Shown piece after piece: positions 1 to 45,837 of a DNA stretch of 45,837 nt. A program made the position numbers and the translations under genes. The notes under the pieces are model-generated. The model made no database searches. It was given only the letters and a program-made list of their open reading frames with translations, and was not told where the DNA came from. Where the stretch lies: NCBI GenBank assembly GCA_946610035.1, contig CAMOCC010000015.1, forward strand, positions 1-45,837, written 5' to 3'. Within the stretch, counting starts at the first letter, position 1. The number at the start of each line of letters is the position of its first letter. The stretch comes from an uncultured Verrucomicrobiota bacterium. Its GTDB lineage: Bacteria > Verrucomicrobiota > Kiritimatiellia > RFP12 > UBA1067.

Positions 1-1
1 C

Positions 2-1423
2 TTCTACAACGCGTCGAACATGTTCGACAGGATGTACGAAATCGCCGAGAACCTCGTCAAGTCAGGCAAGGCGTACTGCTGCAACCTCACGCAGGAGGAG
101 TGGAAGGCCCACCGCGGCGTCCCCGAGAAGCCCGGTACGCCGTCGCCCTCGCGCGACACGACGCCGGAGCGGAACCTCGAGATATTCCGCGACATGAAGG
201 CCGGGAAGTACGCGGACGGCGAATGGTGCCTCCGGGCGAAGATCGACATGGCCTCGCCGAACATCCACTTCCGCGATCCGGTCCTCTACAGGATACGCCA
301 CGTCTCGCACTACCACCTCGGGAACAAGTGGTGCATCTATCCGATGTACGACTTCGCGCACCCGATCGAGGACGCACTCGAGGGCGTGACGCATTCCATG
401 TGCACGCTCGAGTTCGAGGTGCACCGTCCGCTCTACGACTGGGTCGTCGACCGTCTCGACGAGATGGGGATGCTGCCGGTGCGGAACGGCGTGAAGATCC
501 GCACGCAGCAGCGCGAGTTCGCGCGCCTCAACATCACCTACACCGTGATGTCAAAGCGGCTCCTCCTTCAGCTCGTCACCGAGGGGCACGTCGCCGGATG
601 GGACGACCCGCGCATGCCGACGGTGTGCGGGATGCGCCGTCGCGGGTACACGCCAGGGGCGATACGCGAGTTCTGCGAGAGGGTGGGCGTCTCCAAGGTC
701 GAGAGCGAGAGCGACCCTGCGCTCCTCGAATGGTGCGTCCGCGAGGAACTCAACAAGACGGCACTCCGCCGCATGGCAGTCCTCGACCCCGTGAAGGTCG
801 TGATCGACAACTGGGGAAAGTCCGGGCAGAGCCCGGACATCAGGACAGTCGAGCTGCCCAACAACCCGCTCGATGAAAGCGCGGGGACGAGGAAGATTCC
901 CTTCGGCGGAGAGATCTGGATCGACCGGGCTGACTTCATGGAGGTCCCCGAGAAGAAGTTCTTCCGCATGGCGCCGGGGCAGGAGGTGCGACTGAGGGGC
1001 GCTTGCATATTCAAGTGCACGGGCTGCGTCAAGGACGAGACGGGGAAGGTCGTCGAGATCCACGGCGTGTGGGATGAGACGTCGTGGGGCGGAAACGCCG
1101 CGGACGGACGCAAGGTGAAGGGGACGATCCACTGGGTGGACGTCGCGACGGGCGTCAAGGCGGAGGTCCGCCTCTACGACCGGCTCTTCACGGAGAAGGA
1201 TCCGCTGAAGGACGGCTCCGAGGGCTTCCTCAAGTACATGAACCCCGATTCGCTCAAGACCGTGACGGCCTACGTCGAGCCCGCGCTCGCGGAGGCGAAG
1301 GGCCTCGACCGCTTCCAGTTCGAGCGCACGGGCTACTTCGTCGCCGACGAATACGACTCGAAGCCCGGCGCCCCCGTCTTCAACCGCACGGTGACGCTCA
1401 AGGACTCCTACAAGCCCGCCTGA
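2..1423 (+). CDS. glnS: Glutaminyl-tRNA synthetase, 3' part (5' end outside window)
   Basis: Charges tRNA-Gln with glutamine in the cytosol. The reading frame is already open at the first bases (FYNASNMF...), so the N-terminal part of the Rossmann fold with the HIGH motif lies upstream of the window. Visible are the GlnRS-typical stretch around CLRAKIDMASPN, the conserved YPMYDFAHPIEDALEGVTHS segment, the class I KMSKS-equivalent VMSKR near nt 545-560, and the two beta-barrel anticodon-binding domains to the C-terminus. The DFAHP and VMSKR signatures fit GlnRS rather than GluRS. Presence of GlnRS means direct Gln-tRNA charging need not rely on GatCAB. The next gene starts 41 nt downstream. 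Confidence 0.95.
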   Translation, partial: FYNASNMFDRMYEIAENLVKSGKAYCCNLTQEEWKAHRGVPEKPGTPSPSRDTTPERNLEIFRDMKAGKYADGEWCLRAKIDMASPNIHFRDPVLYRIRHVSHYHLGNKWCIYPMYDFAHPIEDALEGVTHSMCTLEFEVHRPLYDWVVDRLDEMGMLPVRNGVKIRTQQREFARLNITYTVMSKRLLLQLVTEGHVAGWDDPRMPTVCGMRRRGYTPGAIREFCERVGVSKVESESDPALLEWCVREELNKTALRRMAVLDPVKVVIDNWGKSGQSPDIRTVELPNNPLDESAGTRKIPFGGEIWIDRADFMEVPEKKFFRMAPGQEVRLRGACIFKCTGCVKDETGKVVEIHGVWDETSWGGNAADGRKVKGTIHWVDVATGVKAEVRLYDRLFTEKDPLKDGSEGFLKYMNPDSLKTVTAYVEPALAEAKGLDRFQFERTGYFVADEYDSKPGAPVFNRTVTLKDSYKPA

Positions 1424-1464
1424 CGGCATACCGGGTCGGTTTGGTGGTAGTCGTCGGAGAATCA

Positions 1465-2616
1465 ATGAAGATATGGATAGTAAACCCGTTCGACAACCTG
1501 CCGCTTGAGGGATACCGCCCCATGCGATACTGGCTGATGGCGTCCGCATTCGCGAAGGCCGGATGCGACGTCACGTACTGGACGGCCGACTTCTCGCATG
1601 CGAACAAGGCCCCGAGGCGCCTTTCCGCCGCGCCGGAGGAGGCGCCGTTCAGGCTGAGGATCCTCCACGAGCCGCCCTACAAACGCAATGTGAGCCTCGT
1701 CCGCATGTGGGCGCACTGGCGCTGGGCGAAGGAGTGGCGCAGGGCGGCGGCCGCCGAACGGCCGCCGGACGTCGTCGTCGTCAGTACGCCTCCGCTCGCC
1801 ATCGGAGGAGAGGTCCGCAAGTACGCCGCAAGGACCGGCGCGAAGGTCGTCGTGGACGTGATGGACGACTGGCCGGGCACCTTCGAGCGCGTCGCCCCCA
1901 GGCCCGCCCTCCTGCCCCTGCGCGCGCTCGCGCGCCGGAACGTCCGCGCCGCCGCCGCCGTCACCGTCGTGGCGGACCGCTATGCGGACCTCGTGCGCGG
2001 CTACGGCTTTGCTGGTCCGGTGAAGCGCTTCTACCACGGGATTGCGATGGACGGCCCCGCGCCGTCAGCGAGGGCCGCGGGCGCTCCGCTCCGCCTCGCG
2101 TACATCGGGAGCCTGGGGCGCACCTACGACTTGAAGACGGTCATCGAGGCGCTCGCGCTGCTCCCGGGCGCGACGTTGGACGTCGCAGGCGAAGGCGAAC
2201 AGCTTGAATCGCTCAAGGCGCTCGGGTCTTCCGCCCGCTTCCACGGCTACCTGCCGGAGTCGGAACTCGCGCGGCTGCTGTCCGAATGCGACGTCGGGAT
2301 CGTCCCGATGGAGCAGGCGAGCTGCGTGGGGGTTCCGTACAAGTTCGCGGACTACGCGCGCGCCGGGCTCGCCATCGCGAGCTCGCTCGGCGGGGAGAGC
2401 GGCAGGCTCCTTGCGCGGTACGGTGCGGGCGTCGCCTACCGGGGCGGTGACCCGATGAGCCTGGCCGCGGCGCTGAGGTCCGTCGCTTCGCGACTGCCCG
2501 CAGTCTCGGCGGCGTCGCGCCGCATGGCGGAGGCGGAGTTCGACGCCGGGGCGATATATTCCTCGTATGTGGAGTTCACGGCAAGGCTCGCAAGGGGCGG
2601 AGGATTGGACAGATGA
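1465..2616 (+). CDS. Family 4-type glycosyltransferase (WbuB-like)
   Basis: Likely transfers a sugar from a nucleotide-sugar onto a polysaccharide or lipid-linked acceptor at the inner membrane face. The N-terminus (MKIWIVNPFDNLPLEGYRPM) and TADFSHA are typical of WbuB-like GT4 enzymes. The C-terminal Rossmann domain has LAYIGSLGRTYDLKTVIEAL and a donor-binding segment around ECDVGIVPMEQ...GVPYKFADYARAG. The ATG at 1465 is chosen because it restores the family N-terminus and has GGAGA just upstream. The reading frame is open far upstream, but that part only shadows glnS. The stop overlaps the tadA start (ATGA), so the two are translationally coupled. Exact donor and acceptor cannot be read from sequence; no other polysaccharide-assembly genes flank it. 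Confidence 0.85.
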   Translation: MKIWIVNPFDNLPLEGYRPMRYWLMASAFAKAGCDVTYWTADFSHANKAPRRLSAAPEEAPFRLRILHEPPYKRNVSLVRMWAHWRWAKEWRRAAAAERPPDVVVVSTPPLAIGGEVRKYAARTGAKVVVDVMDDWPGTFERVAPRPALLPLRALARRNVRAAAAVTVVADRYADLVRGYGFAGPVKRFYHGIAMDGPAPSARAAGAPLRLAYIGSLGRTYDLKTVIEALALLPGATLDVAGEGEQLESLKALGSSARFHGYLPESELARLLSECDVGIVPMEQASCVGVPYKFADYARAGLAIASSLGGESGRLLARYGAGVAYRGGDPMSLAAALRSVASRLPAVSAASRRMAEAEFDAGAIYSSYVEFTARLARGGGLDR

Positions 2617-3149
2617 AGGAAGATTTCGACAGATTCTACATGAAAATGGCGCTGCGCGAAGCCGAGAAGGCGGCGGCGGACGGCGAGGTGCCGACGGGCT
2701 GCGTCGTGGTCGAGCCCGCCGTCCTCGAGCCGGCGCACGACGGGCATCCTCCCGTCTTCGACTGGAATCCGTCCGTCGCGCGCATCCTCGGACGCGCGCA
2801 CAACCAGACGGAGGGGCTGTGCGATGCGACGGCCCACGCCGAGATGCTGGCGATGAGCGGCGCGTTCACGGTCAAGGGCGACTGGAGGCTGACGGGCGCG
2901 CGGCTCTACGTCACGAAGGAGCCGTGTCCCATGTGCGCGGGCGGCATCGTGCTGGCGCGTCCGGACGCCGTCGTCTGGGGCGTCTCCGATCCGAAGCGCG
3001 GCGGCGGGACTGTCTTCGGCATCTTCAGCCATCCGGGCGTCAACCACCATCCTGAAGTCGTCGCCGGAGTGATGGAGGAGGAGTCGCTCTCGATCCTCCA
3101 GCGGTTCTTCCGCTACCGCCGCACACAACCACCGCCCGTTTTGGTATAA
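2613..3149 (+). CDS. tadA: TadA-like tRNA/nucleoside adenosine deaminase
   Basis: Zinc-dependent CDA-fold deaminase, most likely converting A34 to inosine in tRNA-Arg. The 178-residue protein shows the zinc/proton-shuttle motif H75-A-E77 and the P104-C-P-M-C108 ligand motif followed by AGGIVLARPDAVVWGVSDPKRG, close to TadA. A segment of roughly 20 extra residues (about 34-56) sits between the beta strand VVV and the helix with RAHNQ, where canonical TadA has a short loop, so other deaminase activities cannot be excluded. It overlaps the glycosyltransferase by 4 nt (ATGA). The fusA -10 element lies over its stop codon. Confidence 0.85.
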   Translation: MKEDFDRFYMKMALREAEKAAADGEVPTGCVVVEPAVLEPAHDGHPPVFDWNPSVARILGRAHNQTEGLCDATAHAEMLAMSGAFTVKGDWRLTGARLYVTKEPCPMCAGGIVLARPDAVVWGVSDPKRGGGTVFGIFSHPGVNHHPEVVAGVMEEESLSILQRFFRYRRTQPPPVLV

Positions 3150-3150
3150 T
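3142..3150 (+). promoter_or_regulatory. Extended -10 promoter of fusA
   Basis: TGG-TATAAT, a perfect extended -10, overlaps the tadA stop. The fusA ATG (3159) is 8 nt after its last T, so the mRNA would have almost no leader. No convincing -35. Confidence 0.7.
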
Positions 3151-3158
3151 ATCACGTC

Positions 3159-5231
3159 ATGAGCAGTGAGCTATCCAACGTAAGGAACATCGGCATCGTC
3201 GCCCACATCGACGCGGGCAAGACGACGACAACGGAACGCATCCTCTTCTACACGGGGAAGATACACCAGCACGGCGACGTCCACGACGGCAACACGACGA
3301 CGGACTTCATGGTGCAGGAGCGCGAACGCGGCATAACGATACAGTCCGCCGCCATCTCCTGCGAGTGGAAGGGGACGTCCATCAACATCATCGACACCCC
3401 CGGACACGTCGACTTCACCATGGAGGTCGAGCGCTCGCTCCGCGTCCTCGACGGCGCGGTGTGCGTCTTCTGCGCCGTCGGCGGCGTCCAGCCCCAGTCC
3501 GAGACGGTGTGGCGCCAGGCCGACCGCTACAACGTCCCCCGCCTCGCCTTCATCAACAAGATGGACCGAATGGGCGCTGACTTCGCGCGCGTCGTCGACG
3601 AGCTCCGCAACAAGCTCAAGGCCAACGCCTGTCCGATCGACATACCGATAGGGAAGGAGGACGGCTTCAAGGGCGTCGTCGACCTCCTCGACATGAAGGC
3701 GATCGTCTACGACGAGGAGAGCGAGGGCAAGAAGTTCACCGTAGGCGAGATCCCCGCCGAGCTTAAGGACGAGGCGGAACTCGCCCGCGCCGAGCTCGTG
3801 GAGAAGGTCGCGGACGGCGACGAAGGCGTGATGGAGGCGTTCCTCGAAAAGGGCGACCTCACGAAGGAGGAGCTGGTCCCCGCGATACGCAGGCTCGTCG
3901 TCGCCGGGAAGTTCGTCCCGGTCCTGTGCGGGACCTCCCTGCGCGACAAGGGCGTCCAGCCGCTCCTCGACGCGGTCGTCGCCTACCTGCCGAGCCCCGA
4001 GGACCGTCCGCCGGTCGCGGCGACGGACCTCAAGTCCGGCGCAGCCGTGACGCGCGAGCAGAGGGATTCGGAGCTTCTCACATCGCTCGTCTTCAAGATC
4101 GCGACGGATCCCTACGTCGGGAAGCTGTTCTTCGTCCGCGTCTACGGAGGCGTTCTCAAGAAGGGCGCGAACGCCTACAACCCGCGCACGAAGAAGCGCG
4201 AGCGCATCATGAAGATCGTCCGTCTCTTCGCGGACGACCAGATCGAGGTGGACGAGCTCAAGGCTGGCGACATCGGCGCGGTGGTGGGGCTGAAGGAGTG
4301 CACGACGGGCGACACGCTCTGCTCCGAGATGAAGCCATGCTACCTTGAGCGCATCGTCGCCCCGCAGCCCGTCATGTTCCTCGCCATCGAGCCCAAGTCG
4401 AGCGCGGACAAGGACAAGCTCGTCGACTCCATGAAGGCGCTCGCCGCCGAGGACCCGACGTGCCAGTTCCGCGAGGACGAGGAGACGGGCCAGACGATCC
4501 TCTCCGGCATGGGCGAGCTGCACCTCGAAATCCTCGTCGACCGCCTGAAGCGCGAGTTCAAGTGCGCCGCGAACGTCGGCAAGCCCATGGTCAGCTACCT
4601 GGAGACCGTGACCGCGCCCGCGCTCAAGGAGTTCACCTTCGACCGCGAGCTCGGCGGCAAGCGCCACGCCGTCACCGTTGCGATCGAGGTCAAGCCCCTC
4701 GAACGCGGCAAGGGCGTCCAGATCGACCTCGCGCGCGACTTCGCGAACGCGGTTCCGGACAGGCATCTGCAGGAGTGCGTCAAGCAGGGCCTCGCGGACG
4801 GCGTCGCCACGGGCGTGCTGGCGCGCTATCCGATGACGGACCTCGCGGTCGCGTGCCTCTCGGCGACGATCGTCGATCCCGAGGTTTCGGACGAGGTGGC
4901 GTTCCGCTCGGCGGCCGTGATGGGCTTCCGCGAGGCGGCCGAGGCGGCCGCTCCCGAGTTCCTCGAGCCCATCATGAAGCTGGAGATCACGACGCCCCCC
5001 GAGTCGGTGGGCGAGATACTCGGCGACCTCAACGCGCGGCGCGGCAACGTCCTCGACATGGACATGCGCGGCGACCTCCAGATCATCCACGCGCGGGTTC
5101 CGATGGCGCAGATGTTCGGCTACGCGACGGCGATCCGCTCGCTCACGAAGGGCAGGGCCTCCTACTCGATGGAGCCGGACATGTTCGAAATAGCGCCCCG
5201 GAACGTCCGCGAGGAGATACTGAGCCGCTGA
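3159..5231 (+). CDS. fusA: Elongation factor G
   Basis: Ribosomal translocase GTPase, 690 residues, full length. G1 is A15-HIDAGKT22, G2 is in RERGITI, G3 is DTPGH (79-83) and G4 is N132-KMD135; domains II-V follow, with the family-typical GMGELHLEI and the RRGNVLDMD and [13 protein letters not shown] stretches. In the effector region it has [13 protein letters not shown] where most EF-Gs have GEVHDGxATMDWM, an unusual substitution that could mark a lineage or an EF-G subtype. It stands alone rather than in a str operon with rpsL, rpsG and tuf. The promoter is an extended -10 only 8 nt upstream of the ATG, and no Shine-Dalgarno is visible, pointing to a near-leaderless transcript. Confidence 0.97.
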
Positions 5232-5261
5232 CGGCGCCGAGGTGCGCCAGGGTGTCAATTG

Positions 5262-5270
5262 TGGTACAAT
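5262..5270 (+). promoter_or_regulatory. Extended -10 promoter of the GYF_2/TPR operon
   Basis: TGG-TACAAT; expected transcription start about 5277-5278 coincides with the chosen ATG at 5278, suggesting a leaderless mRNA. No box of the glycan type upstream. Confidence 0.6.
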
Positions 5271-5277
5271 GGAAGAG

Positions 5278-6015
5278 ATGAATCAGAACAAAGAAGCATG
5301 GTATGTGAGGAGTTCCGACGGACAGGTCTACGGTCCGACGGACCGTTCCTCCCTCGTCGTGTGGGCGGAGGAGGGGCGCATCGAGCCCAGCGGGTTCGTC
5401 TCTCGCGACCGCAAGGAGTGGATTCCAGCCCAGCTGATGCCCGAGCTTGAGATGAAGTGGGTCGTCGAGGCGGAGCCGGGCAAGTTCTTCGGACCCTTCA
5501 ACCGCAAGATGATCATCCGACTCGCGTCCTCCGGCTCCCTGCCTGCGGGGGCGGGCGTATACCGCCGGCACGAACTCGCCGTTGACAAGGACCCGCCTCC
5601 GGTGACGGTCGAGAAGCGCGTCGAGGTTCCTGTCGAGAAGATCGTGGAGAAGGTCGTCGAAAAACGCGTCGAGGTTCCCGTCGAGAAGATCGTTGAGAAG
5701 ATTGTCGAAAAGCGCGTCGAGGTGCCGGTCGAGAAGATTGTGGAGAAGATCGTCGAAAAACGCGTCGAGGTCCCCGTCGAGAAGATCGTCGAGCGCATCA
5801 TCGAGGTCGAGCCGCCCGCGCGCTCGGCGATGATCGCGCCGGAGGTGGCGGCGTCCGCTCCGCAGCCGCCGCAGCCTGTCATGGGCGGGATATTCAAGAA
5901 TGTGGATCATTCAAGGCTGGCCGCGCTGGAGGCGGCCGCGAGGCGTGAACTTGCGGCGGCGAAGGGCGGACGCTTCGGGGGTGTCAAGGGACTTTTTTCA
6001 AGGAGGATGCCATGA
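5278..6015 (+). CDS. GYF_2-domain protein with fourfold 16-residue VEK repeat
   Basis: Function unknown. The 245-residue protein has two GYF_2-like modules (about residues 7-60 and 61-96: WYV..DGQVYGP..., then [14 protein letters not shown]...), then four tandem copies of [16 protein letters not shown] with minor changes (111-174), then a proline/alanine linker and a basic tail. GYF_2 modules are common in PVC bacteria and usually face the cytosol, binding proline-rich or membrane partners; no signal peptide or membrane span is seen. The ATG at 5278 is preferred over an in-frame ATG at 5269, which would lie inside the -10 element. It shares its architecture with the next gene and overlaps it by 4 nt. 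The repeat looks like an extended charged rod or coiled coil. Confidence 0.75.
5608..5799 (+). repeat. 48-bp coding tandem repeat, 4 copies
   Basis: Four in-frame 48-bp units encode the 16-residue [15 protein letters not shown](I/V) repeat of the first GYF_2 protein. Units differ mainly at third codon positions (gttcct, gttccc, gtgccg, gtcccc), so the protein repeat is preserved while the DNA has drifted. Confidence 0.9.
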
Positions 6016-7472
6016 GCGATGCCAAGTGGTATTTGAGGACGCAGGACGAGACGTTCGGACCCGAGACGGAGGAGCGACTGGTCGAGTGGGCCCGCATGGG
6101 GCGCATCCAGCCGGGACAGGAGGTTTCGGACGACAAGACGATATGGCGGAGGGTCGAGGACGTTCCGTTTCTCGACATGCGTTTTTCCATCGACCTCGGG
6201 GACGGCAACCCGCGCGGACCCTTCAACAAGGCTGCGGCGGACGCCCTGCTTGCGTCCGGGAGGCTTCCGAAGACGGCGACGATAGTCGAGACGAGGGCGC
6301 CGTTCGAAGAGTCCGAGGCGGCGGAGGAAGAACAGGTTGAGGCGCCTGCGCCGGAAGAGACGGCGGCCGCTCCCGTGCAGGCCTCCGTCGAGACGCCCGT
6401 CCGGCCCAATGTCATTGTGAAGGAGGTCCCCGTCGAGAAGATCGTCGAGATTCCCGTCGAGAAGATCGTCGTAAAGGAGATTCCCGTAGAGAAGATCGTG
6501 GAGAAGATCGTCGAGAAGGAGGTCCCCGTCGAGGTCGAGAAGATCATCGAGAAGCGCGTCGAGGTCCCGGTCGAGGTCGAGAAGGTCGTCGAGAAGGTCG
6601 TCGAGAAGGTCGTCGTGGACGAGACGCGCGTCAAGGAGCTGGAGGGGCTTCTCGCGGAGGAGCGCCGCCACACCGCGGACCTCCAGGCGAAGATGGACGC
6701 CGCATCGAAGGCGGCGACAGAGCGCGAGGCGGCGATACGCGACAAGGCGGCGTCCGAGGCCGCCGAGGCGTCCGCCCGCGAGGCGTCGCTGAGGGAGAAG
6801 ATCGTCGCGCTTGAGACTGAGCTGAGGCGACTGCCCGAATCGGCGAGCGAGATCGCCGACATCCAGGCCGCAGTCTATTCGCTCATGACGAAGGAGGCCG
6901 AGGAGATCGGCGTCCTGATGGAGCGGGAGAAGAGGGAGGCGGACGAATTCCGCCGTCGCCACGAGGAGCGTCTTGACGGACTCCTCAACCGCAGGCGCGA
7001 CCTCCTCCGCCGCGCCGGGTCGAACATCGAGGAGATGACGCGCAAGGCGCTCGTAAACCGTCCAGAGGATCCGCGCACGGCGCAGCTCAGGAAGGAGCTC
7101 GACGAACTTCGCCGCCTCGACGCGAAGAAGTGCATGGAGGCGGAGCAGAGGATCGCGGAGCTGACGGAGAAGCTGCGGCTCAAGTCGCAGGAGGAGCTCA
7201 GGCGCGCCGAGAACGAGCGCGACGTCGCCCAGATACAGGCCGAGCTCAAGGCGACGCGCGAGAAGCTCCAGATCAGGGAGCAGGAGCTGCTTGCGGAGCG
7301 CCAGCGCGCTGAGACGGTCCGCCAGCAGCAGGCTGTCAACCAGCAGACGCTGATGACGCGCCTTGCGGCGCTCGAGTCGCCGTCCATCGGCACTACCCAG
7401 TCGCTGTCCACCAACCAGAGCCGCGAGGCCAAGCTTGTGAAGCTGCCCGGCTGGATGAGGCTCAGGAAATGA
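6012..7472 (+). CDS. GYF_2-domain coiled-coil protein, paralogue of the upstream gene
   Basis: Function unknown; 486 residues. Two GYF_2-like modules (about 5-55 and 56-95, with [13 protein letters not shown] and NPRGPF), an acidic/proline linker (96-135), degenerate VPVEKIVE repeats (137-202), then a long heptad-rich coiled coil (about 205-455) rich in E, R, A and L. The tail is basic ([17 protein letters not shown]). It shares the GYF_2-GYF_2-VEK order with the upstream protein, so the pair arose by tandem duplication and the coiled coil was added or lost. No membrane span is seen. Start and stop overlap both neighbours by ATGA, so all three proteins are probably made in fixed ratio. A scaffold or filament-like role is an inference only. 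Confidence 0.75.
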
Positions 7473-9100
7473 CGCTCTCCGCCGGCATACTCCTCGCGGT
7501 GCTGTCCGTCTGGGACTACCCCGCCCGCCAGCCGCGCCACAACGAGCTGCGACGCGACTTCGTCCGCGCAACCGCATCCCTCGACGCCGAGGCCGCCTAC
7601 ACGGCCGCAAAGGCGGGGACGGAGCTTCTTCCGGACGATCCGACGTGGCGCTACAACCTCGCGTGCTCCGAGGCGAAGCTCGGGCGCGAGACGTCCGCCA
7701 TGGACGACCTGGAGAAGGCGATACGACTCGGCTTCCGCGACCCGGGCATGATCGAGGCGGACGCCGACTTCGCGAAGTTCGTCGGCACCCGCCGATTCAA
7801 GGACGCGATCGAACTCGCCGAAAGGCTCCAGAACGAGCGCGTCCTGTTCGGTCCTCTCGCGGTGGTGCCGGCGAAGGCGCAGACGGGCGGACTCGTCTCG
7901 CTCGGCGCCCAGAACATGGCATGGAACTTCGACGCCGGATGCTTCAGCGCGCTTCTCGAACTGTCTCCGGGGGAGGCCGGCGGCAATGCGGGCGACCTCT
8001 ACTTCAACAGGGACGGCGGGCACTCCGACCTCGTGGTCACGAACTTTCCGGGACTCACGCGCGTCATGCTCGACTCCGTCGGACGCGAACGCGGGATGGA
8101 CCTCGACTTCCCCAATACGATCTTCCCGTGCCCCGTGTTCGGGAACTGCAGCAGGGCGATGACGAAGGGTCCGCTCTGGCGCTCCATGCCGCGCGCGCTG
8201 CTGACGATGGAGTCGGGGCGGCTCCCGCTCATGTACACGCTCTACCGCTCGAACCAGGTGTGGGTCTACCCGGCGGTTCACGACACGCCTCCCATGGGGC
8301 CGTACGGCGACCTCTTCTCCTCCGTCGCCCCGTACTGGATCGTCACGGAGGGGCGCAGCTGGTCAGACAGGTACTATCTCAAGGCCGCGCTTGCGGCAAG
8401 CGCGGCGATGAACCGCAAGGCGAAGCGCGAGGCCGTCGCGCGCGGCGATTTCGCCGCGCTCGTGCAGACGCTTCTCAGGAAGTCGCTGAAGGGCGTTCTC
8501 ACCGAGGACGACTACCTCACCCCGAAGGCCCACCCGACTGCGTTCCCGCCTAACGGAATCGACTTCGATCGGCTCAAGGCGTCCGCCTCGGCGCTTACGA
8601 TGGCGACGCTCCCGCCTGTCGCCGTCATCTCCGGCGTCGCCGCTTCGAAGACGGAGTACGCCGGCAAGATGCCGGAGATAACGCATGCGAGTCCCTGCGC
8701 GTGGGGGTTCGTCCTGCGCGGACCTGAGACGAACCGCAGCTTCGTCGTGCGCGCGTCGGGAGGGGCTCAGTACGCCTTCGCGCAGGTGCACGGCGCGCCG
8801 GGCGCGGCGGTCGTCGAGAGGCTCTCCGCCGACAGCGCGAAGATCACGGTCGACAGGACGCTCCTTTCGCCGACGAACAGGGCGGACGTCGCAATCGTCG
8901 CGAAGGGGAGGAAGTCAGGCTGGGGCGCGCCAGCCTACGTCTCCTTCGCGGTCGTGGACGAGAAGGCGGCGTACTTCGACCCCGTCCTCGCGGGCGTCCC
9001 GCCACCCGAGGGCATGATAGGCCCCGAGGAGCAGGCGGAGATCGAGAGGCGCCGCAACGCCGAGGCGAAGTCCGCCAAGCCGGACGCGGGAGTGAGATGA
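7469..9100 (+). CDS. TPR protein with large C-terminal region of unknown function
   Basis: Function unknown; 543 residues. A short hydrophobic N-terminus (about residues 4-15) may be an uncleaved anchor or a weak signal. TPR-like helices lie at about 35-125 (DDPTWRYNLACSEAKLGRETSAMDDLEKAIRLGF in outline), resembling the 'TPR end-of-group' type in which the last repeat reports residue losses. The remaining 400 residues have mixed alpha/beta character with several aromatic-rich stretches and an acidic, charged tail, and match nothing I recognise. It overlaps the GYF_2 coiled-coil gene (7469-7472) and the dus gene (9097-9100) by 4 nt each, so it is coupled to both. Confidence 0.7.
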   Translation: MTLSAGILLAVLSVWDYPARQPRHNELRRDFVRATASLDAEAAYTAAKAGTELLPDDPTWRYNLACSEAKLGRETSAMDDLEKAIRLGFRDPGMIEADADFAKFVGTRRFKDAIELAERLQNERVLFGPLAVVPAKAQTGGLVSLGAQNMAWNFDAGCFSALLELSPGEAGGNAGDLYFNRDGGHSDLVVTNFPGLTRVMLDSVGRERGMDLDFPNTIFPCPVFGNCSRAMTKGPLWRSMPRALLTMESGRLPLMYTLYRSNQVWVYPAVHDTPPMGPYGDLFSSVAPYWIVTEGRSWSDRYYLKAALAASAAMNRKAKREAVARGDFAALVQTLLRKSLKGVLTEDDYLTPKAHPTAFPPNGIDFDRLKASASALTMATLPPVAVISGVAASKTEYAGKMPEITHASPCAWGFVLRGPETNRSFVVRASGGAQYAFAQVHGAPGAAVVERLSADSAKITVDRTLLSPTNRADVAIVAKGRKSGWGAPAYVSFAVVDEKAAYFDPVLAGVPPPEGMIGPEEQAEIERRRNAEAKSAKPDAGVR

Positions 9101-10050
9101 AGCTGATCCTCGCGCCGCTTGCCGACTATACGGACGCTCCGTTCCGCCGGCTCTGCCGCGAATGCGGGGCCGACTTCGCCTACACCGAGATGGTCTCCGC
9201 CGCCGCGCTCGCCTACGGACACAACCCGACGCGCCACCTCCTCGAACGCATGGACGGGGAAGGCCCGGTAGGCTGCCAGGTGTTCGGCGCGAGCGAAGGC
9301 GACCTCGCTGTCGCCGCGCGCGTGGTGACGGGAAGGGGATTCGCTGAGCTCAACCTCAATGCGGGCTGTCCGATGCCGAACGTCACTCGGTGCGGCGCGG
9401 GGGCGAAGCTGGTGGGGGATCCCGCCAAGATCGGGCGGCTCATCAAGGTCCTCAAGGAGAACACCGACCTCCCCGTCACACTGAAGACGCGCATAGGGCC
9501 GAGGCCCGGGACGGATACCATTTTCGAGATCGTCGACGCCGCCGTAGGCGCCGGTGCCGCGGGGATAGCGGTCCATGCGCGCTACACCAGCCAGATGCAC
9601 GGCGGGCCGGTCCACCTCGACACGCTCGCCGAGGTCGTCCGCAGGTCGCCCGTCCCCGTTGTCGGCAACGGCGGCGTCCGCACGAAGGCGGACCTCGCGG
9701 CGATGTCCGAAACGGGCGTCGCGGGCGTCATGATCGGACGCGGCGCGATGGGGAATCCATGCATCTTCAACGATTTGAAGGGCGTGTACGACGGCGAGGG
9801 CGCGCAGGAGCGGCCCTCCGGGCCGGTGCTCTGCAACCGCCACCTCGAATACATGCTCGAATTCAGGGAGCTGCTTGTGCGGAAGTTCCCCGACGACCAT
9901 GTTCCGTCCGTGGACGGCTACGCGTCCGTCAAGATGCACACTCACCTCTTCCGCTACTTCAGCGGACGCCCCGGCGCGGCGGCGCTGCGAGCGCGGCTCA
10001 ACTCCGTCCGGACGCTCGCCGAGATCAGGGAGATAATAAAGACGATTTGA
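9097..10050 (+). CDS. dus: tRNA-dihydrouridine synthase
   Basis: FMN-dependent reduction of uridines in the tRNA D-loop. The 317-residue TIM barrel starts with LAPLADYTDAPFR and has the catalytic motif N88-A-G-C91-PMPNVTRCGAGAKL, in which the Cys is the proton donor. It also has the FMN-phosphate motifs PVVGNGGVRT and GVMIGRGAMGNP, plus a C-terminal helical domain. Length and motifs fit the DusB/DusA-type superfamily; the subtype cannot be fixed by eye. It is coupled to the TPR gene by ATGA and followed 13 nt later by the RlmI-like gene. Confidence 0.92.
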   Translation: MKLILAPLADYTDAPFRRLCRECGADFAYTEMVSAAALAYGHNPTRHLLERMDGEGPVGCQVFGASEGDLAVAARVVTGRGFAELNLNAGCPMPNVTRCGAGAKLVGDPAKIGRLIKVLKENTDLPVTLKTRIGPRPGTDTIFEIVDAAVGAGAAGIAVHARYTSQMHGGPVHLDTLAEVVRRSPVPVVGNGGVRTKADLAAMSETGVAGVMIGRGAMGNPCIFNDLKGVYDGEGAQERPSGPVLCNRHLEYMLEFRELLVRKFPDDHVPSVDGYASVKMHTHLFRYFSGRPGAAALRARLNSVRTLAEIREIIKTI

Positions 10051-10063
10051 AGGAGGGACGACG

Positions 10064-11284
10064 ATGACGTCCGAAAGCGAAATGAAAACAGTCTTCCTCG
10101 TCAAGGGACGCGACAAGAGCGTCATGAGGCGGCATCCGTGGATATTCTCGGGCGCAGTAGACGCGGCGAAGAGCGACGCAGCGAAGGCGGGCGAAATCGT
10201 CCGCATCGCCGCCGCCGACGGGACGACGCTTGGCTGGGGCGCGTTCTCGCCTGAATCCCAGATTCGCGTGAGGGTCGTGTCGCTGGACGCGGCGAACGCG
10301 CCCGGCGGGGGATTCGTCGAGGAGCGCGTCGCCAAGTCCGTCGCAAGGCGCGCCGACCTCCTCGCATCGGGGCGGACGGACGCGGTGAGGCTCGTCAATG
10401 CGGAGTCGGACGGACTCCCCGGCGTCGTGGCCGATTCATACGCCGGCCATGTCGTATGCCAGTTCACGTCCGCCTTCGCCGAATCGCGCCGGGACGAGAT
10501 CGCCGCATCTCTCATGAAGTGCGCGAAGGGGACGAAGGGCGTGAGCGCGCGCTCGGATGTGGACGTACGCGCGAAGGAGGGGCTTCCCGTCGGCGGCTTC
10601 GAGACGATCGCCGGGGAGGAGCCGCCGGAGCTCATCGAGATCTCGGAGGGCCCGGTGAGGCTTCTCGTCGACCCTAGGCGTGGCCACAAGACGGGCTTCT
10701 ACCTCGACCAGCGCGAGGCGCGCGCCGCCGTCGGGGCGCTGGCGAAGGGACGGAGCGTGCTCAACTGCTTCTCGTACACGGGGGGATTTGGACTCCACGC
10801 GCTCGCCGGCGGGGCGGCGCATGTCACGCAGGTCGACATCTCGCACGACGCCGTGGAGCTTGCGAGGCGGAACGCCGAACTCAATTTCGCCGACCGCGCC
10901 GGACGCGACATGGATTTCGTCGAGGCGGACGTCTTCAAGTACCTTCGCACATGCCGCGATTCGGGGCGCAAGTTCGACCTCATAGTGCTCGATCCGCCCA
11001 AGTTCGCGGAGACGAGGTCTCAGGTCATGAAGGCCGCGAGGGGGTACAAGGACATAAACCTCCTTGCGATGAAGCTGCTCGCCCCGGACGGGGTGCTTGC
11101 GACGTTCTCGTGCTCGGGCGCCATGACGTCCGAGCTCTTCGACAAGATCCTCGCCGAGGCGGCGGAGGACGCCGGGCGCGACTTCCAGATCGTCGCCCGC
11201 ACGCGCCAGGCGTCCGACCACCCCGTCGCCCTCTCCTTCCCCGAGGGCCTCTACCTCAAGGGTCTGATCCTCCGCTGTTCATAG
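10064..11284 (+). CDS. rlmI: RlmI-like 23S rRNA (cytosine-C5) methyltransferase
   Basis: SAM-dependent class I methyltransferase with an N-terminal PUA domain (about 8-85; starts KTVFLVKGRDKSVMRRHPWIFSGAV), a linker domain, and a Rossmann domain with the SAM motif VLNCFSYTGGFGLHAL and the catalytic-loop motif LDPPKFAE. The late FSCSGAM region carries the cysteine expected for m5C chemistry. At 406 residues it is the normal length of the RlmI/YccW family. AGGAGG at 10051-10056 sits 7 nt before the ATG and directly after the dus stop, so it is expressed with dus. Target nucleotide (C1962-equivalent) is inferred from the family. Confidence 0.9.
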   Translation: MTSESEMKTVFLVKGRDKSVMRRHPWIFSGAVDAAKSDAAKAGEIVRIAAADGTTLGWGAFSPESQIRVRVVSLDAANAPGGGFVEERVAKSVARRADLLASGRTDAVRLVNAESDGLPGVVADSYAGHVVCQFTSAFAESRRDEIAASLMKCAKGTKGVSARSDVDVRAKEGLPVGGFETIAGEEPPELIEISEGPVRLLVDPRRGHKTGFYLDQREARAAVGALAKGRSVLNCFSYTGGFGLHALAGGAAHVTQVDISHDAVELARRNAELNFADRAGRDMDFVEADVFKYLRTCRDSGRKFDLIVLDPPKFAETRSQVMKAARGYKDINLLAMKLLAPDGVLATFSCSGAMTSELFDKILAEAAEDAGRDFQIVARTRQASDHPVALSFPEGLYLKGLILRCS

Positions 11285-11340
11285 ATTCGCTTGCGGCTGT
11301 AATTCCGGTGAACTTACCGTAGCCAGGGGCGGTTGGGATA

Positions 11341-11349
11341 TGATATAAT
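11341..11349 (+). promoter_or_regulatory. Extended -10 promoter of the exchanger-cmk operon
   Basis: TGA-TATAAT; the ATG at 11360 is 10 nt after the last T, giving a leader of only about 4 nt. Confidence 0.6.
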
Positions 11350-11359
11350 ATCCGCCAAT

Positions 11360-12367
11360 ATGTATTCGGACATTTCACTCTGGCTCTCCATCGCGTTCAT
11401 CCTGGGCGGGTTGGCGGCGTTGGCGTGGTCGAGCGACTTCTTCGTCGCCGGCGCGGCTTCGCTCGCGCGCTTCCTGGGCATATCGCCCTTCGTCATCGGA
11501 ATGGTGGTGATCGGCTTCGGGACAAGTGCGCCCGAGCTCTGCGTAAGCGCGCTTTCCGGCTTGGCCGGCCACTCGAACCTCTCGCTCGGCAACGCATACG
11601 GGAGCTGCATATTCAACATCGTCGTCATCCTCGGCGTGGCCGCGCTCATACGTCCGCTCGTCGTCAAGCCGACCATCGCGTGGATTGCCGCGCCGATGCT
11701 TGTCGGCATAACGTTGCTCTCCTACTTCCTCCAGAGGGACGGAGTCTGCTCGCGCATGGAGTCCGCATCCCTCCTCGTCCTCTTCGCCGTCCTCATGCCC
11801 CTCTACTGCTGGTTCGACCAGAAGGGGAGTCCCGGCGCCGCGGAGGAACCCGATGCGTCCGCCGCGCCCCGCCGGTCCGTCGCCGTCGCCCTCGTGAAGA
11901 CGCTTGTCGGCCTCGCAGTCCTCGTCGCCTCGTCCCACATCCTCGTATGGGGGAGCGTGGACCTCGCGAAGGCGCTGGGCGTAAGCGACCTCCTCATCGG
12001 GCTTACGATAGTCGCCGCCGGCACGTCCCTCCCGGAGCTTGCGAGCGCCGTGGCGTCGGCCCGCCGCGGCGAGAACGAGTTCGTCCTCGGGAACATCGTC
12101 GGTTCCAACCTCTTCAACACGCTCGCCGTCGTCGGCATCGCGGGCGCGATATGCCCCATACGCGACTTCTCGCCCTACATCCTCACGCGCGACCTGCCGC
12201 TCATGGGCCTTGCGTCGGCATCGATACTTCTCTTTGGCGCAAACAAGCGCAAACCGCGCGAGAACGGGTCCGTCAGCCGCATCGAGGGCCTTGTGTGGAT
12301 CGTCGTTTTCATCGCCTATTCGGCGCTCATGCTTTATCAGGAGACTCACAACCAATGTCCAGAGTAA
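11360..12367 (+). CDS. CaCA-family calcium/sodium antiporter
   Basis: Membrane cation exchanger, about ten hydrophobic segments in 335 residues. Both alpha repeats are clear: GFGTSAPELCVSALSG with LGNAYGSCIFNI, and AAGTSLPELASAVAS with LGNIVGSNLFNT. These provide the ion-coordinating acidic and polar residues. A loop rich in A, P and D separates the two halves (about 150-175). It resembles YrbG-type exchangers; the ions moved (Ca2+/Na+ or H+) are inferred from family. The ATG at 11360 gives the first membrane segment at the N-terminus and lies next to the -10 element. Its 3' end overlaps cmk by 13 nt. Confidence 0.88.
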   Translation: MYSDISLWLSIAFILGGLAALAWSSDFFVAGAASLARFLGISPFVIGMVVIGFGTSAPELCVSALSGLAGHSNLSLGNAYGSCIFNIVVILGVAALIRPLVVKPTIAWIAAPMLVGITLLSYFLQRDGVCSRMESASLLVLFAVLMPLYCWFDQKGSPGAAEEPDASAAPRRSVAVALVKTLVGLAVLVASSHILVWGSVDLAKALGVSDLLIGLTIVAAGTSLPELASAVASARRGENEFVLGNIVGSNLFNTLAVVGIAGAICPIRDFSPYILTRDLPLMGLASASILLFGANKRKPRENGSVSRIEGLVWIVVFIAYSALMLYQETHNQCPE

Positions 12368-13026
12368 TCGCAATCGACGGCCCAAGCGGGGCCGGCAAAT
12401 CGTCCGTCTCCCGTCTTGTCGGGAGGAAACTGGGATTCCTGCATGTCGACTCGGGGGCGCTGTACCGCATTATGACCTGGCGCTGCCTGGCGGAGGGGGT
12501 GGACACGACCGACTCCGTCAAGGTGTCCGAATTCGCCCGCAAGGTGGAGGTCGAGTGCCGCCCCGAGGACGGACGCATCGCGTACTACGTAAACGGCGAG
12601 GCGCCTGGCGACAGGATCCGCAAGCCCGAGATAAACGCCCACGCCTCCGAGGTCGCGACGGTGAAGGAGGTCAGGGACCGCATCACGGCGATCCTGCGCG
12701 GCATGACCGTCTACGGCGACCTCGTCGTGGAGGGGCGGGACATAACGACGGCGGTCTTCCCCGATTCGCCCGCGAGGTTCTACCTCACGGCTTCCGCCGA
12801 GGCGCGCGCAAGGCGCCGTCAGAAGGAGGAGGTCGAGAAGGGCATCGCGAACCAGAGCGCCGAGGCGGTGAAGGCGTCGCTTCTCGCGAGGGACGCGATA
12901 GACTCCACACGCCAGTACGCGCCGCTGAGGAAGGCGGACGGCGCATTGGAGATCGACTCCAGCGACCTCACGCTTGACCAGGTCGTGGAAACGGTCCTTT
13001 CGGCACTGCCGGCGGACTGGAAATGA
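12355..13026 (+). CDS. cmk: Cytidylate kinase
   Basis: Phosphorylates CMP/dCMP with ATP in pyrimidine salvage and nucleotide supply. The 223-residue protein has the P-loop IDGPSGAGKSS (about 7-17), VDSGALYRIMT, VVEGRDITTAVFPD and the lid/base-binding segment ARRRQKEE, with DAIDSTRQYAPLRKADGA near the end, all as in bacterial Cmk. The ATG at 12355 gives the standard MxxVIAIDGP N-terminus, inside the 3' end of the exchanger gene, so the two genes are coupled. In many bacteria cmk precedes rpsA, but here it is followed by an ABC permease gene. Confidence 0.95.
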   Translation: MSRVIAIDGPSGAGKSSVSRLVGRKLGFLHVDSGALYRIMTWRCLAEGVDTTDSVKVSEFARKVEVECRPEDGRIAYYVNGEAPGDRIRKPEINAHASEVATVKEVRDRITAILRGMTVYGDLVVEGRDITTAVFPDSPARFYLTASAEARARRRQKEEVEKGIANQSAEAVKASLLARDAIDSTRQYAPLRKADGALEIDSSDLTLDQVVETVLSALPADWK

Positions 13027-13039
13027 GGGCCCGGGCCAA

Positions 13040-13891
13040 GTGAAGCTGTCCGTCAAGCTCTGCCTCGTCGCGCTTGCCCTCTATGCCGGGGCGGCGCTCT
13101 TCGGCGAAGTCCAGTACCGGGTCGCGCAGGCTAGGGACGTAACCGCGGTGTACAACACCGTGAGCCTCGACGCGCGCTACCTGCCGCCTATGGCGAAGGC
13201 GGCGGACGGGACGAGGTACATCCTCGGGACGGACAACCTCGGCAGGTCCGTGGCCCTGCGGCTCGTCCAGGGCGCCAGGATCGCCTTCCACGTCGGCATA
13301 GTGACGTCGTTGATAGCGATTCCGCTGGGCGTCGTCCTCGGGCTCCTTGGAGGATACTTCGGCGGCAAGGTGGACTCCCTTGTCGTGTGGCTGTGCGCGA
13401 CGGTCGCGTCCATGCCGGGGCTTCTCTTCATCCTGGCCATATCGCTTGTCGTCGGACAGGGCCTTCTCGGCATATACCTCGGCATAGGCTTCACCACGTG
13501 GGTGGGGGTATGCCGCACAATCCGCGCCGAGGTCATGAAGCACGCTAACAGGGCGTACGTGCATGCGGCGAAGACCCTTGGATACTCGCATCTTCGCATA
13601 ATGTTCCGCCACATCCTCCCCAACGTGGCGCATGTGATCCTCATCCAGTTCTCGATCCGATTCCCGTCCGCCGTCTCGACGGAGGTCTTCATCTCCTTCC
13701 TGGGCATAGGCGTTCAGGGCGAGCCGAGCTGGGGGGTGATGATAAACAACGCCCGCATGCGCCTCTGGCAGGGGGTGTGGTGGGAGATGACGTTCACGAC
13801 AATCGCGATCTTCGTCCTCGTGCTCGTCTTCAACCACCTGGCGGACTACCTCCGCGACCGCCTCGACCCCGCCCTCCGCTGCGAGCGGTGA
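13040..13891 (+). CDS. DppC/OppC-type ABC transporter permease
   Basis: Inner-membrane subunit of a peptide/nickel-type ABC importer. It has an N-terminal membrane segment, then the DppC landmarks YILGTDNLGRSVALRLVQGAR, LGLLGGYFGGKVDSLV, and the EAA loop AAKTLGYSHLRIMFRHILPN, ending in GVQGEPSWGVMINNAR and a last membrane span. The start is probably GTG at 13040; upstream in-frame codons would shadow cmk. No partner permease, ATPase or binding protein is in the window, so the rest of the transporter must lie elsewhere or the permease is orphaned. Confidence 0.82.
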   Translation: MKLSVKLCLVALALYAGAALFGEVQYRVAQARDVTAVYNTVSLDARYLPPMAKAADGTRYILGTDNLGRSVALRLVQGARIAFHVGIVTSLIAIPLGVVLGLLGGYFGGKVDSLVVWLCATVASMPGLLFILAISLVVGQGLLGIYLGIGFTTWVGVCRTIRAEVMKHANRAYVHAAKTLGYSHLRIMFRHILPNVAHVILIQFSIRFPSAVSTEVFISFLGIGVQGEPSWGVMINNARMRLWQGVWWEMTFTTIAIFVLVLVFNHLADYLRDRLDPALRCER

Positions 13892-13894
13892 TCA

Positions 13895-13988
13895 TTAGGG
13901 TCGGTTAGGGTCGAGTAGGGTCGAGTAGGGTCGAGGCTCTAAGCCTTTAAGACCCTAAATGACTCTAAAAGACCCTAACCGACCCTAA
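13895..13988. repeat. Cruciform-forming array of 10-bp repeats
   Basis: Four 10-bp units TAGGGTCG(G/A)(T/G) on the left (13896-13935) and four GAC(C/T)CTAA(A/C)(T/A/C) units on the right (about 13951-13990). The outer arms TTAGGGTCGGTTAGGGTC (13895-13912) and GACCCTAACCGACCCTAA (13971-13988) are perfect reverse complements. It lies between the permease stop and the fumarase promoter and may end transcription of the upstream operon, although no T-run follows. Confidence 0.85.
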
Positions 13989-14022
13989 AACCCCCTATCC
14001 CTTTGCGGGGCAAACGGAATTT

Positions 14023-14031
14023 TGGTAAAAT
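14023..14031 (+). promoter_or_regulatory. Extended -10 promoter of the fumarase operon
   Basis: TGG-TAAAAT; the ATG at 14038 is 6 nt after the last T, about where transcription should begin, so the mRNA is probably leaderless. Confidence 0.6.
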
Positions 14032-14037
14032 ATTCGC

Positions 14038-14898
14038 ATGGAAATGCAATCAGGCACAGACAATGATGTCGAAAGACTGACCGAACTCATAAGGGATGCG
14101 AGCTCGTCGCTCCCCGACGACGTGGAGCGTGCGCTGAACGAGGCGCTTCTCAGGGAGGAGGATGGATCGTCCGCCGCCGTCGTGCTTAGGACGATCCTCG
14201 ACAACTGCGCACTCGCGCGCAGGCAGGGGACTCCCCTCTGCCAGGATACGGGCACCCTCACGTTCTTCGTCGACACGGACCTCCGCCGGCGCATCACGCC
14301 CGAGGTGCTGAAGTCCGCCGTCGCGCGCGCCACGGAGCGCGGATGCCTGAGGAAGAACTGCATAGACTCCGTCGACGGACGCTCCTACGACGACAACTGC
14401 GCCGAGGGCGCGCCCGTCGTCCACTACGTGGAGCGCGGCGAGCCGACGGTCACCCTCGTCATGAAGGGCGGCGGGTCGGAGAACATGTCGCGCCAGTATT
14501 CCCTGCCGGACGCCTCGCTCGGCGCGGGGCGCGACCTCAAGGGGGTGCGCAGGTGCATTCTCGACGCCGTGCAGAAGACGCAGGGCTACGGATGCGCGCC
14601 GGGAATCCTCGGCGTGTGCATAGGCGGGGACCGGGCGACGGGGTTCGAGGTCGCCAAGGAACAGCTGCTGCGTCCGCTCGACGAACAGCCGGCGGACGGC
14701 GATGCGGCGCTCGCGAAGCTGGAGAGGACCATCCTCGAGGAGGCGAACACGCTCGGGATAGGTCCCATGGGACTCGGCGGACGGACCACCCTCCTCGGCG
14801 TGAAGATCGCCTCTCGTCCGCGCGTCCCGGCGAGCTTCTTCGTGACAGTCGCCTACATGTGCTGGGCGTGCCGGCGCAGGGAATGCAGATTTCAGTAG
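14038..14898 (+). CDS. Class I fumarate hydratase, alpha subunit
   Basis: Iron-sulfur hydratase subunit for fumarate/malate interconversion (or a close tartrate-dehydratase relative). The 286-residue protein has C68-QDTG, the catalytic-region KGGGSENMS (143-151), GYGC186APGILGVCIGGDR, and GIGPMGLGGRTTLLGVKI. C68, C186 and a Cys in the terminal YMCWACRRR are the likely [4Fe-4S] ligands. The beta subunit follows 33 nt downstream, giving the two-gene form common in anaerobes. Oxygen-sensitive class I fumarase fits an anaerobic lifestyle. The start is placed at the first ATG, just after the -10. Confidence 0.92.
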   Translation: MEMQSGTDNDVERLTELIRDASSSLPDDVERALNEALLREEDGSSAAVVLRTILDNCALARRQGTPLCQDTGTLTFFVDTDLRRRITPEVLKSAVARATERGCLRKNCIDSVDGRSYDDNCAEGAPVVHYVERGEPTVTLVMKGGGSENMSRQYSLPDASLGAGRDLKGVRRCILDAVQKTQGYGCAPGILGVCIGGDRATGFEVAKEQLLRPLDEQPADGDAALAKLERTILEEANTLGIGPMGLGGRTTLLGVKIASRPRVPASFFVTVAYMCWACRRRECRFQ

Positions 14899-14931
14899 TC
14901 GGTGACAAGGCAGGGAAACCGGGGGTTCAAG

Positions 14932-15504
14932 ATGGTGGAGTTGAGATATCCGTTCGACGAGGGGCAGGTCAGGGCGCTGAAGGCGGGCGACGCCGTCTCC
15001 ATAACCGGCGTGATACACACCGGACGCGACAAGTTCCACAAGTTCTTTGCGGACGGCAACAGGATAGACGTGGATTTCAGGGACGGGGCGCTATACCATT
15101 GCGGGCCCGTCGTGGTGAAGGAGGGCGGCGAATGGCGCGTAAAGGCCGCAGGGCCGACGACAAGCGTCCGCGAGAACCCCTACGAACCGGCTTTCATCGC
15201 CGCCTCGGGGGTGCGCCTCGTCATCGGCAAGGGCGGCATGGATTCGGCCACGCTTGCCGCGATGGAGCGGCACGGGGCCGTGTACATCCAGGCGGTCGGC
15301 GGCGCGGCGGCGCTTTCCGCGGCGTCCGTGAAGCGCGTCGCTGGCGTGGACTACCTGGAGGAGTTCGGCGCGGCGGAGGCGTGCTGGCACTTCGAGGTCG
15401 AGGGCTTTCGCGGCGTAGTGGCCATGGACTCGCACGGACGCAGCCTCTTCGCGGAGGTGGCCAGCTCCTCTGCGGCGCGCCTCGGAGAGCTTTTCGGGGC
15501 CTGA
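14932..15504 (+). CDS. Class I fumarate hydratase, beta subunit
   Basis: Second subunit of the two-part fumarase. The N-terminus MVELRYPFDEGQVRALKAGD and the family motifs GPTTSVRENPY and VIGKGGM are clear in 190 residues. ATG 14932 is chosen over an in-frame GTG at 14902 because it matches the usual N-terminus and has GGGGG at 14921-14925. The loop TGRDKFHKFF replaces the more common ARDAAHKR, a modest divergence. Works with the preceding alpha subunit; neighbours show no tartrate genes, so fumarase is favoured over tartrate dehydratase. Confidence 0.9.
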   Translation: MVELRYPFDEGQVRALKAGDAVSITGVIHTGRDKFHKFFADGNRIDVDFRDGALYHCGPVVVKEGGEWRVKAAGPTTSVRENPYEPAFIAASGVRLVIGKGGMDSATLAAMERHGAVYIQAVGGAAALSAASVKRVAGVDYLEEFGAAEACWHFEVEGFRGVVAMDSHGRSLFAEVASSSAARLGELFGA

Positions 15505-15517
15505 CGGGGGGGGCGGA

Positions 15518-16291
15518 ATGAAATCATGCGCAGCAGATATCGACGCGGAGCTCGAGGCCGAGCGCAGGCGGATGAAGACGGTCCTCGACCCGCTCGTCGC
15601 GCGGATACCGGAAATCGACTTCAGGTCGGGCGACCCCGCCGGCATAGTGGGCGAGTTCGAGGAGACGACCCCGTCCGCATCGCAGCTCGACCTGGAAATC
15701 GCGGCGCTTTTCGTCTCCATGATCTCGTGGGGGAACAGGAAGGCGATACGCTCCGCCGCCCGGAGGCTCGTCTTCGAGGAGATGGAATCCGAGCCTGCGC
15801 GCTACATACGCGAGGGCCGCTTCGAGGGAAGGGGGCGCGGCGTGTTCGCGAAGTGCGTGTACAGGACGCTCGACTTCGCGCATTTCCAGGCCGTATGCCG
15901 CAACCTCCGCAAGGCGCTCGATGGGAGGGCGACGATAGAGGAGCTCGTCTCCGGGAAAAGCGCCGAGGAGGCGCTGGATGTCCTTTGCGGGATCCTCGCC
16001 CCGGCGAACGTCGGCGCGCCGGGGAGGTGCCCGTGCAAGCGCATGTGCATGTTCATGCGCTGGATGACGCGCAGTGGCGCGCCGGACTTCGGACTGTGGC
16101 GGACGCGAAGCGAGGCGGACCTCCTGGCGGTGATGGACGTCCATGTGAACCGCCAGACGCAGTCCATGCGCCGGTGCAGGACGCCGTCGTGGAACGGATG
16201 CCTGGAGCTTACGGAAATCTTCCGCTCGTGGGATCCGGTCGATCCCCTCAAATACGACGTCGCGCTCATGATGCTGGCCGACTCCAAGTAG
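15518..16291 (+). CDS. TIGR02757/DUF2400 family protein
   Basis: Member of a conserved bacterial family of unknown function. The 257-residue protein has the family landmarks FVSMISWGNRKAI, APGRCPCKRMCMFMRWMTR, PDFGLWRT, MDVHVNRQ, LELTEIFRSWDPVDPLKYDVAL. The helical layout and conserved Lys/Asp recall HhH-GPD DNA glycosylases, which is a fold-level inference only. It starts 13 nt after the fumarase beta stop behind a G-rich Shine-Dalgarno and is probably cotranscribed with fumarase. Confidence 0.88.
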   Translation: MKSCAADIDAELEAERRRMKTVLDPLVARIPEIDFRSGDPAGIVGEFEETTPSASQLDLEIAALFVSMISWGNRKAIRSAARRLVFEEMESEPARYIREGRFEGRGRGVFAKCVYRTLDFAHFQAVCRNLRKALDGRATIEELVSGKSAEEALDVLCGILAPANVGAPGRCPCKRMCMFMRWMTRSGAPDFGLWRTRSEADLLAVMDVHVNRQTQSMRRCRTPSWNGCLELTEIFRSWDPVDPLKYDVALMMLADSK

Positions 16292-16355
16292 AACCCCTGC
16301 CGTAGAAGTTGGCCACATAGGCTCTCAAAGGGGTAGTGCGCGGCGCATACGGATG

Positions 16356-16364
16356 TGGTATAAT
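16356..16364 (+). promoter_or_regulatory. Extended -10 promoter of the CE6 esterase
   Basis: TGG-TATAAT with a 31-nt gap to the ATG and a strong AAGGAGG at 16384-16390. A weak, partly matching version of the glycan box (CTCAAAGGGGTAG) lies near 16324-16336, 22 bp upstream, but is too degenerate to call. Confidence 0.65.
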
Positions 16365-16395
16365 CACAGCGGTTTCGACGAAAAAGGAGGATTCC

Positions 16396-17343
16396 ATGAG
16401 GAGTGTTCACGTTTTCTTCGCGGCGGTGGCCGCTGCGGGTATGATGTTCGGCGCGTCCGCCGGGGATGCGGTCCCCAGGGACATGAAGCTGTTCCTTTGC
16501 GCGGGGCAGTCCAACATGGCGGGGCGCGGTTCGCTTGCCGAGCTCACCGAAGCCGAGAAGGCGCCTGTCAAGAACGTGTGGTTCCTCGATGCGAAGGGTG
16601 CCTGGCAGCCCGCCGTCGCGCCGATGCACGCGGAGGACTTCGGCGGACGGCAGGAGAAGTTCGGCGAGTGCGTCTCGCTCGCGTTCTTCTTCGCAAGGGA
16701 GTACGCCAAGGCCCATCCTGACGAGGTGGTGGGCATGGTTCCATGCGCGGTCGGCGGGACGTCGATCAGCCACTGGACGGGGCCTTCAAAGAACCATCCC
16801 GAGGGCATGGACTGCTACGCCTACGCCGCGAAGCGCATAGAGATCGCCAAGGCGAACGGAACGTTCGTCGGCATCCTCTGGCACCAAGGCGAGAGCGATT
16901 CCGCCACAAAGGGTCCGAAGGAGAACGGCAGGCGGACGTGGAAGGTGAAATACGACGCGAAGAAGTACAGGAGTTCGTTCGTCAAGGTGATGGAGGCGCT
17001 CCGCAAGGCGTGCGGGGACACGACGGGCTACCTGCCTGTTGTGGTCGCCGGCGAGCTCGGACCCTTCACGGGCGGCGCGGCGGAATACAACGCCGCCCTC
17101 GGGGACGTCGTAAAGAGCGTCCACAACTCGACGTTCGCGTCCTCCGCCGGAACGACTGGACAGCGCGACGAGCTCCACTTCACGACGGAGGACTGCCGCA
17201 CAATGGGCAGGCGATACTTCGAGGCGTACGAGAGGCAGTCCGATCCAAAGGTCCAGGCCGGGGTCAAGTCCAGTTTCTATGCAAAGGCGGCGGCATGGCC
17301 GAGGCGGCCTTGCCACACCGAACTAGTGGCTATGATAGGATGA
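16396..17343 (+). CDS. Secreted SASA-domain (CE6-type) carbohydrate acetylesterase
   Basis: Predicted SGNH-fold esterase removing acetyl groups from polysaccharides or sialic acids outside the cytoplasm. A signal peptide (1-22, MRSVHVFF...FGASA) precedes the SASA domain: GQSNM with nucleophile S39, the HQGESD motif (163-168) and the catalytic D258-E-L-H261. CE6 acetylxylan esterases and sialate O-acetylesterases share this pattern, so the substrate is open. The 315-residue length is normal, with a short basic C-terminal extension (about 290-315) unlike the family core. Its stop overlaps the start of the Nudix gene. Confidence 0.87.
   Translation: MRSVHVFFAAVAAAGMMFGASAGDAVPRDMKLFLCAGQSNMAGRGSLAELTEAEKAPVKNVWFLDAKGAWQPAVAPMHAEDFGGRQEKFGECVSLAFFFAREYAKAHPDEVVGMVPCAVGGTSISHWTGPSKNHPEGMDCYAYAAKRIEIAKANGTFVGILWHQGESDSATKGPKENGRRTWKVKYDAKKYRSSFVKVMEALRKACGDTTGYLPVVVAGELGPFTGGAAEYNAALGDVVKSVHNSTFASSAGTTGQRDELHFTTEDCRTMGRRYFEAYERQSDPKVQAGVKSSFYAKAAAWPRRPCHTELVAMIG
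17331..17336 (+). promoter_or_regulatory. Possible -10 element before the Nudix gene
   Basis: TATGAT lies 6 nt before an ATG (17343), the same geometry as other near-leaderless genes here, but it lacks the TGn extension. Confidence 0.3.
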
Positions 17344-17999
17344 TGATGGACAATAACAAGTTTGCAGACGAGGCCGTGGCGGCTTTCCATCGTCCGCCGG
17401 AGCGCTTCAACTGCGCACAGGCGGTAGCGTTAGCTGCCGGGGAATCTCCCGTCCGTGTAGCCGAACTCGCCGCGTCCGGCGGCGGAGCTCGTCGGGGGTG
17501 TATGCAGATGAATCCGCGTCTCACCACCCTCTGCTACATCGAGAAGGATGGCTGCTGGCTCGTCCTCCACCGCACCAAGAAGGACCATGACGAGAACGGC
17601 GACAAGTGGATCGGCGTCGGCGGCAAGTTCGAGGAGGGCGAGAGCCCTGAGGAGTGCGCATTGCGCGAGGTGAAGGAGGAGACGGGTCTCACGATGACAA
17701 GGTTCCGCTTTCGCGGACTCGTCACGTTCGTCTCCGACGAGTGGGGGACGGAGTACATGCACCTCTTCACATGCACGGAGTTCGCCGGCACGCTCACCGA
17801 CTGCGATGAAGGGGAGCTCGTGTGGCTGCCGAAGACGGAGCTCCTGAAGAAGAAGATGTGGGCGGGAGACCGCATCTTCCTCAAGGCGCTCGACGAGCGC
17901 GACGACTTCTTCTCGCTTAAACTCCGCTATCGCGGCGAGGAACTCGTCGCGGCGAAATTCGAGTCTTGCGGCGGAACCGTCCGGGGTGGCCTCCTCTAA
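17340..17999 (+). CDS. Nudix hydrolase with fused C_GCAxxG_C_C-like N-terminal fragment
   Basis: The C-terminal about 165 residues are a MutT-type Nudix protein beginning MNPRLTTLCYIEKDG, with the Nudix box GGKFEEGESPEECALREV followed by KEETGL; this type hydrolyses oxidised or surplus nucleoside triphosphates. The first about 54 residues (FADEAVAAF...RFNCAQAV...GGGARRGC) look like the N-terminus of the C_GCAxxG_C_C redox-protein family, cut short. An internal ATG at 17502/17508 with GGGGG at 17494-17498 is the likely original Nudix start, so the upstream part could be a leftover of a deleted gene rather than a working fusion. Starts at 17340, 17343 and 17346 are all in frame (MMMD). Confidence 0.75.
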   Translation: MMMDNNKFADEAVAAFHRPPERFNCAQAVALAAGESPVRVAELAASGGGARRGCMQMNPRLTTLCYIEKDGCWLVLHRTKKDHDENGDKWIGVGGKFEEGESPEECALREVKEETGLTMTRFRFRGLVTFVSDEWGTEYMHLFTCTEFAGTLTDCDEGELVWLPKTELLKKKMWAGDRIFLKALDERDDFFSLKLRYRGEELVAAKFESCGGTVRGGLL

Positions 18000-18023
18000 A
18001 CCGCCACGGCAGTCGGTTTTTTT
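17998..18023 (+). terminator. Rho-independent terminator of the Nudix gene
   Basis: AAACCG (17998-18003) pairs with CGGTTT (18014-18019), followed by a T-run to 18023; it overlaps the Nudix stop codon. The stem is short (6 bp). Confidence 0.5.
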
Positions 18024-18071
18024 GGTACAATGTCCGCCAGAACACGATTCGGGCTGCCGGCGCGCAGCCCG
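18023..18071 (+). promoter_or_regulatory. Orphan extended -10 and GC-rich hairpin
   Basis: TGG-TACAAT (18023-18031) has no start codon close by; about 19 nt on, CGGGCTGC (18050-18057) and GCAGCCCG (18064-18071) form an 8-bp stem. It may be a second promoter for csoR or a short RNA leader. Confidence 0.4.
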
Positions 18072-18091
18072 CCGGGTAGCAGGCCCCCTTG

Positions 18092-18121
18092 TTGACATAC
18101 CATACGGGGGTATGGTATAAT
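18092..18121 (+). promoter_or_regulatory. csoR promoter with embedded palindromic metal-repressor operator
   Basis: TTGACA (18092-18097), 18-bp spacer, TATAAT (18116-18121) with TGG extension. The spacer holds a perfect inverted repeat ATACCATAC (18097-18105)-GGGG-GTATGGTAT (18110-18118), a GC-centred form typical of CsoR/RcnR-class operators. Bound repressor would cover both elements, so autoregulation released by metal is expected. Confidence 0.8.
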
Positions 18122-18152
18122 ATGCGCCGTCGACTCAAGGAGGGAATGACGG

Positions 18153-18431
18153 ATGAAAAAGGAAACGGGAGAGACGGCCCTGCTCCAGGTGAGGCTGAAG
18201 AAGGTGATCGGGCAGCTCAACGGCATCATGAAGATGCTGGAGGGGGATGTCCCGTGCGAGGATGTCCTTCTCCAGTTCAACGCGGTGAACGGGGCGTTGC
18301 ACAAGCTTTCGTTCATGGTGCTCGAGAGCCACCTGCGCCACTGCGTGAGGGAGGGGATCGAGAAGGGCAATGCCGACGAGACGATAGAATCGTTCGCCGA
18401 GGCGCTGGAGAACTTCTCGAGAATGGCGTGA
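18153..18431 (+). CDS. csoR: CsoR/FrmR-family metal-sensing repressor
   Basis: All-helical DUF156 repressor that leaves DNA when it binds metal. In 92 residues it keeps the Cu(I)-sensor ligand set C35, H60, C64 (P-C-E-D..., S-H-L-R-H-C). FrmR- and RcnR-type members differ at these positions, so copper (or another thiophilic metal) is the likely signal. An AAGGAGGG Shine-Dalgarno is present at 18138-18144. The gene precedes the metal permease with a 19-nt gap, so the pair form an operon under the palindromic operator at 18097-18118. Confidence 0.9.
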   Translation: MKKETGETALLQVRLKKVIGQLNGIMKMLEGDVPCEDVLLQFNAVNGALHKLSFMVLESHLRHCVREGIEKGNADETIESFAEALENFSRMA

Positions 18432-18450
18432 GCGGAGGGAGGGTTTGGAA

Positions 18451-19521
18451 ATGGACATCGCAGTCGAGCTTCTGAAGTCGTTCTGGAACGTCTTTGCGAT
18501 GATGGCGCCGTGGCTCGTCGTCGGCTTCCTTGCGGCCGGCGTCATAGCCGTGTGGATTCCGAAGAGCCTTGTGAACAGGGTGATGGGGGGCAGCACCGGA
18601 TGGAAGGGCATACTGCGCGCGGTGCTGATCGGGGTTCCGCTTCCGATATGTTCATGCGGGGTCCTGCCGCTCGCCACGGGCCTGAGGAGGCACGGCGCGG
18701 GGACGGGCCCGACTGCGGCGTTTCTCATCTCCACGCCGCAGACGGGCGTCGACTCGATACTCGCGACGTATGCGCTGATGGGTCCGGTCTTCGCGATTGC
18801 GCGTCCGATAGCGGCGGCGGCGACCGGCATCGCCGGCGGCGCGATAGTCACCGCCGTCGCGGGCGGTGACGACGCGTCCGCTCCCGCCGTGGACGATGCG
18901 GGGCGCGCGTCGCGCGGACTCAAGGCCGTCTGGACGCAGGCGTTCAGGAGGCTTCTCGGGTCCGTCGTGAAGCCCCTCGGCATAGGGCTCGTCATCTCGG
19001 CGCTCGTGACGGTATGCGTGCCGGACGACTTCTTCGTGAACACGTTCCATGGAAGCGACTGGATCGCGATGCCGGCGATGGTGCTGATAGGCTTCCCGAT
19101 GTATGTGTGCTCCATGGCGTCCATACCGATTGCGGCCTCGCTGATGCTGAAGGGGATTTCGCCCGGGGCGGCGTTCGTCTTCCTGATGGTCGGCCCGGCG
19201 ATGAACGCGATGTCCGTGACCACCGTCGCCTCGCTGATCGGCAGGAAGGCAACCGCCGCCTACGTCGCGACGATCGCGCTCGGCGCAGTCTTGTGCGGAA
19301 TCGTGATAAACATGATTCCGGACGCCGTGCCGGTCGTGGCGAACGCCTCCTGCTGCGGTGAACATGGACCGTCGCCTCTCCAGCAGGCGGCCGCAGTCTT
19401 CCTGGCGGCCATGATGCTGTACGACGTCGTGAAGCCCTTCGGCATGGGCGGACGCAAGGCGGAGTGCAAGTGCCACTGCCACGGACACGGCGCGGGCCGC
19501 GACGGACACGGATGCCGCTAG
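18451..19521 (+). CDS. SO_0444-type Cu/Zn efflux permease (ArsP_1/DUF318 family)
   Basis: Predicted inner-membrane metal exporter, 356 residues with about eight hydrophobic spans. It has the family motif IGVPLPICSCGVLPLA and the matching second half GFPMYVCSMASIPIA, and ends in a Cys/His-rich tail (CCGEHG, then C-K-C-H-C-H-G-H) that could bind Cu or Zn. ATG 18451 is preferred to an in-frame TTG at 18445 because GGAGGGAGGG at 18434-18443 gives a better spacing. Coregulation with CsoR supports a metal detoxification role. Confidence 0.85.
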   Translation: MDIAVELLKSFWNVFAMMAPWLVVGFLAAGVIAVWIPKSLVNRVMGGSTGWKGILRAVLIGVPLPICSCGVLPLATGLRRHGAGTGPTAAFLISTPQTGVDSILATYALMGPVFAIARPIAAAATGIAGGAIVTAVAGGDDASAPAVDDAGRASRGLKAVWTQAFRRLLGSVVKPLGIGLVISALVTVCVPDDFFVNTFHGSDWIAMPAMVLIGFPMYVCSMASIPIAASLMLKGISPGAAFVFLMVGPAMNAMSVTTVASLIGRKATAAYVATIALGAVLCGIVINMIPDAVPVVANASCCGEHGPSPLQQAAAVFLAAMMLYDVVKPFGMGGRKAECKCHCHGHGAGRDGHGCR

Positions 19522-19677
19522 ACTTCGATGCCGCGGTCGCGAAGTGCGTCCGGGGCGTGGGGATGGCCGAGGGCGAAGCCCGAGAGCCGAGCGACGACAA
19601 TCGGGAATCGGATGCCGATTCTGCGGCTGAAACCGCCCCGCACTTATGCCTGAAGCCTCCAAGAAGACCGCATGCAT

Positions 19678-19723
19678 ATCCCACAATAGAGTGATATACT
19701 TCATGTCCGTGATATGATATAAT
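19678..19723 (+). promoter_or_regulatory. Glycan box plus extended -10 of the GH97-GH29 gene
   Basis: ATCCCACAATAGAGTGAT (19678-19695; left half perfect, right half degenerate), 22 bp, then TATAAT (19718-19723) preceded by TGA. The ATG (19731) is 7 nt after the last T, implying a leaderless mRNA. Confidence 0.65.
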
Positions 19724-19730
19724 TCCAGAC

Positions 19731-22700
19731 ATGAACGTTAAAAACACAATTGTTGTCCTGTGGGCTGTCGCGAGCTGCGGCGCATTGCGCGCCGGGGAAC
19801 TTGCCGCGAACGGCGTCGAAGTGAACGGAAAGGTCGAGGCCAAGTGCGAATGGCGCCGCTTCGACGACGGGAGCGCCGTGAGATACGTGCTTCCAGAAGG
19901 AGCGCGGCGGATAAGCCGCGAACTGACGGAGTGGAACCTCCCTGAGGACGCCACGGTGTGGTTCCAGGGCACGGACAGGGGCGGCTTCGCCGACTACGAG
20001 GCTCCGTACGAGTCGTGCAAGGTGGGCGAGCTTCCGGTCGATCGCATCCTTTCCCTCCCCGTGACGGCGAAGCTTGCGGACGGAACTTACCGCATGATGA
20101 CCGAGGCGAACGTCGTCGACTACACCGATCTTGCGGTGAAGTACGCTGGCGGCGGAAAGTTCGTCGCGTACTACCATGCGGACAGGAACGGCTTCGACCA
20201 GAGCGGGGAGTCCGTCACGCCGTGGCGCGTGATGATCGTCGCGAAGGACCTTCAGACGCTGTACGGAAGCGACATGGTGCGCCGTCTCTGCCCTGAGGCT
20301 CCCGCAGAGCGCGCGAAGGCCGTCCGCGAGCGTTTCGCGAAGCCCGGACGCTGCATCTGGCAGTGGCTACCCGCCGGCGCGCCGAAGTTCAACGAGCAGA
20401 AGGACTGGTACAACCGCACCAAGGCGCTTGGATACGAGTACTACCTCATCGACGAAGGCTGGCGCGGATGGGGTGACGACACGACGCGCTGGACGAAGCT
20501 GAAGGAGTGCATAGACTACGGCAACTCGATCGGCGTGAAGACTTTCATCTGGGTGCATTCCAACGAACTGATGAATCCTCAGGCGCGCAAGGAGTACCTC
20601 GCGAAGACAGTCGCCGCAGGTGCCGTCGGAATAAAGATCGACTTTATGCCCCCGCCGAGCTTCAGGATCATGAAGTGGTACGAGGAGACGCTTGCGGATA
20701 CTTTCGCCGCGGGGTTGATCGTCGATTTCCACGGTGCGGTGAAGCCAACGGGACGCGAGCGCTTCTGGCCGCACGAGCTTGCGCGCGAGGCGATTCGCGG
20801 ACACGAGTACCACATCACCCGCTACAAGCGTGTGCTGCCGTTCGAGCACGATACGATACTTCCGTTCTGCCGCTTAGTTCAGGGACACGGCGACTACACG
20901 CCGATGGTGTTCGAGAAGAGCCAGCTCATCCACTTCACATGGGCGCGCCAGCTGGCGCAGGGCGTCGTGTATGCGTGTCCGTTCCTCTGCTTCGGCGACT
21001 TCCCGCTGAACTACCTGAACAATCCGGCGCTCGGGACGATACGCTCGCTTGCTGCCGTATACGACGAGACGCGCGTGCTTGCGCCGTCCGAGATAGGCGA
21101 ATGCGTGGCGCTCGCCCGTCGCAAGGGCAGCGAGTGGTTTGTCGCTGTCGAGAACGGCGCGGAACCGCGCGAATTCGACATTCCGCTGGACTTCCTCGTT
21201 GGGACCTTCGAGGCTTCCGTCTTTATGGACGCGCCGGATCGTCTCGACGCCTATACGACGGACTTCAGGACTGTGAGGAAAGGGGATGTTCTGCATGTGG
21301 CGATGCGCGCGGGCGGCGGCTATGTCGCGCACCTGAAGCCCATCAAGGGCGGACAGTCGTACGCTCCGGACTGGGAATCGCTCTCCCGTCACAAGACGCC
21401 GACGTGGTACGAGAACGCGCGCTTCGGAATCTTCTGCCACTGGGGCATGCAGTGCGCGGCTGAGGATGGCGACTGGTATGCGCGGTCGCTCTACGACCCG
21501 AAGCACTGGCAGGGCCGCCACCACCGCGAGCGGTTTGGCGACCCGAGGGACTTCGGCGCGAAGGACCTTGCGAATGCCTGGAAGGGCGAGAACTGGAACC
21601 CCGACGAGCTTTGCGCGCTTTACAGGAAGATGGGCGCAACGTTCATCCTCGCCATGGCGAACCACCACGACAACTTCGACAACTGGGACTCGAAGTACCA
21701 GCCGTGGAACTCCGTCAACATGGGGCCGAGACGCGACGTTCTCGGCGAGTGGAGCGCTGCGGCGCGGAAGAACGGACTCCGCTTCGGCGAGAGCTTCCAT
21801 GCCGCGCATGCCTGGACGTGGTACGAAGTCGCGCGCGACTACGACGGGCTTATGACGAAGGCCGACGGCAAGGGCAAGTGGTGGGAAGGGTATGATCCCC
21901 AGCAGCTCTACTGGCAGAACCACGAGCCGTCGCCGGACTACAAAAACCTTGGGCTCATCCACAGGCGTTGGAACTGGGACAACGGCGCAAGCCGTCCGAG
22001 CGAGGCGTTCATGGAGAACTTCCGTCTGCGCACTATGGACGCGATCGCGAAGTACAAGCCCGATCTCATTTACTTCGACGACACCGTAGTCCCGTTCTGG
22101 CCGATCTCCGACGCGGGACTCAGGATCGTCGCGGACTTCTACAGCATGAACCCGGACGCCGTGGCGGCGGGGAAGGTCTTGAACGAGATGCAGCGCCGCG
22201 CGCTCGCATGGGACGTCGAGCGCGGTACGCCTCCGACTCCGATGTATCCGAAGTGGCAGACCGACACGTGCATCGGAAGCTGGCACTACGAGCGCGGCGT
22301 CTACGAGCGCGGAGGCTACAAGTCCGCCGCGCAGGTGCTGGGGCTTCTCGTGGACGTCGTTTCGAAGAACGGAAATCTCTGCCTGTCGATTCCGATAAGG
22401 AGCGACGGAACGATCGACGACAAGGAGCGCAAGGTGTGCGAGGACATAGCGGCGTGGATGGCTGTCAACCGCGAGGCGCTCTTCGATGCCGATCCATACG
22501 AAATCTGCGGAGAGGGTCCGCAGATAAAGGCCGCGCCGCCGCTCAGCGCGCAGGGCTTCAACGAAGGACGCATCCCGAAGCCGACGAAGGACGACGTCCG
22601 CTACATGAAGTCGCGCTGCGGCCGGAGCGTCTACGCGATCGAGCTCGCGCCCGACGGGCAGGCTCCGCACTGTCCCGCGCTTGAGGCGAAGGGACTGAAG

Positions 22701-22757
22701 CTCGCGAAGTCGCTGAAGGCGCTCCCCGGCATGCCCGCAGTTCACGTTTTCGAGTAA
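19731..22757 (+). CDS. Secreted bimodular glycosidase: GH97 fused to GH29 alpha-L-fucosidase
   Basis: A 1008-residue two-enzyme protein with a signal peptide (about 1-22). Residues 25-540 are GH97: YYLIDEGW (238-244), GIKIDFM with candidate nucleophile D304, DFHGAVKPTGRERFWPHE (332-349). An Asp in KIDF and no inverting-type Glu set fits the retaining (alpha-galactosidase-like) GH97 branch. Residues 548-1008 are GH29: ARFGIFCHWG (563-572), NHHDNFDNWDS (645-654) and LIYFDD with likely nucleophile D783. The last 35 residues (DGQAPHCPALEAKG...) also occur in the relic gene at 28128. Together the modules could strip alpha-galactose and alpha-fucose from one glycan, as in mucin or blood-group-type chains or fucosylated algal glycans; the exact linkage is open. 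Confidence 0.88.
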   Translation: MNVKNTIVVLWAVASCGALRAGELAANGVEVNGKVEAKCEWRRFDDGSAVRYVLPEGARRISRELTEWNLPEDATVWFQGTDRGGFADYEAPYESCKVGELPVDRILSLPVTAKLADGTYRMMTEANVVDYTDLAVKYAGGGKFVAYYHADRNGFDQSGESVTPWRVMIVAKDLQTLYGSDMVRRLCPEAPAERAKAVRERFAKPGRCIWQWLPAGAPKFNEQKDWYNRTKALGYEYYLIDEGWRGWGDDTTRWTKLKECIDYGNSIGVKTFIWVHSNELMNPQARKEYLAKTVAAGAVGIKIDFMPPPSFRIMKWYEETLADTFAAGLIVDFHGAVKPTGRERFWPHELAREAIRGHEYHITRYKRVLPFEHDTILPFCRLVQGHGDYTPMVFEKSQLIHFTWARQLAQGVVYACPFLCFGDFPLNYLNNPALGTIRSLAAVYDETRVLAPSEIGECVALARRKGSEWFVAVENGAEPREFDIPLDFLVGTFEASVFMDAPDRLDAYTTDFRTVRKGDVLHVAMRAGGGYVAHLKPIKGGQSYAPDWESLSRHKTPTWYENARFGIFCHWGMQCAAEDGDWYARSLYDPKHWQGRHHRERFGDPRDFGAKDLANAWKGENWNPDELCALYRKMGATFILAMANHHDNFDNWDSKYQPWNSVNMGPRRDVLGEWSAAARKNGLRFGESFHAAHAWTWYEVARDYDGLMTKADGKGKWWEGYDPQQLYWQNHEPSPDYKNLGLIHRRWNWDNGASRPSEAFMENFRLRTMDAIAKYKPDLIYFDDTVVPFWPISDAGLRIVADFYSMNPDAVAAGKVLNEMQRRALAWDVERGTPPTPMYPKWQTDTCIGSWHYERGVYERGGYKSAAQVLGLLVDVVSKNGNLCLSIPIRSDGTIDDKERKVCEDIAAWMAVNREALFDADPYEICGEGPQIKAAPPLSAQGFNEGRIPKPTKDDVRYMKSRCGRSVYAIELAPDGQAPHCPALEAKGLKLAKSLKALPGMPAVHVFE

Positions 22758-24224
22758 GATCGTAAAAGGACGTGGAGCGGTCAACTCCCCAGCCGCTAGT
22801 ACAATGGTGGTGCGAATGGGTGTGCGAGTTGTGGAGACGCGGCATCTTGCCGCGTTGGGATTGTAGGGTGAAATAATGGAGACGCGGCATCCTGCCGCGT
22901 TGGGATTGTAATTTGGCTGTATTATACGCGGCTGGAAGCCGCGTCTCCAATGGGTGGCGAATGGGTGTGAGAGTTGTGGAGACGCGGCATCTTGCCGCGT
23001 TGTGATTGTAGGGTGCGAATTATGGAGACGCGGCATCCTGCCGCGTTGTGATTGTAGGGTGGCTGTATTATACGCGGCTGGAAGCTCGGCTCCATTTGTA
23101 GCCGCTCGGTCGCTGTTCGGTCGCTGATATAACGCGGCTGGAAGCCGCGTCTCCAATGGGGGGCGAATGGGTGTGCGAGTTATGGAGACGCGGCATCCTG
23201 CCGCGTTGTGATTGTAGGGTGAAATAATGGAGACGCGGCATCTTGCCGCGTTGGGATTGTAAGTTGGCTGTATTATACGCGGCTGGAAGCCGCGTCTCCA
23301 ATGGGGGGCGAATGGGTGTGCGAGTTATGGAGACGCGGCATCCTGCCGCGTTGTGATTGTAGGGTGAAATAATGGAGACGCGGCATCTTGCCGCGTTGGG
23401 ATTGTAAGTTGGCAGTATTATACGCGGCTGGAAGCCGCGTCTCCATTTGTAGCTGCTCGGTCGTTGTTCGGTCGCTGTTCGGTTGCTGATATAACGCGGC
23501 TGGAAGCCGCGTCTCCAATGGGTGGCGAATGGGTGTGCGAGTTATGGAGACGCGGCATCTTGCCGCGTTGGGATTGTAAGTTGGCTGTATTATACGCGGC
23601 TGGAAGCTCGGCTCCATTTGTAGCTGCTCGGTCGTTGTTCGGTTGCTGATATAACGCGGCTGGAAGCCGCGTCTCCAATGGGTGGCGAATGGGTGTGAGA
23701 GATATGGAGACGCGGCATCCTGCCGCGTTGGGATTGTAGGGTGCGAATAATGGAGACGCGGCATCTTGCCGCGTTGGGATTGTAAGTTGGCTGTATTATA
23801 CGCGGCTGGAAGCTCGGCTCCATTTGTAGCCGCTCGGTCGCTGTTCGGTCGCTGATATAACGCGGCTGGAAGCCGCGTCTCCAATGGGGGGCGAATGGGT
23901 GTGCGAGTTATGGAGACGCGGCATCCTGCCGCGTTGTGATTGTAAGTTGGCTGTATTATACGCGGCTGGAAGCTCGGCTCCATTTGTAGCTGCTCGGTCG
24001 CTGTTCGGTTACTGATATAACGCGGCTGGAAGCCGCGTCTCCAATGGGGGTGCGAATGGGTGTGCGAGTTATGGAGACGCGGCATCTTGCCGCGTTGTGA
24101 TTGTAGGGTGAAATAATGGAGACGCGGCATCTTGCCGCGTTGTGATTGTAAGTTGGCTGTATTATACGCGGCTGGAAGCTTGGCTCCATTTGTAACCGCT
24201 CGGTCGCTGCTCGGTTTGAAAGCA
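22758..24224. repeat. REP-like palindromic repeat array (about 27 units)
   Basis: No gene lies here. From about 22833 to 24187 there are, by eye, about 14 forward units GGAGACGCGGCATC(C/T)TGCC followed by GCGTT and about 13 reverse units ACGCGGCTGGAAGCC(GCGTCTCC), set in a longer direct repeat that also holds 'aatggg(t/g)ggcgaatgggtgtg(c/a)gag' and '(t)cggtcgctg' stretches and recurs every 150-200 bp. Some reverse units have decayed to AAGCTCGGCTCC. The arms pair (GCGGCA/TGCCGC, or GCGGCT/AGCCGC), so each unit is a hairpin. The long open frames across the array on the minus strand are products of the repeat. Confidence 0.9.
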
Positions 24225-24270
24225 ATCCCACAATTGTGGGATGCGCGCTCTGACTTTGAAATGTTATAAT
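24225..24270 (+). promoter_or_regulatory. Perfect glycan box plus extended -10 of the SGNH-GH43 gene
   Basis: Perfect 18-bp palindrome ATCCCACAATTGTGGGAT (24225-24242), 22 bp, TATAAT (24265-24270) preceded by TGT. This is the reference copy of the box. AGGAG at 24283-24287 serves the ATG at 24298. Confidence 0.8.
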
Positions 24271-24297
24271 GTTCGTAACACAAGGAGATGTTAATAT

Positions 24298-26865
24298 ATG
24301 AACAACATAAAGTTTGGCCACCGCCTTCTGCATGCGATATTGCTTGCGGCAGCAATGGCCTGTCTGTCGGCGCAGACAGTCGTCGCTGCACAGGGCGGTA
24401 ATGCATCATCGCTGAAGTGGGTCGAAATCAGCGGGAGCGATGTGGAAGGACGCGGCTGGAGCGACACCGAGATGCCGTTCGACCGCGTGCCGAAGCGCTT
24501 TGCCAAGGCTTTGCCCCGCGTGTGGCAGCACGGCGTATCGTCCACCGGCGAATTCTTCGAGTTCGAGAGCGACACGACGACTGTCGCCGTTCGGACCGAG
24601 CTTGCGATAAACCGCTACGGAGAGCCCAATTTCAACAACAGCGCCTTCTCCGGCACCGACCTCTACGTGTTCGACGAGGGGCGCGGCGAATGGCGCTGGG
24701 CCGGCGCAGCGGGGCACGGCACGCGCTGGCAGAGGAATGCGGAATATGAGCTCGCGAAGGGGCTTTCGCGTCAGAACCGCCGCTTCCGGATGTACCTTCC
24801 GCTCAGGAACAGGCTTGCCTCGCTGCGAGTCGGCGTGGACTCGAACGCCGCTTTCAAGCTTATTCCGCCGCGCGCCGAGAAGCCCGTTGCCTATTACGGG
24901 ACGAGCATCATACACGGTGCGTACAGCATACGACCTGGCCTGGCGCTGACATCGCGCCTGGAACGCAAGGTGAAGCGTCCGTTCCTGAATCTAGGATTCT
25001 CCGGCTCGGCCTGCCTTGAGCCCGAGGCGGCGCAGATGCTCTCCGAACTGGACCCCGCGTTGTTCGTGTGCGACCCGTACCACAACGTATCGTCGGACGT
25101 GATACGAAGGAACTTCGAGCGGTTCTTCGACATTCTCTGCTCGGCGCGGCCCGACACGCCCGTGCTGCTCGTCGGAGCGCCGCCGCTTCTCAAGGGGTGG
25201 CTCTATCCGTCCGTCGCGCGGGAGGACGAGGAGAAGACGCGCCTTTTCGCCGAGCTTTCGCAGAAGGTCGCAGCGCGGCATTCGAATTTCCGCTACATGC
25301 CAGGGGGCGACTTCTACGGCAGCGACGAAGTGTCAATGGACGGCGTTCATCCGAACGACGAGGCATTTGCGAATATGGCCGCAGTACTCGCGCCTGTGAT
25401 ATCAAAGCTCGTCGAGGAAAAATGCTCTTTCGCGAATCCTGTCCTTCCCGCCGACTTCAGCGACATCGACTGCATCCGCAGCGGCAACCGCTTCTATGCG
25501 ATAACGAGCACTCTCCACCTTTCGCCGGGGATGGACGTACTCGAATCGCCGGACATGGTCAACTGGAGAGTTGTTGGACATGTCGTAGACGATACGTCCG
25601 TCTTCGGCGACGACTGGACGTGGAAGAGGATGCGCCGATACGGGCGCGGCGTTTGGGCCGGATGCATCCGCGAGCGCGAAGGAAAGTTCTACTGCTACTT
25701 CGGAACTCCGGACGAAGGCATTTTCGTAGCGACGGCGGAAAACGCCGCAGGCCCGTGGTCTATGCCGCGCAAGATGTCGTTTTTCACCGCTGGATGGGAC
25801 GACACCGGCGTTCTGTTCGACGACGACGGAAAAGGGTATCTCGTAGCGACGCATTTCGCCGGCGGATACAAGACGTATGTCTTCAAGCTGACCGCCGACG
25901 GACTCGACGTCGTCCCCGAAAGCCGCGCCCTCGTCAACGAGGGACACGGACGCGAGGCGAACAAGCTCTACAAGTGGAACGGCACATACTACCACCTCTA
26001 CAGCGAAGTGGCTGGAGGCGGGCGCCGCCTTATGATGGCACGCTCCAAGAACGTGATGGGTCCGTACGAGGAGCGTCGCGTCCTTTCGCATCCGCAGCGT
26101 GAGGCGGACGAACCGAACCAGGGCGGGTTTCTCGTCGACGACGCCGGCAACTGGTTCTTCCTCACGCACCATGGGCACGGCCAGTGGTATGGCCGCGCGG
26201 CGAGCCTTCTGCCGGTGACTTGGATTGACGGCTGGCCGATCGTCGGCAAGCCGGACAAGGACGGCATCGGCACGATGGTATGGAATCCCCAAAAACCCGT
26301 CATAACTGGGAAAGCCGCCATCTTGGCGGCGGTGCCGAAGGGATTCCTTTCCCCCGACTGGGCATGGAACCATGCGCCTCGCCTTGAGAAGGTTCGCATT
26401 AGTGAAGAGCGTCTGGAACTTGACGCGTTTCATCCGTTGAAGCAGGGCGACTTCTTCTCCGTAGGCAACGTCTTCTCGAAGCGCTCGTGGCGAAATGCGA
26501 CGAACGAGTTCTCCGTCTGCCTGTCGACGGCGAAGATGTCCGATGGACAGCGCGCGGGAATCTGCCATTTCGGCAAGGCGTCGTGCGAGTTCGGCGTCAA
26601 GATGGAAGGCGACGCGAAGTCGCTCTACTGGCGCAATGGGAGACGTGACATTGCGTTGGATTGCGAGGTGGGGGAGAAGATCTTTCTTCGCAGCGAGTGG
26701 GGCATGGATGGCGTTGCGCGCTTCGCGTGGTCCCTTGACGGCAAGGAGTGGAAGGACGCGGGCGAGTCCTACAGGATGACGTGGGGAAGCTACCGCGGCG
26801 ACAGGACGGGGCTTTTCACTTACAACGAAAGCGCAGACGCGGGCACTGCGGTTTTCACTGACTGA
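24298..26865 (+). CDS. Secreted SGNH esterase-GH43 glycosidase fusion
   Basis: An 855-residue two-enzyme protein with a signal peptide (about 1-31). Residues 40-195 form a jelly-roll N-terminal region with SGTDLYV, as in SGNH hydrolases of the GxDLY type. The SGNH domain (197-372) has GTSIIHG (S203), GFSGSA, DPYHN and DGVH (348-351). A GH43 domain follows from 380: NPVLPADFSDIDCIR (D389 likely catalytic base), WDDTGVLFDDDGKGY, NEGHGREANKLYKW (acid Glu region). From about 690 a beta-sandwich C-terminal domain starts (WAWNHAPRLEKV...). A REP-like palindrome codes for KAAILAA between GH43 and this domain. Likely deacylates and trims arabinose- or xylose-type side chains; substrate not certain. 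Confidence 0.85.
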   Translation: MNNIKFGHRLLHAILLAAAMACLSAQTVVAAQGGNASSLKWVEISGSDVEGRGWSDTEMPFDRVPKRFAKALPRVWQHGVSSTGEFFEFESDTTTVAVRTELAINRYGEPNFNNSAFSGTDLYVFDEGRGEWRWAGAAGHGTRWQRNAEYELAKGLSRQNRRFRMYLPLRNRLASLRVGVDSNAAFKLIPPRAEKPVAYYGTSIIHGAYSIRPGLALTSRLERKVKRPFLNLGFSGSACLEPEAAQMLSELDPALFVCDPYHNVSSDVIRRNFERFFDILCSARPDTPVLLVGAPPLLKGWLYPSVAREDEEKTRLFAELSQKVAARHSNFRYMPGGDFYGSDEVSMDGVHPNDEAFANMAAVLAPVISKLVEEKCSFANPVLPADFSDIDCIRSGNRFYAITSTLHLSPGMDVLESPDMVNWRVVGHVVDDTSVFGDDWTWKRMRRYGRGVWAGCIREREGKFYCYFGTPDEGIFVATAENAAGPWSMPRKMSFFTAGWDDTGVLFDDDGKGYLVATHFAGGYKTYVFKLTADGLDVVPESRALVNEGHGREANKLYKWNGTYYHLYSEVAGGGRRLMMARSKNVMGPYEERRVLSHPQREADEPNQGGFLVDDAGNWFFLTHHGHGQWYGRAASLLPVTWIDGWPIVGKPDKDGIGTMVWNPQKPVITGKAAILAAVPKGFLSPDWAWNHAPRLEKVRISEERLELDAFHPLKQGDFFSVGNVFSKRSWRNATNEFSVCLSTAKMSDGQRAGICHFGKASCEFGVKMEGDAKSLYWRNGRRDIALDCEVGEKIFLRSEWGMDGVARFAWSLDGKEWKDAGESYRMTWGSYRGDRTGLFTYNESADAGTAVFTD
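26314..26330 (+). repeat. REP-like hairpin inside the GH43 coding sequence
   Basis: GCCGCC-ATCTT-GGCGGC, a hairpin with the same ATCTT loop as the GACGCGGC-ATCTT-GCCGCGTC REP units. It is in frame and encodes AAILAA at a domain boundary. Confidence 0.55.
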
Positions 26866-26894
26866 TCAACGCGCGCTACATAATTCATCGGAAC

Positions 26895-26940
26895 TCCCCC
26901 CAAAAGTGGGATATGTTGACAGTGCAATTTCTGATATTTC
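26895..26940 (+). promoter_or_regulatory. Orphan glycan-box promoter copy
   Basis: TCCCCCCAAAAGTGGGAT (26895-26912), 22 bp, TATTTC (26935-26940) after TGA. It is clearly related to the promoters at 28075 and 36413 but has no gene behind it, so it marks a lost gene or a duplication scar. Confidence 0.6.
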
Positions 26941-27239
26941 CCGACTTTGCCACTTCAATCGCCACAATAAGTGGATTTCAGTCAATGTATACCAGTATGA
27001 TGTCGATCTGTGCATCATAATTTCAATCGTCAAGTGTAGGTTAGGCTGCACTTTTGGAGACGCGGCTTCCAGCCGCGTCAAGTCGCACTCAAAAGATGAG
27101 TGTGCAGTCACTGCGACCCCATGGAGACGCGGCTTCCAGCCGCGTTATATCGGCGACTGAGCGGCGACCCCATGGAGACGCGGCTTCCAGCCGCGTCAAG
27201 TCGCACTCAAAAGATGAGTGTGCAGTCACTGCACCCCAT

Positions 27240-27323
27240 GGAGACGCGGCTTCCAGCCGCGTCAAGTCGCTAAAGTAGTCGCAGACCAATCACTCGATTA
27301 ACGCGGCTGGAAGCCGCGTCTCC
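27240..27323. repeat. REPIN-like element (two inverted REPs)
   Basis: Forward REP 27240-27263, spacer with 'gctaaagtagtcgcagaccaa' kept in all copies, inverted REP 27301-27323. Near-identical copies lie at 45395-45479, 45594-45677 and 45727-45810, 18 kb away. Confidence 0.8.
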
Positions 27324-28074
27324 AAATTAACCTCCACTTCCCTCATTCCCCATTCCCCGTTCCCCGTTCCCCATGCTGCTTGCTTGTAAGGGCTTGGCTT
27401 CGTTCGGGGCAACGGTCCTCGCCTTTTGATACGGCCGATTTGCGCGTCTTCACGCGGCTCGGCAACCGCTAGGTTTGCCTTCGCCGCGAGTCCTGCGCAA
27501 ATCGCCTTATTTGACGCGCTTCGGACGGCGTTTTCACCTGCCTCGCAGATAGCTGCGAAGCTGTTGAAACATTTTCGCCTCCCGCATCTACCTCGTGAGC
27601 TGCCCACCTCCCACCTCGCGAGCTACCCTATGCCCACCTCGCGAGCTACCCAATGCCCACCTCGGGAGCTGACTGCCACTCACCTCCCGTGCTGCCCTGT
27701 GAAGGGCGGGTAGGATTGTGGAATTCTGGGATTATGGAATTGTGGAATAGCGGAATTGACATCCCTCATCCCACTTCCCACCTCCCTCTTCCCCGTTCCC
27801 TCTTCCCCGTTCCCTCTTCCCCGTTCCCCATTCCCCGTTCCCCATTCCCCATTCCCCAGCCTTTGCGGTCAAGCAGCAATAAGGCCGTGTCGCAGTCGGA
27901 TGAACGGCTAAACTTGCAGGGGGTCCGTCGCTCCGCGACGGAACATGGGATGGTAGGAGAGTTGTTTACGAAGAGCCAAAATTCGCGTATATTCGTGTCG
28001 GGCGTAGCCCGGTTCGTGTCGCGGGGCTTGCCGAAAACCGAAGGTTGGAATGGCGCGGCGGAATTAGTCGAGTC

Positions 28075-28120
28075 TACCCCCAAAAGTGGGATATATCGGC
28101 AGCGCAATTTCTGATATTCT
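28075..28120 (+). promoter_or_regulatory. Glycan box plus extended -10 of the chimeric relic gene
   Basis: TACCCCCAAAAGTGGGAT (28075-28092), 22 bp, TATTCT (28115-28120) after TGA; the next ATG (28128) is 7 nt on. Nearly identical to the promoter at 36413-36458. Confidence 0.65.
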
Positions 28121-28127
28121 ATACGGC

Positions 28128-28592
28128 ATGAAAGTGAAACTACTTGCGACGCTATCTTTTCTTGTCGGCATTTGCATTTTTGATGCGAATGCCGAGGGCG
28201 GGCGTTTTCAGCATCCGGGGATCGGGCTCAACCGCGAGCAGCTTGATCAGCTGAAGGCGAACGTGCAGGGCGGCGTCGAGCCGTGGAAGACCCTCTACGA
28301 CGCGCTCACGAAGCACGACCACCGCTTTTCGAAGAAGCCGCGTATCTTCGCGCGGCGCGGCGAGGGGATAACGCAGATCGACAGCCCCGACTTCGACAAC
28401 CGCTGTGCATGGGATTCCCAGACCGCCTACTACCAGGGCATCATGTACGAGATCACCGGCGAGGCGGAGTACCGTGAACGCGCGCTTGACGGCCAGGCTC
28501 CGCGCTGCCCCGCGCTTGAGGCGAAGGGCCTGAAGCTCGCCGAGTCGTTCAAGACCATCCCCGGCATGCCGACGGTGCATGTGTTCAGGTGA
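28128..28592 (+). pseudogene. Chimeric relic: alginate-lyase N-terminus joined to a fucosidase C-terminus
   Basis: A 154-residue open frame. Residues 1 to about 120 are almost identical, also at the DNA level, to the start of the alginate-lyase-family gene at 36466 (signal peptide, then NREQLDQLKANVQGGVEPWK, up to EAEYRERALD). The last 35 residues (GQAPRCPALEAKG...HVF) match the C-terminal tail of the GH97-GH29 protein. The join falls at a shared GACGG. Neither part contains a catalytic core, so it is most likely the scar of a deletion that fused two glycan-enzyme genes. It still has a complete promoter, so it could be transcribed. Confidence 0.8.
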
Positions 28593-28609
28593 GCGCTACG
28601 ATGCGTAGT

Positions 28610-28667
28610 TGGTAGGGCGGGCAGACCCCTGCCCGCCGCAGCGGCGAAGGATCTCGCCGCCCTACCA
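28610..28667. repeat. Nested REP element next to the RAYT relic
   Basis: TGGTAGGGCGG (28610-28620) pairs with CCGCCCTACCA (28657-28667). Inside are two hairpins, GCGGGCAG-ACCC-CTGCCCGC and GCGGCGA-AGGATC-TCGCCGC. This is a different REP family from the GACGCGGC units. It lies 3 nt before the transposase remnant, as expected for REPs that flank their RAYT. Confidence 0.7.
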
Positions 28668-28669
28668 CG

Positions 28670-28897
28670 TTGGCGTCTGTCGTATCTGATTTCAAGCATG
28701 CTGTCTCACGCCGTTTCGGCACCTGCTTTCAGCGTGATTTTTTCGATACTCGCCTGCGCGATGATGCGCACTATGCCGTGAAGTTCCGCTATATCTGCAA
28801 CAATCCTGTTCGAAAAGGCCTTTGCGCCATTGCGCGAGAATGGCCGCATGTCATTGCGTTCTGTCGCGAGACTGGCGAGGAGCTGGAACACAGATAG
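28670..28897 (+). pseudogene. Remnant of a REP-associated tyrosine transposase (RAYT, Y1 family)
   Basis: The C-terminal part of a RAYT/TnpA_REP protein is visible: FQRDFFDTRLRDD and KFRYICNNPVRKGLCAIAREWPHV match the family pattern (W/F)QR-x-FFDHRLR...YI-x-NPVRKGL...WP. The N-terminal half with the HUH motif is missing and no proper start precedes it, so it is inactive. It suggests that the REP families here were once spread by such an enzyme; an active copy may lie elsewhere in the genome. Confidence 0.75.
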
Positions 28898-28976
28898 CGA
28901 CGACTCACCGACAGGTATTCGGTCGGTGAAATAGGGCGATATCCCTACTCGCAGACCTATTACAATTGTCTGACTA

Positions 28977-29006
28977 TTGACCTATGACCGTTAGGAGTGT
29001 TATAAT
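28977..29006 (+). promoter_or_regulatory. Sigma70-type promoter of the zinc-ribbon/SUMF1 pair
   Basis: TTGACC (28977-28982), 18-bp spacer, TATAAT (29001-29006) preceded by TGT. No glycan box at the fixed distance. Confidence 0.65.
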
Positions 29007-29056
29007 GTCACGTAGTCGCTCAAGGGAAAGGACACAGCCTATAGACAGTTAAACGG

Positions 29057-29623
29057 ATGGACATGGAAAATCTTATGAAATATTCAATAGATCAGTTTTT
29101 ATTGAATTGCTGCGCAACTATTGTTTGTGTAACATGCGCGGTGTCTTCTTTTGCTGAAACGCTTTTCCCGTGTCCTGACTGCGGGCGAGATGTCTCTCGG
29201 CGGGCGTTGATGTGTCCTAACTGCGGCTGCAAGGGCGAGGTGATTGCCGAGGAGGCGGCACGGCTTGCGAAGGCCGAGGAACCGCCACCGCCCGACGACG
29301 CGATCCTCGCCGACTTCGGCGACCGCAAGGAGCGCGCGACCCCCGTCATGTTCGGCGAGAAGCCCTACGCCGTGCTGCCGCTTGAAAAACTCGTCGGGCT
29401 CAAGACGATGACGTTCTCGTTTGTCTCGACCAATCTGCCGATAAACTATGCGTCGATAGAGGTCGCGAATGAACTTCCGCTCGTCCGCTTCGGAATCACC
29501 GAGACGAATCTGCTGTTCAAGTCGGAAGCCGATGTCGCGACCAACCAGCTCTGGTCCGCGGTTTCGCCAATGCGTCTCAAAAGGGACGCCGAGAAGATGT
29601 TGAAGGAAAGGAGCGCAAAATGA
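29057..29623 (+). CDS. Secreted or anchored zinc-ribbon protein of unknown function
   Basis: No family recognised beyond the N-terminal zinc ribbon: CPDCGRDVSRRALMCPNCG gives a CxxC...CxxC site directly behind a hydrophobic leader (about residues 10-33, ending SSFA). From the in-frame ATG at 29075 the leader is a more typical signal peptide, so the true start may be there. The rest is a charged linker with a proline run (PPPP) and a small alpha/beta domain. Its stop overlaps the start of the SUMF1-fold gene (ATGA), so the two are translationally coupled and probably act together in the envelope. Confidence 0.65.
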   Translation: MDMENLMKYSIDQFLLNCCATIVCVTCAVSSFAETLFPCPDCGRDVSRRALMCPNCGCKGEVIAEEAARLAKAEEPPPPDDAILADFGDRKERATPVMFGEKPYAVLPLEKLVGLKTMTFSFVSTNLPINYASIEVANELPLVRFGITETNLLFKSEADVATNQLWSAVSPMRLKRDAEKMLKERSAK

Positions 29624-31305
29624 AGAAGCTGATTGGAATCGCCGTGGCAATGTCCGCGCTGGCCGTGTGTGCCAACACGCCGCCCGCGATCACAAACGTT
29701 CGCGCCAGCCAGCGTGAGGGCACGAAGCTCGTCGACATATACTACGACGCGGCAGATGATGACGGCGATTTGCTGAAGGTGCGCATCGAGATCTCCGACA
29801 ACGACGGCGTGAAGTATTCCGTGCCGGCCTTTTCGCTCACGGGCGACATTGGCGAGGGAATCGCGCCCGGCACGGGCAAGCACATCGTGTGGGACGCTGG
29901 GACGGACTGGGACGGCGAGTATTCCGACCAGATGCGCGTCAAGGTGTTCGCCATCGACGCGCAGGGCTTCCCTGGCATGGAGTGGGGCAACGAGGTTCCG
30001 CCTGGCGGCTTCCTCATGGGCCAGGACGGCGGCGCGGAAGGCAGCGGCCCCTCCCGCCACGTGAACATCCCGTGGAGCTACTGGCTCGGCAAATATGAAG
30101 TCACCGCCCAGCAGTATTGCGACTTTCTGAACGCGGCGTTGGCTTCTGGGTTTGTTAGACGCAGTGGTACAACAGCCGTTTACTTAAATCAAGGAATGCT
30201 ACCTGGGTGTAATGCGAGCTGTAAAATGCTGTCGATAGGTGATAGTGAAAGTATTCGATGGAATGTTAATAATTTCGAGGTGGTTGGGTCGCGCACCAAT
30301 TTCCCTATTACGGTTACTCAGGTAGGCGCATTGGCGTTTTGTCGTTACTATGGATATGACCTTCCAACCGACGCAGAATGGGAAAAGGCGGCGCGTGGAC
30401 CTGACCATGACGATGAGGATGAACATCTTGTCTATCCGTGGGGAAATTCGATTAGTGGAGGATACGCCAACTACTATGATTCAGGCGATCCCTATGAATA
30501 TGGATTTACGCCTGTTGGCTTCTACGATGGCAACCAAACACCTGTTGGTCCAGATATGGTGAATGGATATGGGTTATATGATGTTACTGGCAATGCTGCC
30601 GAATGGACTCGTTCATATTCCTCCTATTCGTTGGAAACTTATGATCAACAGGAGAGTTTATATTCTGGAAGAAATATGAATATTAACTTCCCGAATAGTA
30701 GTGGATCAGTTGGCGATTATGTGACACGAGGAGGAGGCAATGTTTCGTGGAATCAACTACAACTAAAGCTATATTATAGGCTTGGATCGTTCTGGACGAG
30801 TGAGAGTGGTTTTAGAGTGGCAAGACGATCTGTGCCAGACATTGGCTCTGCAAAGCTGTTTGCTAAGGAAACTTTTGAATCTTGGGAGACATTTACGAAT
30901 ACGACTGGCATTCTTTCTGTTAATTCAAGCATTGGTAAGTGGGTTGTGTCAAATGCGGTTTCTTGTGTTGCAGACGAGGCGGGCAAGCGCTTGCAACTTT
31001 TAAATAACAGCCGTATGTATTTGCCTAATCTTGGTCACGACATAGTGTACGTCAGATTTAAGACGCGTACATCAACACCATCTTCCTATTCAAGGACACT
31101 CTACTTTAGAACAATTCTGGATGATGATTCTACTTGGTACAACAGTGTTCAACCTCCGTCGTCAACTGAATTATCGACATACTCCTTGGTTACAAAAGAA
31201 ACAAGTGCCAAAGGTTGCTATTTTGAGATTAGCTGCAAAGATGGATGTTTTGTCGACCTTGATGACCTTGAAATTTGGACAATACCGCGAGCAACAGGCG
31301 AGTGA
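29620..31305 (+). CDS. Secreted SUMF1/FGE-fold protein with compositional break
   Basis: A 561-residue exported protein (signal peptide about 1-18). Residues 20-115 are a beta-rich domain (ITNVRASQREG..., DAADDDGDLLKVRIEIS). Residues 125-400 are an FGE-sulfatase/SUMF1 C-type-lectin fold: PGGFLMGQDGG, YWLGKYEVTAQQYCDFLN, LPTDAEWEKAARG, YPWGN, NGYGLYDVTGNAAEWT, and RGGG...GFRVARR. The paired C-terminal cysteines of true formylglycine-generating enzyme are not seen, so binding or structural use is more likely than sulfatase activation. After it comes a beta-sandwich-like C-terminal domain. DNA composition and codon use shift abruptly from GC-rich to AT-rich near codon 170 (about nt 30130), inside the SUMF1 domain. 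Confidence 0.8.
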   Translation: MKKLIGIAVAMSALAVCANTPPAITNVRASQREGTKLVDIYYDAADDDGDLLKVRIEISDNDGVKYSVPAFSLTGDIGEGIAPGTGKHIVWDAGTDWDGEYSDQMRVKVFAIDAQGFPGMEWGNEVPPGGFLMGQDGGAEGSGPSRHVNIPWSYWLGKYEVTAQQYCDFLNAALASGFVRRSGTTAVYLNQGMLPGCNASCKMLSIGDSESIRWNVNNFEVVGSRTNFPITVTQVGALAFCRYYGYDLPTDAEWEKAARGPDHDDEDEHLVYPWGNSISGGYANYYDSGDPYEYGFTPVGFYDGNQTPVGPDMVNGYGLYDVTGNAAEWTRSYSSYSLETYDQQESLYSGRNMNINFPNSSGSVGDYVTRGGGNVSWNQLQLKLYYRLGSFWTSESGFRVARRSVPDIGSAKLFAKETFESWETFTNTTGILSVNSSIGKWVVSNAVSCVADEAGKRLQLLNNSRMYLPNLGHDIVYVRFKTRTSTPSSYSRTLYFRTILDDDSTWYNSVQPPSSTELSTYSLVTKETSAKGCYFEISCKDGCFVDLDDLEIWTIPRATGE

Positions 31306-31308
31306 CGC

Positions 31309-31386
31309 ATGCTTAAGATAGATGACATCAATCAGTTGTTAACCAAAAGCGAGACAGACGCCAAGGAGATTAAAGATGAACTATGA
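31309..31386 (+). pseudogene. Remnant of an AlbA_2 gene start
   Basis: A 25-codon open frame starting MLKIDDINQLLTKSETDAKE. It aligns with the start of the AlbA_2 gene at 33617 (MLKENDIKLLLAKSETDAVE), about 15 of 22 residues identical, then stops inside the start of the TerB-like gene. It is a relic of a related, diverged gene, or a short leader peptide. Confidence 0.55.
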
Positions 31387-32629
31387 ATCTGCTCTTTTCA
31401 TTGCAAACATTGCTTCAGTTGCAAGTGCGGATGGCAAATTTCATCCTTTAGAACTTGCCCAGTTTGAATTGATAAAAAAACATTTCAAATTCTCAAAAAC
31501 GGATTGGAGCAAAGGCGAGAGGAAGGCACAGGAAGCTGGCTTTGTTCCAACCCCAACAGGGACGTTTGCCGATAAGGTGCAGAATCTTGAAATGATGCTA
31601 CGAGTAGCATATGCTGATGGTGAAGCGTCAGATGATGAGATTCGTCTTATAATGGATTTTGGCGCATTGATTGGGATTACACAAGAACAGGTCGATAATC
31701 TAAATGCTGATGTTGTTGCAGATGTGTTGGCAGATCCTATATGCTGTCCTCAATGTGGTGCGGTAGCGCCTTCGCAATCTGCGTTCTGTTCTTCGTGCGG
31801 AGCAAAACTTGCTGGAGGCGAAGGCGAGAGGTTGAAATTTGATATTCCATCCAGTGGGATATCAATAACTTTTAGTGAATCAACGGCTGCGACGTTCAAT
31901 GATGCTCTGCAATTAGCAAAAGCGACAGGCAATTATCAAGAAATTTCCCGCAACAAAAAGAAATGGTTTTTGGCGCATTTTGATCATGGTGATATGCGGT
32001 GGCTGAAAATGGCCGAATATATCGGCAGTGTTAGGAATAAAGAAGTTTATGAAGATGGGGAAAGAAAAGACTGGTATGATGTGTTCAATTGGCATATGAT
32101 GCAATGCCTTAGAGAAAGAGGAAAGGCCTTTAAGTCCAACCAATATTGTTTTGGCAAATGCAGTACGACTTCAGATTATGGATATTCTTCTGAAACAAAT
32201 CTCAATCCATGGGGTTGTCGTTGCATAAAGATGACATGGAACAATTATGGTGCTAGTTGGTTGCGATTCGGGAAATGGGAAAAACCTTTGTTGTCAAGAC
32301 ATTATATCTGGCGATTTGACAAGGATAGAATCCGTCATGCCTATAAAGAGGCTGCTAAGAGTGTTGAGAGATGCCCTCATTTCATTCATTCTGTAGATGC
32401 GGTTTTGGCATTATTGCCTGATACGATATGTCCTGCAACAGATAAGGATTGGAAATACCATGAATGTTATGATGAACTTACTCCTGGTACAGTAAAGATT
32501 GTTCGCAAACTTGATTATGGAACAGAAACATTCATGTCCGACGGTCCGGAACCTGCTACATTGAATGTTCTCAAACGTATAGTTCTGTCTGTTTATGAAG
32601 GAGGAGATTTGCATCAGCTATTCACATAG
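31376..32629 (+). CDS. TerB-like protein with zinc ribbon and unknown C-terminal domain
   Basis: A 417-residue cytosolic protein. Residues 1-118 resemble the helical TerB/tellurite-resistance fold (ANIASVASADGKFHPLEL..., LRVAYADGEASDDEI, with acidic metal-site-like residues). A zinc ribbon follows at about 123-145 (CPQCG...CSSCG). Residues 150-417 are an aromatic- and charge-rich domain I do not recognise. TerB folds sit in stress-response and phage-defence-linked systems, so a sensing role is possible. The gene is AT-richer than the glycan and housekeeping genes and is followed 80 bp later by a K+ channel-type gene. Confidence 0.65.
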   Translation: MNYESALFIANIASVASADGKFHPLELAQFELIKKHFKFSKTDWSKGERKAQEAGFVPTPTGTFADKVQNLEMMLRVAYADGEASDDEIRLIMDFGALIGITQEQVDNLNADVVADVLADPICCPQCGAVAPSQSAFCSSCGAKLAGGEGERLKFDIPSSGISITFSESTAATFNDALQLAKATGNYQEISRNKKKWFLAHFDHGDMRWLKMAEYIGSVRNKEVYEDGERKDWYDVFNWHMMQCLRERGKAFKSNQYCFGKCSTTSDYGYSSETNLNPWGCRCIKMTWNNYGASWLRFGKWEKPLLSRHYIWRFDKDRIRHAYKEAAKSVERCPHFIHSVDAVLALLPDTICPATDKDWKYHECYDELTPGTVKIVRKLDYGTETFMSDGPEPATLNVLKRIVLSVYEGGDLHQLFT

Positions 32630-32709
32630 AACCATATTGTGGGAGTGGATGGAAATCCTTGAATGAAGCTATGCAAACGGAATAATTCATAAAGGAGAGT
32701 AAGGTAGTC

Positions 32710-33582
32710 ATGAAATTCCGGCGGAGAATATATGAGATTATAGAACCTGACAAAGGCGATTCTTTCGCTAGTCGAGTCTTCGATGGGATGATTGCGCTGT
32801 TGATACTCTTAAGTGTTGTCATTGTTTTTGTCGGGACGTTTGACCTTCCTGCGACGACCTTGAAGGCGCTTTGTGTTATCGAGGGAGTCGCATCTATTGT
32901 GTTTACCGTTGAATATTGTCTACGTATTCTGACTGCGGACTTTTGCTATCCAGAAAGCGGTGTGGTTTGGTCTCGGGTTAGATATATTTTTTCGCCAATG
33001 GCGGTTGTCGATTTTGTTGCGATTCTGCCGTTTTGGCTTCCAATGCTTGTCCCTGGTACAATGCTTGGCGTCCGGGCGCTTAGACTGGTGAGATTGCTTC
33101 GGATTTTCAAATTGAACCGTTATTTTGATGCTATGAAGGCGATTGGCGATGTGGTTGTGTCTAAAAAGCGCGAATTGATAGGCTCTATGTTTTTTGTGGC
33201 GATTCTTATGTTGATTTCGTCTTTGTTGATGTACTCGGCCGAACATGAGGCGCAACCAGAAGTGTTCCGCAATGCTTTCTCTGGACTCTGGTGGGCTGTC
33301 GCGACTCTTACTACAGTGGGGTACGGAGACATATACCCTGTGACACCGCTTGGCCGTCTCGTCGGTGCGTTCATAGCGTTTTCGGGACTGGCTGCTGTTG
33401 CCATTCCGACAGGGATAATCACATCTGGTCTGAGTGAGCGGATAGCTAAGAGCGATTCTTCAATTGATGAGGGCGATACAGATGTGGTGGCTATTGTGCG
33501 CCGGCAGAATCAGAAATTGGATTCGATTGCAGAGAAATTGGATATGATTTTGCGGCAGAATTTCACCAAAAAGAAAGAGTAA
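32710..33582 (+). CDS. Voltage-gated potassium channel-type protein
   Basis: A six-span Kv-type channel subunit in 290 residues. S1-S3 lie at about 25-115, S4 carries arginines every third residue (R122, R125, R128, R131), the pore has the selectivity filter T202-VGYGD207, S6 is about 215-240, and a short coiled-coil-like tail follows (RRQNQKLDSIAEKLDMILRQ). Tetramers conduct K+ across the inner membrane. The N-terminus is charged and cytosolic. Ribosome-binding candidates AGGAG (32693) and TAAGG (32700) precede the ATG. The AT-rich composition matches the upstream TerB gene, so they probably arrived together. Confidence 0.9.
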   Translation: MKFRRRIYEIIEPDKGDSFASRVFDGMIALLILLSVVIVFVGTFDLPATTLKALCVIEGVASIVFTVEYCLRILTADFCYPESGVVWSRVRYIFSPMAVVDFVAILPFWLPMLVPGTMLGVRALRLVRLLRIFKLNRYFDAMKAIGDVVVSKKRELIGSMFFVAILMLISSLLMYSAEHEAQPEVFRNAFSGLWWAVATLTTVGYGDIYPVTPLGRLVGAFIAFSGLAAVAIPTGIITSGLSERIAKSDSSIDEGDTDVVAIVRRQNQKLDSIAEKLDMILRQNFTKKKE

Positions 33583-33616
33583 AGACCTGTCTCTATATTC
33601 TAAATGGAATTGCACT

Positions 33617-35170
33617 ATGTTGAAGGAAAACGACATAAAGCTGCTGTTGGCCAAGAGCGAGACGGATGCCGTCGAGTTCAAGTTGGCGAAGGGCGGTGTG
33701 CCGGCTTCGTTCTGGGAGTCGTACAGCGCATTCTCAAACACCGACGGCGGCGTCATCATTCTCGGCGTCAAGGAGGATGAAGGCAAGCATTCGGTTGTCG
33801 GCGTTACCAATGCCAACAAACTTGTGGCGGATGTCTGGAACGCGGCGAACAATCCGCAGCGCGTGAGCGCGAATGTTCTTTTCAACCATCAGGTGTACAA
33901 TGTTGATTATCAGGGGAAGGCGCTTGTCGTGGTTGAAGTGCCGCGCGCCGAGCGGACGGAGCGGCCCGTCTATGTCGGGCGCGATGTCTTTCGCGGAACG
34001 TTTCGTCGCAATGGCGAAGGCGACTACCATTGTTCGAAAGAGGCGGTCGAGGCGATGATCCGCGACAAGTGTCCCGAGACGGCCGATACGTGTCTGATGG
34101 AGGATATGACGATTGCCGACCTGAACCAGGAGTCGATCGCACGCTATCGCCTGATGTTCGCTCAGTCGAAGCCGGAACATGCCTGGACGCGGATTCCCGA
34201 CGACGAGTTTATGGTGAAGATCGGCGCGGCGCGGAAGGACGCCAAGGGCGTGGTGCGTCCGATGCTCGCCGGCCTCATCTGCTTCGGCGATTTCGTGACG
34301 ATATCGAACGTGCTCCCGAATTACTTTCTCGACTACCGCGAAGGTGTCGCGGACGGGTCGCGTTGGACGGATCGCGTGGCCGCGCATGACGCAACGTGGA
34401 GCGGCAACATCATCGACTTCTACTTCAGGATATACGACAAGGTCACGTCGTCGGTGAAGGTTCCGTTTCGACTTGACGAACGGGGGCTGCGCATCAACGA
34501 GACGAAGGTCCACAAGGCGTTGCGCGAATTGCTGGCCAACGCGCTCATCCATGCCGACTACCACGGACGGCAGGGCATTGTCATCGAAAAGCGGTTCCGC
34601 AGGCTTATGTTCCGCAATCCGGGCTGTCTGCGCATGTCAAAGGAGGCGGCGATTGGCGGCGGTAGAAGCGACGCGCGCAATTCCCGTATCTTCAACATCT
34701 TCGCGCTGATCAACATAGGCGAACGCTCGGGCACTGGGCTTTCGGATATCTACTCAATCTGGAAAGAATATGGCTACGAAGAGCCCACGATAACGGAAAC
34801 CTATCAGCCAGACCAGACAACAGTGACGGTACAGGTCGAACTTGAGGAAGAAGCTGCAACTCCCCAAGAAACTACTGCTACTCCCCAAGAAACTATTGCT
34901 GCTCCCCAAGAAACTATTGCTACTCCCCAAGAAACTACTGTTACTCCCCAAGAAACGACGGATGCTCCCCAAGAAAATGCTTTGGGAACGACCGACTTGG
35001 TGCTGGCGTTGATCAATGAAAAACCAGAAATATCCTTGGTGGAAATCGCCGAGAAACTGGGCATATCGCGGGATGGTGTAAAATATCACATTGATAGATT
35101 GAAACAGTCTGTAGGGCTGATTCATGATGGGCCGACAAAGAAAGGGCGTTGGATAGTTACAAATCCATGA
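33617..35170 (+). CDS. AlbA_2/Schlafen-type ATP-binding transcriptional regulator
   Basis: A 517-residue protein with an AlbA_2 domain (about 1-150: KSETDAVEFK, FSNTDGGVIILGV, RGTFRRNGEGDYHCS), a linker domain, and a GHKL-like HATPase_c_4 region (about 295-400: ALRELLANALIHADYHG, NPGCLR, GERSGTGLSDIYS). A threonine/proline/glutamine heptapeptide repeat follows (415-455), then a C-terminal winged helix (ISLVEIAEKLGISRDGVKYHIDRLKQ). Such proteins act as regulators and appear in defence-linked loci. It overlaps the Ca-binding gene by ATGA. The heptapeptide tract is a coding minisatellite and probably varies in length. Confidence 0.85.
   Translation: MLKENDIKLLLAKSETDAVEFKLAKGGVPASFWESYSAFSNTDGGVIILGVKEDEGKHSVVGVTNANKLVADVWNAANNPQRVSANVLFNHQVYNVDYQGKALVVVEVPRAERTERPVYVGRDVFRGTFRRNGEGDYHCSKEAVEAMIRDKCPETADTCLMEDMTIADLNQESIARYRLMFAQSKPEHAWTRIPDDEFMVKIGAARKDAKGVVRPMLAGLICFGDFVTISNVLPNYFLDYREGVADGSRWTDRVAAHDATWSGNIIDFYFRIYDKVTSSVKVPFRLDERGLRINETKVHKALRELLANALIHADYHGRQGIVIEKRFRRLMFRNPGCLRMSKEAAIGGGRSDARNSRIFNIFALINIGERSGTGLSDIYSIWKEYGYEEPTITETYQPDQTTVTVQVELEEEAATPQETTATPQETIAAPQETIATPQETTVTPQETTDAPQENALGTTDLVLALINEKPEISLVEIAEKLGISRDGVKYHIDRLKQSVGLIHDGPTKKGRWIVTNP
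34859..34981 (+). repeat. 21-bp coding minisatellite, about 6 copies
   Basis: Units of (a/g)ctccccaagaaac(t/g)a, followed by five or six variable bases, begin at 34859, 34880, 34901, 34922, 34943 and 34964. They encode (T/A)PQETTA-type heptapeptides that link the ATPase and winged-helix domains. Copy-number change keeps the frame and would alter linker length. Confidence 0.9.
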
Positions 35171-36387
35171 GAGCAACTTTGTTAGTGTTGTATTCAATAT
35201 ATAGCATTGTCGGTTTTGCCGATGATGCCGTGTCGCCGGTGTTTACCTTCGATGCGCGATACAAATCAAGCGGCATCACGCCTGATGCCTGGGTGAGCTA
35301 TGAGGCGGAGGGGCTCTCGTCACGGTTCAGCGCGGCGACTGTGACACATGCGGCAGATGTTAACGGCAACGGCATAACGGATGAATGGGAGTCGCGTTAC
35401 GGTCTTGTCGGCGACAATGCCGATGCGGCGGCCGACCCGGACGGAGACGGTCGGACGAACCTTGAAGAATACAATGCCGGTACGAACCCGATTGTTGCGG
35501 AGGACTATCTTGCGTCAGTTGCCACAAGCGAGCGTCATATTGTCGATACGTGGATTGAATCGACAGCCGTTGGCAGATGGGACTTGGTGGAAGTGTGGGG
35601 GCTGTCGGGACTTTTCATGGCCGACACGGCAGGACGCGCGCCTGATGCCGACAAGGATGGTCTGCCGGACTGGTGGGAGACTTTATATGGCTTGAATCCA
35701 AATGTCGCCGATTCGCATGTCGATTCAGATGGCGACGGAAGGACAAATCTCGAAGAATACAATGCGGGGACGAATCCGATTATCTTCAATGACTGGATGC
35801 GATCAATCGCTGAACAGGACAAGGCCTTCACCTGCGACACGCATGTCGAATACATCGGAGGCAACCCGACATTTGACTCCACTTTTGCCGTGATAAAGGT
35901 TTCCAACGGATTCGTCTGCGACACAGGCGGGCTCTACTACGACTGGGATGGCGACGGCATCCCCAATTGGTGGGAGGCGCGTTTTTCGCGCGATGGCGGT
36001 AAGACTGGTCTTGTAGCGGCGCAAGACGAGGATAACGATGGCATGTCCAATTATGATGAGTTTGTCGCATACACCGATCCCACTAACAAAATGTCGCGTT
36101 TTGTCGTTGGCCTTGAGCGAATCACCGTCGTGCCGACGAAACTGATGATGCAAAGGTTCGCAAAGGCTTTGACCGCATCATCGGCGACGGAGACATTTGC
36201 TCTCCGTTGGCAAACTGTAAAGGGTAGGACATACTCAGTGTTTTCCACAGACAATTTGAAGTCAGGATGGCGTGAAGATGCAGACGCTGAGATTTCAGGA
36301 ACGGGCGATGTCGTGGAATTCGTCCCCGAGCAGGACGGGAATGTGAAATTCTTCAAGGTGACAGTCCGACTGTCAGACGGCTACTAA
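35167..36387 (+). CDS. Secreted calcium-binding (TSP3/EF-hand-like) repeat protein
   Basis: A 406-residue protein with a signal peptide (about 1-20, MRATLLVLYSIYSIVGFA). Several D-x-D-x-D-G Ca2+ loops occur as TSP type 3/dockerin-like units: DVNGNGITDEWESRYGL, DPDGDGRTNLEEYNAGTNP (twice, nearly identical), DADKDGLPDWWETLYGL, DWDGDGIPNWWEARF. A C-terminal beta-sandwich-like region (about 315-406, WQTVKGRTYSVFSTDNL) resembles domains at the ends of surface proteins. ATG 35167 overlaps the upstream stop. Its job (surface adhesion, protein display) is inferred; the repeats suggest calcium-stiffened rods. Confidence 0.8.
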   Translation: MRATLLVLYSIYSIVGFADDAVSPVFTFDARYKSSGITPDAWVSYEAEGLSSRFSAATVTHAADVNGNGITDEWESRYGLVGDNADAAADPDGDGRTNLEEYNAGTNPIVAEDYLASVATSERHIVDTWIESTAVGRWDLVEVWGLSGLFMADTAGRAPDADKDGLPDWWETLYGLNPNVADSHVDSDGDGRTNLEEYNAGTNPIIFNDWMRSIAEQDKAFTCDTHVEYIGGNPTFDSTFAVIKVSNGFVCDTGGLYYDWDGDGIPNWWEARFSRDGGKTGLVAAQDEDNDGMSNYDEFVAYTDPTNKMSRFVVGLERITVVPTKLMMQRFAKALTASSATETFALRWQTVKGRTYSVFSTDNLKSGWREDADAEISGTGDVVEFVPEQDGNVKFFKVTVRLSDGY

Positions 36388-36412
36388 TTCATCTGTAAGG
36401 CGGCTGTAACGT

Positions 36413-36458
36413 ACTACCCAAAAGTGGGATATATCGGCAGTGCAATTTCTGATATTCT
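36413..36458 (+). promoter_or_regulatory. Glycan box plus extended -10 of the alginate-lyase gene
   Basis: ACTACCCAAAAGTGGGAT (36413-36430; right half perfect), 22 bp, TATTCT (36453-36458) after TGA. The ATG at 36466 is 7 nt on, so the mRNA is probably leaderless. Confidence 0.7.
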
Positions 36459-36465
36459 ATACGGC

Positions 36466-38157
36466 ATGAAAGTTAAACTACTTGCGGCGCTATCATTTCT
36501 TGTCGGCCTTTGCGTTTTTGATGCGAATGCCGAGGTCGGGCGCTTTCAGCATCCGGGCGTCGGGCTGAACCGCGAGCAGCTCGACCAGCTGAAGGCGAAC
36601 GTACAGGGCGGCGTCGAGCCGTGGAAGACCCTCTACGACGCGCTCACGAAGCACGACCACCGCTTTTCGAAGAAGCCGCGTATCTTCGCGCGGCGCGGCG
36701 AGGGGATAACGCAGATCGACAGCCCCGACTTCGACAACCGCTGTGCATGGGATTCCCAGACCGCCTACTACCAGGGCATCATGTACGAGATCACCGGCGA
36801 GGCGGAGTACCGTGAACGCGCGCTTGACTACGTCCGCTGGTTCTACACGCACATCACGGGAGGGCGTCCACACTGGGACTCGCAGTTCCGCTGGCCGAAC
36901 GCCGAGGGATGGTACCTACGCGCGGCGGAGCTTCTGCGCTACACGGGTCCGCAGACGGGTCCGCTTGCGTGGACGAAGGAGGATACGGACGGAGTCAACC
37001 GCTTCATCGCGATAGGACGGGGCTTCTGGTGGGGGCGCTCAACGCTCCTCAACCAGCTGCAGTTCACGCTCGGCGGACCGCTGGCGCGCGCCATCTGGGA
37101 GGACGACTGGGATGCATACTGCGAGATGGTCGAGATCCTTACTGCGAACAAGCAAGGGCCGGTCGGCGAGCGCAATGGCTCAATTCGCGAGATGTGCCGC
37201 CTCGTGACGACGAACGAGCTGACCGGTGCGCAGGTGAAGCCGCACGTACAGTATTCGGAGATGGGACGCGACATCGGGCATCCCTTCCCTGGTGCAGGCC
37301 AGCTCGGAGAAAACCTGACGATTCTCTGGTCGCAGAAGACGCTTGTCGATCCGGTGACGGGAGAAGTGTCCACGAAGAAGGGTGCCGTCGATCCAATCGA
37401 ATTCCTCAAGCACCAGTACCTGCGTGGCGTCAACCAGATTTGCAAATACAACCTTGGCTTCGACATAGAGTGGACGCCCATTGCGATAAACCGCGAGAAG
37501 GGCGACTACTGGAGGCGTCCGGCGAACTGGGGCGGCGGGCGCGGAAGGCTCTCCAGCGAGGTCGACATTGTCTACATGCACTACAAGTGGGGCAGGGGCT
37601 GGGACCTTTCGAAGTCGGAGGAGTCGCGGTACATCGGCTACGCCCTGGACATGAGGGGAGTGGACTATTCTCACGCGTTTCTCTGGATCCCGCAGAAGGC
37701 CGCGGGCAGGTGTACGCTCGAACGGCACGACCCAGGGAAAGACGGCGTGAATCGGTTTGCCGAGTTCATCCAGCCCAGGATGCCGGGGCTTTCGGTGGAG
37801 AGAGACAAGTCCACTGGTGCCAAGTACATCTCTTTCACAGGGAAGTCATTCATCTTTCCGATGTTCCTTCCGTTCCGCTGGCCTCTGCCGAAGCCGGGCG
37901 AGTACACGATCCGCTACCGTTGCGACGGACAGAGCGGGATTGGAATCATAAACCCCGAAGACTACAATACCGAGTTCGCCGATCCTGAAACGTGCGAAAA
38001 GCGTGTGTACGTCGAGAAGGTGAAGCTTCCCGCGACGGGCCGCGAATGGAAGGAGTTCGCCTTTACGCTCAACAACCCGCCGAAGCGCAATCTCGTGAAG
38101 CTTGATTTCCGCACCAAGGGCAAACACCTCGACCTTGAGTGGATTAAAGTCCCCTAA
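36466..38157 (+). CDS. Secreted alginate-lyase-family polysaccharide lyase
   Basis: A 563-residue exported protein (signal peptide MKVKLLAALSFLVGLCVFDA, 1-22). Residues about 25-400 form the alpha/alpha toroid of the alginate_lyase family (HPGVGLNREQLDQLKANVQG, AYYQGIMYEITGEAEYRERAL, LRAAELLRYTG). A C-terminal beta-sandwich (about 445-563) looks like a carbohydrate-binding domain. The family splits uronate-containing chains by beta-elimination; the exact polymer is unknown. ATG 36466 is preferred over an upstream in-frame ATG at 36424 because the signal peptide starts there and the -10 lies just before. The first 360 bp are duplicated in the relic at 28128. Confidence 0.82.
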   Translation: MKVKLLAALSFLVGLCVFDANAEVGRFQHPGVGLNREQLDQLKANVQGGVEPWKTLYDALTKHDHRFSKKPRIFARRGEGITQIDSPDFDNRCAWDSQTAYYQGIMYEITGEAEYRERALDYVRWFYTHITGGRPHWDSQFRWPNAEGWYLRAAELLRYTGPQTGPLAWTKEDTDGVNRFIAIGRGFWWGRSTLLNQLQFTLGGPLARAIWEDDWDAYCEMVEILTANKQGPVGERNGSIREMCRLVTTNELTGAQVKPHVQYSEMGRDIGHPFPGAGQLGENLTILWSQKTLVDPVTGEVSTKKGAVDPIEFLKHQYLRGVNQICKYNLGFDIEWTPIAINREKGDYWRRPANWGGGRGRLSSEVDIVYMHYKWGRGWDLSKSEESRYIGYALDMRGVDYSHAFLWIPQKAAGRCTLERHDPGKDGVNRFAEFIQPRMPGLSVERDKSTGAKYISFTGKSFIFPMFLPFRWPLPKPGEYTIRYRCDGQSGIGIINPEDYNTEFADPETCEKRVYVEKVKLPATGREWKEFAFTLNNPPKRNLVKLDFRTKGKHLDLEWIKVP

Positions 38158-38162
38158 TCAGT

Positions 38163-38186
38163 GACGCGGCTGGAAGCCGCGTCTCC
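38163..38186 (-). repeat. Single inverted REP unit
   Basis: One REP in reverse orientation (GACGCGGCTGGAAGCCGCGT plus CTCC), directly after the lyase stop, followed by a pyrimidine-rich tail as after other copies. Confidence 0.85.
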
Positions 38187-38265
38187 AAACAATTTAGCCT
38201 CCTCTTTCTCCCTCTCTCCATCTCTGGCTATCCAATACCGAAACTCCTCATCACACAATCGAACC

Positions 38266-38331
<66 letters not shown>

Positions 38332-38362
38332 TATTTACCAACAAAGAGGGAGGAATGTCAAA

Positions 38363-41300
38363 ATGCAGGAAAACAAGCATATTTCAACCGGTTTGGCAAT
38401 CGCCGCATGCGCTTTGTCGCTTGCGGCTTCTGGCGATGCGTACTGGCCAGGAAGCAAAACTGACGCCTACTGGGAAGACGTTTGGGGCAATACTTCCGAT
38501 CACTATGTTTTCAAGAATATTGACAATGCTACTGTTCGCTTCAGTTCATACACATCACTTCCAGACGGGAAGTCGGTGTGGGTTGACGGTAGTCATGTGA
38601 CGTTCAATCCTGACAATTCAAGTTGCGGTTTGAAGACAACGGGTAACTTCAATAACCTGAGCCTTACCGTGGGGCGCGACCAAGGTGCGGGGTATCTTAC
38701 AATAGAAGACGGAAAGTTTGATTTCTCGACGGCTGTAAACATCGGCAGCGACGGCGGGACGGGTGTAATGGATGTTGATGGCGGCACGATCTCGGCAGCT
38801 TCATGCTGGCTCGGCAGGGCAAACACGGCGTCCGATGGCACCCTGACGATTAACGGCGGAACTATGACGCTTTCAGGAAATCTGGAAATTGGTGTGAAGG
38901 GCAAAGGCAGTGTCGAGGTTGGAAACGGCGGCAGCATAACTGCCGGCACCGAACTCTTTGTCGGCGGATCGGGAGTGTCCGGCAGTAGCGACAAAGGCAC
39001 GGGAACGCTTGTCATCAAAGGCGGCACCGTAACCGTCAATTCGTATTCTAGTATAGGTCGAACCTCAACAGGAACGCTAATTCTCGACGGCGGCTCTTTC
39101 GTTGGTAAGAATGATGTCGACTTTGGTCGGTGGGCGGGTGCGGACGGAACCCTTGACATTTCCGACGGAAAGTTTGTCTCTGAACAGCGCATCTATTTTG
39201 GTCGAGACCCCGGAACTGGCACGATCAATCTTAATGGCGGCGTGGTTGAATGTACGCAACTCATCGTCGGAAAAGGTTCGGGCAATCTCAATCTGAACGG
39301 TGGCACGCTGCGTGCGAGAGGCAATCAGGGAACGTTTATTCAGAGCAGCGGTTCGCTTCCTGTCAAGATCGGGCCTGGCGGTGCCATGTTCGACACGGCA
39401 GGCTATGCGGTTACTGTGCCGGCGACGCTTGGAAACGCCGATGGACTTGTAGGCAACGGCCAGATAGGCAAGAAGGGAACCGGCATGCTCACGATTTCCT
39501 CCAGTCTCGACCTCAACCGCACGTTCAAGTTCGTTATTGACGGCGGAGTTGGTCCGATCGCGCTGACCGGTTCCAACAACACGCTTGGCGAAGGTGCTAA
39601 GATAGCCGTCGCCATCGACCCTGTTGATGCGCTTACCAATACGACTTATGTACTCATGACAGGCATTGACACATCTTACACGAAAGAAGATAATTTTGCC
39701 CTTCCTTCGAACAATGGTTTCTATGCATACACGTGGACTCTTGAAAGCGGAACGCTTTCTGTCTCGTTGGCCGTTTCCGAGAACGCCCCTGTAACAGCAC
39801 GTTATGGTAGTGATGCATGGGAATTCTACAACGGGAATAATACGCTTATCGAAAATGCTGAGCCCTTGGCATGGACAACATACATATTCACGGGTGTTGA
39901 ACCAGAGGGGAATCTTGAGACTATCGGCGTAGGACACAAGGTTGTTCTCGAGGTGGCGAAAGACGGTGATGTCGGCGTCACGAATACTTTCAGTGTGGCG
40001 TCTGTAGCCAATGCCAAGGATGTGACTGTCACTTCGGAGGAAGGTTGCGCGGTGCGTCTTCTTGGTGCTGATGAATCATCTCTTTCAGCAGGGAAGTTTA
40101 CCAACAACGGCACATTGATTCTTGCAGGAACTGTTTCCGCACCTAGTCTGACAATCGGTGGAACGGGGCGTATTGTCGTGGAAAACGGCGCGGTCGTTAC
40201 GATAGAAGCAGAGCATACTCAACCTACAGAGATCGAGTTAGGCGGTACGATGAAGCTCTCAAAGCCACAGGTGATAGTCGCTTCCTTTTCTGGATATGGC
40301 ACCCTGTCATTGTCTGGAGGATCATTCAGTGTGTGGATTCCTACACCGTTTGGAAGTTTCAATGATGGCGCATTCAAGGGGGTGCTTGAGCTTTGCGCTG
40401 GCGTCAGTTTGGAGGATCATAATGGAGGACTTGGTTCTGCGCAAGTGCGCATGAAGGGAGCATCATTGCGGTTTGGCCATGATAATACCGATGGAACGAA
40501 ATGCTGGAATGACTTTGAGATTTTTGAAGGGACATCAAATACTGTTTATGCAAACAAGGCGAACATGTTTATGTACGGTCAGTTCTCCGGCGACGGCGAG
40601 GTGACGATGCGAACTAACGGGGAACGAGGTCCGCGTCCTTCCGGCGACAACAGCCAGTTTGCAGGCGTGTTTACGCTGAAGCACGTTTCGGATCAGGCCG
40701 ATACGGGTTTCCACGGCGCAAATGCGACGTCCGCCGCAGGCAAGTGGATAATCGATACTGACAACGGCAACCGTGTCGTGGATTTTGCGGATGCGCAGAA
40801 CGAAACGTTTCATGTCGGCGAACTATATCAGCCTGTGGCGTCCACGAGCCTTCGCGTGACGGAGACGGGAACAGGAATTGTCGTTGGAGAAAGAAGCGGA
40901 GGCGAGTCGGTGATAAACGGACCCTTCATCGGCAATGCTTTCTCGTTCACCAAGGTCGGCGCGGATTCCTGGCTGAAGCTTGGTACGACTTTTCAGATGG
41001 TGGATGGTTCGACGCTTACCGTGAGTGCGGGCGGACTTGCGTTCAACCTCCCGACAGATGACACTGTAACCGACCTTACAGGCGATACTGTCACGATAGA
41101 TCCCTCTGTGAAGATCCGCGTCGCGATGACGCAGGCGCAGTTCGCGGCGCTTAACCTTGACGAAGAATATCTCGTCGCGAAGCTGCCGACCAATCCTGGC
41201 TACAAGCCGGAGACGGAGCTGCTTGTGGACGGAGCTGTGCTGAATACTTCCGCAGCGGCAAGGTGGGGCGTCCGCTTCAAGTCGTTCCCTGCCGTCGGCG

Positions 41301-41368
41301 AAACTCCCGCCTACGTCGGCGCGGTGTTGAGACGCAAGTCCAGCGGGGTGATGATCATATTCAGGTGA
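38363..41368 (+). CDS. Autotransporter-type beta-strand-repeat surface protein
   Basis: A 1001-residue exported protein (signal peptide about 1-26). Most of it is a right-handed beta-helix with repeated GTLTINGGTM, GTLILDGGSFVG, GTINLNGGVVE strands, as in autotransporter-associated beta-strand repeats. No C-terminal beta-barrel is seen; the tail (RRKSSGVMIIFR) is short and basic. It may be exported by a separate system or be anchored by an unknown signal. GAGGGAGGA at 38346-38354 gives an 8-nt spacing to this ATG; an earlier ATG at 38355 is out of frame. It heads an apparent operon with the kinase, regulator and lyase genes. Confidence 0.8.
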   Translation: MQENKHISTGLAIAACALSLAASGDAYWPGSKTDAYWEDVWGNTSDHYVFKNIDNATVRFSSYTSLPDGKSVWVDGSHVTFNPDNSSCGLKTTGNFNNLSLTVGRDQGAGYLTIEDGKFDFSTAVNIGSDGGTGVMDVDGGTISAASCWLGRANTASDGTLTINGGTMTLSGNLEIGVKGKGSVEVGNGGSITAGTELFVGGSGVSGSSDKGTGTLVIKGGTVTVNSYSSIGRTSTGTLILDGGSFVGKNDVDFGRWAGADGTLDISDGKFVSEQRIYFGRDPGTGTINLNGGVVECTQLIVGKGSGNLNLNGGTLRARGNQGTFIQSSGSLPVKIGPGGAMFDTAGYAVTVPATLGNADGLVGNGQIGKKGTGMLTISSSLDLNRTFKFVIDGGVGPIALTGSNNTLGEGAKIAVAIDPVDALTNTTYVLMTGIDTSYTKEDNFALPSNNGFYAYTWTLESGTLSVSLAVSENAPVTARYGSDAWEFYNGNNTLIENAEPLAWTTYIFTGVEPEGNLETIGVGHKVVLEVAKDGDVGVTNTFSVASVANAKDVTVTSEEGCAVRLLGADESSLSAGKFTNNGTLILAGTVSAPSLTIGGTGRIVVENGAVVTIEAEHTQPTEIELGGTMKLSKPQVIVASFSGYGTLSLSGGSFSVWIPTPFGSFNDGAFKGVLELCAGVSLEDHNGGLGSAQVRMKGASLRFGHDNTDGTKCWNDFEIFEGTSNTVYANKANMFMYGQFSGDGEVTMRTNGERGPRPSGDNSQFAGVFTLKHVSDQADTGFHGANATSAAGKWIIDTDNGNRVVDFADAQNETFHVGELYQPVASTSLRVTETGTGIVVGERSGGESVINGPFIGNAFSFTKVGADSWLKLGTTFQMVDGSTLTVSAGGLAFNLPTDDTVTDLTGDTVTIDPSVKIRVAMTQAQFAALNLDEEYLVAKLPTNPGYKPETELLVDGAVLNTSAAARWGVRFKSFPAVGETPAYVGAVLRRKSSGVMIIFR

Positions 41369-41375
41369 TGCAAGC

Positions 41376-42809
41376 ATGAAAACGAAGACGCTGTCCATCC
41401 TCGCTTGCGCCGCCGCGGCGTTTTGCACGCTGTGCGCCGGCGCATACGAAGTCACCGTCGCGCATGGGAAACGGACCCTGCGCGGCGTAGTGACATTCTC
41501 CGGACAGGACGCGCCGTGTTTTTTCATGCACACCGACGACGGCGAGTGGTGGCGCGCCGGCCTCGCCCGAGATGTGTCGGCTCCGTCGATAGGCGATGTC
41601 GTTGAGGTCGGCGGCGAGGTCCTGCGCCAGACCGTCAACAACAGAATCGACCACTGCTCCGTCAAGGTAGTGGGTCATGACGAAAGCCTCATCCCAGGAT
41701 ACGAAAACGCCACACCGACGCAACTCAACGAGCATCCCGCGTCCGGCTCGCCCGGACCGGACCGCTTCGCGCGCCGCATCTCTGTCGAGGGATGTGTCTT
41801 CGATGTCAACAGACGGCACAGCTCGGTGCAGCTTCAGATATCGGATGGGGGCGGAAGCATTTCCGTTTCCTTCGCGATCCCTTCCAGCAGTCCTCTCCCG
41901 GCAGGGCTGGAGACTGGCGCGATCGTGCGCGCGAAGGGCACTTACGCCTACGTGACGCTTCCGCTGCATGCTACGCAGCCGGTGTTCACTGGCATTACGA
42001 TGCCGACGCTGATGCTTTCGTCCCCCGCCGACCTGGAGGTTCTGACGGCGCCGCCGTTCTGGACGCCGCTTCGGCTTTCCATTCTCGGCGGAGGAGCGAT
42101 AACGGTCTGGCTGGCGCTCGTCGTCTGGGTGGCGGTTCTCCGCAGGACGGTGAACAGGCAGGTCAAGGTCATCGAGCGCGCGCTGCGAGAAAACGCAATT
42201 GCGGACGGAGTGCGGCGCGAGAGGCTTAGGCTCTCGCACGATCTCCACGACGACTTCCAGCAGCTTCTCGCCGGTACGATGTTCCAGATTTCGGCGGCGC
42301 TCAACTGGCTTGCCGAGGACAATGCCGACAAGGTGCGCGAGCAGCTCGAAAAGGCGACTGCGAACCTTGTCCATACGCAGAGCCAGCTTCGTACTGTCCT
42401 CTGGGGGCTACAGGAGGAGAGCGAGGGCCCGGGACGCCTGATCGACCTCTTCCGGTACGTCTCGGGTAGAATGGCCCATTGGGAGGGTGTGGTAAGCATC
42501 ACGAGCACCGGGCGCGAGCCTGCGCTTGCGAGGACGATCGCGGGCGGGCTGCTGATGATACTCCAGGAGTCCGTCGGCAACGCGATAAAGCACGGAGGAG
42601 CGCGCCACGTCGACGTTTCGGTTGCATTTGAAAAGGGGCGGCTCGTGCTTGTCGTAAAGGACGACGGCTCTGGATTCGACGTTACGGCGCATTCGCGCGG
42701 ACTGGGGCTCGTAAGCATGGGTGACCGTGCCCGCGCCCTCGGCGGGACGTTCTCGCTGACCAGCGAACTGGGAAAGGGAACGGAAGTTAAAGTGGAGGTT
42801 CCGGTATGA
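41376..42809 (+). CDS. NarL-type sensor histidine kinase with exported OB-like sensor
   Basis: A 477-residue membrane kinase. Signal peptide 1-21, an exported beta-rich domain of two OB-like halves (about 25-225), one membrane span (235-256), a HisKA_3 dimerisation helix with the phospho-acceptor in LSHDLHDDF (H291), and an HATPase domain with the N-box QESVGNAIKHGG (N403) and G1 DDGSGFD (431-436). The stop overlaps the response-regulator start. It starts 7 nt after the surface-protein stop, so expression is tied to that gene's phase-variable promoter. The exported sensor may detect a glycan or product made by the flanking enzymes. Confidence 0.88.
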   Translation: MKTKTLSILACAAAAFCTLCAGAYEVTVAHGKRTLRGVVTFSGQDAPCFFMHTDDGEWWRAGLARDVSAPSIGDVVEVGGEVLRQTVNNRIDHCSVKVVGHDESLIPGYENATPTQLNEHPASGSPGPDRFARRISVEGCVFDVNRRHSSVQLQISDGGGSISVSFAIPSSSPLPAGLETGAIVRAKGTYAYVTLPLHATQPVFTGITMPTLMLSSPADLEVLTAPPFWTPLRLSILGGGAITVWLALVVWVAVLRRTVNRQVKVIERALRENAIADGVRRERLRLSHDLHDDFQQLLAGTMFQISAALNWLAEDNADKVREQLEKATANLVHTQSQLRTVLWGLQEESEGPGRLIDLFRYVSGRMAHWEGVVSITSTGREPALARTIAGGLLMILQESVGNAIKHGGARHVDVSVAFEKGRLVLVVKDDGSGFDVTAHSRGLGLVSMGDRARALGGTFSLTSELGKGTEVKVEVPV

Positions 42810-43402
42810 TCAAGGTAATGATAGTCGACGACCATCCCGTCGTGCGCGAGGGACTCGAGGCGATGCTCGAAAGCGCGCACGGATTCACGGTCGTCGCTTC
42901 CGCTGCCGACGGGGAGTCCGCCGCTAGCAAGGTCGTGGAAGCGCTTCCCGACGTCGTGGCGCTTGACATACGACTGCCGGGGATGGACGGATTCGCTACA
43001 CTTGCCAAGCTGCGGAGGTTCATTCCGGACATCAAGGCCATTCTTCTCGCCGGGATGCCGCTCCAGGAGGAGCTTGAGCGCGCGCGCAAGATGGGCGCTT
43101 CCGGCTATCTGCCCAAGAACGTCGACCACAAGCGGCTTCTCCAGGCGTTCCGCGACGCCGTTGCGGGCGCTCCGTTCATCGAGGAGGAGCTGCCGAAGGT
43201 CCCGTGCATACTGTCGCAGCGCGAACTCGACGTGCTTCGCTATCTTGCTCTCGGAAAGACGCGCGAGGAGGTTGGTGTCATACTCGGCATCGGGTTCGAG
43301 ACCGTCCGTTCGCACACCAGGGCGATAATGGCGAAGCTCGACGTGCCGAACACAGTCGCCGCAGTGAACCGGGCTTACGAAATGGGAATAATGCGTCCGT
43401 GA
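42806..43402 (+). CDS. NarL/FixJ-family response regulator
   Basis: A 198-residue regulator: receiver with D8, D9, phospho-acceptor D54, K104, and a LuxR-type HTH (about 134-195, SQRELDVLRYLALGKTREEVG...). The Thr/Ser switch position after the fourth strand (AILLAGM) is Ala82, an uncommon change that could alter the phosphorylation switch. It is coupled to the kinase by ATGA. It is a candidate to bind the glycan boxes in this window, though NarL-type sites usually have shorter half-sites; this link is inferred. Confidence 0.88.
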   Translation: MIKVMIVDDHPVVREGLEAMLESAHGFTVVASAADGESAASKVVEALPDVVALDIRLPGMDGFATLAKLRRFIPDIKAILLAGMPLQEELERARKMGASGYLPKNVDHKRLLQAFRDAVAGAPFIEEELPKVPCILSQRELDVLRYLALGKTREEVGVILGIGFETVRSHTRAIMAKLDVPNTVAAVNRAYEMGIMRP

Positions 43403-43429
43403 AGTCCCGCGCACGGTATCAGGAGATCT

Positions 43430-45256
43430 ATGCTTATGAATCGGCCAATGAACGGCATCCGCTTCATCCGCTACGTCATATGCACCTTGCTGTGGGTTGC
43501 GGCATTTTGCATGGCGGACACGGCGCTATGCGCGCCTGCGAAATCGGTTGATCCGCGTGCGCCGCGGAACTCGGACGGCAAGGTGTTCATCCACCCCGGC
43601 ATCAGCTACACTCAGGGCGACCTCGACCGCATGAAGGCCATGGTCGACGCCGGAGTGCAGCCGTGGAAGCGTTGCTTCGACGCGCTTGCGGGCTCTCGCT
43701 GGGCCGGGCACGGCGTAAAGGCTCCGTGGCGCGGCGAGGACCTGCGCGGATTCAACAACACTATCGGATTCGACGGGCGCTTCGCGCACGACCAGGCGCT
43801 CATGTGGCGCCTCACGGGTGACGAAGGCTACGCGCAGCGGGCCCGCGATCTCATCAATGCGTCCGTCCTCTACAAGGACCCGTGGAAGACTGGAACCCCC
43901 GCGCTCGACAACGGCAAGATATTCCTCCTCGTCGAGGCGGCGGAGCTCATCCGCGACTACCCCGGATGGGCCGAGGCGGACAAGGCGAAGTTCCGCAAGG
44001 TCCTCAACGACGTGTTCTACCAGGCGATAAAGAACGGCGACTCCGCGCGCTGGGGCAACCAGGGGCTTAGCGGATTCAAGGGACTCCTCGCGATGGCGAT
44101 CTTCCTCGACGACACGAAGAAGTACGACCGCGTGTGGAACTATCTCATGGGGCTCAGGCACCGCCCGGACGACGAGCCGTATCCGACGGGGCCCCTGAAG
44201 CTTCCGTGGTGGCCGAGCGAGACGTGGGGCCACAACTCGGAGTGGGGCGAGTACTGCCATTCGCGCAAGGGCCGCTTCAGCCGGGGCAACGAGGAGGACT
44301 GGGGATTCGACGAGCTCCTGAAGTACTACATCTACAAGAACGGACAGTGCGAGGAGACGTGCCGCGACATGGCGCACACGAACTACGGGCTCTTCAACTA
44401 CGTCGGCATTGCCGAGATGTTCTGGAGCCAGGGCGACGACCTCTACGGCGCGCTCGACAACCGCATCCTGCTCGGGCTCGAGTGGAACCTGCGCTACAAC
44501 CTCAGCGACTGGATGCCGACCGGGTATACGGACAAGGAAGACGAGGCGACGTTCGAGAACGGACTCTTCTACAAGGCCTACACCCGCTCCGCCCGCTGGA
44601 CGGCGCTCAAGCCGTCCCCGCATGGCCGCGGCGCGCAGGGCGGCCCTGGAGCACCGCGCACGGCCGCGCTGATGCACTACTCGATCGTGAAGGGCGTTCC
44701 CGACGAAAAGTGCAAGTGGCTCAGGAAGTCCGTGGAGGACACGCTTGCGAACAACGGCTGCGAGACGTGGGGCTTCGGCCCGAACTGGTACTACGAATAC
44801 TGCGGATGGGGAACGCTCACGAAGACGCGCACTAAGTGGATGCGCGGCGATCCCGTGACCTGGGTGAAGGGCAGGCGCGTCTCGGGCGCGCACAAGCTCC
44901 CTGGCGTTATCCGGATCTCCGACTGGGACTACTATCCGCTTGAGGATCGTCCGCGCACCCACCGCCATAAGCAGAAAGGCCGCTGGTCCGACGGAGACTG
45001 GGCGCTCTACACGGTGACTTGTCCCGAGGCTAAGGCGATGAAGGTGAGCATGGTCTATACGTCCCACGGAAGGGCGGAGGTCGTAATCGCGTCCGACGGC
45101 GGCAAGCCGGTGAGCAAAGAGCTTCTGATCACCCGCGGCGAGCGGCATGTCGAGACACTCGGAAGGATCAAGGTTCCCGCAGGCGCGAGCGTAATCCGAT
45201 TCGCCGTCAAGAAGTCAGCGCCAGGCTTCAAGCCCCTCGGCCTTAAGTTCGAATGA
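43430..45256 (+). CDS. Secreted alginate-lyase-family polysaccharide lyase (second)
   Basis: A 608-residue exported protein with a signal peptide (about 1-36). An alpha/alpha toroid of the alginate_lyase type (about 50-400) has the same opening as the lyase at 36466 (FIHPGISYTQGDLDRMKAMVDAG versus HPGVGLNREQL...), with NNTIGFDGRFAHDQALMW and AELIRDYPGW. A C-terminal beta domain (about 500-608) follows. The two lyases are only distantly similar and probably act on different bonds. AGGAG at 43421 fits both ATG 43430 (4 nt) and ATG 43436 (10 nt). It ends the operon with the two-component system. Confidence 0.8.
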   Translation: MLMNRPMNGIRFIRYVICTLLWVAAFCMADTALCAPAKSVDPRAPRNSDGKVFIHPGISYTQGDLDRMKAMVDAGVQPWKRCFDALAGSRWAGHGVKAPWRGEDLRGFNNTIGFDGRFAHDQALMWRLTGDEGYAQRARDLINASVLYKDPWKTGTPALDNGKIFLLVEAAELIRDYPGWAEADKAKFRKVLNDVFYQAIKNGDSARWGNQGLSGFKGLLAMAIFLDDTKKYDRVWNYLMGLRHRPDDEPYPTGPLKLPWWPSETWGHNSEWGEYCHSRKGRFSRGNEEDWGFDELLKYYIYKNGQCEETCRDMAHTNYGLFNYVGIAEMFWSQGDDLYGALDNRILLGLEWNLRYNLSDWMPTGYTDKEDEATFENGLFYKAYTRSARWTALKPSPHGRGAQGGPGAPRTAALMHYSIVKGVPDEKCKWLRKSVEDTLANNGCETWGFGPNWYYEYCGWGTLTKTRTKWMRGDPVTWVKGRRVSGAHKLPGVIRISDWDYYPLEDRPRTHRHKQKGRWSDGDWALYTVTCPEAKAMKVSMVYTSHGRAEVVIASDGGKPVSKELLITRGERHVETLGRIKVPAGASVIRFAVKKSAPGFKPLGLKFE

Positions 45257-45282
45257 CAATGGCTTCTAATATGCACCCCTTT

Positions 45283-45810
45283 GGAGACGCGGCTTCCAGC
45301 CGCGTCAAGGCAGAGGGGGGGCAGTCCCCGTATAGTTTTGGAGACGCGGCATCTTGCCGCGTCAAGGCAGAGGGGGCAGTCCCCGTATAGTTTTGGAGAC
45401 GCGGCTTCCAGCCGCGTCAAGTGCGCTAAAGTAGTCGCATAACAATCACTCGATTAACGCGGCTGGAAGCCGCGTCTCCAAATTAACCCCCACTTCCCAC
45501 ATCCCCTCTTCCCCATACCCCATTTGCACCTCCATGGAGACGCGGCTTCCAGCCGCGTCAAGGTGCAGAGAGGGGCAGTCCCCGTATAGTTTTGGAGACG
45601 CGGCTTCCAGCCGCGTCAAGGCGCTAAAGTAGTCGCATAACAATCACTCGATTGACGCGGCTGGAAGCCGCGTCTCCAAATTAACCCCCTCTTCCCCTCT
45701 TCACCATACCCCATTTGCACCCCCATGGAGACGCGGCATCTTGCCGCGTCAAGACGCTAAAGTAGTCGCAGACCAATCACTAGATTAACGCGGCTGGAAG
45801 CCGCGTCTCC
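45283..45810. repeat. REP/REPIN array at the window end
   Basis: Six forward REPs (45283, 45342, 45395, about 45536, 45594, 45727) and three inverted REPs (45457, 45655, 45788). They make three REPIN-like pairs (45395-45479, 45594-45677, 45727-45810) with the conserved gctaaagtagtcgca spacer, and intervening 'ggcagtccccgtatagtttt' segments. No gene seen; the array continues past the window. Confidence 0.9.
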
Positions 45811-45837
45811 AAATTATCCCCCTCTTCCCTCTTCCCT

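Follow-up and report, generated by a model that had tools for sequence, protein, structure and literature searches.

A palindromic box at fixed distance from the -10 marks a predicted glycan-use regulon in a Kiritimatiellae-type lineage

What does a perfect 18-bp palindrome do when it stands just upstream of the promoter of a secreted glycan enzyme, and how many other genes share it? The question arises from a contig of an uncultured Verrucomicrobiota bacterium, analysed here as a window of 45,837 nt (G000:C15, one of the 191 contigs of a home genome of 3.03 Mb that is 88% complete), in which all the boxes and genes described below lie on the + strand. The palindrome, ATCCCACAATTGTGGGAT, occupies 24225..24242 and is followed after a gap of 22 bp by TATAAT (24265-24270), with TG in the extended position (TGTTATAAT, 24262-24270). 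Behind it lies a gene (24298..26865) for a fusion of a GxDLY/SGNH esterase with GH43 and GH43_C2 domains, as assigned by Pfam, and with a signal peptide according to our script rule; among four loci, relatives of this gene were found in Lentisphaerae bacterium SIG88 (96% over the whole length) and in Kiritimatiellae bacterium Tb.RUG.298 (93% over residues 377-855). Coordinates and gap were re-found as originally predicted, so that this observation is confirmed, and the site scores 41.5 against the matrix described below (38.3 when left out of it).

The original prediction also placed related boxes at 19678, 28075, 36413 and 26895, with the same 22-bp gap, and at 38287, with 21, and all six were recovered at these positions. 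The box at 19678..19695, a copy of the palindrome with 3 mismatches (score 41.4; 38.1 left out), precedes a GH97-GH29 fusion enzyme (19731..22757; domains by Pfam, signal peptide by the script rule), with its extended -10 at 19715-19723 (TGATATAAT; TATAAT 19718-19723) at a gap of 22 and the ATG 7 nt downstream of the -10; 15 of its 18 positions are kept in the promoter of the G008 orthologue. Two further boxes, each 22 nt from TATTCT with TG in register, stand at 28075..28092 (score 37.6), where the gene behind is truncated (relic ORF from 28128; -10 TGATATTCT, 28112-28120), and at 36413..36430 (score 36.4; 33.1 left out), where the same -10 ends at 36458 and the ATG of a secreted, alginate-lyase-like gene follows at 36466. 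The 563-aa product of the latter (36466..38157) has no Pfam match of its own; in BLASTP about 220 of its residues are similar to the Alginate_lyase-matching protein encoded from 43430. The orphan box at 26895..26912, shortly past the GH43-SGNH stop codon, has a weak -10 (TATTTC) at 22 nt and no gene seen behind it (score 27.2), and is kept in the relative G054 (position 7590 of L219; score 26.6). At 26895, 28075 and 36413 alike, GTGGGAT is followed by 19 nt and then TG (TGATATTCT or TGATATTTC). The sixth site, at 38287..38304, is a half box (poly-C, then TAAAGTGGGA; score 22.1) before a surface-protein operon; its GTGGGA lies 22 nt from TATAAT (38327-38332), that is, in a register one base short (21), while the orthologous promoter on contig C66 of G054 has one extra C, a full box and a 22-bp gap. 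Directly upstream of and overlapping the half box, of which only the right half is kept, is a run of 28 C (38267-38294), which may be prone to slippage and could in that way alter the promoter.

The six copies are all real, but they are not six independent sites. The boxes at 28075 and 36413 fall within one 300-nt duplication, 95% identical, of which 26895 shares the promoter part; because these three copy one duplicated promoter, the window holds four independent sites. We also observed, in 28053-28378 and in L119, that the same promoter and first codons (MKVKL) precede the alginate-lyase-like gene and the relic in the window and a GH43 gene in G054; the promoter and signal-peptide start therefore seem to move as a module. 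When the window was scanned on both strands with a matrix of 47 sites (which includes 24227, 19680 and 36415 directly and the relative's identical copy of the 28075 site), the six boxes were the top six; no seventh site scored 15 or more, the next best being 14.6 at 16317. The 24225 palindrome, at 3 mismatches, had no match in 100 dinucleotide shuffles of the window. The intergenic regions also carry many copies, in two orientations, of a REP-like inverted repeat (TGGAGACGCGGC..GCCGCGTC; 22809-24144, 27030-27326, 38162-38189 and 45243-45836), and near these arrays 28700-28900 may hold the relic of a REP-associated transposase-like gene.

The box is an 18-bp dyad with a consensus of about A/C-T/C-CCC-C/A-C-A/T4-G-T/G-GGGAT. 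It ends exactly 19 nt before TGnTATAAT, equivalent to 22 bp before the -10 hexamer, and its centre falls at -43.5 when TATAAT is set at -12 to -7 of an inferred +1. Aligned on the -10, 49 sites have a C-rich left half, an A/T centre, a right half G(T/G)GGGAT followed by G, and an extended TGn, with T at -17 and G at -34 conserved; no -35 consensus was seen in this alignment, where no column from -32 to -19 rises above 0.22 bits, and the -10 is weak at several sites (TAGAAT, TAAAAT, TATACT). The central four positions are 81% A/T over the 47 matrix sites, and the columns outside the search pattern (the A/T centre, the -34 G and the -17 T) are thus conserved too. The dyad is symmetric about a single centre in 4.5 of 8 pairs, and in fewer when the centre is shifted; no covariation of the two half boxes within sites was detected, halves swapped between sites giving equal symmetry. 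For the 24225 box the best reading is 7-4-7 (ATCCCAC-AATT-GTGGGAT), and some other sites (TACCCGA-AA-GTGGGAT) can be read as 7-2-7; by eye, the CCC and GGG centres are 11 bp apart in the 24225 type and 9 in the TACCCGAAAGTGGGAT type, and C runs allow both. These promoters have the dyad position, the rigid spacing and the weak or missing -35 of a class II activator-dependent promoter, and the predicted fit of a centre near -43 to a class II activator site holds up, as judged from the geometry.

Variants of the dyad were seen as well. Three signal-peptide genes of G008 (C126 7999, C160 6058 and C188 6399) are preceded, at a gap of 22, by CCCTAC-N4-GTAGGGAT, as if used by a paralogous regulator. 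A third variant, the perfect dyad ACCCCTCATATGAGGGGT and the near-perfect ACCCCTCATGTGAGGGGT, occupies the same position before related secreted proteins in L033 and L043 (G019:C48 and G006:C1). Finally, a leaderless secreted gene with GTGGGGTGAT, in which the gap from GTGGGGT to TG is 22, recurs in four genomes (L107 and L138, that is, G030:C15 and G055:C124, together with G045:C25 and G050:C34), in each with a more distantly related NarL-type regulator about 2.9 kb away.

The original prediction called for a genome-wide matrix scan, and the outcome depended on how the search was framed. In the home genome alone, the strict pattern GTGGGA-N8..38-TATAAT gave 4 matches against 4 in the reversed control, so that a degenerate box and relatives were needed for the regulon to be seen. 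A search from AAAGTGGGA to TATRNT gave one match. With 3 mismatches allowed, the whole palindrome has two matches in the home genome, both within the window, and it is rare throughout the genus: the 61 genomes have it at 19 places, the control at 4. An extended -10 stands at exactly 22 nt in six of the 19 (two in G000, one in G008 and three in G054); each of these six is followed by a gene with a signal peptide according to the script rule, two of the genes being orthologues of GH97-GH29 and GH43-SGNH of the window, and the remaining 13 look like chance. The degenerate pattern CCCACNNNNGTGGGAT-N19-TGNTATAAT, at 3 mismatches, gave 38 matches in the 61 genus genomes against none in the reversed control, and 51 against 3 in 161 genomes of the order. 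Of these 51, 38 lie in the genus and 13 in the 53 genomes from the rest of its family, and 47 genomes of other families had no match. The right half with the -10 was found 81 times in G000, G054 and G008, against once in the control.

Since a reversed control says nothing about spacing, a separate search was run with a free gap (GTGGGRT-N4..34-TGNTANAAT). Among its 79 rows a gap of 19 to TGn occurred 15 times, against a mean of 2.13 for the other 30 gaps, which speaks against the random spacing named beforehand as grounds for dismissal; the Poisson p of 9e-9 for this excess is generous, because some rows are orthologous promoters. In the box-rich genomes G000, G054 and G008 gap 19 holds 7 of 9 rows; in the other 58 genomes it accounts for 8 of 70 rows and gap 20 for 7. 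All p values given here are overstated, because related genomes are not independent.

The genes behind the box are not a random draw. For each promoter the first gene was taken by the script rule as the longest ORF within 160-260 nt, and signal peptides were called from hydrophobicity with a simple rule in place of a trained predictor. By these rules 30 of 36 genes at CCCACNNNNGTGGGAT-N19-TGNTATAAT sites have a signal peptide, compared with 18 of 41 control promoters carrying GTGGGRT at the wrong distance (p 4e-4). The 36 remain from the 38 matches after two rows (G039:C1 and G009:C180) with a 44-mer identical to that of G029:C51 were dropped; for the 28077 row the identical G054 promoter was used, its gene being the G054 GH43 and not the window relic, and was counted as a signal-peptide gene. 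Pfam glycoside hydrolase or lyase domains were found in 18 of 42 site genes (40 site proteins and the two window fusions) against 2 of 20 controls (one-sided Fisher p 0.008), these being 20 of the 41 control promoters in list order with the short or doubtful L139, L100 and L103 skipped; with four more site genes scanned the count is 21 of 46. The families are GH2, GH16, GH31, GH43, arabinofuranosidases (ASD1/Alpha-L-AF), GH95, GH97, GH106, GH127 and heparinase-like proteins. Other site genes encode LamG, DUF4861, phosphodiester glycosidase, MFS, phosphomannose isomerase, beta-lactamase-family and secretin-family proteins, and further ones large secreted proteins with no Pfam match. High scorers in G000 include the GH97-GH29, GH43-SGNH, GH2, GH95, GH127, heparinase-like, LamG and surface-protein genes. 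Fusion-type glycan enzymes do carry the box, then, but so do genes for surface proteins, an MFS transporter, a phosphomannose-isomerase-like protein and histidine kinases; and the gene classes are not evenly represented, since glycan enzymes with a signal peptide and surface proteins predominate downstream, in support of the glycan-use regulon reading.

The proportion of signal-peptide genes also falls with the box score. In 79 of the 81 right-half rows of G000, G054 and G008 (two identical rows being dropped), it was 36/40 at leave-one-out scores of at least 25, 7/11 at 15-25, 11/22 at 5-15 and 1/6 below 5; however, 31 of these rows sit in the 47-site matrix, whose sites were partly chosen for secreted genes (of 56 listed sites 9 were excluded, one as a duplicate and most others because the gene seemed non-secreted or was poorly called). 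Given this partial bias towards secreted genes, the comparison was repeated with a function-blind matrix of 35 distinct CCCACNNNNGTGGGAT-N19-TGNTATAAT sites: among the 60 rows outside it, a signal peptide was called for 25 of the 31 scoring at least 15 and for 12 of the 29 with lower scores (p 0.003). Among 104 other promoters there was no excess, with 1/3 at a box score of at least 5 (n=3) against 34/101. The start codon lies 5-9 nt past the -10, where +1 is expected, in 22 of the 40 sites scoring at least 25, but also in 33 of the 104 other TGNTATAAT promoters; close starts are therefore a habit of the genus and not of the regulon alone. Starts 6-7 nt past the -10 hexamer were seen at 19731 and 36466 in the window and in L012, L121, L125, L129 and others. 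Such positions imply that leaderless transcripts may be widespread in the genus.

Five orthologous promoter pairs were compared, and in three of them the conserved stretch starts right at the 5' border of the box: the flank shares 3, 1 and 0 of 10 positions, the box 15, 14 and 16 of 18. Relative to the spacer the box is less conserved in the GH43-SGNH pair (15/18 versus 19/19) and in the GH95 pair (14/18 versus 19/19), and slightly so in the heparinase-like pair (16/18 versus 18/19). Sites elsewhere have unrelated flanks and spacers across contigs and genomes.

In the window the half box at 38287 heads an apparent operon that contains a signalling pair: a secreted surface-type protein of 1001 aa without Pfam match (38363..41368), a HisKA_3-type sensor histidine kinase (41376..42809), a NarL/LuxR-type response regulator with receiver and GerE HTH domains (42806..43402), which is a candidate box-binding protein, and, last, an Alginate_lyase family protein (43430..45256). 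Similar pairs stand beside boxes elsewhere. On contig C45 of G054 a box is followed by a surface protein, a CotH/LTD protein and a kinase and regulator 59% and 65% identical to the window pair; on contig C36 of the home genome the order is box, heparinase-like gene, kinase, regulator (52%), second box and GH95; and on contig C108 of G005 it is kinase, regulator (51%), box and GH106. In the G054:C66 orthologue of the window operon, the pair is absent between the surface protein and the alginate lyase. A profile of these four regulators was searched against the 61 genomes, and neighbourhoods of 5.6-46 kb were fetched (the follow-up box scan covering the strand of the regulator gene, the 47-site matrix scan both strands). 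The closest regulators (tier 1, at least 319 bits) occupy 8 places, 6 of which have a box scoring at least 15.5 nearby; four of the eight built the profile, and the new places with boxes are G054:C142 and G008:C108. The HisKA_3 kinase and receiver/GerE regulator thus stand together beside boxes in the window (41376-43402) and at five further tier-1 places. Of the other two, G019:C155 has a weak box only (14.5) and G032:C23 none in the available 4.9 kb upstream and 116 nt downstream, where the contig ends. Boxes accompany 2 of 8 regulators in tier 2 and 3 of the 7 fetched in tier 3. A box also lies right before genes identified as kinases by Pfam, with the start 6 nt past the -10, in L204 (15.8), L216 (19.6) and, weakly, L217 (14.4). 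Of the 38 pattern matches, 24 fall in the six genomes that have a tier-1 regulator, which make up 12.3% of the bases (binomial p 2.6e-13, kinship not removed); G000 and G054 are the two genomes with most matches, and together with G008, also box-rich, they look like close kin. Without these three the co-occurrence is 4 of 18 (p 0.013).

How, then, is the box to be read? That its spread is mere copying of one promoter segment, or of a mobile repeat, is hardly credible: copying accounts for three of the six window copies and for the G054 promoter that stands, first codons included, before a different gene, yet other sites have unrelated flanks and spacers, conservation ends at the box edge in three of five pairs, and the element, which the original prediction would have given up had it proved a mobile repeat away from promoters, precedes unrelated genes on many contigs and in many genomes. 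The fixed gap to the -10 could suggest a part of the core promoter itself, such as a -35 region recognised by an alternative sigma factor. This, too, we regard as very improbable, as the distance from GTGGGAT to the -10 exceeds a normal -35/-10 gap by about 5 nt, and the element is an 18-bp dyad before an ordinary extended -10. Moreover, 122 other TGNTATAAT promoters average -16.6 bits at the equivalent position, so that the box is no general core-promoter element; shifts of +1 to +12 (the comparison covered 0 to +12) gave slightly lower values still, -19.2 to -22.8 bits. Sugar regulons are often repressed, and a palindrome that reaches into the upstream portion of a promoter could serve as an operator, at which a repressor at about -43 would block polymerase until released by a sugar; a gap that is rigid across unrelated genes argues against it, and the missing -35 consensus and weak -10 boxes fit a promoter that needs help, which makes an operator unlikely. 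Rigid gap, missing -35 and weak -10 boxes together make class II activation the most economical reading. In our view, therefore, a transcription activator probably binds the box as a dimer and switches on genes for secreted glycan enzymes and surface proteins, which form a dispersed regulon in this Kiritimatiellae-type lineage. Such a dimer would bind at -43.5, just upstream of the extended -10, and touch RNA polymerase there in class II geometry; this contact would explain the rigidity of the gap.

Which activator this would be is a more even matter. The best candidate, on circumstantial grounds, is the NarL/LuxR-type response regulator at 42806, already among the options originally proposed; its box-linked homologues lend it support without proving the assignment. 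We give about an even chance to a scheme in which a phosphorylated regulator of this family acts at the box, kinase 41376 senses glycan supply, and the presence of regulator genes in box-linked clusters produces positive feedback. Somewhat less probable, and still a serious contender, is the same regulon under a different activator, of AraC, CRP, LacI/GntR or MalT-like type. Most sites are distant from any related response regulator (one lies within 1.5 kb of only 3 of the 56 listed sites), 14 of the 38 pattern matches fall in genomes that lack a tier-1 regulator, and in G008 a GntR/Peripla_BP_3 gene stands directly upstream of the box and GH97-GH29 gene. As a general regulator, however, this GntR protein was rejected: no relative of at least 62% identity was found in G000 or G054, where the best reach at most 41% and 44%. 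The classes searched systematically were NarL-type regulators, kinases and this one GntR; at E 1e-30 or better, the home genome alone has 25 regulator matches. We hold tentatively, as a possibility a little weaker again, that many paralogous HisKA_3/NarL pairs per genome form a distributed glycan-sensing network. Each pair, with feedback on the operon that encodes it, would read 18-bp dyads that share one geometry and sit at -43.5 in extended -10 promoters, many of them leaderless, and variants such as CCCAC..GTGGG, CCCTAC..GTAGGG and ACCCCTC..GAGGGGT would split the traffic.

Known systems offer partial parallels. LuxR and TraR use dyads of 18-20 bp at about -42 to -45, and resemble the system described here in dyad length, class II position and GerE-type HTH; they differ in being ligand-bound regulators, and their dyads are unrelated in sequence to the box. 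Polysaccharide utilisation in Bacteroides depends on hybrid two-component and SusR regulation, with control mostly local, by locus, whereas here one box extends across dispersed loci and a separate kinase and NarL-type regulator are found. The likeness lies in dedicated regulators that control secreted glycan enzymes and surface proteins (PMC3878776). A study in E. coli reports that NarL can by itself activate the ogt promoter derivative ogt1052, through a single inverted repeat that has its centre at -44.5 and thus 32 bp upstream of the -10 (PMC9314961). The box here is likewise a single inverted repeat, at -43.5 and 31 bp upstream of the -10; the NarL sites there are 7-2-7 and the signal nitrate, whereas the 24225 box reads best as 7-4-7 and the signal would be a glycan (PMC9314961). 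Within the Kiritimatiellota, the main text on Pontiella agarivorans similarly reports kinases (PF07730, PF02518) and response regulators near sulfatase clusters; in that text 'promoter' does not occur and 'regulon' occurs once, in a reference title (PMC10880615). Our literature search found no promoter box or glycan-gene regulon described for Kiritimatiellae.

In summary, the element appears to be an activator-box regulon of an ordinary kind, in a lineage for which none was found in the literature searched. Its sharp matrix joins scattered, unlinked enzymes and surface proteins of no known function, from uncultured bacteria, into one predicted regulon, suggests a likely role for proteins without any family match, and names a candidate regulator that is open to in vitro tests on synthetic DNA. 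The network of paralogous pairs, if it is true, would mean that this lineage has its own way of controlling glycan use, separate from the control of polysaccharide utilisation in Bacteroidetes.
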